From contig CAJHZI010000830.1 of NCBI GenBank assembly GCA_905160935.1, positions 41,001-105,000 of the forward strand: a DNA stretch of 64,000 bases, written 5' to 3'. A model generated the notes under the pieces. That model saw only the letters and a list, made by a program, of their open reading frames with translations, was not told where the DNA came from and made no database searches. Both the position numbers and the translations under genes were made by a program. This stretch comes from Enchytraeus crypticus. Taxonomy: Eukaryota; Annelida; Clitellata; Enchytraeida; Enchytraeidae. This document shows positions 1 through 64,000 of this stretch, in pieces (positions within the stretch are counted from its first letter, which is position 1; each line of letters opens with the position of its first letter).

Positions 1-233
1 TATATCGCTGTTACAGGCCGACAACAATAGCTAATAGCTTGGAACTGTGTTGACGTTTATTTTATCAGCATTGGATATTGTCATGGATGACATTTTCTTA
101 ATGTATAGTTGTTTATGTAAATAGAAAGAGTAATGTAGAATAGCTAATAGTGTCTCTCAGCTGACTTTTATTTTGTCAGTGCTGGATGTTGACATGGATG
201 ACAATTTCGTCATCTGATCGTAATTTTGTCACT

Positions 234-380
234 AGAGTACTTACAATACTACTTAGAGTACTTACAATACTACTTAGAGTACTTACAATACTACTTAGAG
301 TACTTACAATACTACTTAGAGTACTTACAATATTACTTAGAGTACTTACAGTACTACTTAGAGTACTTACAATGTACTAC
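234..380. repeat. 21-bp minisatellite
   Basis: About seven head-to-tail copies of a 21-bp unit containing TTAGAGTACTTACAATAC, with a few point changes near the right end (AATATT, AGTACT). The unit length is a multiple of three, so the plus strand looks open, but the resulting peptide is a trivial repeat and is not called a gene. Confidence 0.9.
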
Positions 381-483
381 TAGTATTAAACAAGTTCAGT
401 AAATACGAGTATGTGTACAATTTTATTCCATTGACCGGAAATTAAGGTTACCAACTAGATGATTAATTTGTCTTTATTCACCA

Positions 484-690
484 GTGGAAGGCAACGGGAA
501 ACCATCTCAGAAGCCATATTTTTCCCAAGATATAGGTTACATAAGGTATGGATAAGGCATAGACTTTGTGAAGGGATTAACTCGTTGATCTAAGGAGTGC
601 TCTTATGGAGCGAGAAAGCAGACTTTGAGTATGAATAGGTACCTTGGACCTGCAACTTGGCAGTGCACTGAAGAAGAGAGAGATTCGCCT
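484..690 (+). mobile_element. Dispersed element, family D copy
   Basis: A roughly 200-bp sequence starting GAAGGCAACGGGAAACCATC and ending near CAGTGCACTGAAGAAG. Close relatives lie at 1150-1345, 2465-2650 and 53822-54015, with partial copies near 30620-30730 and 41877-41945. No coding capacity. Probably a SINE or other short nonautonomous element. Confidence 0.65.
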
Positions 691-774
691 GAGGTCATAG
701 AAATGTGTTGAGATGTTCTTACACAGCGACCAGCCGAATACAGTAGAAAACTGTAGCGCTACGTTAAATGTCTG

Positions 775-890
775 CATTCGTATCACAAGCGATATTTACA
801 GAGACGATTGAGATGGGTTTTGAATTTCGAACCGATAGCCCCCATTTTCTCAGACAAGCTTTCTATCCATTCGGCCATCCAACCGGTATG
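775..890 (-). mobile_element. tRNA-like SINE fragment (family I)
   Basis: Contains TTTCGAACCGATAGCC, which in reverse complement resembles a pol III B box, and matches related copies at 11455-11580 and 21868-22010 (shared CACAAG, TCAGAGACGG-like and GCGCTATCC-like blocks). No cloverleaf can be folded, so it is not a tRNA gene. Confidence 0.5.
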
Positions 891-919
891 GTGAAACCGT
901 GAAAGCACAGCGAAATGCC

Positions 920-2175
920 CTATCTTGCGTCAGTATAAGCTAGTGAACTCTTATCTCTCCGTATCTCCAATGTGACCACGCCTTCTGGTAGAGATTTCAA
1001 GTAGTTCCAGGCGTCGTACTGTGAACAGCTGGATAGTTGTTTATTATTGGCGCTTAGGATTACATCGCCGGGTTGTAGCACATCCTGCACGCCTGAGTGA
1101 CCTGCGCATAAATACAGCATCAGTTAAACATGATATAATAAGGGTATAGAGGAAGGCAACAGAAAACCGCCTTAAAGCTATATCATTCCCAAGCTATAGG
1201 CTACTTTAAGGTATGGATAGGGTGTATAGTCTTTTTTGAATGGATTAACTCGTTAATCGATGGTGTGCTCTCTATGGAGAGTGACAGCAGCACGAGATTA
1301 TAATAATGTGCCTTGGACCTGTCACTTTGTAGAACACTAAAGAGAGAAATTACTAAATAAAGTTAGTTATAATATTGATATAATATTAATAATAAAAGTT
1401 GTAATATATTAGCCTACAACTTTACGTCCTATTTTTATTTTTGTATTTTTTTGTGCAATTCTCTGCTATTCATTGCTATTCACTGCTATCCTCTGCTATT
1501 CTTTATTCATTGCTATTCTCTGCTATTCTTTATTCATTGCTATTCTCTGCTATCCTCTGATATCCTTTGCTATTCTTTATTCATTGCTATTCTCTGCTAT
1601 TCTCTGCTATCCTCTGCTAGTCTTTATTCATTACTATTCTCTGCTATTCTCTGCTATTCATTTCTATTCTTTATTCATTGCTATTCTCTGATATTCTCTG
1701 CTATTCATTTCTATTCATTGTTCTTTTATGTCTCTGAGTGGAATTTAGATTTTGGAAAACTTTAGTTCGGGGGAGTTTTGCTTCGTCTCTATTGCACGAA
1801 TATTTTCAATGTTGCAACCTAAAAGCGATCGAATATTTCACGTTTTAGTGGCATAATCTTTCACACATATAAACGAACCCTAGCACACATTCAGGCTACC
1901 AAGCAGCCATACAGATGGGCATACTCAGACGTACAGATAGACAAACGCATGACATGATTGCAGTACTTGACAAGGTAAACACAGTCTGTGATCATTAGAG
2001 GTCCATTCAACTCAGTCACGATCTGTCCGATCTCTCTCTCTCCCTCTTTATCTCGCTCTCTCTCTTTCTGTCTCTCTCTGTCTGTCTGTCTCTCTCTCTG
2101 TCTGTCTGTCTGTCTGTCTCTCTCTCCATAGCTCCTTCTCTCTAGCTCTCTCTCTCTCTCTAACACTTTCTCTCT

Positions 2176-2226
<51 letters not shown>

Positions 2227-2688
2227 GTGTACTTTTTTTCTCTCTCTTTCTCTCTCTTTCTCTCTCTCTCTTTCTCTCTCTCTCTCTTTCTCTCCATGTA
2301 CTGCCGCCATTATTTGCTCTCTTTTAAAACAGCTCATTAGCATAAATACAAAGCTACTCGCCTAAATAAATGAAATCAATGGTTTAGAAGGAAGAGGTTG
2401 TGTCCGGACACTAAAGAATAGACCAATGGTTACCGTTAACTGCACGTGTCTTAAGAGGCCAGAAGGCTTAAAATGAGGAAGAAAATGGGACACCATCTCA
2501 GAAACCATATTTCTCCCAAGTTATAGGCCTACATAAGGTAAGGGTAAGGCTTAGCCTTTTGTGAAGGGACTAACTTGTTGATCTTTGGAGTGCTTTTTAT
2601 GTCTGGAGCGTGAATGCAGACTTTGAGTAAGAATATGTACCATGGACCACCCACACGCATGTACATACGCACACACACACACTGTGAC

Positions 2689-2730
<42 letters not shown>

Positions 2731-4744
2731 AAAGAGAAAGAGAGAGAGAGAGCTATATGCTCAGTTGACGCTAATAATATGAAGCTCTCGTTATGTCTAG
2801 AGCGCAATGCTTGGTCTACAGCGCTATATACATATCATGCCCATAATTATTTTATAATTTACATATCAAACAATCGCGGCCACACGCACTCCAATACTGC
2901 ACCAACTCACACATACACTCACACATACACACACATACACAATACAGTTCTACGATAGCAATAAGTTGTAAAATACAACAAAAGTTAATCTTTGTTTAAC
3001 TTCCGTTTTTGTTCCACTACAAAACTTTAGGAAATCGCCTGACTGGAAAGTAGAATTTACAACACTCACAAGCACATGCACACAAACACACACATACACA
3101 CGTACATACACAGATATACGCATACACAAGCACATTCACACACACACATAAGCTGCAAACAAGCAAATATATACATATACAAGCACAGATATACACATAT
3201 ACAAGCACAGCCACATACACATAGCTTACAGGCAAGCATAGATAGGCCTCTACACATATACAAGTACAGATATATACCGATATCGTTATTATATCCGGTA
3301 TTGTATCGGTGTACATCTGTGCTTGTATCGGTGTAATCTGTGATTGTATCAATAATAACAACAACAATTAGAGTGCTACTGTCATCAATGACAACATTGA
3401 TGACAGTAGAACTCTAATTGTTGTTGTTATTATTGATACAATCACAGATTACACCGATACAAGCACAGATATACACCGATACAAGCACATATACGCACAT
3501 TCTTTGTTCGCTAAGTGCTCGCTTACTCAACAATGGACTTTTATTTAGAACTTTTCTCAACTTCTGTTTGTCTTCTACTTTTTGAGCTTTGCTTGCCTCT
3601 AGTTGCGCCGCTGAGTTGCCATGTCGGTCAATTCAAAACCTCTACAAATTATCCTTGAGTTTGGTTTCACAGTGCTCGATGTTGTTATTGATGTCAGTCT
3701 TACTGTTGTTGTTGCTACTGAACAAGTCTAATTGAAATAACAGAACTTGTAAATAGTCTGTGTAGCATCAGAACAGATCTGCCAATCTAGAGAGCTTGAT
3801 ATATAAGATCATCATAAGATCGTCATGGGATCGTCATAAGATCGTCATACGATCATCATATGATCGTCGTAAGATCGTCATGGGATCGTCATAAGATCGT
3901 CATACGATCATCGTATGATCATCATATTATGATCGTCATATGATCGTTATATTATCGTCATATGATCGTTATATGATCGTCATATGATTGTCATAAGATC
4001 ATTATGAGATTGATATTAGATTATCATAAGATCGTCGTGATATCGTCGTATGATTGTCATATGATCGTCTTAAGATTGTCATAAGATCGTCGTCATGAGA
4101 TTGACATTAGATTGTCATAAGATAGTCATAATATCGACATACATATTATGTCTGCTGACCATACAACATGCAGCATACTAGATCAGTTCGGTAATTGAAA
4201 ACATATTTTGTTGTATGGTAACACTGGTTTGTTTATGTTGACATCTGATGCATATATTTACATGTAAATGTAATGGGTCTATATTATAACTTCGTTATAA
4301 TGCATGCATACCGTTATAATGGGTGTCAGAATTAAACTATAAGTGTTAAGTTATTATTTAATTAATATCCGTTTAGTGGGTTGTAAAGTAAATAACATTT
4401 ATAAAGAAAGCTTTTATTAGAAATTTTATGAGGAACTAGTACATTTCAATGGTATGCTATGCAGTGTTTACGTTTTCTTGTCCACTGTTTACATTTGGTG
4501 TCCACGATGTTCTATGGAGTGTAAACTATTTCAAAACTATTTCAATTCATTAGTAACAAATTGAAGCAGGCTGAGGAAAGCACCTCGTCATAAGCACAAA
4601 CCCCCAAGAATAATGGTATATCACAAGGAATGTTAGATGATTTAAAGATCCACTCGTATGTGGACATAAAGAAGAAAACGTAAAACTGAGAAGAGTGGAG
4701 GCGTTATATACTATGGACTTGCCAGTAGGCAGTGCATTAAGAGA

Positions 4745-4798
<54 letters not shown>

Positions 4799-4812
4799 CA
4801 GAGAGACAGAGA

Positions 4813-4857
<45 letters not shown>

Positions 4858-7800
4858 CGACGCCTACCCTTGAAGATTCGTTTAACAGCTATAGGCCTAT
4901 CACCCAGGGCTGACCCAAGCCCACCCTCGATACAGAACCCCAGGCCCAGGTGACTCTTCTGCACCTCCACCGTCGTCGTCGTCTCCCCTACAGCTCCCGG
5001 ACTAGAGTCCGACCAGATCTTCACTTCGGAGGATCTGCCTGGACCGTTGGGCGCATCAGTTGTGGTGTCTCCACCGCTTAATAGAGATGTGGTGTTTGAG
5101 GCTGGCCCGTCACTGATAGAGCCTTCAGGAGGTGGGTATGATGATAAATCTGGTGTACAACTCTTAATCCTCGGTGCTATGATGGGCGGAGTCTCTTGAA
5201 TGGGTGCAGTATCTCTGATAGGTGGAGTTTCTGTGATGGGTGGAGTCTCTTTGATGGGAGGAGTATCTCTGATAGGTGGAGTTTCTGTGATGGGTGGAGT
5301 CTCTCTGATGACTGACAGGTGAGATTCTGTGGGTGGAAGTGATTTAGCATTCTGAATGTCATCTACTGTTATAAGGGATTCTGCAGCTGTTACTTCTGCG
5401 GCTGTTACTTGTGAAGCTGCTATTTCTGTAGCAGTAACTGGTTCTTCAACAGCTGTTACTGGTTCTTCAGCAGCTGTTACTGATGTTTCTGCTGCTGTTA
5501 CTGATGTTTCAACAGCTGTTACTGATGTTTCAGCAGCTGTTACTGAAGTTTCAGCAGCTGTTACTGATGTTTCAGCAGCTGTTACTGGTTCTTCAGCAGC
5601 TGTTACTGATGTTTCAGCAGCTGTTACTGATGTTTCATCAGCTGTTACTGATGTTTCAGCAGCTGTTACTGATGTTTCATCAGCTGTTACTGATGTTTCA
5701 GCAGCTGTTACTGATGTTTCATCAGCTGTTACTGATGTTTCATCAGCTGTTACTGATGTTTCATCAGCTGTTACTGATGTTTCAGCAGCTGTTACTGATG
5801 TCTCAGCAGGTGTTACTGATGTTTCAGCAGCTGTTACTGATGTTTCAGCAGCTGTTACTGATGTTTCAGCAGCTGTTACTGATGTTTTAGCAGCTGTTAC
5901 TGATGTTTCAGCAGCTGTTACCGATGTTTCAGCAGCTGATACTGTAACTACATGAAGAGTTTTGTCTGTAGAACCTGATGTCTCGTTATCTTCCTCCTCT
6001 AGAATCGATTCCTCATCAATCACGTCCAGTTCGCTTCCAGTAGAGTCTCTTTCCACCTCTCCTCCAGTCAGTCCCACTGATCTAGCTTTTACCTCATCGT
6101 CATCATCAACTCTTTCTTCACCATCAGACGTCTCGTACACTTCCACATAAATTCTAGTCTCATTTCCATCATCTTCTTCAGTCCTTTCACACGATTTGCC
6201 TTTGTCTTCCTCTTTAGCGTCTCTTTCCACGACTGCTGACTCCTCACTGGTATCGTCTGATCTGATGCACAAACTCTTCTGATCTCTGATGTTTTGTTGA
6301 GCTGGGACGTGTAGAGCGGGATGTCTCTCCAATTCATCACTGTGTGTCCCATTAGACTCTAAACTCACTCCATCTCCACTGGCTTCCTTATTTCCAGAGT
6401 TCACATCAACCAATGCAATCCCTTCCTGTGAGACGAGCTGGTTAAGCTCTTCCACTTTTTCTTCCTCTTCTACCGAGTCCTCGTCAGCAGAATCTAGTCC
6501 CTGATTATTGGCTTCACCCACTCCACTGATTGGCGTGGCCACTGTTTTATTCCTTGGTAGTGGGCTGTCGCACATTGAGCCTCTTCCTTCAGAAGAGCTG
6601 TCAATCACACGGTTCGTCAGGCTCTCATTTCTTTCTAACCCCGCCTCCTCGTCGGAGGAGTACTGCGTTCCATCATGTCCCACCGAATCCGCTCCGGCGT
6701 CCGAGGACCCCTCTGTCCCTGTCAATCCAGCGTCCGAGCCCCCCTCTGTGCCTGTCAATCCAGCGTCCGAGCCCCCCTCTCTTCCGGTCAATCCAGCTTC
6801 CGATGACCAATCCCCAATCCCGACGTCCTCTGTGACAATACAATCCGTAGATCCATTTCCACTTTCTGGTGATCTTACGTCATTATCGTCGCCTAGCAAC
6901 AACGTGACTCCGCCCTCTTTACCGTTCTGACCAATCAGAGACGATTGCGACGATGACGTGCTCGTAGGAGGCGGAGCTCTGGGGAGGCTGGGGACGGGCG
7001 ATGAGTCAGCAGGTTCTGACGTGCTAGGTGAGACTTGTTCTAAACTGCTGTTGTTGTTGTCGCCTAATCCATTAGTGTCTGGAGTAGGTTTATGAGATGC
7101 TCTTGTTGTATCAGCTCTCGACTGATGTGAGAGGCTTGATTCGCTCGGCTGAGGTTCTTTATTATTTAAATCCTTACCTTCAGGACCGACGACTGGTATC
7201 CCATTACTGGAGTAGATTGACTCCTCTGTGGAAGAATCTACGATACTTTCTCCAGGATTTGCTTTCGACATTTCTTCGCAAGCCTGAACTGCTTGGTCTG
7301 GAGATGGAGACACTGGAATAGATGCTGATGTGTCTGAGCCAAGAAGCGATGGATTGACTTCGCTTCCATTCAACCTCCCTGCCTGACTTTTCTCTGCGCT
7401 CTCCGCTGAGGCTTGAAAGTTTTGGAAGAAGTTTGAATACGGCTCATCGCTGACGACTGATGGTGTGCTCCCACAGAGCCTGGGGGTGGAGATAGTTCTC
7501 CTGGGTGTGGAGGGGATGGGCTCGTACCAGCTGCTCCCCTCCTCCCTCCCAAAACTCTGCTTAGATCGGTTTAGACTTTCACTTTGTCTCTCATCTACAC
7601 CTTTATCTTCTTCTCTTCTGTCAGTAAAGAAGCTTTCTTCATTACTATCAGAGGAACGTCTAAGATGACTTCCAACATTGGAGTTCACTTCTGAGGAATC
7701 CCCGAGGTGACGTCCACACGTGTTGGGTTGCTGGTCGTCAGAGGAACTGTGTGTGGAGGGAACCCTTAGGGGACCCACAGGTGACCTGGAGCTAGGCGTC

Positions 7801-9480
7801 GTGGACTCCCTGTGCTTCTGCATTCTACCAGCGATCAGACTCGAGTCCTGATTGGCCAGAGCCTTGGTCAACCCGAGAAATCTCGGACTTTTAATGACCG
7901 ATAGAGGCTGATCGTCAATCGGAGACAATCGTCCGCCATTTTGTTTCGAATCCCAGTCGGAATCCTCGGGTATGGAACCGTTTGCTCTGGATAAGCTTTC
8001 CACATTGGCTGACACCGGCCTATCCGGAACTCTTCTATCAGTGGCTATCCTCAACCTGGCGAGCTCTCTCTCCTCTATCTCCTCCCTGTCCCTACTGAAG
8101 GCGCTCCTCAACATCGGATATATGCTTTCTTCCACCACCAGGGGTCCTCTGGACATGGTCTCCGTGGAAAGACTGCCTCGTCTGTAGGCGGCCACATCTG
8201 ATGACCTCGGTGAACTTTCGCTGGACTCGCCATTCGTCACGTCAGCTGATCTTCTGTTTATCGCTGAGTTCTGCCTGGAGCCGCTCATTCCAGGTCTGAG
8301 CGGGTAGTAGGTGGAGATGCTGCTGCGCCGCTGGGAGGCGCTCGAGGGGGAAGGCTTGGATCCCAAGCCCGGCCCCAGGAAGGCGAGCGACGAGCCGATG
8401 ACCGGCTGGTAGGCGGCCGAGGCTCGGCGCTGTTCCCGGGGTAGGAGGGCCTTGGAGAGGGGTCGTCGGCCGGTGATCGTGGGTAGATCGGCGACCCCTG
8501 AGCCTATCTTAGAGCCACCCAGAGCCTGTGACGTCAGCGAGGATAACCTTTGTGAACTCTCGCTCTGTGTCTGCAGTAAGAACAACGTATAATGATTAGA
8601 GTTCTACTGTCGTCCAGTACAACATCGAGCACTGCGGAATGTATTGAATCACTTCGAGCCTAATTGATCTGATGAAAAGGGAGTTAAACCATGTGTATTG
8701 TTATTCCTTATAATAGCAAATATTTATAGTAATATGACATACTATCATGGATAGAATTACACAGCTAGTGCTTGTCCTTTGTCTTCTTCCGCGCATGCAG
8801 TTTGTCTTCGTTGGTCCATATTGAAGAAGGATAAGAAGGTCATATCGATTGCCCTATTGATATAGTCATATAGCCATAGATTTCTATAAATAAGATTTAA
8901 AAGTTTTAATCAATAAACAATAAATTGAATAATTTAAATAAATTGAGTTGATAAATTGAGGCATAAAATATAGTCAGGCATAAAATCATATAGTACATTG
9001 AGGTATACAATAATACAATGCATTGAGGCAAAAAATCATACAATACCATACAATACAGTGAGGCATGAAATAAATTATTAACTGAATAATTAATCATTTA
9101 TTGACTTATTTCGCTGATTGATTGATTGCTTGATTGATTATTTGATTGATTGATTAGTCGCATGATTGATTGGTTGACTGATTGATCGCTTGATTGATTG
9201 AATGGTTAGTATCTTGATTGGTCGCTTGATTCATTGATAGGTCGCTTGATTGATTGGTCGCTTGATTGATTAATTGATTGGTCACATAATTGATTGATTA
9301 ATTAACTGATTGATTGATTGATTGATTGACATAATGATTGAACAATTTCGTGATTTATTGACTAACTATGGATTGATTACTATTGAGTAGTTAATCAACT
9401 GAAGACTTTACCGGCGCCTTCTCAAATCTTTCCATCTGCTTTCCATTTGAATCCCCTTCTGTACCAGTGACAGTGTCCAT
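920..9480 (-). CDS. Large Ser/Thr/Glu-rich protein with a C-terminal PDZ domain (IL16/PDZD2-like)
   Basis: Three exons, read on the minus strand: 9480-9412 (ATG, in-frame TAA four codons upstream), 8570-4868 (3703 bp) and 1101-920 (TAG stop). Phases 0 and 1 match at both junctions, giving 1317 residues. Most of the protein is low-complexity and acidic/Ser-rich and probably disordered. Residues ~893-1086 are about 24 heptads of the type TAAETSV, and residues ~1106-1150 repeat ETPPI. The only clear fold is a PDZ domain at ~1222-1310. It begins VEVQKSHLGLGFCIEGG, which contains the GLGF carboxylate loop, and continues VKRIFKG then, after a 3.77-kb intron, HSGVQDVLQPGDVILSANN. The GDRP and RIFKG pattern is closest to the last PDZ domain of pro-IL16 and PDZD2 as remembered. 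The role is inferred as scaffolding through C-terminal peptide binding. The first exon is supported by phase and the upstream stop only, so extra N-terminal exons remain possible. Confidence 0.75.
1150..1345 (+). mobile_element. Dispersed element, family D copy
   Basis: Second copy of the family at 484-690, diverged, with the same order of blocks: GGAAGGCAACAG, TTCCCAAGCTATAGGC, GGATTAACTCGTT, GTGCCTTGGACCTG. Confidence 0.6.
1455..1730. repeat. CTGCTATTCT-type 10-bp minisatellite
   Basis: Dense degenerate tandem array of TCTGCTATTC and TTCATTGCTA units over about 275 bp. The plus strand is open only because the repeat lacks stops, so no gene is called. Confidence 0.9.
2029..2303. repeat. (TC)n / (TCTG)n microsatellite tract
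   Basis: Long pyrimidine tract of TC dinucleotides with TCTG and TTTC interruptions, in two blocks separated by CACACACACG near 2217. Confidence 0.95.
2400..2655 (+). mobile_element. Family D element with extended 5' head
   Basis: The head GTCCGGACACTAAAGAATAG and TTAACTGCACGTGTCTTAAG is followed by the family D body (CACCATCTCAGAAACC to AATATGTACCATGGACC). Related heads without this body occur near 17392, 29980 and 41815, suggesting modular SINEs that exchange 5' and 3' parts. It runs directly into CA and GA microsatellites. Confidence 0.6.
2664..2752. repeat. CA then GA microsatellite
   Basis: ACACAC run followed by an AGAGAG run with AAAG interruptions, directly 3' of the preceding dispersed element. 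Confidence 0.9.
2880..3290. repeat. CA-rich degenerate tandem repeats
   Basis: Imperfect units of the type ACACATATACAAGCACAG, dense at 3060-3290. These give open frames on both strands that are only repeat translations. Confidence 0.75.
3301..3484. repeat. Near-perfect 88-bp inverted repeat (palindrome)
   Basis: Left arm 3301-3388 and right arm 3397-3484 are reverse complements at 86 of 88 positions, separated by the 8-base loop TGACAACA. The mismatches are at the C of GTACATC and at G versus T in the GAGTGCTAC block. The inner part (AGAGTGCTACTGTCATCAA) belongs to a dispersed family also seen near 8600, 28490, 34525, 49800 and 56455. Confidence 0.95.
3790..4135. repeat. GATCGTCATA-type 12-13 bp minisatellite
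   Basis: About 25 degenerate units of the form AAGATCGTCATA with ATGATCGTC and GGGATCGTC variants. GATC and ATCGTC spacing is regular at 12-13 bp. Confidence 0.9.
4170..4515 (+). mobile_element. 340-bp dispersed repeat, copy 1
   Basis: Direct repeat partner of 34158-34495. Both start AGATCAGTTCGGTAATTGAA and run to TTGGTGTCCACGATGTTCTA with only scattered differences. No open frame and no terminal inverted repeat seen, but an internal ATAACTTCGTTATAAT dyad is shared. Probably a nonautonomous element. Confidence 0.75.
4567..4740 (+). mobile_element. Family F SINE-like element with GA tail
   Basis: Contains TGAGGAAAGCACCTCGTCAT, TGTTAGATGATTTAAAGA and a 3' end GCCAGTAGGCAGTGCA that runs straight into GA repeats. 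Other copies: 14412-14620, 20510-20795, 32145-32330, and 38515-38705 on the minus strand. Confidence 0.65.
4739..4855. repeat. (GA)n microsatellite overlapping a donor-side intron
   Basis: GAGAGA run with GACA interruptions, lying just inside intron 2 of the PDZ gene, 12 bp from the donor at 4867. Confidence 0.95.
5370..5955 (-). repeat. 21-bp coding minisatellite (heptad repeat in PDZ-gene exon 2)
   Basis: About 24 tandem 21-bp units on the minus strand encoding T-A-A-E-T-S-V heptads, with ADETSVT, AVEEPVT and PAETSVT variants. Unit length keeps frame. The plus strand reads as an open antisense repeat (AVTDVSA), which is a shadow. Confidence 0.95.
8571..9411 (-). other. Intron 1 of the PDZ gene
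   Basis: 841-bp intron with a GTAAAG donor at 9411 and a TTACTGCAG acceptor. It holds a fragment of the family G repeat (8592-8640), AT-rich DNA and degenerate ATTG repeats at 9112-9345. No exon seen. Confidence 0.6.
9112..9345. repeat. Degenerate (ATTG)n array
   Basis: Units of GATTGATTGATT interrupted by TGGTCGCTT and GACTGATTG variants. The same tetranucleotide recurs in most introns of this window, often right beside splice sites. Confidence 0.9.
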
Positions 9481-9934
9481 GACGTGAAGTTAGTATAAGA
9501 CCTACACACGTAGATGTGACGTATGCCCAACTGACTCTCTAGATATACATGTATACTGAAATCTATCTGAATGTAGCAACTCACTAATAGTGTTCTGTTT
9601 CTTTGAAAGAAAATCTACTTCAAGTTTTATTGTCGAAATATTTCTTCGTCTTTTTCGTTTTCTTCTTCTTCTTCTTCTACTTCTTCTTCTTTATATACTT
9701 GGAGGTTATCTTACGGTTGCTTTAGTTGCATTAAATCCGAAATCCGAAATATAATATCTGCACAGTATGCTGAAAATATTGAATAATAAAATTAAATAAT
9801 ACGTATATAGCATAGAGTAGATATATTCGTATTGCGTTATATGCAAGATATTAATTGATTGTATAAGTATTTTAAATACAAGCATTTGCATTTGTGCTAT
9901 ACTAATACAATGACGCAAGTTTTGCAATGACACT

Positions 9935-10345
9935 ACTGTAGACTGCATTGTGTATATCATACTGTTTAATGCAGTATCATAAGATGATTGTATACATAGC
10001 TCTACTATAGACTATATTGTGCACGTATATTATGCTGTATAACGCAGCGCTATAACCTATATATAGGATCGTTGTATACATAGCTCTACTATAGACTACA
10101 TTAAGAGTATCATACTGTATAACTATAGACTATATTGTGTATACCATACTGCATAGCGCAGCGCTATACATGTATATAAGAGCGTTGCAACTTGTATACA
10201 TGTATATAACTCTACTACAGACTGTATTGTGTATATTATACTGTATTACTGTATTATTCAGCGCTATAGGGTCGTTGTATATATAACTCTACTACAGACT
10301 ATATTGTGTATACTGTATAATACAGCGCTACACATGTACGTATAT
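9935..10345. repeat. ~95-bp degenerate tandem repeat
   Basis: About five diverged units sharing AGCTCTACTATAGACTATAT, then TTGTGTATA, CATACTGTATAACGCAGC and GCGCTATA, with unit lengths varying by internal deletions. Confidence 0.75.
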
Positions 10346-10892
10346 AAGATCGCTGCATAGCGCTGGCGGCATGTTACTGAACGCTCTCGCTCTATTCACG
10401 GCGTATTTCCGCTCCTCTAGACTAAACGAGACGACCACGACTGGGTGACAAATACCTCACATTCATTATATCGGCGAAATTCTTCTATATCGGCCTCAAA
10501 AACTTTACTAACGAACTGTAAGTGCTTTAGGATGTGTGTGTTCGTGAGTGTTTGTGTGGGGGAGTGAAATAGTACTATGGTTGCTTCAGAGAGTATATCG
10601 TTGGACTGGTTTCTGGAGCTTGGATTTGAACCGATCTGTTCCGAACAGTTCTAGTTAAAATTATTAATTAAAATAATAATTAATTAGAGTAATTTATCAT
10701 CGGATCTGTAGGTGCAAGGTTCAGGGTTAAAATCCAGTGCTCTCGTCGTCACTGACATACTGTCGCGTAGGAAACTGACGTTAAACTTGACTTTAACTCT
10801 CCGGATGTTTTAGCTATGTTTTAGGTGGTATTTTTCATTGTACTATTTTAAGCCCGTATGGATCATCGGTGACTAGGATAGCCATTAATTGC

Positions 10893-11011
10893 TAGTGGAT
10901 AAGATATTCGACCGCGAAAAAGTATGTGTGGGGTTCAAATCCTGAGCTCGCCCGTCACTGACATCGCTTTCAAGTGTGGAAATTGACGTTAACATTAGCT
11001 TTACCAGCTTT
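10893..11011 (+). mobile_element. SINE family A copy
   Basis: Family A is the commonest interspersed repeat here. The full form runs from GGCTGGAGCCAGTGGCGATG, through a tRNA-like head with a B box (GGGGTTCAAATCCTGGGCTC), to a body CGTCACTGACATCGCTTTCG and a 3' end TTAGCTTTACCAGCTTT. This copy starts inside the head. A more diverged relative lies at 10699-10797. Confidence 0.75.
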
Positions 11012-11175
11012 CAGTGACTTAATTTATGCTTAAAGTTAAAATAAGGAGATTGCTCAGCCACTTCCCCTCTTAATTTATTATTTATGTAGCCTAATTTGTC
11101 CTGAGTCGTCAATCTTCACCCCGGTATTACCCTCAGGTCACACCGGTAGTATAGGTGGGTGTCTTGTACAGTGTA

Positions 11176-11392
11176 GAATGTCTTAATAGCGTAGGGTAAC
11201 GTCATGAAGTTGACAGATTCTGAGGTGAATTGAACCCTCGTGGGTTCGAATCCCAGCCGCGCTGATCTGAGTGTAAAATCTCGGACATCCAGTGGACTGG
11301 TTATACGGAAAATGGTCAAAATTGCCTAACGGATTAAACATGTGATAGATATCGACATAAGTTGATTATTCACTATAATGTGTGTTGACTTT
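11176..11392 (+). mobile_element. SINE family B copy
   Basis: Family B has a tRNA-like head with GTGGGTTCGAATCCCAGC (B box), a body GATCTGAGTGTAAAATCTCG and GAATGGTTATAC-like blocks, and an end near CACTATAATGTGTG. Other copies: 12926-13156 (-), 37838-38068 (+), 55569-55845 (-), 61761-61987 (-). Confidence 0.75.
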
Positions 11393-11454
11393 TTTAGTAC
11401 AAGTGAAACACTAACGTGCAATGCAATGCTAGGCTAAATATATAAGTTTAGCGT

Positions 11455-11580
11455 CATGTTTTCATACCACAAGGGATATTGTGATATTGTCAGAGACGGA
11501 TAGGGGTATAGAATCGAACCAATGGTCTCCTGCTTATACAGTAAACGCGCTATCCATTGGGCCATTCGATCAACCAGTAC
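11455..11580 (-). mobile_element. tRNA-like SINE family I copy
   Basis: AGAATCGAACCAATGGTCTC is the reverse complement of a B-box region, and AACGCGCTATCCATTGGGCC fits the A-box side. Same family as 775-890 and 21868-22010. Confidence 0.6.
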
Positions 11581-11610
11581 AAATTAACATTTCAACCTAC
11601 ATGTAAAAAA

Positions 11611-11744
11611 CTGATATAGCCAAGGTTAACGTCAGTTTTCTCACTTGAAAGCGATGTCGATGACGGGCGAGCCCAGGATTTGAACCCCGCACTTACTGAT
11701 CCGCGGTCGAGTATCTTACCGACATCGCTACTGGCTCCAGCCAG
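11611..11744 (-). mobile_element. SINE family A copy
   Basis: Reverse-oriented, nearly full-length: starts with AGCCAAGGTTAACGTCAG, has GGATTTGAACCCCGC (reverse B box) and ends TACTGGCTCCAGCCAGG. Confidence 0.8.
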
Positions 11745-11997
11745 GTTCCCATGTAGGTTTAAAGTTGACACGCTAAACCTCTAGGAGTCATGTCAGGCAC
11801 ATAGAGACTTTTTAATTGCTTCATCAAAACAAACAAGACAAGAAGCAATGTCAAAAATAGCAAAGAAACAAAATTAAAAAATATGTGACTATGAAGTTTT
11901 ACTCTGAGATACATAGTGTATTACTGCACATCATTGAATCGTCTAATTTAATTTCATCGTTTAATTTGATTGATTTTAATTTAATTTGATTTTAATC

Positions 11998-12110
11998 CCA
12001 GGGTGTTGGAAGGTTATTCTTTAATCCGCGACGGCTGCTATTGGAGCGCCAACAAAAGGCAACTATAACTAATAACCATGGAGAGGAAACGGAGGAAATA
12101 ACGAAAACTA
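11998..12110 (+). mobile_element. Family H repeat, copy 1
   Basis: CCAGGGTGTTGGAAGGTTAT, AATCCGCGACGGCTGC and AATAACCATGGAGAGGA. Related copies at 12256-12410 and 31448-31620, and a reversed fragment at 45655-45718. Confidence 0.6.
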
Positions 12111-12255
12111 CAACAACAGCAAACATAAGAATGGAAACCCTAATGCATATGCATACGACATGTGTGTCGTACAGGTGTGTCATACGGCATAAAAAAGTAA
12201 TTTTTGTACATCGAAGAATTCTATAGTTATAAACATGTAGAGAATACAGGTTTTG

Positions 12256-12410
12256 GGTGACCACCTTGTTTCTTTGAAAGGCCGAGTATTGACAGCTTTG
12301 AATAAAAACTAGCTAAGGTGTTGGAAGGATATTCTTATATCCGCACCAGCTGCCATCACTGAGTAATCAAAATTTATTAATAATCACGGAGAGAGGAGTA
12401 AATATTATTA
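12256..12410 (+). mobile_element. Family H repeat, copy 2
   Basis: Carries the longer head GGTGACCACCTTGTTTC and CCGAGTATTGACAGC before GGTGTTGGAAGGATATTC, as in the 31448 copy. Confidence 0.55.
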
Positions 12411-12499
12411 CTATTATTACTATTAATATTATTTTTTAAATTCTTATTTTATTTTATTAATATTATTATTATTATTATTATTATTACTGATGACTCTAT

Positions 12500-12815
12500 C
12501 TCTCCACCTGATAACTCTCTCTTTCTCTTTTTTTTCTCTCTCTCTTTCTATCTCTCTCTCTCTCTCTCCATTGGTGGGTCTCATTACAGCGCAGTTATGC
12601 GAGAGCATGAACGTCACGAGTTCAAACAAGCGCTGTGTCACAGCGATCAATAGAGAGAGAGAAAGAGAGAGAGAGAGAGAAAAAGAGAGACAGAGAGACA
12701 GAGACAGAGAGAGAGAGAGAGAGAGATGTAGACAGACTGAGACAGCGGAGAAAGATAGACAGAGACAGAGATAGAAAGAAAGAGAGAGAGAAAGACAGAG
12801 ACAGAGGCAGATAGA
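12500..12815. repeat. CT-rich then GA-rich microsatellites
   Basis: A TCTC run at 12516-12570 and an AGAG run with GACAGA units at 12652-12815, separated by a short unique segment. The two tracts are complementary and could pair as a long hairpin. Open frames across them are repeat translations. Confidence 0.85.
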
Positions 12816-12925
12816 GAGAGATTTACCTATAGTAGACATTCCACTCCCATGACTCAATGTAACCTCAGTGTTGACCTCTAGCGGTGGATGAAGACAACGT
12901 ATAACGTTTAAGAAAAGCCTGCAAA

Positions 12926-13156
12926 AAGTATCAGTAAACACGCATTTAGTGAAATGATCCACTCTCTTGATATCTATCACTTTTTAATACCACATATTTA
13001 GACCGTTAGGAAATTTATTCGATTTTCCGTGTAGCCAGTCCAGTGAATGTCCGAGATTTTACTCTCAGATCAGCGCGGCGAGGATTCGAACCCACGAGGG
13101 TTCAATGTGTCATTTGAAACTTCATGACGTTACCCCTACCCTATTAAGCCATTCCT
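12926..13156 (-). mobile_element. SINE family B copy
   Basis: Reverse orientation: TAAACACGCATTTAGTGAAA, GATTTTACTCTCAGATCAGC, GGATTCGAACCCACGAGGG, then CTTCATGACGTTACCCCTAC. Confidence 0.75.
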
Positions 13157-14411
13157 GCATGGGCTGACTTTGCTTAATTAACTTAATTAACTTAACTAAG
13201 TTAACTTCACATAACTTAACATAACTTAAAGTAACTAAAGTTAAATTACATTAACTAAACTTAATCAGTTAGACCTATGATTCAGGAAGTCATTCGAAGG
13301 CTCGTAACACTAGTCTATGCAGTCTACAGATGTATAGAAACCTCAGGTTGTTGTTTATCTTTTAAAAGCAGTATAATTCACCGACATATGAGATGGTAAA
13401 CTGCCGTCAAACTAGGTTTTAGCCAATTTTCTTTATACTTTCTTTCTATTAGCGTAATCGTGTAATCATGCATATTGACAGTGATAATGCTATATCACAG
13501 ACGGTGCCTATGTGTACGATATTAACTTTAATTTCTCAATCAATCAATCAATAAGAATTTAATGTCCGGTTCCTCGGCATAAGGTAATGTTAGGGACGTC
13601 AATGTTCTCTTCAATGCTATGTCTAGATTTCTTATTAGAGTGAATTTTTTATATAAAAATACTAATTTAAGGGGGCGGCCTCCAGTCCCCACTTCATGGA
13701 ATCCCCTCCCCTCAATGCCCGGCCACTAGATCAGTCGATACCTTGACAGCTGCAGCCCCTGCCCCTATGTTACGTTCAACATATGTTCGGTCATTGTTAC
13801 ACAACCGAGACACTGCAATAAAATGTAACTCAAAACAATTGTCCTGGGCATTCTCGCTTTTATCGACTAAGCGCTAAATAAGCTTAAGCGTGTGATAACT
13901 ATGATAGCAATGGTAAGAATTATAGATGATAATTTATATCACTACTGCATGATAATTATGGTAGGAATGGTAAGAATTATAGATGATAATTTATATTACT
14001 GCTGGTAATTATGGTAGGAATTGGGATTAGGAGCCGTATGAGAGCAAAGGGTTAGGTTCTATGAAGAATCTTGCTATAGCCGATGACCTACATATTGCGC
14101 GCCACAAAGTTGTCACCAAAATGTCACATGGCAGTTTCTTCCAGAGCCCAAATATAACATGTAAAATAACGACACTGGGTCAGAAAGCTCTACTGCTTGT
14201 TTGAGACCCACACAATATATGCCTCGTATACGACCAAATCTTTTCTATGAGACAGAACCTATGATTGCTGCTGTCAGGGTGTCTTTGAAATATAATTAAG
14301 CGATGACGCAGTTTGGGTCACGAAATTCTTCGGGGAGTACTTGAAAATCAAACTTAGGAGGCACTGTACTATACGGTACCTCACTATAATTGTGTTTTGA
14401 AATACTAATTA

Positions 14412-14620
14412 CGGGGGCCACTTCGTCAAAAGCATAACCCCAAGAAAAGACTGGTATATCACAACAAAAACGAATGCCTCAAACCCGTGCACCCTTAAAT
14501 GGGGAGGGGGTGGTAAAGACCCACTCATATGTGGACATGAAGAGGAAAGCGGAAGACAGAGAATAATGGAGACGTTATATGCCATGGACCTGCTAGTAGG
14601 CCGTGCACTAAGAGAGATAG
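14412..14620 (+). mobile_element. Family F element
   Basis: Longer copy beginning GGGGGCCACTTCGTCAAAAG and ending CCTGCTAGTAGGCCGTGCAC followed by a short GA tract. Confidence 0.65.
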
Positions 14621-15735
14621 AGAGAGATAGCGAGAGAGAGAATACTAATTGTGTTTTGCACTTTTGTATCATTGGCCAAGGGGAGGGGGAGACGCCCCTG
14701 ATGCTGCTCTCGTGCAAATTTGACTACAGCAACTCCATAACTGTTTTCTAATCTTCCAACTGGATCAATTCATAACGACAGAATTTTCTTACACGTGCAG
14801 TCTTCGGTAGCTCCAAATACTATCATATGTTAATTCAGTCCACTCCAAAATTAAGTCTTTGCAGCGGCTCAGAGTCAGAAAAAGGACATATTTCGTACGA
14901 GATATCACAACACCTCTAATTATTATGGTTCCATGTGCAAAATTTTGCCATTGGCAACAGTAGAACTCTAATTCTGTAGGTCCCTTTTTGTTTTTGCTGC
15001 TGCTGCTGCTGCTGATGTTATTATTACTGTTGTTGTTGATTTTATAGTTGTTGCGAAGAAGGAAATAACTTGAGTTGGCAACGCCCAACCGTGATTTGTT
15101 AAATTACAGCACTATTTTAATTATTCATAATTCCTTATAATCTTCTGTCCCCAACTTTGTCCATATTCTTACTTTACAATTATAATTGTTAAAAATTATC
15201 GTGAGACACACCAATCAGCTATAATTTTCATATTTTTATAGAATAAATGTTAAAATTACATATTAACGTGAACATTCTAATGTGTCGTTGTATAACGGTT
15301 CATTTGTTTATCAGAGTTTATCGACGTTGTGTTTATAAATAAAAATCCTGATATATCTCCAAGGTGTGGCTCCTTTAATCTGCCTAATTAAGGCGCCTAA
15401 TATTAGAGCCGAATTGATAAAGCAATCAGTCGTACAGTCGGTAAGCCATTGTTTTTATAGCTTTATTCAGATAGCTTTCGTTTTATTTTGTTATGTTGAG
15501 AACTTTTCGACAAAATGAATTTAGAAAATGATAAAAAATTCTTGGATTTTATAAAATTATTTTCAAGTCTGTATCAGATGTACTCTGTGCTACCAGAAGT
15601 CAATAATTGATATGCTATTAATCAAGGAGGGAAATGTTTTTTGACAAATCATGACTAACACGCCAAACTTTTAAGTCAATGCTTACTTTTGATTCATTTG
15701 TTAGGTATATACTTAGGCTCACCCGTCTGCACAAC

Positions 15736-18703
15736 ATGGCGTTAGAGGTGGGTAAAATAGCTCTAGTGGTAGTCTCGTACTGGGCGATATCGATATCTAT
15801 GGTGTTTGCCAACAAATACCTCGTCGGCAGCCACACGTCGTCCGACATCTCGTTGTTCATTACGTTCCTTCAGTGCCTCGTCACCATCTCAATCACTGTC
15901 GTTATCTATGCGGTCAAGTGTTTGAGGTCAGGAGCAGCACTCAGGTTGTCTGCCATCTTTCCTGAACCCTCCGTCATATTCTCCCGTCAGGTGTGTTGTA
16001 GTGTTTATAGCTGTAGGGTTTGAATGGACTTGGTTATAGTCTGACGATGTCTAATATTGTCTTTACTTATTAGCTGCTGAATGGATGTAACGTCTATCCT
16101 CTTATGTAGCATAATGATAATATGCTTTGCATTTTAACCAATGAGAAACAGTTGTAATAGACTAGGTAACTCTTTCAACCAATTGGAAACAATAATCGGC
16201 TCTTGTCACTCTTTCACTCATAATTTCGAGGGTGCTCGTATGGTTGATTGATTGTTCATGTGGTTATTTTTCAGTAGATTAGTTAATCTATTGCTATATA
16301 CTAATGAATATTATTAGATGAATTGATTGATTGATTGATTGATTGATATAGGTTATGCTGATGTCTCTAAGCTTTGTCTGCATGCTATCGTTCAACAACA
16401 TGTCGAACGATTGATTGATTAATTGATTGATTGATTTATCTATTGGTTGACTGATGTAGGTAATGCTGATGTCTCTAAGCTTTGTCTGCATGCTATCGTT
16501 CAACAACATATCGAATGATTGATTGATTAATTGATTGATTGATTTATCTATTTGTTGACTGATGTAGGTAATGCTGATGTCTCTAAGCTTTGTCTGTATG
16601 CTATCGTTCAACAACATGTAGAATGATTGATTGATTGATTGATTTATCTATTGATTGACTGATGTAGGTAATGCTGATATCTCTGAGCTTTGTCTTCATG
16701 CTGTCGTTCAACAACATGTAGAATGATTGATTGATTGATTGATATAGGTTATGCTGATGTCTCTAAGCTTTGTCTGCATGCTATCATTCAACAACATGTG
16801 GACTGATTGATTGATTAATTGATCGATTGATTTATCTATTGGTTGACTGATGTAGGTTATGCTGATGTCTCTAAGCTTTGTCTGCCTGCTGTCGTTCAAC
16901 AACATGTAGAATGATTGATTGATTGATGTAGGTTATGTTGATGTCTCTAAGCTTCTTCTGCATTCTATCATTCAGCAACGTGTGGAATGCTAGATTGGTT
17001 GATTGATTGATTGATAAATTGATTGATTGATTGATCGATATAGGTAATGCTGATGTCTCTAAGCTTAGTCTGCATGCTATCGTTCAACAACATGTAGAAC
17101 GATTGATTGATTAATTGGTTGATTGATTGATGTAGGTTATGCTAATGTCTCTAAGCTTTGTCTGCATGCTGTCGTTCAACAACATGTGCCTCAAGATGGT
17201 CGGCGTGTCGTTCTATCAGGTCGCGAGGTCAACGACCATCATCTTCGTCGTAATCTTCTCTGTCATCATCCTCAAGCACAGCGTGTCGCGCGCTGTGATT
17301 GGCTGCTGTGCTATGGTAGCCGTCGGCTTTGTGCTCGGCATTGATCAAGAGAAGGTATGAAAATATCAAGTGATTGATTTATCGTGTTGAGTCCGGGACA
17401 CTGAAGAATAAAGTAGCCGTTAACTGCACAGGTTATCAATTAACAGAGGCGATAAAGCATAGACTGAGGAAGGCAACCACGATTCACTTTCAATAATATT
17501 TTAATGATATTGAAATATTTTTGAAATAATGAATAGAATATATTATAAAAATATAGAAATAAATATATAATGTATAAATATATTATTTTATATATTATTT
17601 AATGTATTTTACAATATTGAAATATACGTTAATGATGGCTTTCGAATTGAATTGATGTTTAATTTTGCTGAGAGCAAAATTTATATTATTGAATTTATAT
17701 TAAATTTTTTAATAGACCTTAACCCCTTAGGGAATATTACTTTTTTTATTGTTGTCAATATAAATTGTATAATTTTAATAATAAAAATAAAACAATAGAA
17801 AATATAATAATTTAACAATTTTATACACAGCGTAGATTTAATATACATTTCTAGAATCTGTCGAGATTGTATAGTATATGTAATTTATATATACTTAAGA
17901 TACTCGACCGCGGATCAGTAGGTGTGGGGTTCAAATCCTGGGCTCACCCGTCACTGATATCGCTTTCAACTGAGGAAACTGATGTTAACCTTATCTTGCT
18001 TACCAGCTTTTAGCTATTATTATTATTATTAGTAATTATTATTAGTAATTATTATTAGTAATTATTGTTAGTAATTATTATTAGTAATTATTATTATATT
18101 TCTATATATTTACATCAGGTGCTCGGCAGCCTGTCTATGTGGGGTGTGACTTACGGCGTGGTGTCGAGCGTCTTCATCGCGCTCACCGGTATCTTCACTA
18201 AGACTGCGCTAGAAGTCGTGCAGAAAGATGAGCTGCGTCTCACGATGTCATCAAACTGCGTCGCAGCCATCGCCTTCGTGCCGGTCATCATCCTCTCCGG
18301 GCACCTCCACGAGGCTCTCACGCACACGCAGATATTCGAGTCTTACTTCTGGATTTTGATCCTGTGCACGGGCAGCGTAGGCTCGCTGTTGTCGTGGATC
18401 AGCGCGGTGCAGATCAACGTTACGTCGCCGCTGACTCATCATATCAGCACGAACACGAAGGCGATTCTTCAGACGATCATCGCCGTGCTGTACTACTCGG
18501 AGAGCAAGAGTCTGCTGTGGTGGACTTCGGTGCTCCTCGTTGTCATGGGAGCTTTGACGTACGCAGTCGTACGGATCAGGGAGGAGCAACATCCGAAACC
18601 CGTCAAATCAGAGTTGACTCCGCCTCTTTCCTCTGCTAGCCCCGCCCCCCTGGAGGTTGTGATTGACAAGAGTGTGCTCAGAGGTGAGCTGTCGTTTAGT
18701 TGA
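15736..18703 (+). CDS. SLC35C1: GDP-fucose transporter, SLC35C1 family
   Basis: Exons 15736-15990, 17136-17354 and 18119-18703 (TGA stop), all phase 0, give 352 residues against 364 for the human protein as remembered. A multipass nucleotide-sugar transporter of the Golgi membrane that exchanges GDP-fucose for GMP to feed fucosyltransferases. About ten hydrophobic segments are visible. Family signatures: ISMVFANKYL near residue 20, LSFNNMCLKMVGVSFYQVAR around 96-115, GIDQEK at the exon 2/3 boundary, and SPLTHHISTNTKA followed by VLYYSESKSLLWWTS near the end. Start: the ATG at 15736 gives the expected N-terminus; the same open frame contains an upstream ATG at 15679 that would add 19 residues. 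Intron 1 is odd, with eight tandem decoy copies of the exon 2 acceptor and its first ~50 coding bases (see 16346-17135). Each decoy leads to a stop within a few codons after the copied segment, so only the ninth, distal acceptor yields a full transporter. Confidence 0.93.
16346..17135 (+). repeat. Tandem decoy copies of SLC35C1 exon 2 5' edge
   Basis: Eight copies of a unit made of (ATTG)n plus GATGTAG/GATATAG acceptor plus about 50 exon-2-like bases (ATGCTGATGTCTCTAAGC through TTCAACAACATGT), beginning near 16346, 16456, 16562, 16663, 16741, 16849, 16926 and 17037. The genuine exon 2 follows at 17136. Every copy keeps AG immediately before GT. Exon-derived parts differ from the real exon by a few substitutions. 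Spacing is 77-111 bp because the ATTG filler varies. Confidence 0.93.
17895..18011 (+). mobile_element. SINE family A copy in SLC35C1 intron 2
   Basis: Starts within the head at TAAGATACTCGACCGCGG, has GGGGTTCAAATCCTGGGC and ends TTACCAGCTTTTA. It is followed by ATT-rich repeats and, 107 bp on, by the exon 3 acceptor. Confidence 0.75.
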
Positions 18704-19477
18704 GGGTTTGAAATCATAATTATAATAAGGGTTTATTCTAATCATAATTACAATTGTTATAATTATAATTATTAATTAATTAATTAATTGTTATTAATTA
18801 TTAATTATCATAGTTATAATTATTATATTAAATCATAATTATAGTAAAGGTTTAACGTCCATTTTGCTCATCCAAGGATGATGTCAGGGACGTCATCAAG
18901 AATTGGAAAAATGTAGAAATCAATAATTTTTACATTTAAATTTCTTGTGACTTTTGAATTTAAAATCTTCTATCTCTAGATTTTAGACTATTTGCAAGTA
19001 ATTTTAGTTTGGAATTCTTTTTATTTCTTGCTACTTTAGAATTCAGATTTTGTTTTGATATTTAAATTTTTTGCTGAACTTTACTTCTAAATCTTTTCTC
19101 TAAGTTGTAAATAAGTGTAAAACTTATGCATCGCTCAAATATTAGTGGGAACGAGTAGACGATATGATATTGATGTGTTGTTGCTTACATATCTTATATC
19201 GTAACTACAGAGATGCTTTAGGATATTGAGTTATTCTTTATAAATTGACTATACCCGAGTAGGTTCGGGAAAATTGAAAAATGAACCTACTGACAACCAC
19301 ACGTGTTCGTAAGAGGCGGCTGAAGCAGATCTGTCAGTGAAGAGACTTTTAGCCACGTGGTGATACATGTTCTGATTTGTAGCGACGTTTTAATTTAACA
19401 TTTTCTACTTATATTTCTTATTATTTACGACGACAGATTCAGAGAGACATTGGCGAGAACTCAAGAGTTGGGTGCTG

Positions 19478-19725
19478 ACGCTTTATGACACTTTATGACG
19501 CATGACCCCACATGATCACACATGATCACCCTTGATCCCACATGATCACACTTGATCACGCTTTATGACGTTTTATGTCGCTCTATGTCGCTTGATGACG
19601 TTTGATGGCACTTTGTGACGTTTGATGGCACTTTATGACGTTTGATGGCATATTGTGACGTTTGATAGCACTTTATGACAGTTGATGGCACTTTATGACA
19701 GTTGATGGCACTTTATGACGCTTTT
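19478..19725. repeat. 17-18 bp degenerate minisatellite
   Basis: Units of GACGTTTGATGGCACTTTAT with a CATGATCACAC-type variant block at 19500-19560. Confidence 0.8.
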
Positions 19726-19984
19726 CTGTTTTATTGCATTGTAGATGCTGAACACACAAACGCGAGGAGAGAAAGTGATGCTTAATTGGAGTTCTCTAGG
19801 ACTGTGTGTCTTATCATAGTACTCTGCCCGTCTAATGTTAAGTTTTAGCAGTGATCTACTTGTAATAATTTCAACAACACTTTTGTCGTGTAGTGTACAT
19901 TCCCGTCCTACATCTCATCTCTCCACTTGATAGGACGTGCAGTGGGGCTGAGGGCGTTATGCAAGGATTAAACTATGGTAAACC

Positions 19985-20210
19985 ATTCGTCTGACCTACT
20001 ATCAATCTATAACCCTCTCACAGTCTTCGCTTTTCCTCTAAAAGTCTTCTTACTGTACCGGACATTACAACTGTCATTGGCAAACGCTCCTTCGTTTTCT
20101 GCTTCCACATTAGGGAACTTCTTGCCACAAGATCTTTGAACTTGTAATTGTATTAGTACTTTCCTGGGCAAGCTAAAAACCTATCTCTTTCCACCATAGG
20201 TCAATATTCT
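19985..20210 (+). pseudogene. Decayed 3' end of a non-LTR retrotransposon reverse transcriptase
   Basis: Across several frames the plus strand reads like the C-terminal tail shared by many LINE ORF2 proteins: GKRSFSAS, then LGNFLPQDL, a stop, then TCNCISTFLGKLKTYLF. This mirrors the familiar pattern of S-F-S-x-A, W-N-x-L-P, and ST-F-K-x-x-L-K-T-Y-L-F at the end of such ORFs. Upstream sequence back to about 19985 fits the preceding segment with frameshifts. Stops and frameshifts show it is dead. The clade is not resolved. Confidence 0.6.
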
Positions 20211-20509
20211 AACCCTCTTACCTTGACTTGCACTGTTTTGATCTCGCTTTTTCTTATGGTCGTTGTACATCAGTGAACTGGTTTTCACACTGGTTTTCTT
20301 AAATCATTGTTATTTGTTTAGCTGAGGGCCCGAGGTTTATATTGCTTATATTGCGATCGTGCTGTTGTCGAGCGGTGATTGACCAGGAATTCTTTTATCA
20401 AATGCTAAATACGACATGTTAAGCACTGGCTTCCTGGATTGACTGGAATTAATAAAGTAAGATATTGTTAGTTAATTGATTTAGTTAATGTTTATCAGAG
20501 GTCATAGAA

Positions 20510-20795
20510 TGCAGAATGGAAGGAAATAGAGGCAGAGGCAGGCCGAGATCAGGAATGTTTGATGATTGAGAGACCCACTCATATGTGGACATGAAGAGAA
20601 AAGCTGAAGACAAACAAGAGTGAAGGCTTTATATGCCATGGACCTGCCAATGGGCAGTGCACTAAGAGAGACAGAGAAGAGTGGAAGCGTTATATTCCGT
20701 GGACCTGCCAGTAGGCAGTGCACTAAGAGGGAGAGAAAGAAGAGTGGAGACGTTATATACCAAGAACCTGCAAGTAGGCAGTGCACTAAGAGAGT
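20510..20795 (+). mobile_element. Family F element with internally triplicated 3' end
   Basis: The 3' module ATGGACCTGCCAATGGGCAG to GTGCACTAAGAGAG occurs three times in a row at roughly 65-bp spacing (ends near 20662, 20727 and 20792). Each repeat contains GAGTGGA-G-CGTTATA. Confidence 0.7.
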
Positions 20796-21867
20796 GGTAA
20801 TGTTTAGCCCAATGATGTCGACTCGACGACATTGAAATTATTGTATCTTCACTTTTCTGACTAATTTTCTAATTTTTCTACTCTTCTCATCACTATGGTT
20901 TCTCTATGAGTGTTTTTGTCCACAGGAAGGGTACACCTTCAATTTTGAGTTCACTTTTAATCTCTTATCTGCCATTAAATCTTCAATCATGTTAGCACCA
21001 ATTCAACCGAGATGCAGCTCTCACCTTTTAATGAACCTTTTATGTTGACCGAGCTGACGGCACGTCGGCAAATTGTTCGACATTGTATCAGTAGGTGTAG
21101 GTTCTGAATTTTCTGCTATGGAGCAGAAAATCGACGTTAAACTTGGCTTTATCTCCTTTTTACTTTTTTGTGGATTTGGCTTCAGCTTTGTAAAGCCTGT
21201 TTAGTAACATAAGATGTTGATTTTTCTATTGTTTTGCTGCTATTATAGCATTCGCTGGTTTCTTAGATCGTTTTATTAGTAAAGTTTTGTATTGTCATGC
21301 TATTTACATTGAAGCTGATGTTTTTAGATCAAAATTCATGTGACTGTGGGCATAACTTTTGTTTTTTGGTGTTGAATTAACAGATATTTTGATGCTACTA
21401 GAGCGTGTAATTAAAAAACTCTGCTAAAAATGTTAATACTTAGATTTTACTTCAAGAAATGGTAATTAAAATTAGAATTAGAATTATTTTTCATAGTAAA
21501 GTGATATATGAATAATATTTATGGTACTAATAATTAGCATTTTTCTGTAATTATTAGTATTGTTATGTCTAATACAAGTATACTAATAATTATATTTATT
21601 ACAAAAATAAAGTAGTAGCTGTAAGTATATTTACAATGATTTCAATGTGATACTAATATTTAATCTCTAAGCTAATAGCTACGATTTAACGTTCATTTTC
21701 TTACTCCGGGATGTTTTCAGGAACCTTGTTGTTAAAGCTGCTTCAAAACTTGGCTGAAAATTTTCTTTTTATCACAAAACGTTGCAAAAAAAAGCGATAG
21801 GGGCCTAGAGAACAAAAAAACCGATCAAACTGTTTCTTACAGATGGAACATTAGAACTGTAGAACTG

Positions 21868-22010
21868 TGTTTAACGTCTGTTTCCTTATCACAAGGGATT
21901 CTGTTAGAGACGGTTTGGCTGGGATTAGAACCGATAGCCTCCTACTTCTCAGACAAGCGCGCTATCCTCCCGATTTGCTATCCATGGCCACCTAGCCGGT
22001 ATCCAACCGT
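21868..22010 (-). mobile_element. tRNA-like SINE family I copy
   Basis: TTTAACGTCTGTTTCCTTAT, CACAAGGGATTCTGTTAGAG and GGGATTAGAACCGATAGCC, then AGACAAGCGCGCTATCC. Reverse-oriented tRNA-like module. Confidence 0.6.
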
Positions 22011-22998
22011 GGTCGCGTAGTTTTTCTACTTGAAATTACAATATGTGTGTCTTTATTATAAGCACTTGGTATATGAAAGCAAGTAGGAGTGTTGCTAGGT
22101 GATTTAAAGTTCATGTGTAGACATTTTCCATTCATGTGTAGACATTTTTAGATCTAAATTTAAATTTAATTGTAATTATTATTTAGCTTATTATTATTAT
22201 TGATCTCTTTCTGTAAAGCAGTCTCGAAGATCAATTTCGGCCATGACACTGCTATACAAGTTTTTGTTGTTAATCGTAAGAATAATAGTAAGCCTGTTAG
22301 TATAATTGAACGGCACTGTTGTTGTGTAGTGAATTGTGCCGAGTGTACCTACAAATACGTGTACCAATTTCTTACACCAACTGCTAATTGTAATGAATTG
22401 CTGTTAATAATTTAAATTATTCATAATTATGTGCACCTGTTGGATTCTATTGCGTTCTGCGCTGTATTATCTGTGCTTCGTTTAATGTTTGGCCTCTCCG
22501 GAGCGTTGCATTGTAAATAACCTGATGGATTTCCTTATAAGGACGGATTTAGGGGGGGGGAGTCGGAGGGGGTATGGCGCCCCCTCCGACTCCCGTACCC
22601 ACATCCCCCCCTCGTTGGACGTCTTTCCCCCTCCCTCCCAAAATCCAAATTCAAACAAGCAGAACGTGCTGAGTAGTGTGGCTGCATGGGTTAAAAAAGG
22701 TCCTGACTTTATTTTTTCATAATGAAAAATTAGAAAAATATAAGAACATATGGCAGCAAGTAAACACTGTCCAAATAAAATTCCCCCCCCCCTTACATAT
22801 TCAGGATCCGCTCGTGTTAAGTTTAGCCATTCAGTTTTGTGTGGCGTAGATGTTAGACACTGATGGTATGTTGGGAAGAAAGTAATCAAGCAATATTTGG
22901 AGATTTGATGACTATTTTTATGCTTATTAACTTATAGCTGTTCAGTGTTTTCATTTCTTCTTGTCTGCGATGCATAATAAATAAATAACGAGATTTTC

Positions 22999-23004
22999 TA
23001 ATGG

Positions 23005-23051
<47 letters not shown>

Positions 23052-23185
23052 TTTTGATCTATCTGTCTCCCTGTTGCTCACTTTTTCAAATTCTTCCAAT
23101 CTTCCACTGAACAAAGATACAATTAGACAGTAGTTGATTAGTCATAATTAATTAATTAATTAATTAATTAATTAATTTATCAACA
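22999..23185. repeat. (TC)n and (TAAT)n microsatellites
   Basis: Pure TC run near 23007-23049 and AATTAATTAATTAATT run near 23146-23177. Confidence 0.95.
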
Positions 23186-24515
23186 CATCAGCGCATTGTT
23201 ATACAGCAGTCGATGACAGTTAAAGGCTTTTCTAAGGTCGCTTTTCTTAACAGTGTTTACAAGTACTCTGTTGTGATGCTGTAAAGCGTTGTTGCTTACA
23301 GTGGAAGAGATAGGAAATTTTTATTTAAACGTGTCGCACTCTGGCGAATGAACAAGATAAACAACGTTACTGGAGGGTTTTGTTGAGGAAGCTGTTAGAT
23401 GAGGACTGGATTTGTTGGAGTTGGGGGTTCGACCCTCCTCCCTGCAGATGTGTGAACCCCTTGACTAATGTTTCAACCCCACCCCAGCCAGTTTTAACCC
23501 CCTCTTATGAAAAAGATCTGATAACCTCGTGGCAAGTCTTCCACCCCCAACAACCCCCCTTGAAAAAATTTATTAAATCCCCCACTTGAAAAAATTTATT
23601 AAATCCTCCCTTTAAAAAATTATCAAACCCCACCTTGAAAAATTTATTAAATCCAATCCTACTTAGATGTTGTGTGATATTAATCGTAGCTTTTTTCTAA
23701 TTGTTTTGTGACTGTTTGATAGCATTCGCTGATTTATCTCAACATGTTATCAAGTGTTCTGATCTCTAGGCAGTCCTCTATGATTAATGAATTGATTGAT
23801 TGTGTGATTAATGGGTATGTGGTTTATGACGTAGATGAATTCTCATTTGTCTAATATTGTATAAAACGCTGTAAGTTCTTTTAGATAATTTAACTGAAAA
23901 CCAGAGCGTGCTTGACATTGCTTGTATTCTATGCAACCTGGTATCTCTTGTCTCTCATCCAGCGTGTACTTAGTGACTGCTGCTGAAGATTGCGAAGTTT
24001 CTGACTGCTGCAGGAATATTGCAGAGTTGATGGCTGTTGTAGAAGATGATGAAGTTAGGTAGAGACCCAGGAAGCACTGATGCTTGCTTGTTTACCTGTG
24101 TGGTGAAGATATAACAAATTACATGCATATGTACTGTGTACTAATATAAAATCTAGCCTACTTTGTTGTGTAGATATAACAAGAATGTTTAGGCAGTGAT
24201 AATAAAAGCTGTGCTCTTTCTACTCATATATCCATGCCTCGCTCACTTCATTTCTCTTATAAAGCCAGAACAACAAGTTTAACGTCCGTTTTCTGACCGC
24301 TATAGTTCTCTCAGAGTCGATTCGAGGCCATGTTCAAACCTGATCTAACGCTGAGAACAAGTCTTAATCTACACACTTGTAGATCTAATTATGAAAACCC
24401 AAAATATATAAAAATAACCAGAGGCGTTTGCCAGGCATTTTTTCATGGGGGGTGGCAGCTTAAACTGACGTGGTGGCAGCTTAAGTGTTAGTGGACAAGG
24501 CATCTGTAGATAACC

Positions 24516-24651
24516 GGCTGGAACCAGTGACTCTGTCGGTAAGATACTCGACCGCGGATCAGTATGTGCGAGGTTCAAATCCTGGGCTCTCCCGTCACTG
24601 ACATCGCTTTCGAGTGAGGAAACTGACGTTAACATTAGCTTTACCAGCTTT
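24516..24651 (+). mobile_element. SINE family A copy (full length)
   Basis: GGCTGGAACCAGTGACTCTG at the 5' end, CGAGGTTCAAATCCTGGGC B box, and 3' end AACATTAGCTTTACCAGC. Confidence 0.8.
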
Positions 24652-25349
24652 GGTCCATCTAATTGAATAAATCGAGAAATAGCGCACCATGAGTTACCGT
24701 TCCTGTTCTGTTTATTCATTGGACGATCATCAACCAATCAAAGAACTCGCTTTGCGTCCATAAGCAGCCTGTGATCCTGGTTATGCTGGCAGAATAATGT
24801 CTTCATTTGTCAGTCAGTACAGGGCGCTTGTGCTGGATATAAGCTTTAGAGTATTATTTAAGATAGGAGTTTAGTCCGTACTACTATAGATGTTCAAGAG
24901 ATACTAATTGATTGGTATTAAGCCAAAAGTGTCACTTTTCGGTATAATGTCATCAGTCATTATAATGTCATCAGTCAGTATAGTGTCATTTGTCAGTCAA
25001 TGGGGAGGCTTGCGCTGAATTTAAGATGCGATTAGATGGGATTTTAGTCCGTCCGTTTAGATATTAAAGAGCATTTATATTGGTATTAAGCCCAAAGTGA
25101 GGACAGACATTGAATACTATATTGATCATGCATTAGATGGTAGATTTGTGGAATTTCTTGAGTTGAGGGTCGAAGTCGTAAATGCTGTTCTATTGATTAG
25201 TTCGCAGTATGAGTATTGTAGTGATGTGTTCTGCGAATAATACTGGTATTGTATCAATAGATTATTTTAGAGAGTTTAGAGAAATTGAGACTTTATTTTA
25301 ATAGGGTATTTTATTCAATTAGCTGAGAGAGGGGGGATGAATATGCCAA

Positions 25350-25575
25350 ACGGTTTCTGCACGTGTCGTAGAAGGCGACTAAAGCACTAAGATTCAAACC
25401 AACGTCAGAAAGAGCATTCGGTTGGTGAGCGCATAGGCTCCAGAAATTGTTACAATATTTTCAAAAACGAATGGAGAAATATGGGATTGATTGATGGTGT
25501 GGTGTGGGACAGAGAGGAGTGGAGAAGGTCTATTCGTATACCGACCCTGATTGAACTGGGATTGGAGGGAAGATG
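25350..25575 (+). mobile_element. Family E element
   Basis: Shares GCACGTGTCGTAGAAGGCGA, AACGTCAGAAAGAGCATTCG, GCTCCAGAAATTG and a 3' part of the type CCGACCCTGATTGAACTGGG ending in GATGATGATAA. Relatives: 29985-30130, 46490-46575 (3' part), 48755-48970 and a 3' fragment near 34730-34865. Confidence 0.65.
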
Positions 25576-26064
25576 ATGATAAGGGCTACCTATGATGTAA
25601 CGTTGATTATAACGCTGACTCCACGATGATGATATTACAAATAACTATAGATATGTCAATTGTTTGCATTCGTTATCCGTATATAGGCAATATTGCGTCT
25701 CAGGTTTGCTGTGACAGGTTCACTGCACATTTTTACTGAAATCTTTTCATATTCGACGTTTCATGTATTCCTTAATATCTACTTAGTCCCCTCTTACGAC
25801 ACATGCCGTTTACGTTTGATTTATTCGAGTGTCCGAGACATAGCAAAAACACACGCATGTGAGTAATACAATACATAGGATAATCCACACATGTGGGTGC
25901 CCCGCCCACCTTATACCAACTCCTTCAGTCATTTTCTCCTTTGATTAAAGGTGCGTAGAGGTCACAAGGTGCAATTGACGCGTATCTAATGAGAAGAATG
26001 GTGCAAGGTGAACCGACGTGCAGTAGGAGTGTACAAGGGGGTGCTCACCTTTCTCTAGACCTCA

Positions 26065-26178
26065 TATAGATACTCGACCACGGTTCAGTATGTGCGTGGT
26101 TCAATTTCTGGATTCGTCCGTCACCGACATCGTTTTCGAGTGATGAAACTGACGTTAAAATTAGCCTTACCAGCTTTA
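26065..26178 (+). mobile_element. SINE family A copy
   Basis: Truncated head (ATAGATACTCGACCACGG), diverged B box TGGTTCAATTTCTGG, 3' end CCTTACCAGCTTTA. Confidence 0.7.
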
Positions 26179-27174
26179 TTTATTTTTTTATTCGAAACAT
26201 CTAAAGGGTTCGACAGTCCTATGCTGACTTTATTTGCAATTCTCAGCAAACAATTAACCGGGAATTTTAACACACATGGCTTCATCCCCTTTTTAATAAA
26301 TTTAATTACCCCTGACAGCGTCCATTCTTAATTGACACCAGTGAGAGTTTAATGGTGAAGGCGCGAAAGTCACTGAGGGTAAAGTTTATTGCCTATAGTT
26401 TACGTTTGTCCCTATTAGACAAGCTGGAAGAAGCATCTCAAGCATTTAATAGAGGCAATTTGATGTCATGAGAAAGACAAGATAGTACATTTAATAGACT
26501 CAATTTGATGTCATCAGAAAAACAACAGACATCATTAGTGACATGTCGACAAACATAGGCCTATTGCTTGCTTCCAATATATTTTTAAATGGAGTTTTAA
26601 ACTATAAATCTACATCTAAAAATTTGTAATTATATCAATTTGCTGTATACTCTTGTATAACAATTTCTCTTGAGAGTTTATGTATGCATCTAAAAAGCTG
26701 ACACACTTCATATTTTAACCTATTCATTTTAATGTGCATTCTATTTATAGTTTTATTTGCATTTTTATCACTTTTCTTTTATTCCATTGGCCGCAAGTGT
26801 TTTTGGGCCCGTATGTCCATTTACACGTTTTAAAGCTGATACTTAAAGATTGCTTTGTAAATTTCGTAAATTAAGGATTATCTTATCATATAAGACGATT
26901 TGTTTTAGGTGGTATTTTTATTGTACTATTTTAAGTAGCCTATTATTCAGAAGTACAACTAAAGTGTACTTATCTATACGAGTAAATAGTTCTCATTTGG
27001 ACGTACCTGACTATACATGGTATAGTGTGACTATGAATGTAGTAAATCATTTAAATCAATTCCATATTTAGCCGGCTAGACTAATGTAATTCCTTTCTGT
27101 ATATATAGCCGGCTAGACTACTGCAATTCATTTCTGTAAATATAACCTCTGCGTGTGGCGGAACCTTAATTATC

Positions 27175-29319
27175 ATGAACCGTGTAGTGCCTCTATCTGT
27201 GCTGAGTGGAATACTCTATATCGTTTATTTACTCCTATCCATTTCACCGATCCACGGAATAACAATTGACGAAACGTGGTATGATATTAAATCGTACAAC
27301 TACCATCCACCTCCTAATACTCCTCCTCCAAAAGCAACGACGTCTAGACCTCGTCGACAAGCCGCTCCTAGGAGCAGGTCACGTGCCTCCACTGCAGTCT
27401 CTCCACCTGGAAGAGATGAGTCCACGACAACATCTGTCTCTTCCACCACCAAACGTCCAGATCCAGTTGAGACTCAGCAGTCGATCCAGATCTCTGTGGT
27501 CACTGATCGTCTGAAGACTGGAGAGGGCTCTCCGGCAAGCCTGAGTCACTCTGCTTATGAGCTACATCCTCATGCTACCGCTCCGGGTGATACATTATCG
27601 CGGAGTGAAGAGGATTCGCTAAGAAAGCTAGATCACTCAACGGATACCGGCAGTGATTCTACGGAAGAGGTAGAGACTAGTCAAGTTTTGAATAGACCGT
27701 CAAATTCTGGTAAAGAAGTCCCAGTATGGACTCGAAGCTCTTCGTATAAGCCGAATGGTTCTGTAGAACTACAGGCAGATCAAGGTCAGTCTCTCAGTAG
27801 GGGAAGTGTTCTTAGTGAAGGTCAGGGTCATTCAGACAGGGCGATGAGTCATCCATTCAGTGAGCAAATAAGTGAAAGTGAGTCAGTGAAATATCGACAC
27901 GTTTCTGCAGCTAAACCAGCCCATTCAATTGCCCAGGATAACTATTTGTCCAAGAATAGTAAAAGTTCACAGGGCAAGGCGGTCCGCTATGATCTACCTC
28001 AGGGCATGCCCTCCAAGCCCATGTCCAACTATGATCTACCTCAGGGCATGCCCTCCAAACCCTTGACCCCCGATGATCTTCGCTGTCCCCCCTGTGAGAG
28101 GGTCTACTGCTCCCCCAGGTCAACCTCGAGGCTGGGGTGTCGTGGCGGGGTGACCCGGGGCGTGTGCGACTGCTGCCCAGTGTGCGCCCGCCTGGAGGGG
28201 GAGCGGTGCGGGGGCCACTGGGGCTACCTGGGGCGGTGCGACGAGGGGCTGGTGTGTGACACGGGCAGAGAGAACGAGGTGCTGAAGTGGGGCGAGGGGG
28301 GAGCTCACAGGGGGGTCAAGTACTCGAGGTGGGGTAAGGGTGGGGCAGAGGAACGGTGGTGGGGCAGTATGGAGGGGGTGTGTAGAAGAGGTTTGATTAA
28401 TCAATCAGTAGTAGTAGTAGTAATATAAATAATAATGATGATAATAATAATAATAATAATCATAATAATAAGAATAATAATAACAGTTAGAGTGCTACAG
28501 TCATCAGTGACAACATCGAGCACTATTGAGACAAAGTCAAGCCGGCGAGCAAAGAGAAGGTCCAAAAAAGGTGCAAATTCCAAAATCCAGAAAGATAGTC
28601 CAAAGTAAAGGGAATTCAATAAGAGGAGGTTTAGGCGCAGGTAGCTGCTAGATCAGCAGCGAGAGAGCGATGAATCAATCTGTTATTTATAGTCAATCCG
28701 TAAATTGTTAAATAAATAGATAAATCGCAAAATCTTCCGTTAATTGGTAATCAATCAACAGTTCACTATCAATCAATTTGGAGTCAATAAATCTAATATC
28801 AATCAATAAATATCATATGAATTTTCAATAAATAAATATTAATCAATAAAACAATCAATCAATCAATGTGCTCCCACTCGAGCTAACCAGAAAACAAGAT
28901 GACGATATTGACAGGACCAGTGATATATACTAGACATTTGACTCCTAACAGACTGTTGGTTAGAATAACGCAGCATTGAAAGTGTTAGATGTCGTCATGG
29001 ACGATTATTTGAGGATGATGTTTTCGCTAGGAATGGCTGTGAGTGATCAACCCTGGAGTGACTCAGTGGAGCTGTCTCGTCCAGTCAGGAGCAATTGTCT
29101 CCCAGCATGCACCGCACAGCTCTGTCACAGGAATCCTAAACAAATCTGCTCCGCCTTGTACGTGCCGATTAATCAATCAATCAATCAAACAATCAGTCAC
29201 TCAATCAATCAATCAATCAGTCAGTCAATCTGTCACTCAATCAATTAATCAATCAATCAGTCAATCCAGCATTCAGTCTGTCAATCAATCAGTCAGTCAG
29301 CAATAAATCAATCTGTCAG

Positions 29320-29396
<77 letters not shown>

Positions 29397-30423
29397 TAAG
29401 CAGTCACATAAACAATCAATCAAATAAGCAAGCCATCAAGCTGATAATGAATCAGTCAATCAGTAAGCTATTCAAGTAATCAGTGAGTCAATCAATCATT
29501 AAATCAATTAGTATATTAATCTTCGACTGATCATTCTAAACTCCTGTCTTAACGTTAAGCTCACTGCGCTGATGTTCTGACGCTGAGCCGTTATTTGCTG
29601 ATTGCAGGCACAACGCAGACACGACGAGCTCTTGCTCGGCCGATGGGAAGGAGGCCTGTAGGCACACTTCCTGCCGGGCCTGTCGTTTCGTTGATCCGGT
29701 TGACCGGTGCTCCAGGTTCAGATGTACGGATTGGGACTGGGACTGCCTGAAGAGATACGGGAGATGTGTCCATAAGAGCTCGTGTGATAGGAGGGTTAAG
29801 TCCTGTCGAGCTGGGGTGAGATATCTCTGTTTAGTGATTGATTGATTGATAGATTGATATTTTTATCCTCTGTGTGCTGATTGGTTGATTGATTGATTAG
29901 ATCCATCTCTATCCTCTGTGTTCTGATTAATTGAGTCTTTGATCAAAATTGAATTAGTCCTTTTACCAGTGTTATATCGGATTGCTGAATAATAGACCCA
30001 CCGTATACTGCACGTGTCGTAAAAGGCGACAAAGCAATATGATCCAAACCAACGTCAGAGAGGGCATTCGCTTGGTGAGAGCCCCGGCCCCAGAAATTGC
30101 TCTACCGGAATTTTTCTTGATTCCGGTAGTGCTGATCATAAAATAAAATCTCGGGCATCCACAGAAATGGTAACATGGATATGTGTTTAATGGATATGTT
30201 TTGGCTGGAGCCAGTGGCGATGTCGGTAAGATACTAGATCGCGGATCAGTTTGTGCTGGGTTCAAATCCTGGGTTCTCCCGTCACTGACATCGCTTTCGA
30301 TTGAGGAAACTGACGTTAACAATAGCTTTACCAGCTTTACTATAATGTAACTACTTGCTGTTGTTGTTGTAGATTGAAGAGGACACGGACGCTAAATTCT
30401 TGTGTTCTGTACCGGAATGCTGA
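27175..30423 (+). CDS. Secreted protein with IGFBP N-terminal domain and a second Cys-rich module
   Basis: Exons 27175-28390, 29031-29157, 29608-29815 and 30373-30423 (TGA), with phases 1, 0 and 0 consistent, encode 533 residues. Residues 1-30 form a signal peptide (SGILYIVYLLLSI core). A long Ser/Pro-rich linker follows, with an RPRRQ basic site near 60 and a 13-residue DLPQGMPSKP repeat before residue 300. Residues ~302-406 match the IGFBP N-terminal fold: CPPCERVYC, then GVCDCCPVCARLEGERCGG and GRCDEGLVC, closing with GVCRR. A Gly/Trp-rich insertion sits before the last cysteine. Residues ~407-533 carry 16 cysteines (LPACTAQLC, CRACRFVDPVDRC, DWDWDC, SSCDRRVKSC, ending CSVPEC). The IGFBP module resembles those of CRIM1 and of single-IGFBP-domain proteins. 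The C-terminal module is not recognised. Likely an extracellular ligand-binding or matrix protein, but no specific function is claimed. A SINE ends 34 bp before exon 4. Confidence 0.78.
28484..28640 (-). mobile_element. Family G dispersed repeat
   Basis: AGAGTGCTACAGTCATCAGT, GACAACATCGAGCACTATTG and AAAGTCAAGCCGGCGAGC, adjoining an ATA-rich microsatellite (28415-28480). Relatives at 8592-8640, 34525-34610, 49790-49870 and 56445-56560, and in the arms of the 3301-3484 palindrome. Orientation is arbitrary. Confidence 0.6.
29160..29510. repeat. (AATC)n microsatellite
   Basis: Runs of CAATCAATCAATCAATCAAT, longest and purest at about 29318-29396, with CAGTCAGTC interruptions. It starts within a few bases of the exon 2 donor of the IGFBP-domain gene (29158). 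Confidence 0.95.
29985..30130 (+). mobile_element. Family E element, 5' part
   Basis: GCACGTGTCGTAAAAGGCGA, AACCAACGTCAGAGAGGGCA and CCCAGAAATTGCTCTACC, but followed by a different 3' part (GATTCCGGTAGTGCTGATC) than in the 25350 copy. Confidence 0.55.
30203..30338 (+). mobile_element. SINE family A copy next to an exon
   Basis: Full length, from GGCTGGAGCCAGTGGCGATG to CTTTACCAGCTTT. It ends 34 bp upstream of exon 4 of the IGFBP-domain gene, so the branch-point region of that intron lies at or in the SINE tail. Confidence 0.82.
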
Positions 30424-30819
30424 GTGACTGATGGGAGCAGGGAGGAGGGGTTGATCTATTGATGGAAACAGGATTATAGGCTTGATTTTAACGTCGCTTT
30501 CATCAGATCGCTAGGAATAACAAATCAGTTGTTTCTCTCATCCTATGATTGGACCTGCCTGTAGGCAGTGCACTAAGAGAGAGAGTGATGATTGCTTCAG
30601 ACTAAAACGAATTTAGGTTTTGAAAGGATTTCATATCTTGATGGGCTTGCAGGTCAATAGAGTGCTCTTACTGGTGGGAGCTAGTAGACTGGGAATAGGA
30701 ATTTGTACCTTGAACCTGCCACTTGACACAACAGAGAGTATCCTCTGTGGTAAAGATGAATCAGTTGAAAGATGAACATAAATGAGTTAGAGATGAATGA
30801 GATACACTTGAAGAATTGC

Positions 30820-30912
30820 AAAAGAAGAATTGAATGACAGACGAATGAGAGACGAATGAGAGACGAATGAGAGATGAATGAGAGATGAATGAGAGATGAA
30901 TGAGAGATGAGT
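30820..30912. repeat. 11-bp minisatellite
   Basis: Eight or so units of GATGAATGAGA / GACGAATGAGA. Confidence 0.85.
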
Positions 30913-31095
30913 ATGTTTCATCTATCAGCACTGGTGGATTCACAATTTAAAGATTGCTAGTGCACCTGGTGCTCGGTTGTTGGTGCTGTCATTGACGTTT
31001 ATCTATTGACTTCAATTCTCTCTCGTTAAAGCAGTGCTTCTATCCATTTTCTCTTTTTGTCTCTCTCTCTCTCTCTCTCTCTTTCTATCCTCCTC

Positions 31096-31136
<41 letters not shown>

Positions 31137-31447
31137 AGGCCTACCATCATCACTAGTCGAATAGACAACTATACAGTATACTGGTTATTATTATCATTAT
31201 CTAGTGTGATTAATGAGTGTGCTTAATAAGTGTGTTTTTTGTGTGTTATTTTATGTGTATATGAACGTATACATGTGTATGTGCGAGCACATACGTGATT
31301 TGTGACTTTCAATGTTTGAGTGCAACGATCTGAATGTTAATAGAAATATTATTTAATTGTTTTAAAAGGCCGCGGGGTTTAGCGCATTTGGTTTAGCTGC
31401 GCGTCAATAAACGAAATTGAGCTCTATCGGCTTCGGTTAGTGCCTTG

Positions 31448-31620
31448 TGGATGACCATTTTGGAAGACCGAGTATTGACAACTTAAAATGAGAAATCCCA
31501 GGGTGTTGGAAGGTTATTAATAAATCCGCGCCGGCTGCAATTGATGCGCCATCAAAAGGTAACGATTACTTATAACCATGGAGAGGAAGTAGGAAATGGG
31601 TATTAAACAAGCATCTGTGC
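31448..31620 (+). mobile_element. Family H repeat, copy 3
   Basis: GGATGACCATTTTGGAAGAC, CGAGTATTGACAAC, CCCAGGGTGTTGGAAGGT, then AACCATGGAGAGGAAG. Best preserved full copy of the family. Confidence 0.65.
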
Positions 31621-32144
31621 TTCCTGACCCACTGTGCCGTTATGTTTATGTTAATTAAATAGTATTTCTAGAGAATGTTCTCTATGTAACTTTGCTCAGC
31701 TTCCGTGTTCTAAATCCACACTAAGTTCAGTGTGTTTTTATATTGAATTTTTTAATAATTTCTAGTTAGGTATGTGATGTTGATATTATGGTTAAATTAT
31801 GATTTATTGTTGTCAACATTGATTGATAAGTGCTTTATCACTCAGCTTACAGTAAATAGAGTAGTCGCCCTTTCGGCTTGTCTAACCCGCTTCTGTTTTG
31901 TAAATTAATGCTTAAAATAAAAAGATAAGCAATGGCTGACACTTAGTCATTTGTTCCTTTCTTTCGTTCACTTATAAATTAAAATTAGTTGAATAATTAT
32001 ACTGCAGCCATTTAACTATTAGATGTACTTGTTGCTACTTTATTATTAGGAATTAATACCTACTGCTATTTTATTATTAAAAGTGGCCTACTTCCTACTA
32101 GACAGGACTGTTTTCTCAGGGAATGACGCCCCTTAAATGTTAGA

Positions 32145-32330
32145 CTAAACTGAGGAAGGCACAGGGGACCCACCTTGTCATAAGCAGAATCTCCCAGTAA
32201 CAATGGTATATCAAAAGGAATGTTAGATGATTTAAAGACCCAGTCATATGTGGACATGAAGAGGAACACGGAAGACAGAGAAGAGTGGAGGCGTTATTTA
32301 CCATGGACCTGCCAGTAGGCAGTGCATGCT
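32145..32330 (+). mobile_element. Family F element
   Basis: AACTGAGGAAGGCACAGGGG to CCTGCCAGTAGGCAGTGCA; no GA tail here. Confidence 0.7.
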
Positions 32331-32628
32331 AGAGATCTTGCTACTAGATTTATTTCTTATTTGAATTGCCTTCTACTATTTTATTACCGCACATGCACTA
32401 TTATGTAACAATTACTAGTAACTTGTTGTTAAAGGTACAGTAAGTACTTGCTGCTATTTAAAAATAAAAATTATTACATATTATTACTAGTACTCGCTAC
32501 AACAACAACAATACAATTACTGTACCTCGTCCATGAAAACATCGAGCAATATGGTGCTAAGCACTATTGCGCGCTATACATCGAGCTCGTAGTACTATTC
32601 AGTACTAAATATTACCTATTTCAATACT

Positions 32629-32740
32629 AAAGCTAATGTTACTTCGGTTACCTCACTCGAAAGCGATGCCAGTGACGGGTGAGCTCAGGATTTATACCCC
32701 GCACATACTGATCCACACATCTGAATATCTTACCGATATG
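32629..32740 (-). mobile_element. SINE family A copy
   Basis: Reverse orientation; AAGCGATGCCAGTGACGGGT, then GGATTTATACCCCGCACA (mutated B box). Confidence 0.65.
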
Positions 32741-33655
32741 AAATAGAGGTACATGTACTAGTTAATATTCTTTATTTTAAGAGCGGTTTCTAATGTACTA
32801 TTTTTAATATTTATTACTCTCCACTCAATTGAAATGCGACCCCCACTCAATGTTCAATCATTCAGATATATCTCAACGTTCATTAAACAAGTGAAGAGTT
32901 GTTCCATGCCTCCACCTCTATCCATCCACTCCCTCAATCCTTCCTTCCCCATGCCTCTCTCCAGGTCTCCCACCTCCTTGTACCCCCTCACATCCCACCC
33001 TGGAAGATCCTACCACCGCTCCTCCTCTGTACTATTCCCTATTCCAGGTGAAACACTATCTTTCCCTGATAACCTCCTCTTTCTTATCTACCCAGCATGA
33101 CTTCCGTAACAGGCTGTGATGAAATTTGTGGAACAAGCTTTAATTAGTTGTTTGACGGTAGCTCGAGTGTGTAGAGCGCTTTGAAGAGATTCCTGTTGCT
33201 TATGAAGAATGGAGTTGAATTCACTCAAAATTCTATTCATAAAAATTCCTCCACATTCGTTCTTTCTCATTGCCTGCTCTCTCCATATTACAGTCTCTTA
33301 CGTAAGATCTACAATCACACCAATAGAAAAAATACAATTTATATCAACAATTATTCTACTATTATTATATCAACTATTATATATATATAATCATAGTAAT
33401 AATTATTATTATTATATCAACTATTATATAATTATATCAACAATTATTGATATCATCTTATAGACATCAGAAATGATAAATAATGAAATACGATATGAGA
33501 AATGATAAAATTCTATATTGTCAATAGTTACCTCTTATTCTTTCTTCGTATAGTCTCCTCTATTATAATAATTTTCCTACACTGTAGTATATATTTTTCG
33601 CTTTCAAAATTTTTTTGTCTGTTTTTCTCCTTATCTATTTCAATCCTCTCTCTCT

Positions 33656-33657
<2 letters not shown>

Positions 33658-33726
<69 letters not shown>

Positions 33727-33743
33727 TAATATATATATATATA

Positions 33744-33816
<73 letters not shown>
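33658..33816. repeat. (TA)n and (TC)n microsatellites
   Basis: About 65 bp of pure TA repeat, a short ATAGATAA break, a second TA run, then a pure TC run to 33816. Confidence 0.97.
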
Positions 33817-33897
33817 AGCTAGTTTCACTTAATCAAGCGGTGACGGACAGCCTGTTACTCTCAAAGAAAATCTCACACACACGTCAGGTCCTTCACA

Positions 33898-33990
33898 TGT
33901 GCTTCTATGTGGTCCCATGTGTTTCTATGTGGTCCCATGTGTTTCAATGTGCTCCCATGTGTTTCTATGTGGTCCCATGTGTTTCTATAT
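33898..33990. repeat. 16-18 bp minisatellite
   Basis: Five units of TTTCTATGTGGTCCCATGTG with GTGCTCCC variant. Confidence 0.8.
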
Positions 33991-34157
33991 CAATGACAAC
34001 ATTGAGCACCATTAGCGGATACATAGCTGGGAACAATAAAAAACTCCCAAAACGATGTAAAATCAAAATTCTGAAAACCAGAACAATAAATCAGTTCAAA
34101 GATACATATACCCACAGTGCGGGGCTGAAAATTACTACAATAACAACAAAAATACAA

Positions 34158-34495
34158 TAGATCAGTTCGGTAATTGAAAACATATTTTGTTGTATGGTAA
34201 CACTGGTTTGTTTATGTTGACATCTGATGCATATATTTACATGTAAATGTAATGGGTCTACATTATAACTTCGTTATAATGCATGCATACCGTTATAATG
34301 GGTGAAAGAGTTAAACTATAAGTGTTAAGTTATTCTTTCATTAATATACGTATAGTAGGTTGTCAAGTAAATAACATTTCTAAAGAAAACTTGTATTGGA
34401 AATTTTATGAGGAACCAGTACATTTCAATAGTATTCTATGCAGTGTTTACTATTTCTAGGCCACTGTTTATATTTGGTGTCCACGATGTTCTATT
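34158..34495 (+). mobile_element. 340-bp dispersed repeat, copy 2
   Basis: Same orientation and extent as 4170-4515, with substitutions and no large gaps. The two copies are 30 kb apart and embedded in different surroundings. Confidence 0.75.
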
Positions 34496-35985
34496 TATAG
34501 CTATTACCGAAAAGATCTATTAGTGCGCTACTGTTGTCAAAGACAACCTAGAGCACTATGGAACCAAACCCGAAACGACGAGTAGAGTGTAGAGGGGGGA
34601 GGGGTGTCAATAATGAGAACCAATATCAGGGTAATCAGTTCAGATGAGCTGATGATAAAGCTTTAGTTATACGTGATAGAGATGCATTGCCCCACATTCC
34701 TCCTATTCTACTTCTACATTCATCATCATCATCAGCTTCCCTTAAATCCCAGTTTAACTAGGGTCGGAATTCTAATAGACTAACTTCTAACCTCTCACTT
34801 CTACATTCATCATCATCATCATCATCTTCCCTTCAATCCCAGATTAACCAGGTTCGGGTCTAACTTCTACATTACTGCAGTTAAATTCCAATCTCAGTAT
34901 AGATGGGCTCAATGACAATGATGTTCTGTGGTGATTATTTATAAATAATTTGTTCGAAGCCTGATCGCTGTATAACTTGTTCAGTAGGAATTTTCTATTG
35001 CAAACCAATTCAAACCAGACGAGCCTACTAAAAGTCTCAATTAGTTAGTGATGAACGCATAGAAGGGTGAGAGAATATTAATCGTAAACCAGCGCTACTT
35101 GCAATGTGAGCTACCAGATCACGGCGTACCAATCGGAGTATGGCATTATTTGTAATGATAAGAACATAAACGAAATTTGAAAAATATAACAAAGAAAAGA
35201 AAAAACAGTCTCCCAAATAACTGTAAGGTAGAAAAGTGCAATTAAAAAGTGGTGCACCTAGTAGGCCTGAATATAGGGCAAACTAAACAATAAAACAAAG
35301 TTAAAATACCAAAAACGACTTATCTGAGAAGGATATGAGATTAAAAACCTCTAGGCTAGTTGTTAATTTCTAGAGTAAAAATGTGGTATTGGGATTTATA
35401 GTAAAAGCAAATAAGCAGCAAAAGCTAAGAGCCTAAGACAGACTGACGGATCCCTAAGGGGGAGGCGCGCCACCATCCATAGTGTTGAGTGCAAATGATC
35501 TATGTATTCATTGTGTTCATCGCTTTTTGCGTTTGTCAATATGTGCCTGTGTTGTATAAGAATAAAAAAGGATGTAAGTAGAATTTTTACTCTGTCCCGG
35601 AGTAAGCCTAAGCTTAATTTATCGTACATTTAAAAACTGATGACACTGTCCAAATAGTTTCGAGCCTCCCTCTTAATAAATTTCTGGATCCACCCCTGCA
35701 AGGAACTAATCCATAATAGCTAATCTACTATAGCTAAGCCACTTGGCCTATTAGCTAGTCACTATAGCTAAGTGTGACACAATAGCTGAGGAACTAGTCT
35801 ATATATAGCTAAGCCACTATAGTTGAGTCACTATAGCAAATATATCCCAAGAGAGAGTTAGTCACGCGCTTTGAATATAGAGCTAAATAACAGAGAACTT
35901 GTTAACATTGATTGATTTTCAAAGCACGTCCACTTGTATGGGCTGTGTTAGATCACAGCCATTGTAGCAACACTGAAAAGCGTGA

Positions 35986-36058
35986 GCCCGGTTAGCTCAG
36001 TCGGTAGAGCATCAGACTTTTAATCTGAGGGTCAAGGGTTCAAGTCCCTTATCGGGCG
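35986..36058 (+). tRNA. tRNA-Lys (anticodon UUU)
   Basis: A 73-base cloverleaf. Acceptor GCCCGGT pairs with ATCGGGC (one G-T wobble), discriminator G. The D arm has AGCTCAGTCGGTAGAGC. The anticodon stem CAGAC / (T)CTG carries loop CTTTTAA with anticodon TTT. The T arm has the invariant GGTTCAAGTCCC. A and B boxes are consensus. No intron. A TTTT run four bases after the gene (36062-36065) is the expected pol III terminator. It lacks encoded CCA, as expected for eukaryotes. It stands alone in an intergenic region. Because the pairing is intact it is called a gene and not one of the many SINE heads. Confidence 0.95.
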
Positions 36059-36505
36059 ATCGTTTTGTGTGTCTTCAAACAACCCTTTTGTACTCTGATA
36101 AAATCCAACTGCTTGGCCTACTTATAAACTTACTTATTATATAAACTAGAAGATTAATCGAAAGCAACTGGTATCAGATTACAAACGTACGTTCGATTGA
36201 ATGCATTTATAACTTTTAAATTTATGTTTTTAATGTTTTGTAAAATTGTATATTTAATACCTTATATGACAATTGATTGGTCAGAGACGTCCCCAATATC
36301 GTATGATGAAATAGATATTATATCTATTTCATTAATATTTAATCGACCTTTAATATAGTAATAGTATTTATTAAATCGATCGATTGATTCATTGACCCAA
36401 GTATATTGACTGACTGATACATTGATCGATTCACTGATTAATCAGATGAATATAGTATGGATATATGAAGAGAGAGTAGAGAGGTTAAGGTAGTGAGGGA
36501 GGGAG

Positions 36506-36536
<31 letters not shown>

Positions 36537-36869
36537 CGAAGAGAGAGGTAAAGACGAAGAGAGAGAGAGAGAGAGATTGATGGAGTGCTACTTGGAGGCA
36601 GACACTGACAGAGACGGATGAGGCAGATGAAGAGGGCGGGAAGTGACGAGTGAAGTTCTGTATACATCATGAACATATAACGAAGATGAAACAGTGGGGG
36701 GGAGGTCCCTGTAGAGCAGACTGGGGGGGGGGGGGTACCACATCGCTCAGTCAATAATTATTGGTGAGGCTAATTGAAAACATGTTAACACACTTCTGCG
36801 ATACTCGTGGTGAGCTTTCCCGCCTTAGAAAGTGGCGCAATATAGTGGTAGAAACTGGTGTAAAAATCT

Positions 36870-37175
36870 GGAGGGGCATTCAGGTGGAGTAAACAGGTGG
36901 GACAATCTGGTGGGGCAATCTGGTGGGGTAATCTGGTGGGTCAATCTGGTGGGTCAATCTGGTGGAGTAAACTGGTGGGACAATCTGGTGGGGCAATCCG
37001 GTGGAGTAAATTGGTGGGTCAATATGGTGGGGCAATCCAGTGGAATGATCTGGTTGGGCGATCTAGTGGAGCAGATCTGGTGGAGCAGATCTGGTGAAGC
37101 AGATCTGATGGAGCAATACTGGTAGAGCAGACCTGAAGAAGCAATACTGGTGGAGCAATACTGGTGGTGTAATCC
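36870..37175. repeat. 15-17 bp GGTGGGGCAATCT minisatellite
   Basis: About 18 units of CTGGTGGGGCAATCT with AGTAAA and TGGGTCAAT variants. Open in two plus-strand frames only as a Gly/Trp-rich repeat. Confidence 0.9.
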
Positions 37176-37299
37176 ATGGCATATCTTTAACAACTGACAC
37201 TCAACAAGTTAAAGCAGAAATGAATACACAACACCCACCCTTACACCCTCCACCCCTCTACTCATACTTCGGGGTGGAAACATCCTCCACCCCTCTACC

Positions 37300-37329
37300 C
37301 ACACCACGGTGTTTCCACCCCGTGGTGTG
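37300..37329. repeat. Perfect 10-bp hairpin
   Basis: CACACCACGG and CCGTGGTGTG flank a 10-base loop in a run of TCCACCCC repeats. A local hairpin of unknown significance. Confidence 0.8.
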
Positions 37330-37837
37330 AGTGAGTACTCTCCTCTACCACCTCTGAACTCGAGGGAGGAGTGGATGGAGTGGATAATGATAGGATGAAA
37401 TGTTATGACTGCAGCCCACCAGGTTTAGACTTAGCGCCATTTCTCGTAGACATCTCTCTCTCTCTCTTAGTGCACTGCCTACTGGCAGGTTCATGGGTAT
37501 TGACATCTATAACGACGCTGGATTCATTGCTATTGCTAGAGTACTCTGATATACTACAGCAAGCAGCTATTTTGCAAGCGTAGTTAGAGTCTTTGACTTT
37601 GATGCAAGTGGTTTCTGATTTCAATTCCAGTTAAAGCGCTAAACTTCTGCGAAAAAATGAGTTACGATGAGTTGGGATTAGTTCTTGACTAATAGGAGGA
37701 GTTTCCAAGGGGGAAGGTCTAGTAAAAGTGGTCATGAAAGGCAGAATGGAAGGAAATAGAGGCAGAACGAGATTAGGAATGTTAGATGATTTAATAGAAC
37801 ATAGGCACTACTAGTGTGCTCAATCGTTGAAACGGTA

Positions 37838-38068
37838 TGAATGTCTCAATAGCGTAGGGATAACGCCATGAAGTTTTAAATGACAGATCCTGAGGTGAAT
37901 TGAACCCTCGTGGGTTCGAATCCCAGCCGCGCTGATCTGAGAGTAAAATCTCGGACATTCACCGGAATGGTTATACAGAATATGGACTAAATTGCCAAAC
38001 GGTTTAAACAAGTGTTACTAAAAGTGATAGATATAAACATAGTTGATCATTTCACTATAATGCGTATT
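37838..38068 (+). mobile_element. SINE family B copy
   Basis: Full-length plus-strand copy: GTAGGGATAACGCCATGAAG, GTGGGTTCGAATCCCAGC, GAGTAAAATCTCGGACAT, then CACTATAATGCG. Confidence 0.8.
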
Positions 38069-38514
38069 TATCACTTAAATGTTGCTGTTAATTTATAGTT
38101 ATACATTGATTCTAAGTGACAGATCCAGTAGATATCGTGACACAATCAACCGTTAGAAAACGGATGTTAATCTCTCTAACGACTAGAGCTACACATCAGA
38201 TAGACACATCTAACTGTAAAAATACCGAACACGCCAAGAAATCGACAATTTCCTTTTATAGCCTTTATAATATAGGAACAAACAAATAAAAAACATATAA
38301 ATATCAATAGTATACATGAAATACATATAATAAAAATATGAAATATCAAAAATGACGAAATCTGAGTATTGAAGGATTAGTGAGACAGGAGCGATTATTT
38401 CAGAAAAAAATATCTGTAGAAGGGGTTTGGTTTTCTTCTTTTTTTTTGGTTTGGAGGTGGGACATTTGAGGACACAGGCATTACAATGAAGACACCAGCA
38501 GTCTTTCTCAGTAC

Positions 38515-38705
38515 ACTGCCTACTGGCAGGTCCATGGTTTATAACGCCTCCACTCTTCTCTGTTTTCCGTTTTCCTCTTCATGTCCACATACGAATGGAA
38601 CTTTAAGTTATCCATAACATTACTTTTGATACACCTTTATTCTTGGGGCATTCTGCTTATGACGAGGTGGGACCCTTATGCCTTCCTCAGCTTTGATTAA
38701 CACTT
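38515..38705 (-). mobile_element. Family F element
   Basis: Reverse copy: CTGCCTACTGGCAGGTCCAT, CATGTCCACATACGAATGG and GACGAGGTGGGACC, then TTCCTCAGC. Confidence 0.7.
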
Positions 38706-39060
38706 ACTGGGCAGAGGTGTCATTCTCTGAGAAAACAATCCTGCTGACATCAGTATATGATATAATAAATCGAGAGATCAGAAATTATCCTTAGATTTAA
38801 AGTCTCAGTACAACACGCCTCTGTACAAGAATATCTGTTTGACCCGACCGTAAGAAAAGCCTAATACAAAAATATAAAATCTACATGAGAAAACATTTCA
38901 ACTGTAGCTGACTGTTGACCTACAGCTCGGGTCAGTGGAGGCAAAACCGTCAAAAGATTACGAACTAATGGTAGAAAATAGAAATCAGCATTCCATTATA
39001 ATATATATTCAGCTAGAGAGAAAGAGAGAGTGTGTGAGAGAAAGATAGATTGATAAATAA

Positions 39061-39121
<61 letters not shown>
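39061..39121. repeat. (GATA)n microsatellite
   Basis: About 15 uninterrupted AGAT units followed by GA repeats. Confidence 0.97.
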
Positions 39122-39519
39122 GAAAGAGAGAGAGAGATATATAAAAATGTCTAAAAGCAGACAGTACTTAAATGAGATTACATGGGAACAATTCAACACA
39201 GCAAAACGGTAATATTTTCAGAGTTAAATGCAGAAACACTACAACACGGCAGATAAGAACATCAAGAACACAGTCATCAGTCAGAGGCAGTGAGAGGTAG
39301 ATAGAAAACAACGGAGAAAAGAATTTAACATCTCTTAGACAAAATGTACACTTTTTAAAAATTCTAAACCCCATGGTTATTAACTGAGCATCGACAGTAC
39401 GAAATAAAATAATAAAATAGTGGCAACAAACCAACACGGCAAGTATCAGCTTAGAACTCAGTCAATCTGAATGCAACAAGTGGCTGTCAGTTCAACGGCT
39501 GTACCGTTCTGGTTACTGG

Positions 39520-39840
39520 TTGTGTAATAGTGTAATCGTCGTGTGTAATTGTGTAAACACAACCATTACACACCACTATTACACAACCATTACACACCAC
39601 TATTACACAACCATTACATGGATGTCGCACAGAAGAGTTAGAGGCAAACACTTTGGCTGTAGGTAGGGTCACACGATAGCTGCTGCAGTAGATACTGTAG
39701 AAGCAGTTTGTTTCTGCAGCTACTGCACCCGCAGCTGCTACAGCGGACACTGTACACGCAGCTGCTGCAGTAGATACTGTAGAAGCAGTTTGTTACAGCA
39801 GATACTGTACACGCAGCTGAAGGATAACTTAGCAGCAACT
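39520..39840. repeat. Tandem arrays: TTACACAACCA and CTGCAG-rich
   Basis: About 23-bp units AACCATTACACACCACTATT (39555-39617), then units containing GCAGCTGCTGCAGTAG and ATACTGTAGAAGCAGTTTG (39675-39830), rich in PvuII/PstI-type palindromes. Confidence 0.8.
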
Positions 39841-39869
39841 ATGACTCTCAAACAGCTTTCTCTCCCAGC

Positions 39870-40100
39870 TACATCAGCTGTGAGGTAGAGATCAGTAATT
39901 AGCTACAGCTGATGAGAGATCTCTGCTTTGCTGCAGCTGCTGCGAGGTAGAGATTTATATTTAGCTGCAGCTGCTGCGAGGTAGAGATCTTTATTTAGCT
40001 GCTACTGCTGCGAGGTAGAGATCTATATCTAGCTGCTGCTGCTGCGAGGTAGAGATCTCTATTTAGAAGCTGCTGCTGCGAGGTAGAGATCTCTATTTAG
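39870..40100 (-). repeat. 3' UTR minisatellite continuous with the PGAM stop codon
   Basis: Six or so units of about 38 bp with GAGGTAGAGATCTCTATTTA and a GCTGCTGCTGC block. The unit nearest the gene overlaps the final codons, so the terminal CTAAATAG of the CDS recurs in each unit. One unit (39990-39995) has AATAAA on the minus strand, about 98 bases past the stop, a candidate polyadenylation signal created within the array. Confidence 0.8.
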
Positions 40101-43021
40101 CCTTGCCCTGAGCAGCGACCTTGGCCACAGCGGCCTTGACCTCTTCCTCACTGGCCAGGTAGTAGTGCTTGATGGGCTTGAGGTCCTTGTCGAGCTCATA
40201 GACCAGCGGTATACCTGTTAGCAATCAATCGATCAATCAACCAATCGATCAATCAATCAATAAATCAACCAATCAATCAATAATTCAGTCGATCAGTCAA
40301 ACAATCAATTAGTCGATCAATCAATCAATCGATCAGTAAACAGTTTTATTGATTTAAGATCAGTCTTTTGATGTTACAGCTGCAACAAAAGCAACATCTT
40401 CAGAAGAGATCGTCATTTAATAACAAAAATGACATGGGTAATTATTGATTAGATTTTTATCAAAATGGACTAATAAAATTGAAGACTACGACTACTAGAG
40501 AGATTATTATTATTTTTAAAGCTATCTCTTGTAGACTGTAACCTGTGGGTATGTTGAGCTCCATGATCTCTGCGTCTGACAGTTTGTCGAAATACTTAAC
40601 CAGAGCTCTGATGCTGTTACCATGTGCCGCTATCAAAACCCGCTGTCCCTTCTGCAAACAAAAACCCATATCAATGGTAATTAGTTGATCTCCAATAACG
40701 AGCCCAAGTCTTGCACTGTGCACTAAAAAAGCTTCTGCGCAGCGTCACTCGGTGGACACCAGAGCAGCCTCCTCAACCCTCTGCCTTCACCTAGCACGAT
40801 CCCCACATCAACGCAAATCAGTGTCGGTTTTCAGGCTAATTAATCCGACTAGATATCTTCAATCTCATGGAGACGAGTGGACGTCCACCATGACAATCCG
40901 CCAAGTTGCCCTCACATAATAAGAAGTAGAGAGAGAGAAAGAGAGAGAGAAAGGGAGAGAGAGAGAGTTTATTAATTTCCGAATCACACCTACAGTTGCA
41001 CATACCATTTAATCAAGTCCTGTAACATAATAAGCAACGAGTCACAGATAAAACTCTTGAAAGCGGTAAATAGTTGGCTGGAGCCAGTGGCGATGTCGGT
41101 AAGATATTCGACCGCGGATCAGTATGGGAGGGGTTCAACTCCTGACTCGCCCGTCACTGACATCGCTTTTGAGTGAGGAAACGGACGTTAACATTTGCTT
41201 TACCAGCTTTTCTTTAGAGAGGCAGAGCCTGCTCAGAGACACACCTTTATCTCGGGCACTATCACGTCGTACCAGTAGGGCAGCACTCTGCCCACAGTGT
41301 CCTTGAGACACTCTGCCCTGGGTATCAGCTGTGAGTCCACGTACTGCAACAATCAATCAATCGGTCAATCTATCAGTAAATCAATCAATCGTTGATCAGT
41401 CAATCAATCAATCAGTAAATCAATCAATCAATCGGTTGATCAGTCAATCAATCAGTAAATCAAACAATCAATTGATCGGTCAATCAATCAGTCAGTAAAT
41501 CAATCTTCGAACAATCTCTTGCTTAAGCAATGAAATGGTCTATTAGGCAATCTTTGAGTTAATGAATTGATCAAATTATCCAAATCTAATAATAAATCAA
41601 TAAAGCTCTCAATCAGTGAAGCTGTCATTCAATCAGCCAATCAATTAATTAAGCAGTTATTCATTGTTCTACTACTCTGAATCCATTATTCTGAACGTCC
41701 AATATTTAAGCAATGAGTCAATCAATTAATATATCAATCTATTAAGTAATGAATTAATTAGCACTCTTCTACAGTATAACATTTAAGAAATCTTAGCTGT
41801 ATTTTTACCATATTGAGTCCAGGACAATGAAAAAGAAACTTCACCTGCATGTCTAAGAGGCGACAAAGCAAATAGTGAGGAAGGCAATGGGAAATCACCT
41901 AAGAAGTCATATTTTTCTCAAGCTATTGACTTCATAACGTTATGAAGTCAATATGAGAGAGAGAGAGAGAGAGCGTGAGATGTACTTTGCAGCATGAAAG
42001 GTTTGAATAACCACTTTGTTATGATGCTCTTACTTATAATACTACAGCGTTTCATTAGAGGAAATTGTCTATCAATCAATCAATCAATCAATAAGAATTT
42101 AATGTCCAGTTTCTCGTCATAAGGCAATGTCAGGGACTTCTATAGGAATTGTATGGACATTCTAAATGAGCGCTATTTAAGTAACTCTAAACATGGGCTT
42201 CTTTCAGTCTAAACAAAGTAAATGTTCATTTCTCCACCTTGTACTTGGGATCATTTCCAGGAAAGTGAGGACTCGTCTCATCAACAGGTGGCGGACGTGT
42301 GTCGTAGGACCTGCGCCAAATCTACACAATCAATCAATCAATTTAATCAAATCAATCAAATAATTAATCAGTCAAATAATCAATTAAATAATAAACCATC
42401 AACATCATCTTTGCTTGAATCTCAGTTTAAATAGGGTCTAATTAATTAATTAATCCAGCAATCTATGGAATAAACAAACAAGCATTCAAGCAAATCAATT
42501 GATGAATCAATCAAACAAGTAATCAACTATTTAATCAGTCTATCAAACAATCAATCGATCAATCAATCAATCTATATATCAAACAATCAATCAATCAATC
42601 AATCAATCTATATATCAAACAATCAATCAATCAATCAATCAATCTATATATCAAACAATCAATCAATCAATCAATCAATCTATATATCAAACAATCAATC
42701 AATCAATCACTCAAATCCTATTCAGATTTATCAGCAGACCTTCACTTGTTCCTCTCCGTGCTTGGCCGCTGTCTCACTCTTGTCCAGCCCCTGTAGAGCT
42801 CCATACATCCTCTCGTTGAGTCTCCAGTGCCGATGGACTGGGATCCAATGGAGGTTGAGCTCATCCTGGATGAGGTGCAGCGTCTTTATGGCTCTCCTCA
42901 ACACACTCGTGTACGCGACGTCAAACACCAGTCCCTTCTCCTTGATCATCTATGACAACATCAAGCATGACGTGAAGGAAAGACGGAGGGGATTTGTCAG
43001 AGTTCTATAAACAAAAGCGAG

Positions 43022-43088
<67 letters not shown>

Positions 43089-43340
43089 CATATATATATA
43101 TATAAGGATTTTAATTATTTATAGTGCTCGATGTTGTCATTGATGACTGTAGCACAGTAATTGTTGTCATGTTATGTTATAATATTGTTATATATATAAA
43201 TGGCTCACTTTTCCAGCATTCTTGGCCTCTTCGACTCCAGATGGAGCGAGATCAGCATCGTACCAGCCACAGAACCTGTTCTCAGCGTTCCAGGCGCTCT
43301 CCCCGTGCCGCACCATCACAATCTTATACGTCTCCGCCAT
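40093..43340 (-). CDS. PGAM: 2,3-bisphosphoglycerate-dependent phosphoglycerate mutase
   Basis: Six exons, minus strand: 43340-43209, 42949-42740, 42321-42238, 41343-41245, 40651-40543 and 40214-40093 (TAG). Phases agree throughout, giving 251 residues against 254 in human PGAM1. Glycolytic enzyme of the cytosol that interconverts 3- and 2-phosphoglycerate through a phosphohistidine. Residues 11-14 are the RHGE motif with the nucleophilic His, followed by [37 protein letters not shown] contains the catalytic Glu. [16 protein letters not shown] holds the second catalytic His. The C-terminus AAQGKAK matches the family tail that closes over the active site. Nothing is missing, so it should be active. 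The exon 2 donor (AAG followed by GTCTGC) is weak but the join is dictated by homology. A SINE lies 33 bp inside the intron after exon 4. Confidence 0.96.
41075..41211 (+). mobile_element. SINE family A copy in PGAM intron 4
   Basis: Full length, GGCTGGAGCCAGTGGCGATG to TTACCAGCTTTT, antisense to the gene and 33 bp from the exon 4 donor. Confidence 0.82.
41346..41520. repeat. (AATC)n repeats beside PGAM exon 4
   Basis: CAATCAATCAATC with CAGTAAAT and GGTCAATC variants, starting directly upstream (in gene direction) of the exon 4 acceptor. Similar AATC arrays border exons 3 and 6. Confidence 0.9.
42540..42718. repeat. CAATCAATCTATATATCAAA minisatellite
   Basis: Five near-identical units of about 35 bp combining (AATC)n with CTATATATCAAA, in PGAM intron 2 just beyond the exon 2 donor. 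Confidence 0.9.
43028..43102. repeat. (TA)n microsatellite in PGAM intron 1
   Basis: About 57 bp of pure TA with a CATACA break, followed by a family G fragment (43118-43160). Confidence 0.97.
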
Positions 43341-44763
43341 CTCTTGAGTGCTGCTACCTAAATAGATGCCAACCATATCACACATCAACTATGTACAATT
43401 ATATACGTATATGTACGGGTATAATCTAGATGCATCAAATTTAAATAGAGATGATGCATGCCTGTATTGCATAGAGATGATGTATGCCTGTATTGCGTAA
43501 TGAGTAATCGTAACAATTGTTGGGATATGTAAACTATACCTACAATACAATACTATTTACTGGCTTTGATCGGCATCAAAAGCTTTAGCAAAACACCTAT
43601 TAGGAATCAAATCTTTATCAAGACAGCCATTAGGAAAATACTTCAGGACTCGGTTGTATATAGTTGAATTATAGATAAAGGCTAATCTTGGGAAAGTACT
43701 ACTACTAAAAATAATAATTATTAATCTTATTCTTATTAGATAACTAACAGACAAATCTCACGATAAAGTGAGCTCTTGCACCAGCGAGCCAATTACAGAA
43801 AAACTGCAATTCTTTTGATAGATTTGGAAGAGACATCATTAGGCGGCAGAGATGAATTCTTACCTAAAATATTTGAGATCACTGATATTATGTTGATATC
43901 AGCTGATCGACGATGATTGACCTTCAGAGTCGCTAAGGTCACGGCAGGTGCCCGCACCAGCGTTACCACTGCATCACGTACTCACTTCAAAATGTTAACA
44001 CTGGTTATAGAATGGAGCTTAAAATAAAGGATTATCAAATCTAATTATCTAACTGCGTCAATAAGTAGGCTGCAGATAGGCTTAATTATGACTTGAAAGA
44101 GAAATATCTCAGAATAATTCTTTAGAATAATTATCCAGATTTCAGGGTCGATGACTTCTAAAAGCGGTTCTCCCAGCAGAGTTCTCACAACTGCCTCATC
44201 AACGCCTGTTCAGGGGAGTCACCGTCGTGGTGGATTGATAACAGATGAAGTGGAGACGGGCGCTGCTGGAGCCAAAAGTTGTGGATTCAGGGCAATGTCA
44301 CCCGCTGCTGGGACCAGCAACGTTTAATAATAACAATAGACTAAATTATAGCAACATACTCTATTTTAACATTTAAAAAAAACAATAATTCTTTAGTTTT
44401 ATCTGTGCCAATATTTATTCTGTTTCACAGAATTCTTCCTTCTGACCAATTCAATGCTTCTGACCTCCTCCAATATTACAAGAAAATCTTATCTAAAAAT
44501 ATTGTATTTTCAGATGTGTATATTTGACAATCTATTTGATGACTAATTTATATTTACATGCATGTGATTCTTGATTTAGAAGCGTAAAGAACTAGTAGTA
44601 CGTGTGTTTAAATTATATATCGTAACGTTACTTTGTATGTGAACATTCATAATTGCGGACCTTAATCTCTCCCTCTATCATTATCCCTTCCTCAGTCACT
44701 CTCCCCCTCTCTATATGTCTTTCTTTCTTTCTCTCTCTCTCTCTCTCTCTCTGTGTCTCGCTC

Positions 44764-45210
44764 TCTCTCTATAATAATAATGGTTTAACGTCCGTTTCCT
44801 CATCCAGGGATGATGTCAGGGACGTCCCCAACAGCACATATCACTACAGATCAATTCATCTAGACCAATCTACGAAAGAAATGTGCCGAGAAGTATGGTC
44901 CTAAATGAAAGCCAGTCCGGTGATTAAAAAATGGTCAAGGTAGATTGATTATGTCTATGGTGGGAAAAGGTAAGTTTTAAGCTTGCTAGAGAATGTTGAA
45001 AAAGAAGAACACGAGCGAAGATTAGCAGGTAAAGAGTTCCAGATTGTGGGTGCTGCGTAAGAAAATGAACGTCTGCCCAATGATGTGAGAATATTTGGAA
45101 CAGAGAGAAGATTGGCATCGGTGGAGCGAAGTGTACGTGAGGTACGATAGGGAAGAAGAATTTCAGAAAAGTAAGAAGGCTTGCCTAATCGAAGAGTTTT
45201 TAAAGTTAAT
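44764..45210 (+). mobile_element. ~440-bp dispersed element (family C, longest copy)
   Basis: Starts with a Deu-like module (GGTTTAACGTCCGTTTCCTC, GATGATGTCAGGGACGTCCC) and continues through AAGCCAGTCCGGTGATTAAA to GAGTTCCAGATTGTGGGTGC. The 5' 130 bp match 57487-57657 in reverse, and shorter pieces lie at 13545-13610, 18842-18900 and 42085-42150. The 3' part resembles repeat families common in animal genomes; any coding remnant is too broken to name. Confidence 0.65.
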
Positions 45211-45725
45211 AGAGCTATTAACTTTTAAAGTATAGCTAATCATTTGATTTAACCGCATATCAGAAGCAACCTAATGTGTGATATTAACAATTGGGAAAGT
45301 TTACAGATAAACTGATTAACTATTCATTATAGCAAAACAGTGATCTGCAGAAGATTCCAAAATTCTGTATTCATCCAGAAGTCCAATTTTTAATATTCAA
45401 GTAATTTAGGAACCTAAAAGCTGAATTTAATAACATTATCGTCTAAGACAAGAAGAACAGCGTCTAATCACATATCTGACGACCTCCATAGCTTGATCTG
45501 TCATGACTATAATTCGAATCTAATTTTTAAAAAATTAATTATTAATTTATTTGTTATTAATTTACTTGGCATATTATCTCTAGGATTTTTGTGAGTCATA
45601 GCATATAAACATAACGGCACACTGAGTCAGCCTGACAGGAAGCACAGATGCTTGTTTAAGACCCATTTTCTCCTTCCTTTCCATGGTTATTAGTAATCGT
45701 TGCTTTTGATAGCGTTAAGCGGGTT

Positions 45726-45828
45726 AAGCTAAGGTTAACGTCAGTTTACTCACTCGAAAGCGATGTCAGTGAAGGGAGAGCCCAAGATTTGAACCCCGCA
45801 CATACAGATCGGCGGTCCAGTGACCGGC
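45726..45828 (-). mobile_element. SINE family A copy
   Basis: Reverse orientation: AAGGTTAACGTCAGTTTACT to GATTTGAACCCCGCACATAC, 5' end truncated. Confidence 0.7.
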
Positions 45829-46014
45829 GTTACGAACAACTGAGAAAGTACAATGAGAAAAGTTTCTAATCTTTTCCAGTTACCAAGAAAATCTTTTGTT
45901 ACTCACGTTTAGCCATGAAATAGTTCAATTTAAATAATAACCTATATTGCAACAGTCTGTCAAAACAATCATCTTGCTAAATTCATAAAATTGGGTATCT
46001 CCAGTTTCCCGAAA

Positions 46015-47718
46015 TCACCTATGTTTAGCTGGTACAGTTACAGGCAGAATATCCGCAGCGGGAAAACCGAATATAAATAGTAACAGGGCAGCAAGGAATA
46101 GCGATGGTCCAATCAGCAGCCACTGTAGATCTCCGAGAAACGTCTGGAAAAACCTGTAACAACACGACAATGCACAATATATATATATATATGTATATAT
46201 ATATATGATATATATATATATTATAAATTATAATCGAATTGCAAAAAGCAAATATAACTTAAAATTAAATATGATTTGCATAGAGGATTGATTGATGCTC
46301 GATCGATCGATTGATTTCGCGATTGATTGATTGATTGATCGACTGATTGAAGGACTGATCGATTGATTGATTGATTGATCGATTGCTTGAAGGATTGATC
46401 CACTGACTGATTGATTAACTAATTAATCGAATGTATGATTGAAAGACTGAGTGGAAAAGTCTTAAATAGCGGATTGACTGATGATATGATGTAGGGCAGA
46501 CAGGATTTGAAATAGTCTATTTGTATCCTACCCTAGTTAAACTTGGATTCAAGGGAAGATGATGATGATGATTGAAGGACTGACAGATTGATTGATTGAT
46601 TGACTGATCGACTGATTGAATGATTGCTCGACTGATTGATTAACTAATGAATCTACTGTATGATTGAAGGACTGATCGATTGATTGATTGATGGTGACAG
46701 ATACCTGATGGCGGTCATATCTTTCATCAAGACGCCATGTTTATTTCTACACTCGACCACCAGGTGCCCTCGTGCTGGTCTCCCAGCACTCGAGACGTCT
46801 CGTAGAGTATGTGATCCTCGGTGTGTTAACATGTGCGTGTGTAACAGCACGCCACCCAGAGATACCTGTGTCACATCAACACATAGTGCAACATACAACA
46901 CATATCAACGAATAATGTCACATATCAACACATAATGTCACATATCTTGACATAAAGTCACACATCTACACTAAGTGACACCACATGAACAGTGGCTATA
47001 GTGGGAGAACGCAGGGGAACTGTGTTCCCTAGCTTTCATTATTTTCGGAGGTACGTTCCCCTGTTAGGGGCCCATATCATAGATACTAGGAGATCTGTAA
47101 ATATATTACAGGGGCCCGAAAAATTCTGACCGTTTCCGTTATCTCAATTCCCGCTTTAACTTCCTGAGTGAACGCCTATAAACAATCCAGACTTGTCAAT
47201 AGTGGATCTCTCTCAGGTAGAGTTCACAAAATAGTTCATAGAGATGTCACTCCACAAAAACTAGTTCAAATATTTCATAACCCGCACACTACTCGATAAC
47301 TGCGAGCTATCACTCCAGCCTGGCAGGCTGGGGCCAGTGACGATGTCGGTAAGATATTCGATCGCGGATCAGTATGTGCGGGGTTCAAATTCTGGGCTCG
47401 CCTGTCACTGACATCGCTTTCGAGTAAGGAAACTGACGTTAACATTAGTTTTTTTAATCAGTTTTAAGTAGTTGTATAGTTAATTAATCAAACTACCTTC
47501 AACTACCGTAAACTGAACTTCTTCTATTACTACTTGAAACTGATACCAGGAATAATTTACTTATCAGTAAGTACGGACTGTTAGACTACCTGACAGTGAT
47601 AAGGGCCTGACTTATCACTGATGTCGTTTATCAGAATACTGACGTCAAAGATGGCCGCTGTGATTTCAATCACGTGACCACTTGATACAGGCGAAACTAT
47701 CCACAGACCTGACTGTAC

Positions 47719-47752
<34 letters not shown>

Positions 47753-50700
47753 TGATCAGTCAATCAATCAATCAAACAACAATTTTTTCAGTCATCAGTC
47801 AGTCAATCAATCAATCTGAATTCACACTCCATAAATCAACAAGTTAATCCCTTCACAAAATGTATCTCCATAGCTTTGAGTATGCCTGAATCTTGGAAAA
47901 TATTTGGCTTCTGAGGTGGCTTCCCATTGCTTTCCTCAGTTCTTTCTTAATCATCTATAAGTTCAGTTACCGGTTGCTCAATTCTCCAGCCATCTATTCA
48001 TCCATTCATCAGCTATTCACTCAGTTCATACCTTGTCCAGCAGGTTGGTGAATTCATTGTGACTTCTGAACTCTGATGGCTGAGCCAGTCTTCTCAATCT
48101 CAACTTCTCCTCATCATCTAAATTCCCATGATACGGGGGAATTCCACTCTGCTGGGAAACACCTTCCCACTGGGAATTTTCGTTGGTGGAATTTGTCTGA
48201 AAGAGACAAATCAGAGCACCGTCTCTGGTCGCTACGAGAAACTCGAGGCCAGGATTAGTTGGAATGAGGTCATGTGATAGTAGACTGACCAATGAGGACT
48301 CTCCAAGCTTGACCCGGTTACGACAGGCTGGCTTGATGGTCATCATATTGAGCGTTCCTTCATTAGACAAGCTGACCTGCAGTATACAGTACAACACTGT
48401 CCTACCTGTTCAGTACACAGTACAACACTGTCATACCTGTGCAGAACACAATACAACACTGTCCTACCTGTACAGTGCACAGTACAACACTGTCACACCT
48501 GTTCAGTACACAGTACAATATAGTCATACATGTGCAGTACACAGTACAACATTGTCATACCTGTTCAGTATACAGTACAACACTGTCCTACCTGTTCAGT
48601 ACAGAGTACAACACTGTCATACCTGTTCAGTACACAGTACAACACTGTCATACCTGTGCAGTACACATTACAACACTGTCATATCTGTAAAGTACACAAA
48701 CAAAAGCGGAATAGCTTTAGTCGAAAAAAAGCAGAAGTGCTGTAGTCGCGTTCTGCACGTGTCGTAGAAGGCGACTAAAGCGATAACCTACGTCAGAGAG
48801 GGCATTCGATAGGTGAGCGCCTAGGCTCCAGAAATTGCTAAAAAAATTTAAACGTGGAAAATTTTCAAATAGGGATGATATGATGTAAGACAGAGAGGAT
48901 TTAGGACAGTTTATTCGTATTCCGACCCTGGTTGAACAGGGATTCAAGGGAAGATGGTGGTGATGATGATGAATTGAAGTTATTATTACCTTTAATTTAT
49001 TACATTATATTACTAATATTTACAAGTATAGACAAACCAAAGCAGTTATCTCAGCTCCGTGCATGCGGGTTAGCAATGGAGACACGGATAACGACTGACC
49101 CAGTTCTCTTGGCCAATCAGGTAGCAGTCTGCCAGACTCTCCATCCAATAGCCACACTTGTCTACATACAACAACACAGACATACAGGTGAGGCATGCTC
49201 TAGTAGACATGCTCTAGTAGACATGCTCTAGTAGGAATGCTCTAGTAGATATGCTCTAGTAGACATGTTCAATCAGTACACACTGTACAGCACAGTACCA
49301 ATGCTCTATCAGTAGACACTGTACAGCAGTACTAATGTTCTATCAGTAGACACTGTACAGCAATACTAATCTTCTATCAGTACACACTGTACAGCCGTAC
49401 TAATGTTCTATCTGTACACACTGTACAGCAGTAGTAATGTTCTATCAGTACACACTGTACAGCAGCATCATAGCTCTATCAGTACACACTGTACAGCAGC
49501 ATCAATGCTTAATCAGCGCTAACCCGTTCGTACTTGCCACGAGAACTTCCAGTTTACCATCTTCATTCAGATCAACCACTCTACCGCTCGCACCAATCCT
49601 CAGCGTCTCATCTTTGCGTCGAGAGTCTTGTTTCTGCTTCGTAGGCGGAGCCTCGGCTAACTCCACCTCCCACAGCCTGGAGCCTGCGTTACTATAGCAA
49701 CTAACCACGCCCACTGTGTCTGTCACAATTATCTCCAGCACACCATCCCTATCCAGGTCTGCCGCTAACACCTGTATGACGCAATCAACGAGGATTAATG
49801 CGACCAGGATAATATCGAGCACTGTTATGCCAAACAACAAACTGACGAGTAAAATATAAGCAGTCCATCGTATAATATACATACAGAAAGACTGAAAGTA
49901 ACTACACTCTGCTCAATGTTGTCATGGACGACAGTAGCACTCATTATTTTTAGTATGCATTGTTGTTGCAGTGAAGTCCTTTATTAAAATATGTTTTGAT
50001 TTGTACCACCACCGCAATAGGCGAATCTTTTCTGCTGACTTCCAGAAAAAACAACATAAACGAATATTAAATATAAAACAAACAAAAAAAATTAAAACCG
50101 GCACAATAGACTAGCTATGCAGTTAGGATTCAGCTAGTATATGTGCTTCACAAACATTCCACATCTAACTCAGCAAACGAGATAGTGCTATATCAGCGTC
50201 GTCTCAGCTAGATGTTTGTTTAACTCTGTTTTAAACTTTTAATATTACAAGCAGATTTCTAACCAATATGGCCGTAAACAAGTGAGATAAAGCTCTGTTT
50301 AAACCTCAAAGCAGTGTAAACTACGGTTTGGTAAAATTTGGTATTCTCGAAGCTGGCGAAATCTCAACAGTGGTTTGTTTAGGCTACAGACTGGTCACAA
50401 TTTGATATTCTGCAAGCTTGAATTGTAAGTTTGAATCACGGTTTAAAGAGAGGATATGCCTCTCTTTAACGCCGCTACGCCTCTCTTTTCGGAGGTTTAC
50501 ACCAAGATTTAGTTAAACCTCCGTCCAATCAAACATGGCCGCTGTGCTCAAAACGTGACGTCACGAGAGCAGTCCAATCAAACATGGCCACTGAGCTACA
50601 GCGAGACGTCACGTGAGCCGTCCAATCAAACATGGCCGCTGAGCTCAAAGCGTGACGTCACGTGAGCCGTCCAATCAAACATGGCCGCTGAGTTCACATC

Positions 50701-53700
50701 GTGACGTCACGTGAAAATGTTAAGCAATCAGCTGATACCTGTGTGTGGACAGGCTCAATGTGGAGAGGAAATGCAGACGTCTGAGATTGGCGGCCATCTT
50801 GATAGACGACGTGAAGTCTTCCAGCGGCCGTGCCAATCAGCGTCTCCAGTCCACGTCGTGCTGGGTCAAGGTCAATCACAGTGGGCGTGGCAAATAGGTA
50901 GGCTGGGTACTCAGAGTTCCTCTAGTCAATCAATCAATCAATCAATCAATCAATTAAGAAATCAGTCAATCAATCAATCAATCGGTCAATCAAGCAATCA
51001 ATCAATCAATCAATCATTAAATGAATCAATCATTCAATCTATCCATTACTCAATCAATATATCAAACCAGTCAGTTAACAAAATAATCAGTAAGTCAATC
51101 AATTAATCAATTAATAAATAATTATCTTTCTTTGATCAAATATCGCAAGTCGCAAGTCTAACTCAATATTTAGTAACCTTGGTAAGATCTAGATGTATGG
51201 TGAGGTAGGGCTGCATACCTTGGTGAGATCTAGATGTATGGTGAGGTAGGGCTGCATACCTTGGTGAGATCTAGATGTATGGTGAGGTAGGGCTGCATAC
51301 CTTGGTGAGATCTAGATGTATGGTGAGGTAGGGCTGCATACCTTGGTAAGATCTAGATGTATGGTGAGGTAGGGCTGCATACCTTGGTAAGATCTAGATG
51401 TATGGTGAGGTAGGGCTGCATACCTTGGTAAGATCTAGATGTATGGTGAGGTAGGGCTGCATACCTTGGTAAGATCTAGATGTATGGTGAGGTAGGGCTG
51501 CATACCTTGGTAAGATCTAGATGTATGGTGAGGTAGGGCTGCATACCTTGGTAAGATCTAGATGTATGGTGAGGTAGGGCTGCATACCTTGGTGAGATCT
51601 AGATGTATGGTGAGGTAGGGCTGCATACCTTGGTAAGATCTAGATGTATGGTGAGGTAGGGCTGCATACCTTGGTGAGATCTAGATGTATGGTGAGGTAG
51701 GGCTGCATACCTTGGTGAGATCTAGATGTATGGTGAGGTAGGGCTGCATACCTTGATGAGATCTAGATGTATGGTGATGTAGGGTTGCATACCTTGGTGA
51801 GATCTTGATGTATGGTGAGGTAGGGCTGCATACCTTGGTGAGATCTAGATGTATGGTGAGGTAGGGCTGCATACCTTGGTGAGATCTAGATGTATGGTGA
51901 GGTAGGGCTGCATGCTTGTCAGGTTGAAGTAGATCAGCGCAGAGACGAGATAATTCTCACTCAGTTCAGTCATGTTCACCTCAGCCACAGCCTGTGCAAC
52001 TCTGAATCATCATCAGCTATGAATCATCAGCGGCTAGGAATCATCAGCTATGAATCATCAGCTATGAATCATCATCAGCTATGAATCATCATCGGCTATG
52101 AATCATCATCGGCTATGAATCATCATCGGCTATGAATCATCATCGGCTATGAATCATCATCGGCTATGAATCATCAGTGACTGTGAATCATCAGCGACTA
52201 TGAATCATCAGCGACTATGAATCATCAGCGACTATGAATCATCAGCGGCACTACGGCATAAAGCAGAGCAGAGAGCCGAGGCGGATGAATACAGACAGAT
52301 TGGACGTCAGTATTGCACCCAGCACACAGAACAGAGGCGTATGAGTACAAATGGATAGGACATTAGTATAGCATCAAGCACACAGAACAGAGGTGGATGA
52401 ATACAAACAAGACTGGACATCACTATTGAACCGAGCACACAGAACAGAGGCAGATGAATACAAACAGACTGGACATCACTATTGCACCGAGCACACAGAA
52501 CAGAGGCGAATGAATACAGACAGAGTGTAACCTGTAGTCATCGAGATCAAAGTAGTAAGAGACTGGAATAATGAGCTCCTCCGTCACTCCGTCTTCATTC
52601 ACGTCTTCCACGACTGCAGTGGCTAGAACATGAGGGTCCACGTGAACGTAATCTACACTCTACAATCAATCAATAAATCAATCAAATGATTGATCGATCA
52701 ATCAAGCCATCAATCAATCAAATGATAGATCGATCAATCCATCATCAGTCATCAGATATATCAATCAATTAATCAGTCTATCGGTATTATCATTATCTAT
52801 CATTACCGAGGTTAAATCAAGTGAATTATCTAGGAATGGCAGTTGTAATGTAGAGAATGGCATAGTGCTAACATTAATCTGCATCATTATTTCATTAATG
52901 TTTCTTTATATAAATTTAGCACAGTGAGTGTCTTACACCTCAGTGCTTAGCTTCATCAGAGGCTACTGCGTGCTCGATGATTTGGGTATATCTACATGTC
53001 CTATGACGGCTAGACCATTGGCAACAACAAGTAGATAACACTACAACAACATTACAACCTAGTGCATAAAGATAGATCAATTTGTTACCACACCGGTAAA
53101 GCTTGCTTGATATCATCTAGGATGAACTGATGTATGAGCTCCTGATCGGCCGTCACCTGCTTTCTGAACCAATCCCTGTCCACTGCTATCTTCTCCAGCT
53201 GTCAATCAACAGAGATCAACCAATCAGCTGTCAATTAACACAGACCAACCAATCAACTGTCAATCAATACAGACCAACCAATCAACTGTCAATCAATACA
53301 GACCAACCAATCAGCTGTCAATCAACACAGACCAACCAATCAACTGTCAATCAATACAGACCAACCAATCAGCTGTCAATCAATACAGACCAACCAATCA
53401 ACTGTCAATCAATACAGACCAACCAATCAGCTGTCAATCAACACAGATCAATCAATCAGCTGTCAATCAACATAGATCAACCAATCAGCTGTCAATCAAT
53501 ATAGCAAGCTGTCAATCAACATCATGCCTGAATAGCAACAAGAGCAACAGAGAGCAGAGACCTGGTGCTGCCTGCCAGGGATTGGCTGTCCATCAGGAGT
53601 GAGGACTAGAATGCTTCCGCTGGAAGAGATCACGAGTATATCCAGCCTGCCATCTCCATCGGCATCAAACTGTTCATAACACATCATAATTATATAATCA

Positions 53701-55231
53701 GTAACTACACCATGGTTTATCGGATCTACGTAGTGATTAACAATTTATGACTCATTCACAGAAATAGCTAGTATCGTTTATTTGTTCATCGCAGCACAGA
53801 TTATACAAACAATAGGTGCATGAAGGAAGGCAACGGGAAACCACCTCAGAAGCCATATTTTCCCAAGCTATAGGCTACATAAGGTATGAATAAGGCATTG
53901 ACTTTGTGAAGGGATTAACATGTTGATCTAAGGAGTGCTCTTATGGAGCGAGAAAACAGACTTTGAGTATGAATATGTACCTTGAACCTGCCACTTGACA
54001 GTGCACTGAAGAAGAAGAAGAAGGTGCATGTAGTTAGATAAACAAATAACAATACAAAAGAAGCTACCATAAAAGAGCCATAGCCCTGTTTGGTAATATC
54101 ATAATTAGTAGCTATAGCAGAGTCAACTTGAGTCTGAAATACAAAAAAAATTCTATTACATTACCAATACATTCGTTCCTGTGATGGGACACTGAAGAAT
54201 AGACCTACCGCAGTCTGCAAGAGACGACTGAGCTAGAACTAAGTAGGCAATGAAAAATCACCTCAGAAGCGATATTATTCCGTAAGTTGTCGATTATCAA
54301 GCAAGTTAACTATATATTCAGCCAAAAGTTCATTTAAACACGCACAACATGAACATATTAAATATCACACCAAATAAATATGACTTAAATATGAAAAAAT
54401 ATTATAAATAAATGGATATTATTATTACAAATATTATCAAACAAATGAATAACTATTTAACAAAAGGGACACATATAATTACCAGGATAGGGCTGGAATG
54501 AAAAGTCCCATGATCAATTCTAAACGGCCACCCAGCACCTTGCGCAGATCCTCGCGCAGTTTTCTCTGCGCCGTGAACGTAGCTCCCGTCCACTGCGCGC
54601 ACAACATGCACGTCTCCACTGAAGGTTGTTGTGACAATTTCAAGGTCACCGTCTGCATCGACGTCGGCTATGAGCGGCGCTGAGCTGATAGGAGCAACAC
54701 TGAGCTCCCGGCTCCACGCTACAGCGAGATCTGGCAAACATCTGCGGTAAATAAGATAAGAGACAGGTTTAGAGAATATTATATTAAATAGACACGTTTA
54801 GACAACATTAGATAATATATAAGACAAATGTAGACAAAGTTAGCCAACATATGAGACAAATTTAGACAGCATTAGAAATCATGAGACAAATTTAGACAGC
54901 ATTAGAAATCATATGAGACAAATTTAGACAGCATCAGATAACACATATGAGACATATTAGGGAATGCCTCGTGGCGCAGTGAGTACAGAGCTCGCCTCTT
55001 GTACGAGAGGTCATTTATTCTGAATACTGAATTGCTGTAACTAAGCTAAAATTGTAGCATTTATATAGGAAATAATTTAGGAAAAATTAGTCGAAAGATT
55101 GCATACCTTCGTTTATCAATGCCAGCGTACTGCTGACCGTTCAGAGGCACAAAGATCAGTAGTGCGGAAATAATTAAGACAGCAGATGAGATATTAGACT
55201 TTTTATTAGGCAGAGTAAGTATGCACGGCAT
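46015..55231 (-). CDS. DEX1-like FG-GAP repeat membrane protein
   Basis: Twelve exons, minus strand: 55231-55107, 54741-54483, 53669-53562, 53198-53094, 52659-52532, 52001-51875, 50921-50739, 49771-49524, 49161-49038, 48376-48032, 46865-46705 and 46153-46015 (TGA). All phases close, giving 683 residues. An N-terminal hydrophobic signal (SSAVLIISALLIFV) and one C-terminal transmembrane segment (LLIGPSLFLAALLLFIFGF) flank a lumenal or extracellular beta-propeller-like region. Calcium-binding FG-GAP motifs recur: DVDADGDLE, DADGDGRLD, DVNEDGVTE, DLDRDGVLE and DLNEDGKLE. Order and sequence (HSSPIL, FATPTVIDLD, VVECRNKHGVL) match plant DEX1, a membrane protein needed for pollen wall formation, as remembered. 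Animal function is unknown to me; a role in calcium-dependent matrix or membrane trafficking is only inference. Several introns start at once with tandem arrays anchored on the splice site. Alternative: another integrin-alpha-FG-GAP protein such as ITFG1, which fits less well. Confidence 0.85.
46865..46980 (-). repeat. ACATATCAACACATAATGTC array at exon 11 acceptor
   Basis: Five or six degenerate 20-24 bp units beginning exactly at the acceptor of exon 11 of the DEX1-like gene and extending into the intron. Confidence 0.7.
47326..47462 (+). mobile_element. SINE family A copy
   Basis: GGCTGGGGCCAGTGACGATG through GGGGTTCAAATTCTGGGC to AACATTAGTTTTTTTAATCA; antisense within intron 10 of the DEX1-like gene. 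Confidence 0.78.
48376..48700 (-). repeat. 31-bp array anchored at DEX1-like exon 10 acceptor
   Basis: About eleven 31-bp units of CAGTACACAGTACAACACTG plus TCATACCTGTT. On the minus strand each unit contains TACTGAACAG followed by GTA, echoing the true acceptor TATACTGCAG followed by GTC. The first unit, which abuts the exon, is two bases shorter. Plus-strand open frames here are repeat translations. Confidence 0.9.
48755..48970 (+). mobile_element. Family E element
   Basis: TGCACGTGTCGTAGAAGGCG, TACGTCAGAGAGGGCATTCG and TTCCGACCCTGGTTGAACAG, ending in GATGGTGGTGATGATGATG. Confidence 0.7.
49193..49510. repeat. 14-bp and ~33-bp arrays between exons 8 and 9 of the DEX1-like gene
   Basis: Five units of ATGCTCTAGTAGAC (49193-49270), then seven units of about 33 bp with CTATCAGTACACACTGTACA and GCAGTACTAATGTT. 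Together they fill nearly all of this 362-bp intron, reaching the exon 8 donor at 49523. Confidence 0.9.
50521..50716. repeat. Four ~49-bp units with CCAAT, GGCCGC and CRE-like palindromes
   Basis: Each unit has GTCCAATCAAACATGGCCGC followed by GTGACGTCACG (third base variants in unit 2). Unit starts near 50523, 50571, 50620 and 50669. The array lies within intron 7 of the DEX1-like gene, 23 bp past the exon 7 donor. The motifs resemble CCAAT-box, YY1-like and CREB/ATF sites. Confidence 0.85.
51177..51914 (-). repeat. 41-bp x 18 array of the DEX1-like exon 6 end and its donor
   Basis: Eighteen head-to-tail 41-bp units with constant register (GATCTAGATG at 51186, 51227 and so on to 51883). 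On the minus strand a unit is GT plus 39 bases ATGCAGCCCTACCTCACC to GATCTCACCAAG, i.e. the last 13 codons of exon 6 plus the donor GT. The first unit is the real exon end (51875). Frequent CTC/CTT variation is synonymous in the exon frame. All copies keep AAG before GTATGC except one with an extra ATCAAG-type change nearby. Confidence 0.97.
52002..52250 (-). repeat. 15-18 bp array at DEX1-like exon 6 acceptor
   Basis: About 14 units of TGAATCATCATCGGCTA / TGAATCATCAGCGACTA that begin at the acceptor of exon 6 (minus strand GATGATTCAG). So exon 6 is bordered by tandem arrays on both sides. Confidence 0.9.
52262..52531 (-). repeat. ~60-bp array at DEX1-like exon 5 donor
   Basis: Four units of about 60 bp containing ACAGAACAGAGGCGGATGAA, TACAAACAGACTGGAC and ATCACTATTGCACCGAGCAC, ending exactly at the exon 5 donor. 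Confidence 0.85.
53198..53520 (-). repeat. 29-bp x 11 array anchored at DEX1-like exon 4 acceptor
   Basis: Eleven 29-bp units on the plus strand of CTGTCAATCAACACAGACCA plus ACCAATCAG. On the minus strand each ends ATTGACAG followed by CTG, identical to the true acceptor and first exon codon (GATTGACAG, CTG). The array continues almost to exon 3 at 53562. Confidence 0.95.
53822..54015 (+). mobile_element. Family D element
   Basis: GAAGGCAACGGGAAACCACC to GACAGTGCACTGAAGAAG; the copy most similar to 484-690. It lies antisense in intron 2 of the DEX1-like gene. Confidence 0.7.
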
Positions 55232-55568
55232 GGCTAAACTGATTGTTTAAAATTTGTAATCTGAAACAAGTCGTTAAGTTAAAAAAATAGAGATCCTACT
55301 TAGGGTCAGTTCGATGTCATTATATACAAGTTAATACAATGTATTAAATGCTAAATATAGCCCAATTTGTTAGCAATTTAATAACAATATGAATTACCAA
55401 TTCAGAGATGCATTGAAATGTGGTGGGTTAAAAATATAGGCTATAAGAAACCAATAAAAAATACTCTTATATATGCACCAAACCGAACAAGTTGACTAAA
55501 CTGCCAAATGATATGAGGCTTGATCAGAGACCTTGCAATAATAAATTAATTAAAAAGTAAAAGTAAAG

Positions 55569-55845
55569 TATACACGCATTATAGTAAAATGATCAACTAT
55601 GTTTATATTAATACCACATGTTTAAGTGATACTAATTTCAACTATGTTGATATCTACCACTTTTAATAACACATGTTTAAACCGTTAGGCAATTTAATCC
55701 ATTTTCCGTGTAACCATTCCTGGGAATGCCCGAGGTTTTACTCTTAGATAAGCGCGGCTGGGATTCGAACCCACGAGGGTTCCATTCACCTCATGGTCTG
55801 TCATTTAAAACTTCATGACGTTATTCCTATTCTATTATGACATTC
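55569..55845 (-). mobile_element. SINE family B copy
   Basis: Reverse copy with an internal duplication of the GATCAACTATGTT region (55594 and 55637); GGGATTCGAACCCACGAGGG is the reversed B box. Confidence 0.78.
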
Positions 55846-55894
55846 TAAGTAATAACATACTACGTAATTGCTCAATAATGAGAGTTCTTAGGGA

Positions 55895-55941
<47 letters not shown>

Positions 55942-56444
55942 GCTAGTGAAATTTAGGCTAGTATATATCTTGGCCTATTTAATTTTCTATTTTTTAGTTA
56001 TTTTTAATTAAAGCTAGTCAATTATGGATAGCTATTAACTATTCATCAATTACAATTAGCTAATATCTATAAAGATAATAAATATTAAACTTCTTTTTTA
56101 TTTTAAATTAAATTTAAGCCTAAAACGATCAGGTTTGGGAATAAAGTTTTGTTGACATTTATCTGATTGGTCACTGTAAAGATGGTATCATGCATTTGAT
56201 TGGCTACGCTCAAATTAAAGACCTCTACTTTAATATAAACACTTCATTTGCGTATTCGACCCAATTCGTGCTGTGTTGTCTTAGTGCAGTTCAGTCAAAT
56301 AGGGCAACCAATCAGCAAAAGGTAAATAAAGTCTTTAAGCAGTTTTATTCAAAAGTTCCCAAGCAATGCCGCATATGTTTACAAGTGTTGTAGTAGAATG
56401 CTGTCAAATTTGGAAATAAGTTAGTAATGATAATAATTGCAAAA

Positions 56445-56560
56445 ATTTGACTGCTACTATCATCCGTGACAATGCCAAGCATGATTGAGACAAATACAAA
56501 TCTGAGAACAAACATAATGTCCAAAATAGAGTAAAAGGGATACAGACTTTTGGGAGCTCA
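56445..56560 (+). mobile_element. Family G dispersed repeat
   Basis: ACTGCTACTATCATCCGTGA, CAATGCCAAGCATGATTGAG and GTCCAAAATAGAGTAAAAGG. Lies 25 bp upstream of the TRAPPC10 start codon, so probably within its 5' UTR or promoter. Confidence 0.6.
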
Positions 56561-56584
56561 TGCGGAGTTTAAAAAGATTTAAAG

Positions 56585-59500
56585 ATGGATACCAAGCCCA
56601 TCGTTACATGTAAACAAACTATTTTAATCTTAACTTTCTTGCCTAATTTGAGCGAAGCTTTTGCATTTATTTTAGATGACAGTATAATCTCATAAATTCT
56701 AAAAAGAAATTGTCGTAGCAATTTTCATTCTAATTGCTGTATGCATCAATTACCTAATTGTGGTATAGTTTATTGCTGTAGTTCTGCGGAACTTAAAAAT
56801 GAAGCTGAAATATTAAATGGATTTTTAAGGCAGAATATGTTGTTGATAGCATATTTTCACCAGATCTTGATTGCAGTAGACATCATTTGCATATTAATCA
56901 ACTAATATTACAATTTGAAGATTGTCCAATATTATATTGTTGACAAGGGGCGTTGACTAGAAAATCCAAATCTTTAAACTGCTGTCTCTGATAACTTTAT
57001 TGATTTAACTTTCATTGTAGCTGTTAACTTTCGTTGTTTGATTGCACCCACTCTTAGGTCATGGCGATCAGGCTCTATTTTCCAAGCTGAAAGAGTTTGT
57101 TATTCGAGGTCTTCCGCGCGAAACTGTGGAATGGAAGAGGTTTGTGCATTGTATTTACAGTTTTGTTCTGTGCATTTGAAATAGCATTTGTTTAGATGCT
57201 CGATGTACTTCCTTTCAGTAGAAAGCACATTCTGGACCTCCAAATTCACTCTTAAGCATTCTATGGTGTCGGAAATGTAAGGAAAATTATGAAATGAAGT
57301 TTCTACAATAGTATTATTATGCATATATAGTTAAATGTATATGTAGTTACTGCAGTTGAATGTGTCATAAGCAACAGTTTGATTTCTACTGCATTTGATT
57401 GTATATCAAATGGCTAAATGTAAGCTGAATAGTTGTAGGACTTACAGTAAATGTTTGTTTTCATCTGAAATATTGAGTTTCTTTGGCTTTTTTTGATCAC
57501 CGGACTGGCTTTCGTTTAGGACCTTACTTCTCCTCAGCACATTTCTTTTGCAGATTGGTCTGGGTGAATTGATCTGTAGTGATGTGTACTGTTGGGGACG
57601 TCCCTGACATCATCCCTGGATGAGGAAACGGACGTTAAACCTTTATTATGACTATTATCAATTGTACTAACAGATCATACGGCAGAGCGTCTCGAATGAT
57701 AAAGGCCGAGGTGAATTTTGTGCCGTTCAATCCAGACATCCTACCCTCCTCCGACGAGTGGACGCTGGTGGGGCGGCCTTTTTTTCACACGTACTGGACA
57801 GATTGTGTGAGTGCTATAATGACCTGCTGATGACTTGCTCTCTCTATCTCTCTCTGTCTGTCTCTCTTTCTCTCTCTCTCTCTCCAGAAATCGACCGAAA
57901 ATTAAACAAACGAATGGGAGGGTAATCATATACTGGACATTGTTGCCAGTTTGCACTATCAATTGCAAATGTATGGTTTAGTATTATTGAAATTATTACT
58001 AAAAGCTGGTAAAGCTAATGTTAATGTCAGTTTCTTTACTCGAAAGCGATGTCAGTGACAGGCGAGCCCAGGATTTGAACCTCGCACATACTGATCCACG
58101 GTCGAATATCTTACCGACATCGTCACTGGCTCCAGCCAGTATGATTATTATTGTTATTATTATTATTATTGTTACTATTCAACAGGATGCCGACACTTAC
58201 AAGGCTAGCGTGAGGGAGGAGATCATTGATTGGCTGTCAGCTCTCAGAGAGAAGGACTGCTCTGATTGGTTGATTATCTGCATCGTGAGTGAGGAGGTAC
58301 GAGTGCGCTCAAAGCTGCTGCGTAACTCCGTCTACAACAAAGTCAAGAGCGACTTCTGTGGCAAAAATCCCGACCGGTGGGTTTTCCCTAATTTTTTCTA
58401 CAGTTGAATCGTTTAGATTCCTTCATTTTTAATGCCTGGCTGTGTTATTTTCTTTGAAGCGGTCTCTGCTGCCAATGAATTTAATAATTTTCATTTCGAG
58501 ATCTCTCTTTGAGTTATTAATCTTTTGTAGAAGAAATTGGAAATTTACATAGACTCCGTGTAATTTAATATGAAAATTGTATACATTTGTTTATTGGCAC
58601 GTTATTGACTTCTTACTTCAGTAAACATATCAATCTAACAGTCAATCAGTCATTGAATGAATCAGTTTGTAAATTAATTATGAATCCATCAGTCACTAAG
58701 GTAATTAATCTGTCAATCAATCAGCAGCTGAAATAATCAGTAGGAGAATGACTGAATCAATCAACTAATCTATCAGTTAATGAAATAATGAATCAAGCGG
58801 TCAAATAATCAATCAAGTAATGATTAAATAAATCAGTCAGATGAATCTTATCAATCAGGCATGGCATCAATCAATCCATCTATCAATCCATCAGTCAGTC
58901 CATCAATCAGTCCATCAATCAATCCATCAATCACTCAATCAATCATTCCATCAATCATGCCATCAATCAATCCATCAATCAATCCCTCTATCAATCCATC
59001 TATCAATCCATCAATGAATCCATTTATCAATCCATCAGTCAATCAATCCAATATATCATTGAGAGCATGAACCAGTCATGCCTGATGCTTGTGTAGATGT
59101 ATAATGCTGACTGAGCCGCTGCGCTCGGACGCTCGTAGCTCTGAGTCGTGGAACGCCGTGTTCTACAGGACGCGACTGCTGCTGCTGGACGCCTACAACA
59201 GGAGCCTGGACAGGTTTGAGGAGCACATGAGGGGCGAGAGAGAGAGACGCACCGAGAGAAACTGGAGCTTCTGTCGATACTTCTTGTTACAGGTTCTTCT
59301 TTCTTCTACTTCTTGTCGTTGGTTCTCTCATTCTCTCTTCTACTTCATGTCACAGGTTCTTCTTTTTTCTTCTTAATTTTATTATTTATTTTATTTATTT
59401 ATTTATTTATTGCTTTATTTCAGGCGTAAAAACTCATACATGAATCTTGCATATAGAACAATGCAACAAAAACCAGAAAAGCAAATAGTCTGCACATAAA

Positions 59501-60665
59501 TTGAGCTATAGGCCTAAAACAATTACTTATAGAATTAGGCATACAAGGCTATAATAGGCTCAGTACATCAAAACACTTAACTAGCATATTAGCATTATCC
59601 AGCAAGCACATTCTAAACTTTAATCTGTAATTTGATAGGATAGTATCAAGAGGTGCTGGTTCTTTCTATATCTTGTTGATTGATTGATTGATAGATTTAT
59701 TGATTGATTGTTAGATTGGTTGATGGATTGTTTTATTGATTGTTAGATTTGTTGATTGATTGATTGATTGATTGCTAGATTGATTGATTGCTAGATTAAT
59801 TGATTGATTGTTACATTGGTTGATTGATTGGTTGATTGATTAATGATTGATTGTAGGAGGAGCTAGCATTTTTCTATGAGATGCTCAGACTCTATGAGGA
59901 CTGCCTGGTTCAGTATGATGAACTGGATGCTCTCTTCACACAGTTTGTTGTCAATCACGCTGCTGGAGGTTTGCTATTGGCTGAGTTCTTCTAGTGGGAG
60001 TGGCTTCTATGTGTCAGTCTGTTATGTCATAGCTTCAACTTTACTGAATAGTTAAAACTATAATTACCATATGCCAAGCATTTTTATCCTATATGTTATG
60101 TTGTGCAATCTAATCTACTTTAAATATCTCATTGAGCAGCACTTCTTTATAGAAATCTACTTATTATACATCATTAGGCCTACTCATTAAAATAATAGTA
60201 GGCCTAACAAGAAAAATTATTATTATTATTACCATTGGTTTTGTTTACTATTATCAATATTATTGTTATTTTTATGATATTATTTTCATTTGTACTAACA
60301 AGAGTTGACAAGTACTTCTATCATCTATTATTAAAAGTAAAAAAAGCTTCGTAAATTATTATTTTTAATATAATAATAATAATTTTTATTACGACATCTC
60401 CACTGGCTCGAGTAAGTGGCAATGTCGGTAAGATAACCTATCTTGGATCACTATGTGTGGGTTCAAATCCTGGGCTTTCCCGTCACTGATATCGCTTTCA
60501 ACTGATGAAACTGACATTATCATCGGCCATACAGCTTTTTAAATTATTATTATCATTATTAGCTCAGCCAGTAAATACTACTGCTAGTGTCACCAGTGTT
60601 ATTAGTAGACAGATGTATTAAATTGATTATTAGTTATGTTGATATATTTACTATTATTTACTATG

Positions 60666-60699
<34 letters not shown>

Positions 60700-63600
60700 G
60701 TGTTTATTGTTGAACGACTGGATTTCAGTCCTTTATCACATATGATTGATTCAATTTATATCATATTATAATGTCTTCTTTACGTAGAATGAATATATCA
60801 TTAATGAAAAAAGACTCAAATCCTGGGCTTGCCCAGGATTTGAACCTCGCACATACTGATCCGCTGTCGAATATCTTACCGACGTCGCCACTGGCTCCAG
60901 CCAGTATACTATGATTATGACTATTATTAGTATAATTACTTTACTATATTTATTGTTGAACGACAGATCGCGCCGGTTGGCTGATAGAGTTTGCCGAGCA
61001 CCCGACCACTCGCTGGGACGGTCTCTGTCTCACTCAGCCGATAAACTTTGCCAAGCGGTCGATGATCAAAAGAAACGTCGCGTCGCTGCTGGATCTAAGA
61101 AACTACTTGTTCTCCCGCCAGTCCACGCTCAGACTTCTGCTTGGCAGAGCCTTTGAGATAGGCAATCATGCACTACCGTTTATACACAACTGCATCAGAG
61201 AATTGTCCATACTGAAGGTAGGCAATCATGTTCTACCATTTATGCTTGGAGAATTATATAATTTGATGGTATAACATTGAGCCGCTTAGTTTAGATAATC
61301 TCTTAATTGCCAATTTCTTATTAATCAGTGATCTAATAAAAGCTGAGTTCTGTGCATTAAGCCTATAACTAACTGATCCTCTGAATAACTGATTGATTGG
61401 TTGATTGATTTGATTGATTGGCTGACGCAGGTGGCTTTGCCTGTAGACGTGATTGACTGCAGGATGTTTGATTGATTGTCTATTGATTGATTGTTAGATT
61501 TGATTGATTGAGTGATTGTTTATTGATTGATTGTTTATTGATTAATTGATTGTTAGATTTGATTGAGTGAATGATTGTTTATTGATTCATTGATTGATTT
61601 GATTGATTGACGCAGGTGGCTATGCCAGTGGGCGCGATTGACTGCTGGGTGTTCTTGAGTTGTCTGGAGATACTGCGACTGTTGGACTCCAAGCTAGGAG
61701 ACTCCGAGGAGTACACGCTGCAGAGAGCAATGCTCAGAGACTATGCTCGCAGCAAGGTAAAGTAAACACGCATTATAGTGAAACGATCAACTATGCCGGT
61801 ATCTATCACTTTTTATACCACTTGTTTAAACCGTTAGGCAATTTAGACCATTTTCCGTGTAACCATTCCAGTGAATGTCCGAGATTTTACTCTCAGATCA
61901 GCGCGGCTGGGATTCGAACCTGCGAGAGTTCAATTCACCTCAGGATCTGTCATTTAAAACTTCATGACGTTACCCCTACGCTATTGAGACAAGGCAGCTC
62001 CCTCTAGTACGTTCTGTATAGGTTGGCCTCTCCAAGCACACCGGTACTTACCGCTTTAAACCAGTCATATAGCATTTGCCACTCCTAGTTCACCGGTATT
62101 AACCGTTTTAAACCATTTGTAAAGCCCTGACCACCCAGAGCCAGTAAAAAGCTGGTAAAGCTAATGTTAACGTCAGTTTCCTCACTCGAAAGCGATGATG
62201 TCAGTGACGGGCGAGCCCAGGATTTAAACCCTGCTCATACTGATCTGCGGTAGAATATCTTGCCATCGCTACAGGCTCCAGCAAATCTGATATCAACCGC
62301 TTTAAGCCGGTGATATGCAGTGGACTGGGCGTAGCTAGTAATGAAGTTGCATTAAGTCGTTTCTGCTGTAATATGTCGAAAAATAGTTGCTATCTTGTTG
62401 CGTATGATTAGTACTGAGATTCTATATCCAATATAACGATGACGACATCTGATGTATGAGTTATTGTAAGGTATTTACATTCAACAGGATTTGGCGTAAT
62501 GCTTTCATTATGTTTTAATTTATTTACGTACGTAATTTGAAATCAAAAGCTTTGAACGCCAATCCCGTGCATTTCACTTTGTTCTAATTGCAGCTACAAG
62601 AGAGGAATATGTAGTTTTATTGAATTTGTTAAGAATTTAGAGAAATTATTTTGATACGTTTGTTGAATTTATTATAAAATATCAGTTGCTTAACATTGGA
62701 CGCCTGTGCGGCCACGCTGCTGTGACCTCTATGGAAGAGTTTTCTCGTTCACTCAGGGATGATAGTCTGGAGAGAGACGACTTTGTAGGTCGTGCTCTTA
62801 AATCAATAGAATTCGAGGATGACGAGGGTAGTAATGCTTGGGGCGAGGGGTGACGGGTAGCTTAGGATTTACTATTCCATTTAACAATTTTAAAATGTTC
62901 GAGGTTATAATGGCCTAGGGTAAATGGTCGAGGTTATAATGTCCTAGGTTAAATGGTCGAGGTTATAATGTCCTAGGTTAAATGGTCGAGGTTATAATGT
63001 CCTAGGTTAAATGGTCGAGGTTATAATGTCCTAGGTTAAATGGTCCAGGTTATAATGTCCTAGGTTAAATGGTACAGGTTAAAATTTCATAGGTTAAATT
63101 CATTGCTTAGAATATCTTAGATTAAAATATCCTACGTTTTTCATTTTCAAACCCCAACCTTAGTTAAGCTGAAATTCAAGGCAAGAAGATGATGATGATG
63201 ATGAAAATATTTTGAGTTAGGATAATGTAAATTAAACTATTCTAATTTAAAATATGCTTGATTTGGATGTCTTAAATAATCACTTCTAAACTGGGTAGAA
63301 TATATACGTGTACGTTGATTTAATTTCCATTAAGTAATACATCAATACATTTATCAATACATCGGCTTTGGTTTTGATTTGGTTTAAATTTCAGTTCTAT
63401 CTTGTTATAGTAGCATATTTGTGTTTTAAAATTCCCTAGAATTATTTCAGTGATCATAATTATCAATGCCTCACAGCAAATTAAATAGCCTCTAGGAATC
63501 TGCTGCCTGTTTCGACTTGATATGTTGACTTAAATTGGCGTTGACTTTTGTGGTCACTATTATCTAGATTTGCCCCATTCTGTATGTGAACAGATTGCTC

Positions 63601-63831
63601 GGCTGGGTCCTCTTTATGATCTAATCTTGTTTAGATATTCTCTCTTATCTAGATATTCTCTCATATCTAGATATTCTCTCTTATCTAGATATTCTCTCTT
63701 ATCTAGATAGTCTATGTATGAGCAGATAGCTCGGCTGGGTTTTCTCTGTGGTCTAATGCCAGGCAGCAGTCCCACCTCTGAACAGCTCCATCTGGTGGTG
63801 GAGTTGTTAGCCGGTCTCGTGCGCACTGAAG
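56585..63831 (+). CDS. TRAPPC10: TRAPPC10 (TRAPPII complex subunit), 5' nine exons, continues past the right edge
   Basis: Exons 56585-56609, 57058-57139, 57674-57806, 58186-58376, 59097-59292, 59857-59968, 60967-61217, 61616-61756 and 63726-63831, phases consistent; about 412 residues of a protein usually near 1250. TRAPPC10 (yeast Trs130) is a core TRAPPII subunit, a Rab-directed exchange factor for Golgi and endosomal traffic. The first exon is only 25 bases (MDTKPIVT), with an in-frame TAA five codons upstream. Family blocks follow in order: GDQALFSKLKEF, LPRETVEWKRSYGRASRM, FFHTYWTDCDADTYKAS, DWLIICIV, SESWNAVFYRTRLLLLD, WSFCRYFLLQEELAFFYEML, LVQYDELDALF, SLLDLRNYLFSRQSTL, PVGAIDCWVFLSCLEILR and LGFLCGL with VELLAGL. 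Several introns have copied exon edges, and a second candidate ninth exon lies at 62686-62827. The final donor (GAAG, GTTCGT) is the least certain boundary. Confidence 0.93.
57487..57657 (-). mobile_element. Family C element abutting TRAPPC10 exon 3
   Basis: Reverse copy of the 5' part of 44764-45210: GATCACCGGACTGGCTTTCG, GTTGGGGACGTCCCTGACAT, GAGGAAACGGACGTTAAACC. It ends about 16 bp before the exon 3 acceptor, so the polypyrimidine and branch region may be element-derived. Confidence 0.75.
58001..58140 (-). mobile_element. SINE family A copy
   Basis: Full length in reverse: AAAAGCTGGTAAAGCTAATG to CACTGGCTCCAGCCAGT. It ends 45 bp before TRAPPC10 exon 4. Confidence 0.82.
58630..59065. repeat. 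(AATC)n / CAATCCATCAAT array
   Basis: Degenerate AATC repeats, then a purer ATCAATCCATCAATCCATC block (58865-59050) just before TRAPPC10 exon 5. An Asn/Pro/Ser/Ile open frame here is a repeat translation. Confidence 0.9.
59293..59362 (+). repeat. Copied donor edge of TRAPPC10 exon 5
   Basis: The exon ends TACTTCTTGTTACAG with intron GTTCTTCTTTCTTC; a second TACTTCATGTCACAG followed by GTTCTTCTTTTT occurs about 65 bp downstream, and a partial TACTTCTTGTCGTTGGTTC lies between. Reads as tandem duplication of the exon-intron border. Confidence 0.7.
59670..59856. repeat. (ATTG)n array ending at TRAPPC10 exon 6 acceptor
   Basis: GATTGATTGATTG with TTAGATTG and GGTTGATTG variants, running directly into the exon 6 acceptor ATTGTAG. 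Confidence 0.9.
60403..60538 (+). mobile_element. SINE family A copy
   Basis: Diverged plus-strand copy, CACTGGCTCGAGTAAGTGGC to GGCCATACAGCTTTTT. Confidence 0.7.
60826..60905 (-). mobile_element. SINE family A 5' half
   Basis: Reverse half-copy (GCCCAGGATTTGAACCTCGC to CACTGGCTCCAGCCAGT) preceded by an inverted CAAATCCTGGGC, giving a small palindrome. It ends 62 bp before TRAPPC10 exon 7, just as the 58001 copy precedes exon 4. Confidence 0.72.
61214..61255 (+). repeat. Copied donor edge of TRAPPC10 exon 7
   Basis: The intron begins GTAGGCAATCATGTTCTACC, matching exon 7 bases 61159 onward (TAGGCAATCATGCACTACC) at 22 of 25 positions. The donor GTAGGC itself is part of the copied segment. 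Confidence 0.8.
61421..61470 (+). repeat. Decoy acceptor copy of TRAPPC10 exon 8
   Basis: TGACGCAG followed by 38 bases (GTGGCTTTGCCTGTAGACGT and on) that match the start of the real exon 8 (61616) at 31 of 38 positions. Reads V-A-L-P-V-D-V-I-D-C-R then hits a stop in the ATTG repeat. It lies about 185 bp upstream of the real acceptor. Confidence 0.85.
61761..61987 (-). mobile_element. SINE family B copy immediately after TRAPPC10 exon 8
   Basis: Begins 4-5 bases inside the intron after the exon 8 donor (GTAA, AGTAAACACGCATTATAG) and ends CTACGCTATTGAGAC. Insertion almost on the splice site. Confidence 0.8.
62137..62283 (-). mobile_element. SINE family A copy
   Basis: Reverse, near full length, with a GATGATG duplication (AAAGCGATGATGTCAGTGAC) and B box mutated to GGATTTAAACCC. 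Confidence 0.75.
62686..62827 (+). other. TRAPPC10: Candidate alternative exon 9 of TRAPPC10
   Basis: An open segment after ATCAG reading LLNIGRLCGHAAVTSMEEFS, then FVGRALKSIEFEDDEG, with a possible GTAGTA donor at 62828. Its start (x-x-L/I-G-x-L-C-G) resembles exon 9 (IARLGFLCGL), and it has the same phases (0 in, 1 out), which allows exclusive use but not joint inclusion. The acidic C-terminal part does not match exon 9. Could instead be a chance open frame or unrelated gene fragment. Confidence 0.35.
62895..63105. repeat. 29-bp x 7 minisatellite
   Basis: Seven units of GGTCGAGGTTATAATGTCCT plus AGGTTAAAT, degenerating at the right end, in the intron before TRAPPC10 exon 9. Confidence 0.93.
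63592..63715 (+). repeat. Decoy acceptor of TRAPPC10 exon 9 plus 18-bp array
   Basis: TGTATGTGAACAG followed by ATTGCTCGGCTGGGTCCTCT copies the real acceptor TGTATGAGCAG and ATAGCTCGGCTGGGTTTTCT (63726). Between them lie about five 18-bp units of TCTAGATATTCTCTCTTA, pyrimidine-rich enough to serve as a splicing tract. Confidence 0.85.
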
Positions 63832-64000
63832 GTTCGTCCTCTGATATAGTAATAATGTTGATACAATATTGCTACAGGGTGAGTAAAAAAAATGATGACA
63901 CCTGCAAAAAGTTTGAATATCTCAGGCTATTGTTAATATTTTCAAATAAGACTTTTACCTATTACTAAAGGACTAATTTCTGATGGGCTGGCAAATTTTC

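Follow-up and report, generated by a model that had tools for sequence, protein, structure and literature searches.

Tandem arrays at exon borders of a probable annelid genome: border-spanning copies without a duplication hot spot, and sense TTGA arrays docked at acceptors

The window, the whole 64,000-nucleotide stretch of DNA examined here, contributed four genes to our analysis: a DEX1-like gene, TRAPPC10, PGAM and SLC35C1 (Table 1). Exons of the DEX1-like gene and of TRAPPC10 were placed with single-base precision. The DEX1-like gene, whose exons are numbered differently here from the earlier sequence-only reading, was in frame at the joins of all 11 modelled exons, and its product was 33% identical over 100% of the length to proteins named 'DEFECTIVE IN EXINE FORMATION 1-like'. 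Exons 2–9 of TRAPPC10 were matched between five aligned relatives of the 58 found (the annelids Paralvinella and Capitella, a millipede, a mollusc and a hemichordate), and exon 1 was matched weakly; the TRAPPC10 query gave no match in the PDB. The SLC35C1 model gave a full product in frame. The closest named relatives of PGAM were annelid (Helobdella 79%, Ridgeia and Lamellibrachia 77%, among the best 120 of 2035), the named proteins of highest identity to TRAPPC10 came from Capitella (66%) and Paralvinella (61%), and the host, judged from sequence, is probably an annelid.

Table 1. Gene models and repeat features of the window
Feature	Position	Strand	Details
DEX1-like gene	46015..54741	-	11 exons modelled; 5' end of gene outside model
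DEX1-like exons 1-6	54483-54741, 53562-53669, 53094-53198, 52532-52659, 51875-52001, 50739-50921	-	
DEX1-like exons 7-11	49524-49771, 49038-49161, 48032-48376, 46705-46865, 46015-46153	-	
TRAPPC10, first 9 exons	56585..63831	+	in-frame joins; tblastn with five relatives
TRAPPC10 exons 1-5	56585-56609, 57058-57139, 57674-57806, 58186-58376, 59097-59292	+	
TRAPPC10 exons 6-9	59857-59968, 60967-61217, 61616-61756, 63726-63831	+	
PGAM, 6 exons	40093..43342	-	complete in-frame product
DEX1 exon 5 donor, spanning array	51176..51913	-	41-bp unit, 18.0 copies, TRF score 1392
TRAPPC10 exon 5 donor, spanning array	59278..59374	+	29-bp unit x3.2; 27/30 copy at +63
TRAPPC10 exon 7 donor	61160..61249	+	exon tail (from 61160) repeated as intron start 61220-61249
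TRAPPC10 exon 8, copy of acceptor and exon start	61416..61445	+	185 bp upstream; 25/30 at -185
TRAPPC10 exon 9, copy of acceptor and exon start	63579..63608	+	132 bp upstream; 25/30 at -132
SLC35C1 intron 1	16322..17188	+	8 copies of (TTGA array, AG, exon 2 start)
PGAM stop codon	39915..40101	-	within 34-bp array
DEX1 exon 5 acceptor	52003..52249	-	17-bp array, last copy stops 1 bp away
DEX1 exon 9 acceptor	48380..48698	-	31-bp array stopping 3 bp away
DEX1 exon 3	53196..53501	-	29-bp array with TTGATTGACAG, 3 bp into exon
DEX1 exon 6 acceptor	50926..51119	-	sense (TTGA)n stopping 2-4 bp away
DEX1 exon 4 acceptor	52663..52775	-	sense TTGA-rich array stopping 2-3 bp away
TRAPPC10 exon 6 acceptor	59676..59853	+	sense (TTGA)n stopping 3 bp away
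TRAPPC10 exon 8 acceptor	61468..61610	+	sense TTGA-rich array stopping 4-5 bp away
PGAM acceptors of exons 3, 4 and 6	42321, 41343, 40214	-	sense TTGA arrays 4-7 bp before each

The test set, drawn from a single assembly, comprised 152 introns from 17 genes, namely the four window genes and 13 myosins located elsewhere in the genome, so that a single family supplied 13 of the 17 genes sampled. From 138 modelled myosin introns, 21 with a flanking exon below 20 bits were removed, leaving 117; ten introns of a later myosin gene (C410) were included without this filter. Exon borders taken from raw HMM match ends were too coarse, and a spliced profile aligner was used instead. Nearby copies of the 30-mer centred on each of 304 borders were sought, a scan that was added because TRF-only scoring overlooked duplicates that had diverged or were present in just two copies (those at TRAPPC10 exons 7, 8 and 9). 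The null for placement was obtained by placing 212 arrays at random across the 152 introns.

Several borders in the window carry tandem copies of exon sequence. The unit at the DEX1 exon 5 donor consists of the last ~39 bp of the exon followed by GT, and the array reaches 39 bp into the exon. The copy at the TRAPPC10 exon 7 donor matched at 22/30 positions (offset -58, 30-mer scan), and exons 8 and 9 each have one upstream acceptor copy, followed at exon 8 by the TTGA array, which runs on to 61610, and at exon 9 by an 18-bp array (63632–63713) between the copy and the real acceptor. The real exon 2 of SLC35C1 (17136–17354) lies downstream of its eight acceptor and exon-start copies. Some copies contain complete AG or GT signals, and some units have AG/GT-like junctions. 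Arrays also lie within 20 bp of the DEX1 acceptors of exons 3, 4, 5, 6, 9 and 10, the DEX1 donors of exons 4, 7 and 10, and the TRAPPC10 acceptors of exons 4 and 6, carrying little or no exon sequence. The observation, made from the letters alone, that many exon borders carry tandem copies is largely real: copies of exon sequence are present at DEX1 exon 5, TRAPPC10 exons 5, 7, 8 and 9, SLC35C1 exon 2 and the PGAM stop, and the other borders listed above are adjoined by arrays.

Such copies resemble the mirages of amphioxus, which the accounts cited here describe as minisatellite duplications of exon–intron boundaries in Adh3, globins, TnC and PGBD5, with units of 10–160 bp (PMC3087553; PMC3902484; Canestro 2002, cited via PMC3087553). 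In those accounts, as in our data, tandem copies span 5' or 3' boundaries, many contain AG/GT, and unit lengths are similar; here boundary-crossing copies occurred at both kinds of boundary (8/152 donors and 10/152 acceptors). The two cases differ in that splicing neutrality there had RT-PCR support, whereas what was observed here is continuity of the protein products, and in that the rate here was compared with intron interiors and was not raised. The amphioxus host is a cephalochordate and ours is probably an annelid, so these are mirage-like arrays and not the amphioxus set itself.

Exon borders are not a hot spot for duplication: 18 of 304 border-centred 30-mers (5.9%) had a copy close by, compared with 1071 of 7959 intron-interior points (13.5%) and 7 of 1147 exon-interior points (0.6%). 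The border rate is less than half of the intron-interior rate (ratio about 0.44), and the arrays crossing a border numbered 10 against 11.4 expected, which does not bear out the sequence-only reading's recurrent process amplifying splice-site-spanning segments. Arrays are nevertheless placed non-randomly near splice sites: 26 ended no more than 10 bp from an acceptor against 4.2 expected, an excess that is real and persisted outside the window in the myosins alone (14 versus 2.6, 117 introns), whereas 3 ended that close to a donor against 4.2. Sense TTGA accounted for 16 of the 26 arrays at acceptors. The non-TTGA arrays ending there numbered 10 against 3.3 (P=0.0016), and non-TTGA array ends within 40 bp of borders were about twice as frequent as expected (donors, 26 versus 12.1; acceptors, 24 versus 12.1). 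This non-TTGA excess is only loosely accounted for by the model proposed below.

The strong signal, not singled out in the sequence-only reading, is the docking of TTGA arrays at downstream intron ends in the sense orientation only. Of 56 sense (TTGA)n runs, 17 stopped 10 bp or less from an acceptor, against 1.07 expected, compared with 0/16 for runs of the complement TCAA, 0/17 for CT runs, and 6/362 (5.15 expected) for all non-TTGA classes with at least four runs. Six of the 17 genes had no TTGA acceptor, and the C410 myosin had 0/10. Partial whole-genome counts agreed with docking (TTGATTGATTGATTGNAGG, 633; TTGATTGATTGATTGYAA, 151), their ratio being 17 times the TTGNAGG/TTGYAA ratio in the analysed DNA, with the qualification that AAGG, a weaker acceptor, made up a third of the 100 NAGG genome matches listed and was often clustered (hand count). 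Among the titles and abstracts listed by a literature search that lacked most subscription journals, none dealt with TTGA arrays next to acceptors. A simple repeat directly upstream of an acceptor is familiar from CFTR exon 9, where the (TG)m(T)n microsatellite tunes the 3' splice site; here, by contrast, one tetranucleotide recurs at many acceptors of one genome with strict strand bias.

Among 5-mers, TTGAT showed the strongest enrichment over the final 50 nt of introns (47/135 introns versus 15.2; reverse complement, 12 versus 11.1), and in the 116 of 135 introns (those of at least 400 bp) without a nearby array it reached 9.5–13.3 per kb at -10 to -25, compared with 2.0 per kb at -100 to -200. 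UUGAU fits the branch-site consensus yUnAy. Other T- or TG-rich words were also enriched near intron 3' ends, and in the array-free introns the classical form CTRAY also had a peak (-20 to -25, 19.0 per kb), so the branch site may be a sequence other than UUGAU.

We consider it fairly probable that two overlapping processes, both ordinary in appearance, operate, untargeted duplication and UUGAU-seeded growth of TTGA at acceptors. Introns would fill with short tandem arrays through untargeted slippage or unequal exchange; where a unit happened to straddle a border, function would stay with the outermost copy (the 5'-most donor or the 3'-most acceptor) and the rest would become intron, and mirage-like arrays would thereby appear at the random-placement rate. 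Intron 3' ends carry UUGAU or UUG-rich motifs, some fitting yUnAy, and the UUGAU motifs may seed sense TTGA microsatellites. These would expand until they reach the AG and would be tolerated or used because each unit is a branch-site match and none makes a decoy AG. The data show the duplication rates, the excess in placement, the specificity for strand and motif, and the paralog-shared positions of myosin introns; from the sequence we infer slippage as the cause, a role of the motif as branch site and the identity of the copy used in splicing.

Pure selection, by which TTGA arrays arise anywhere on either strand and only sense ones at acceptors are kept as a splicing signal, is unlikely. It would fit arrays that sit tight against the AG, are strand-specific and recur at unrelated genes, but sense arrays are tolerated elsewhere (39 of 56 runs ended more than 10 bp from an acceptor), and within introns sense TTGA also outnumbers antisense (62 versus 17 of 2596 windows), which suggests a biased source. 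The sequence-only reading's slippage or repair targeted to transcribed splice sites, amplifying junction-spanning segments, could draw on the mirage-type copies and on the attraction of array ends to acceptors; it is nevertheless improbable, given a spanning rate that lies below that of intron interiors and matches the untargeted null, donors without an excess within 10 bp, and an acceptor excess to which a single motif on a single strand contributes most. If the TTGA arrays were tails of a transposon or introner supplying the acceptor, their single orientation and exact 3'-end position would be explained. We regard this origin as very improbable, since within the analysed DNA no common element was found upstream (masked, up to 600 bp) of the 22 TTGA-acceptor introns, dispersed-repeat matches occurred in 2 of the 22 and involved different repeats, and 10 of 13 myosin TTGA cases lie at paralog-shared intron positions. 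Birth of new introns through tandem duplication of exon segments that contain AGGT, also raised by the sequence-only reading, shares with our data tandem duplicates with splice-like motifs, including the AG/GT-like junctions and the TRAPPC10 exon 7 copy that starts at its donor, but is scarcely credible here: the two ends of an intron do not derive from one duplicated segment, donor and acceptor surroundings being alike at 20/30 or more in 0/152 introns (mean similarity 10.97 versus a null of 10.98), which excludes recent births and leaves room for old, diverged ones, and all 12 mirage borders tested in myosins (the one in C410 left out) lie at intron positions common to at least one paralog, although such sharing is frequent anyway (90 of 117 myosin introns are shared outside their own cluster).

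These results separate two look-alike ideas, in that boundary-duplicating minisatellites may be common without targeting and without making introns. They also point to a fast-mutating repeat that, in many genes, seems to be coupled to a core splicing signal, and make testable the relation of microsatellite length to 3' splice-site choice and the mutual shaping of splicing signals and repeat expansion. More tentatively, and with somewhat less than even confidence, we suggest that UUGA is a modular 3' splice signal genome-wide, an AG-free run of putative branch sites that replaces the usual pyrimidine tract and grows from single UUGAU motifs; differences in repeat length could then modulate splicing at hundreds of acceptors.

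At the other intron end, 3 of 16 TCAA runs began no more than 10 bp from a donor (0.30 expected). The idea that the two intron ends are paired was considered and rejected, a TCAA donor and a TTGA acceptor never occurring together in one intron. In two further cases left out of the counts, C189 and C668, TTGA runs lie directly before the first modelled exons.

Tandem arrays were mapped in 17 genes of the E. crypticus assembly (524 Mb, 802 contigs; the window is C727:41001-105000), namely the four genes of the window, 12 myosin-head genes outside it, modelled by spliced alignment with a profile derived from Pfam exon matches, and a thirteenth myosin gene, C410, added later. For the 12 myosins, 117 of 138 introns were retained, the 21 with a flanking exon below 20 bits being removed, and all 10 introns of C410 were retained. 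The total sample comprised 152 introns and 136,487 intron bases, 17.8% of which is covered by TRF arrays.

The sequence-only reading had proposed that arrays start at splice sites, which held for acceptors but not for donors: 26 of 212 arrays ended within 10 bp of an acceptor (4.2 expected), against 3 for donors (4.2 expected). Taken by themselves, the initial sets gave acceptor counts of 9 versus 1.0 expected in the window (18 introns) and 14 versus 2.6 in the myosins (117 introns). Of the 26 arrays, 16 were TTGA-rich, a class with 24 members overall. Among the 27 microsatellite classes that have four or more runs in the 152 introns, sense TTGA runs lay within 10 bp of an acceptor in 17 of 56 cases (1.07 expected), the complementary TCAA runs in 0 of 16, CT runs in 0 of 17 and TTG runs in 4 of 12 (0.17 expected), while the 26 non-TTGA classes pooled gave 6 of 362 (5.15 expected). 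In the 42-nt segment that stops 3 nt short of the exon (142 introns, C410 set aside), a TTGA 12-mer was present in 22 introns in sense and 1 in antisense orientation, compared with 62 and 17 of 2596 interior windows (Fisher P = 6.6e-11 for sense, pre-exon versus interior). At least one TTGA acceptor occurred in 11 of the 17 genes, C410 having 0 of 10, and typical examples end in TTGATTGATTGTAG and TTGATTGATTGCTGCAG directly before the exon. Titles and abstracts in the literature searched, whose coverage left out most subscription journals, held no report of strand-specific acceptor docking of one tetranucleotide. Arrays other than TTGA numbered 10 near acceptors (3.3 expected) and, within 40 bp of a border, about twice expectation on both sides; they could have been pushed up against an impenetrable exon, or insertions could be filling mid-introns.

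Separately, 3 of the 16 antisense TCAA runs began no more than 10 bp from a donor (0.30 expected), never sharing an intron with a TTGA acceptor.

Genome-wide, TTGATTGATTGATTGNAGG had 633 matches, those in tandem being non-independent, and TTGATTGATTGATTGYAA had 151. The sampled DNA gave a background of 102 TTGNAGG to 418 TTGYAA, a ratio that the array context raises 17-fold. A hand count of the free base in the first 100 of the 633 gave T 38, C 28, A 33 and G 1; the scarce G and abundant T and C fit acceptors, whereas the many AAGG, often tandem-clustered, fit less well. These counts are suggestive of a TTGA-acceptor association.

Of all 5-mers, TTGAT showed the strongest enrichment over the final 50 nt of introns (47 of 135 introns versus 15.2 expected; complement, 12 versus 11.1), with TG- and T-rich words next, and TTGAT was still elevated at -10 to -25 in array-free introns of at least 400 bp. 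UUGAU matches the branch-site form yUnAy, and a TTGA run is AG-free. A sole role for UUGAU is made less likely by the classical CTRAY, which has a peak of its own at -20 to -25 (19.0 per kb, array-free introns). We infer slippage in place, with UUGAU motifs as its seeds; this would account for both position and strand of the TTGA arrays, and the resulting arrays may be tolerated or used by the spliceosome. No common transposon was found in their flanks within the sampled DNA.

A process amplifying splice-site-spanning segments, as had been suggested, was not supported. When border-centred 30-mers were searched for copies of at least 22/30 within 800 bp, low complexity excluded, 18 of 304 borders were duplicated (donors 8/152, acceptors 10/152), fewer proportionally than intron interior points (1071/7959; exon interior, 7/1147); interior points overlap and are non-independent, and counts are given without a P value. 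The corresponding donor, acceptor, intron and exon counts were 5/117, 7/117, 764/6580 and 2/827 in the 12 myosins, 2/25, 3/25, 265/959 and 5/250 in the four window genes, 1/10, 0/10, 42/420 and 0/70 in C410, and 8/152, 7/152, 861/7959 and 4/1147 overall at 24/30. TRF arrays crossed a border 10 times, where randomly placed arrays of matching unit length would do so 11.4 times. The border rate, about midway between intron and exon rates, would follow from blind duplication with constraint on the exon half alone; borders are no hot spot for spanning duplication.

Recent intron birth by tandem duplication, also put forward earlier, would make donor and acceptor surroundings copies of each other. 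None of the 152 introns reached a donor-acceptor likeness of 20/30, and the mean match was 10.97, versus 10.98 for mismatched pairs. In the first 12 myosin genes, 90 of 117 introns were shared beyond their own gene cluster, and all 12 mirage-type borders lay in introns placed as in at least one other myosin (same column within 1, same phase). The evidence does not support the proposal and reads as older introns carrying new repeats. Passages of two amphioxus papers (PMC3087553, PMC3902484) call boundary-spanning minisatellites mirages and propose a part for them in intron gain; similar minisatellites here are a new occurrence, in an annelid.

Exon-border copies had been described at several window positions, and were borne out for TRAPPC10 exons 5, 7, 8 and 9, for exon 2 of SLC35C1, for the PGAM stop and for a single DEX1 border. 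At other DEX1 and TRAPPC10 borders arrays only abut, and for the DEX1 ones the description was approximate. Among the best 120 of 2035 matches, the nearest named relatives of PGAM were the annelids Helobdella (79%), Ridgeia and Lamellibrachia (both 77%), then the mollusc Potamilus (72%), with metagenome proteins up to 89%. For TRAPPC10, among named organisms, Capitella gave the top identity (66%, over 56% of the query), ahead of Paralvinella (61%, over 83%), and the best E-value belonged to a sturgeon protein (45% over 70%); five relatives (tblastn, 5 of 58 aligned) together matched exons 2-9, and exon 1 only weakly. The best named relatives of DEX1-like were molluscs (33%).

Features of the window and related sites (window coordinates unless a contig, C, is named)
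Feature	Position	Strand	Description
DEX1-like	46015-54741	-	11 modelled exons, 5' end outside model; all junctions in frame
TRAPPC10	56585-63831	+	first nine exons modelled; all junctions in frame
PGAM	40093-43342	-	6 exons, complete protein
SLC35C1 (exon 2)	17136-17354	+	3 exons, complete protein
DEX1 exon 5 donor			junction-spanning copies, 41 bp, 18.0 copies
TRAPPC10 exon 5 donor			junction-spanning copies
TRAPPC10 exon 8 and exon 9 acceptors			junction-spanning copies
SLC35C1 exon 2 acceptor			junction-spanning, 8 copies upstream
TRAPPC10 exon 7			exon-sequence copy opens intron
PGAM stop codon			inside 34-bp array
PGAM acceptors	42740-40214	-	sense TTGA arrays 4-7 bp before 3 of 5
TCAA donor sites	46704; L036 and L048 (myosins C332a, C129)		antisense arrays
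TTGATTGATTGATTGYAGG tandems	C173:227706-227973; C160:49942-50184; C144:408473-408589		spacing about 70-120 bp, suggesting further SLC35C1-like acceptor arrays
Open frame LLNIGRLCGHAAVTSMEEFSRSL	62684-62830		resembles TRAPPC10 exon 9 (RLGFLCGLMPG..., 63726-63831); possible duplicated or alternative exon
49-bp unit, four copies	50521-50714		GTGACGTCAC palindrome per unit, 24 bp from DEX1 exon 6 donor
Dispersed repeat, about 100 bp	24534-24635; 47342-47445; 58018-58121; 60422-60525	both	found via an intron of the C129 myosin
21-bp array, 23.8 copies	5445-5944		in long minus-strand open frame encoding TAAETSV repeats
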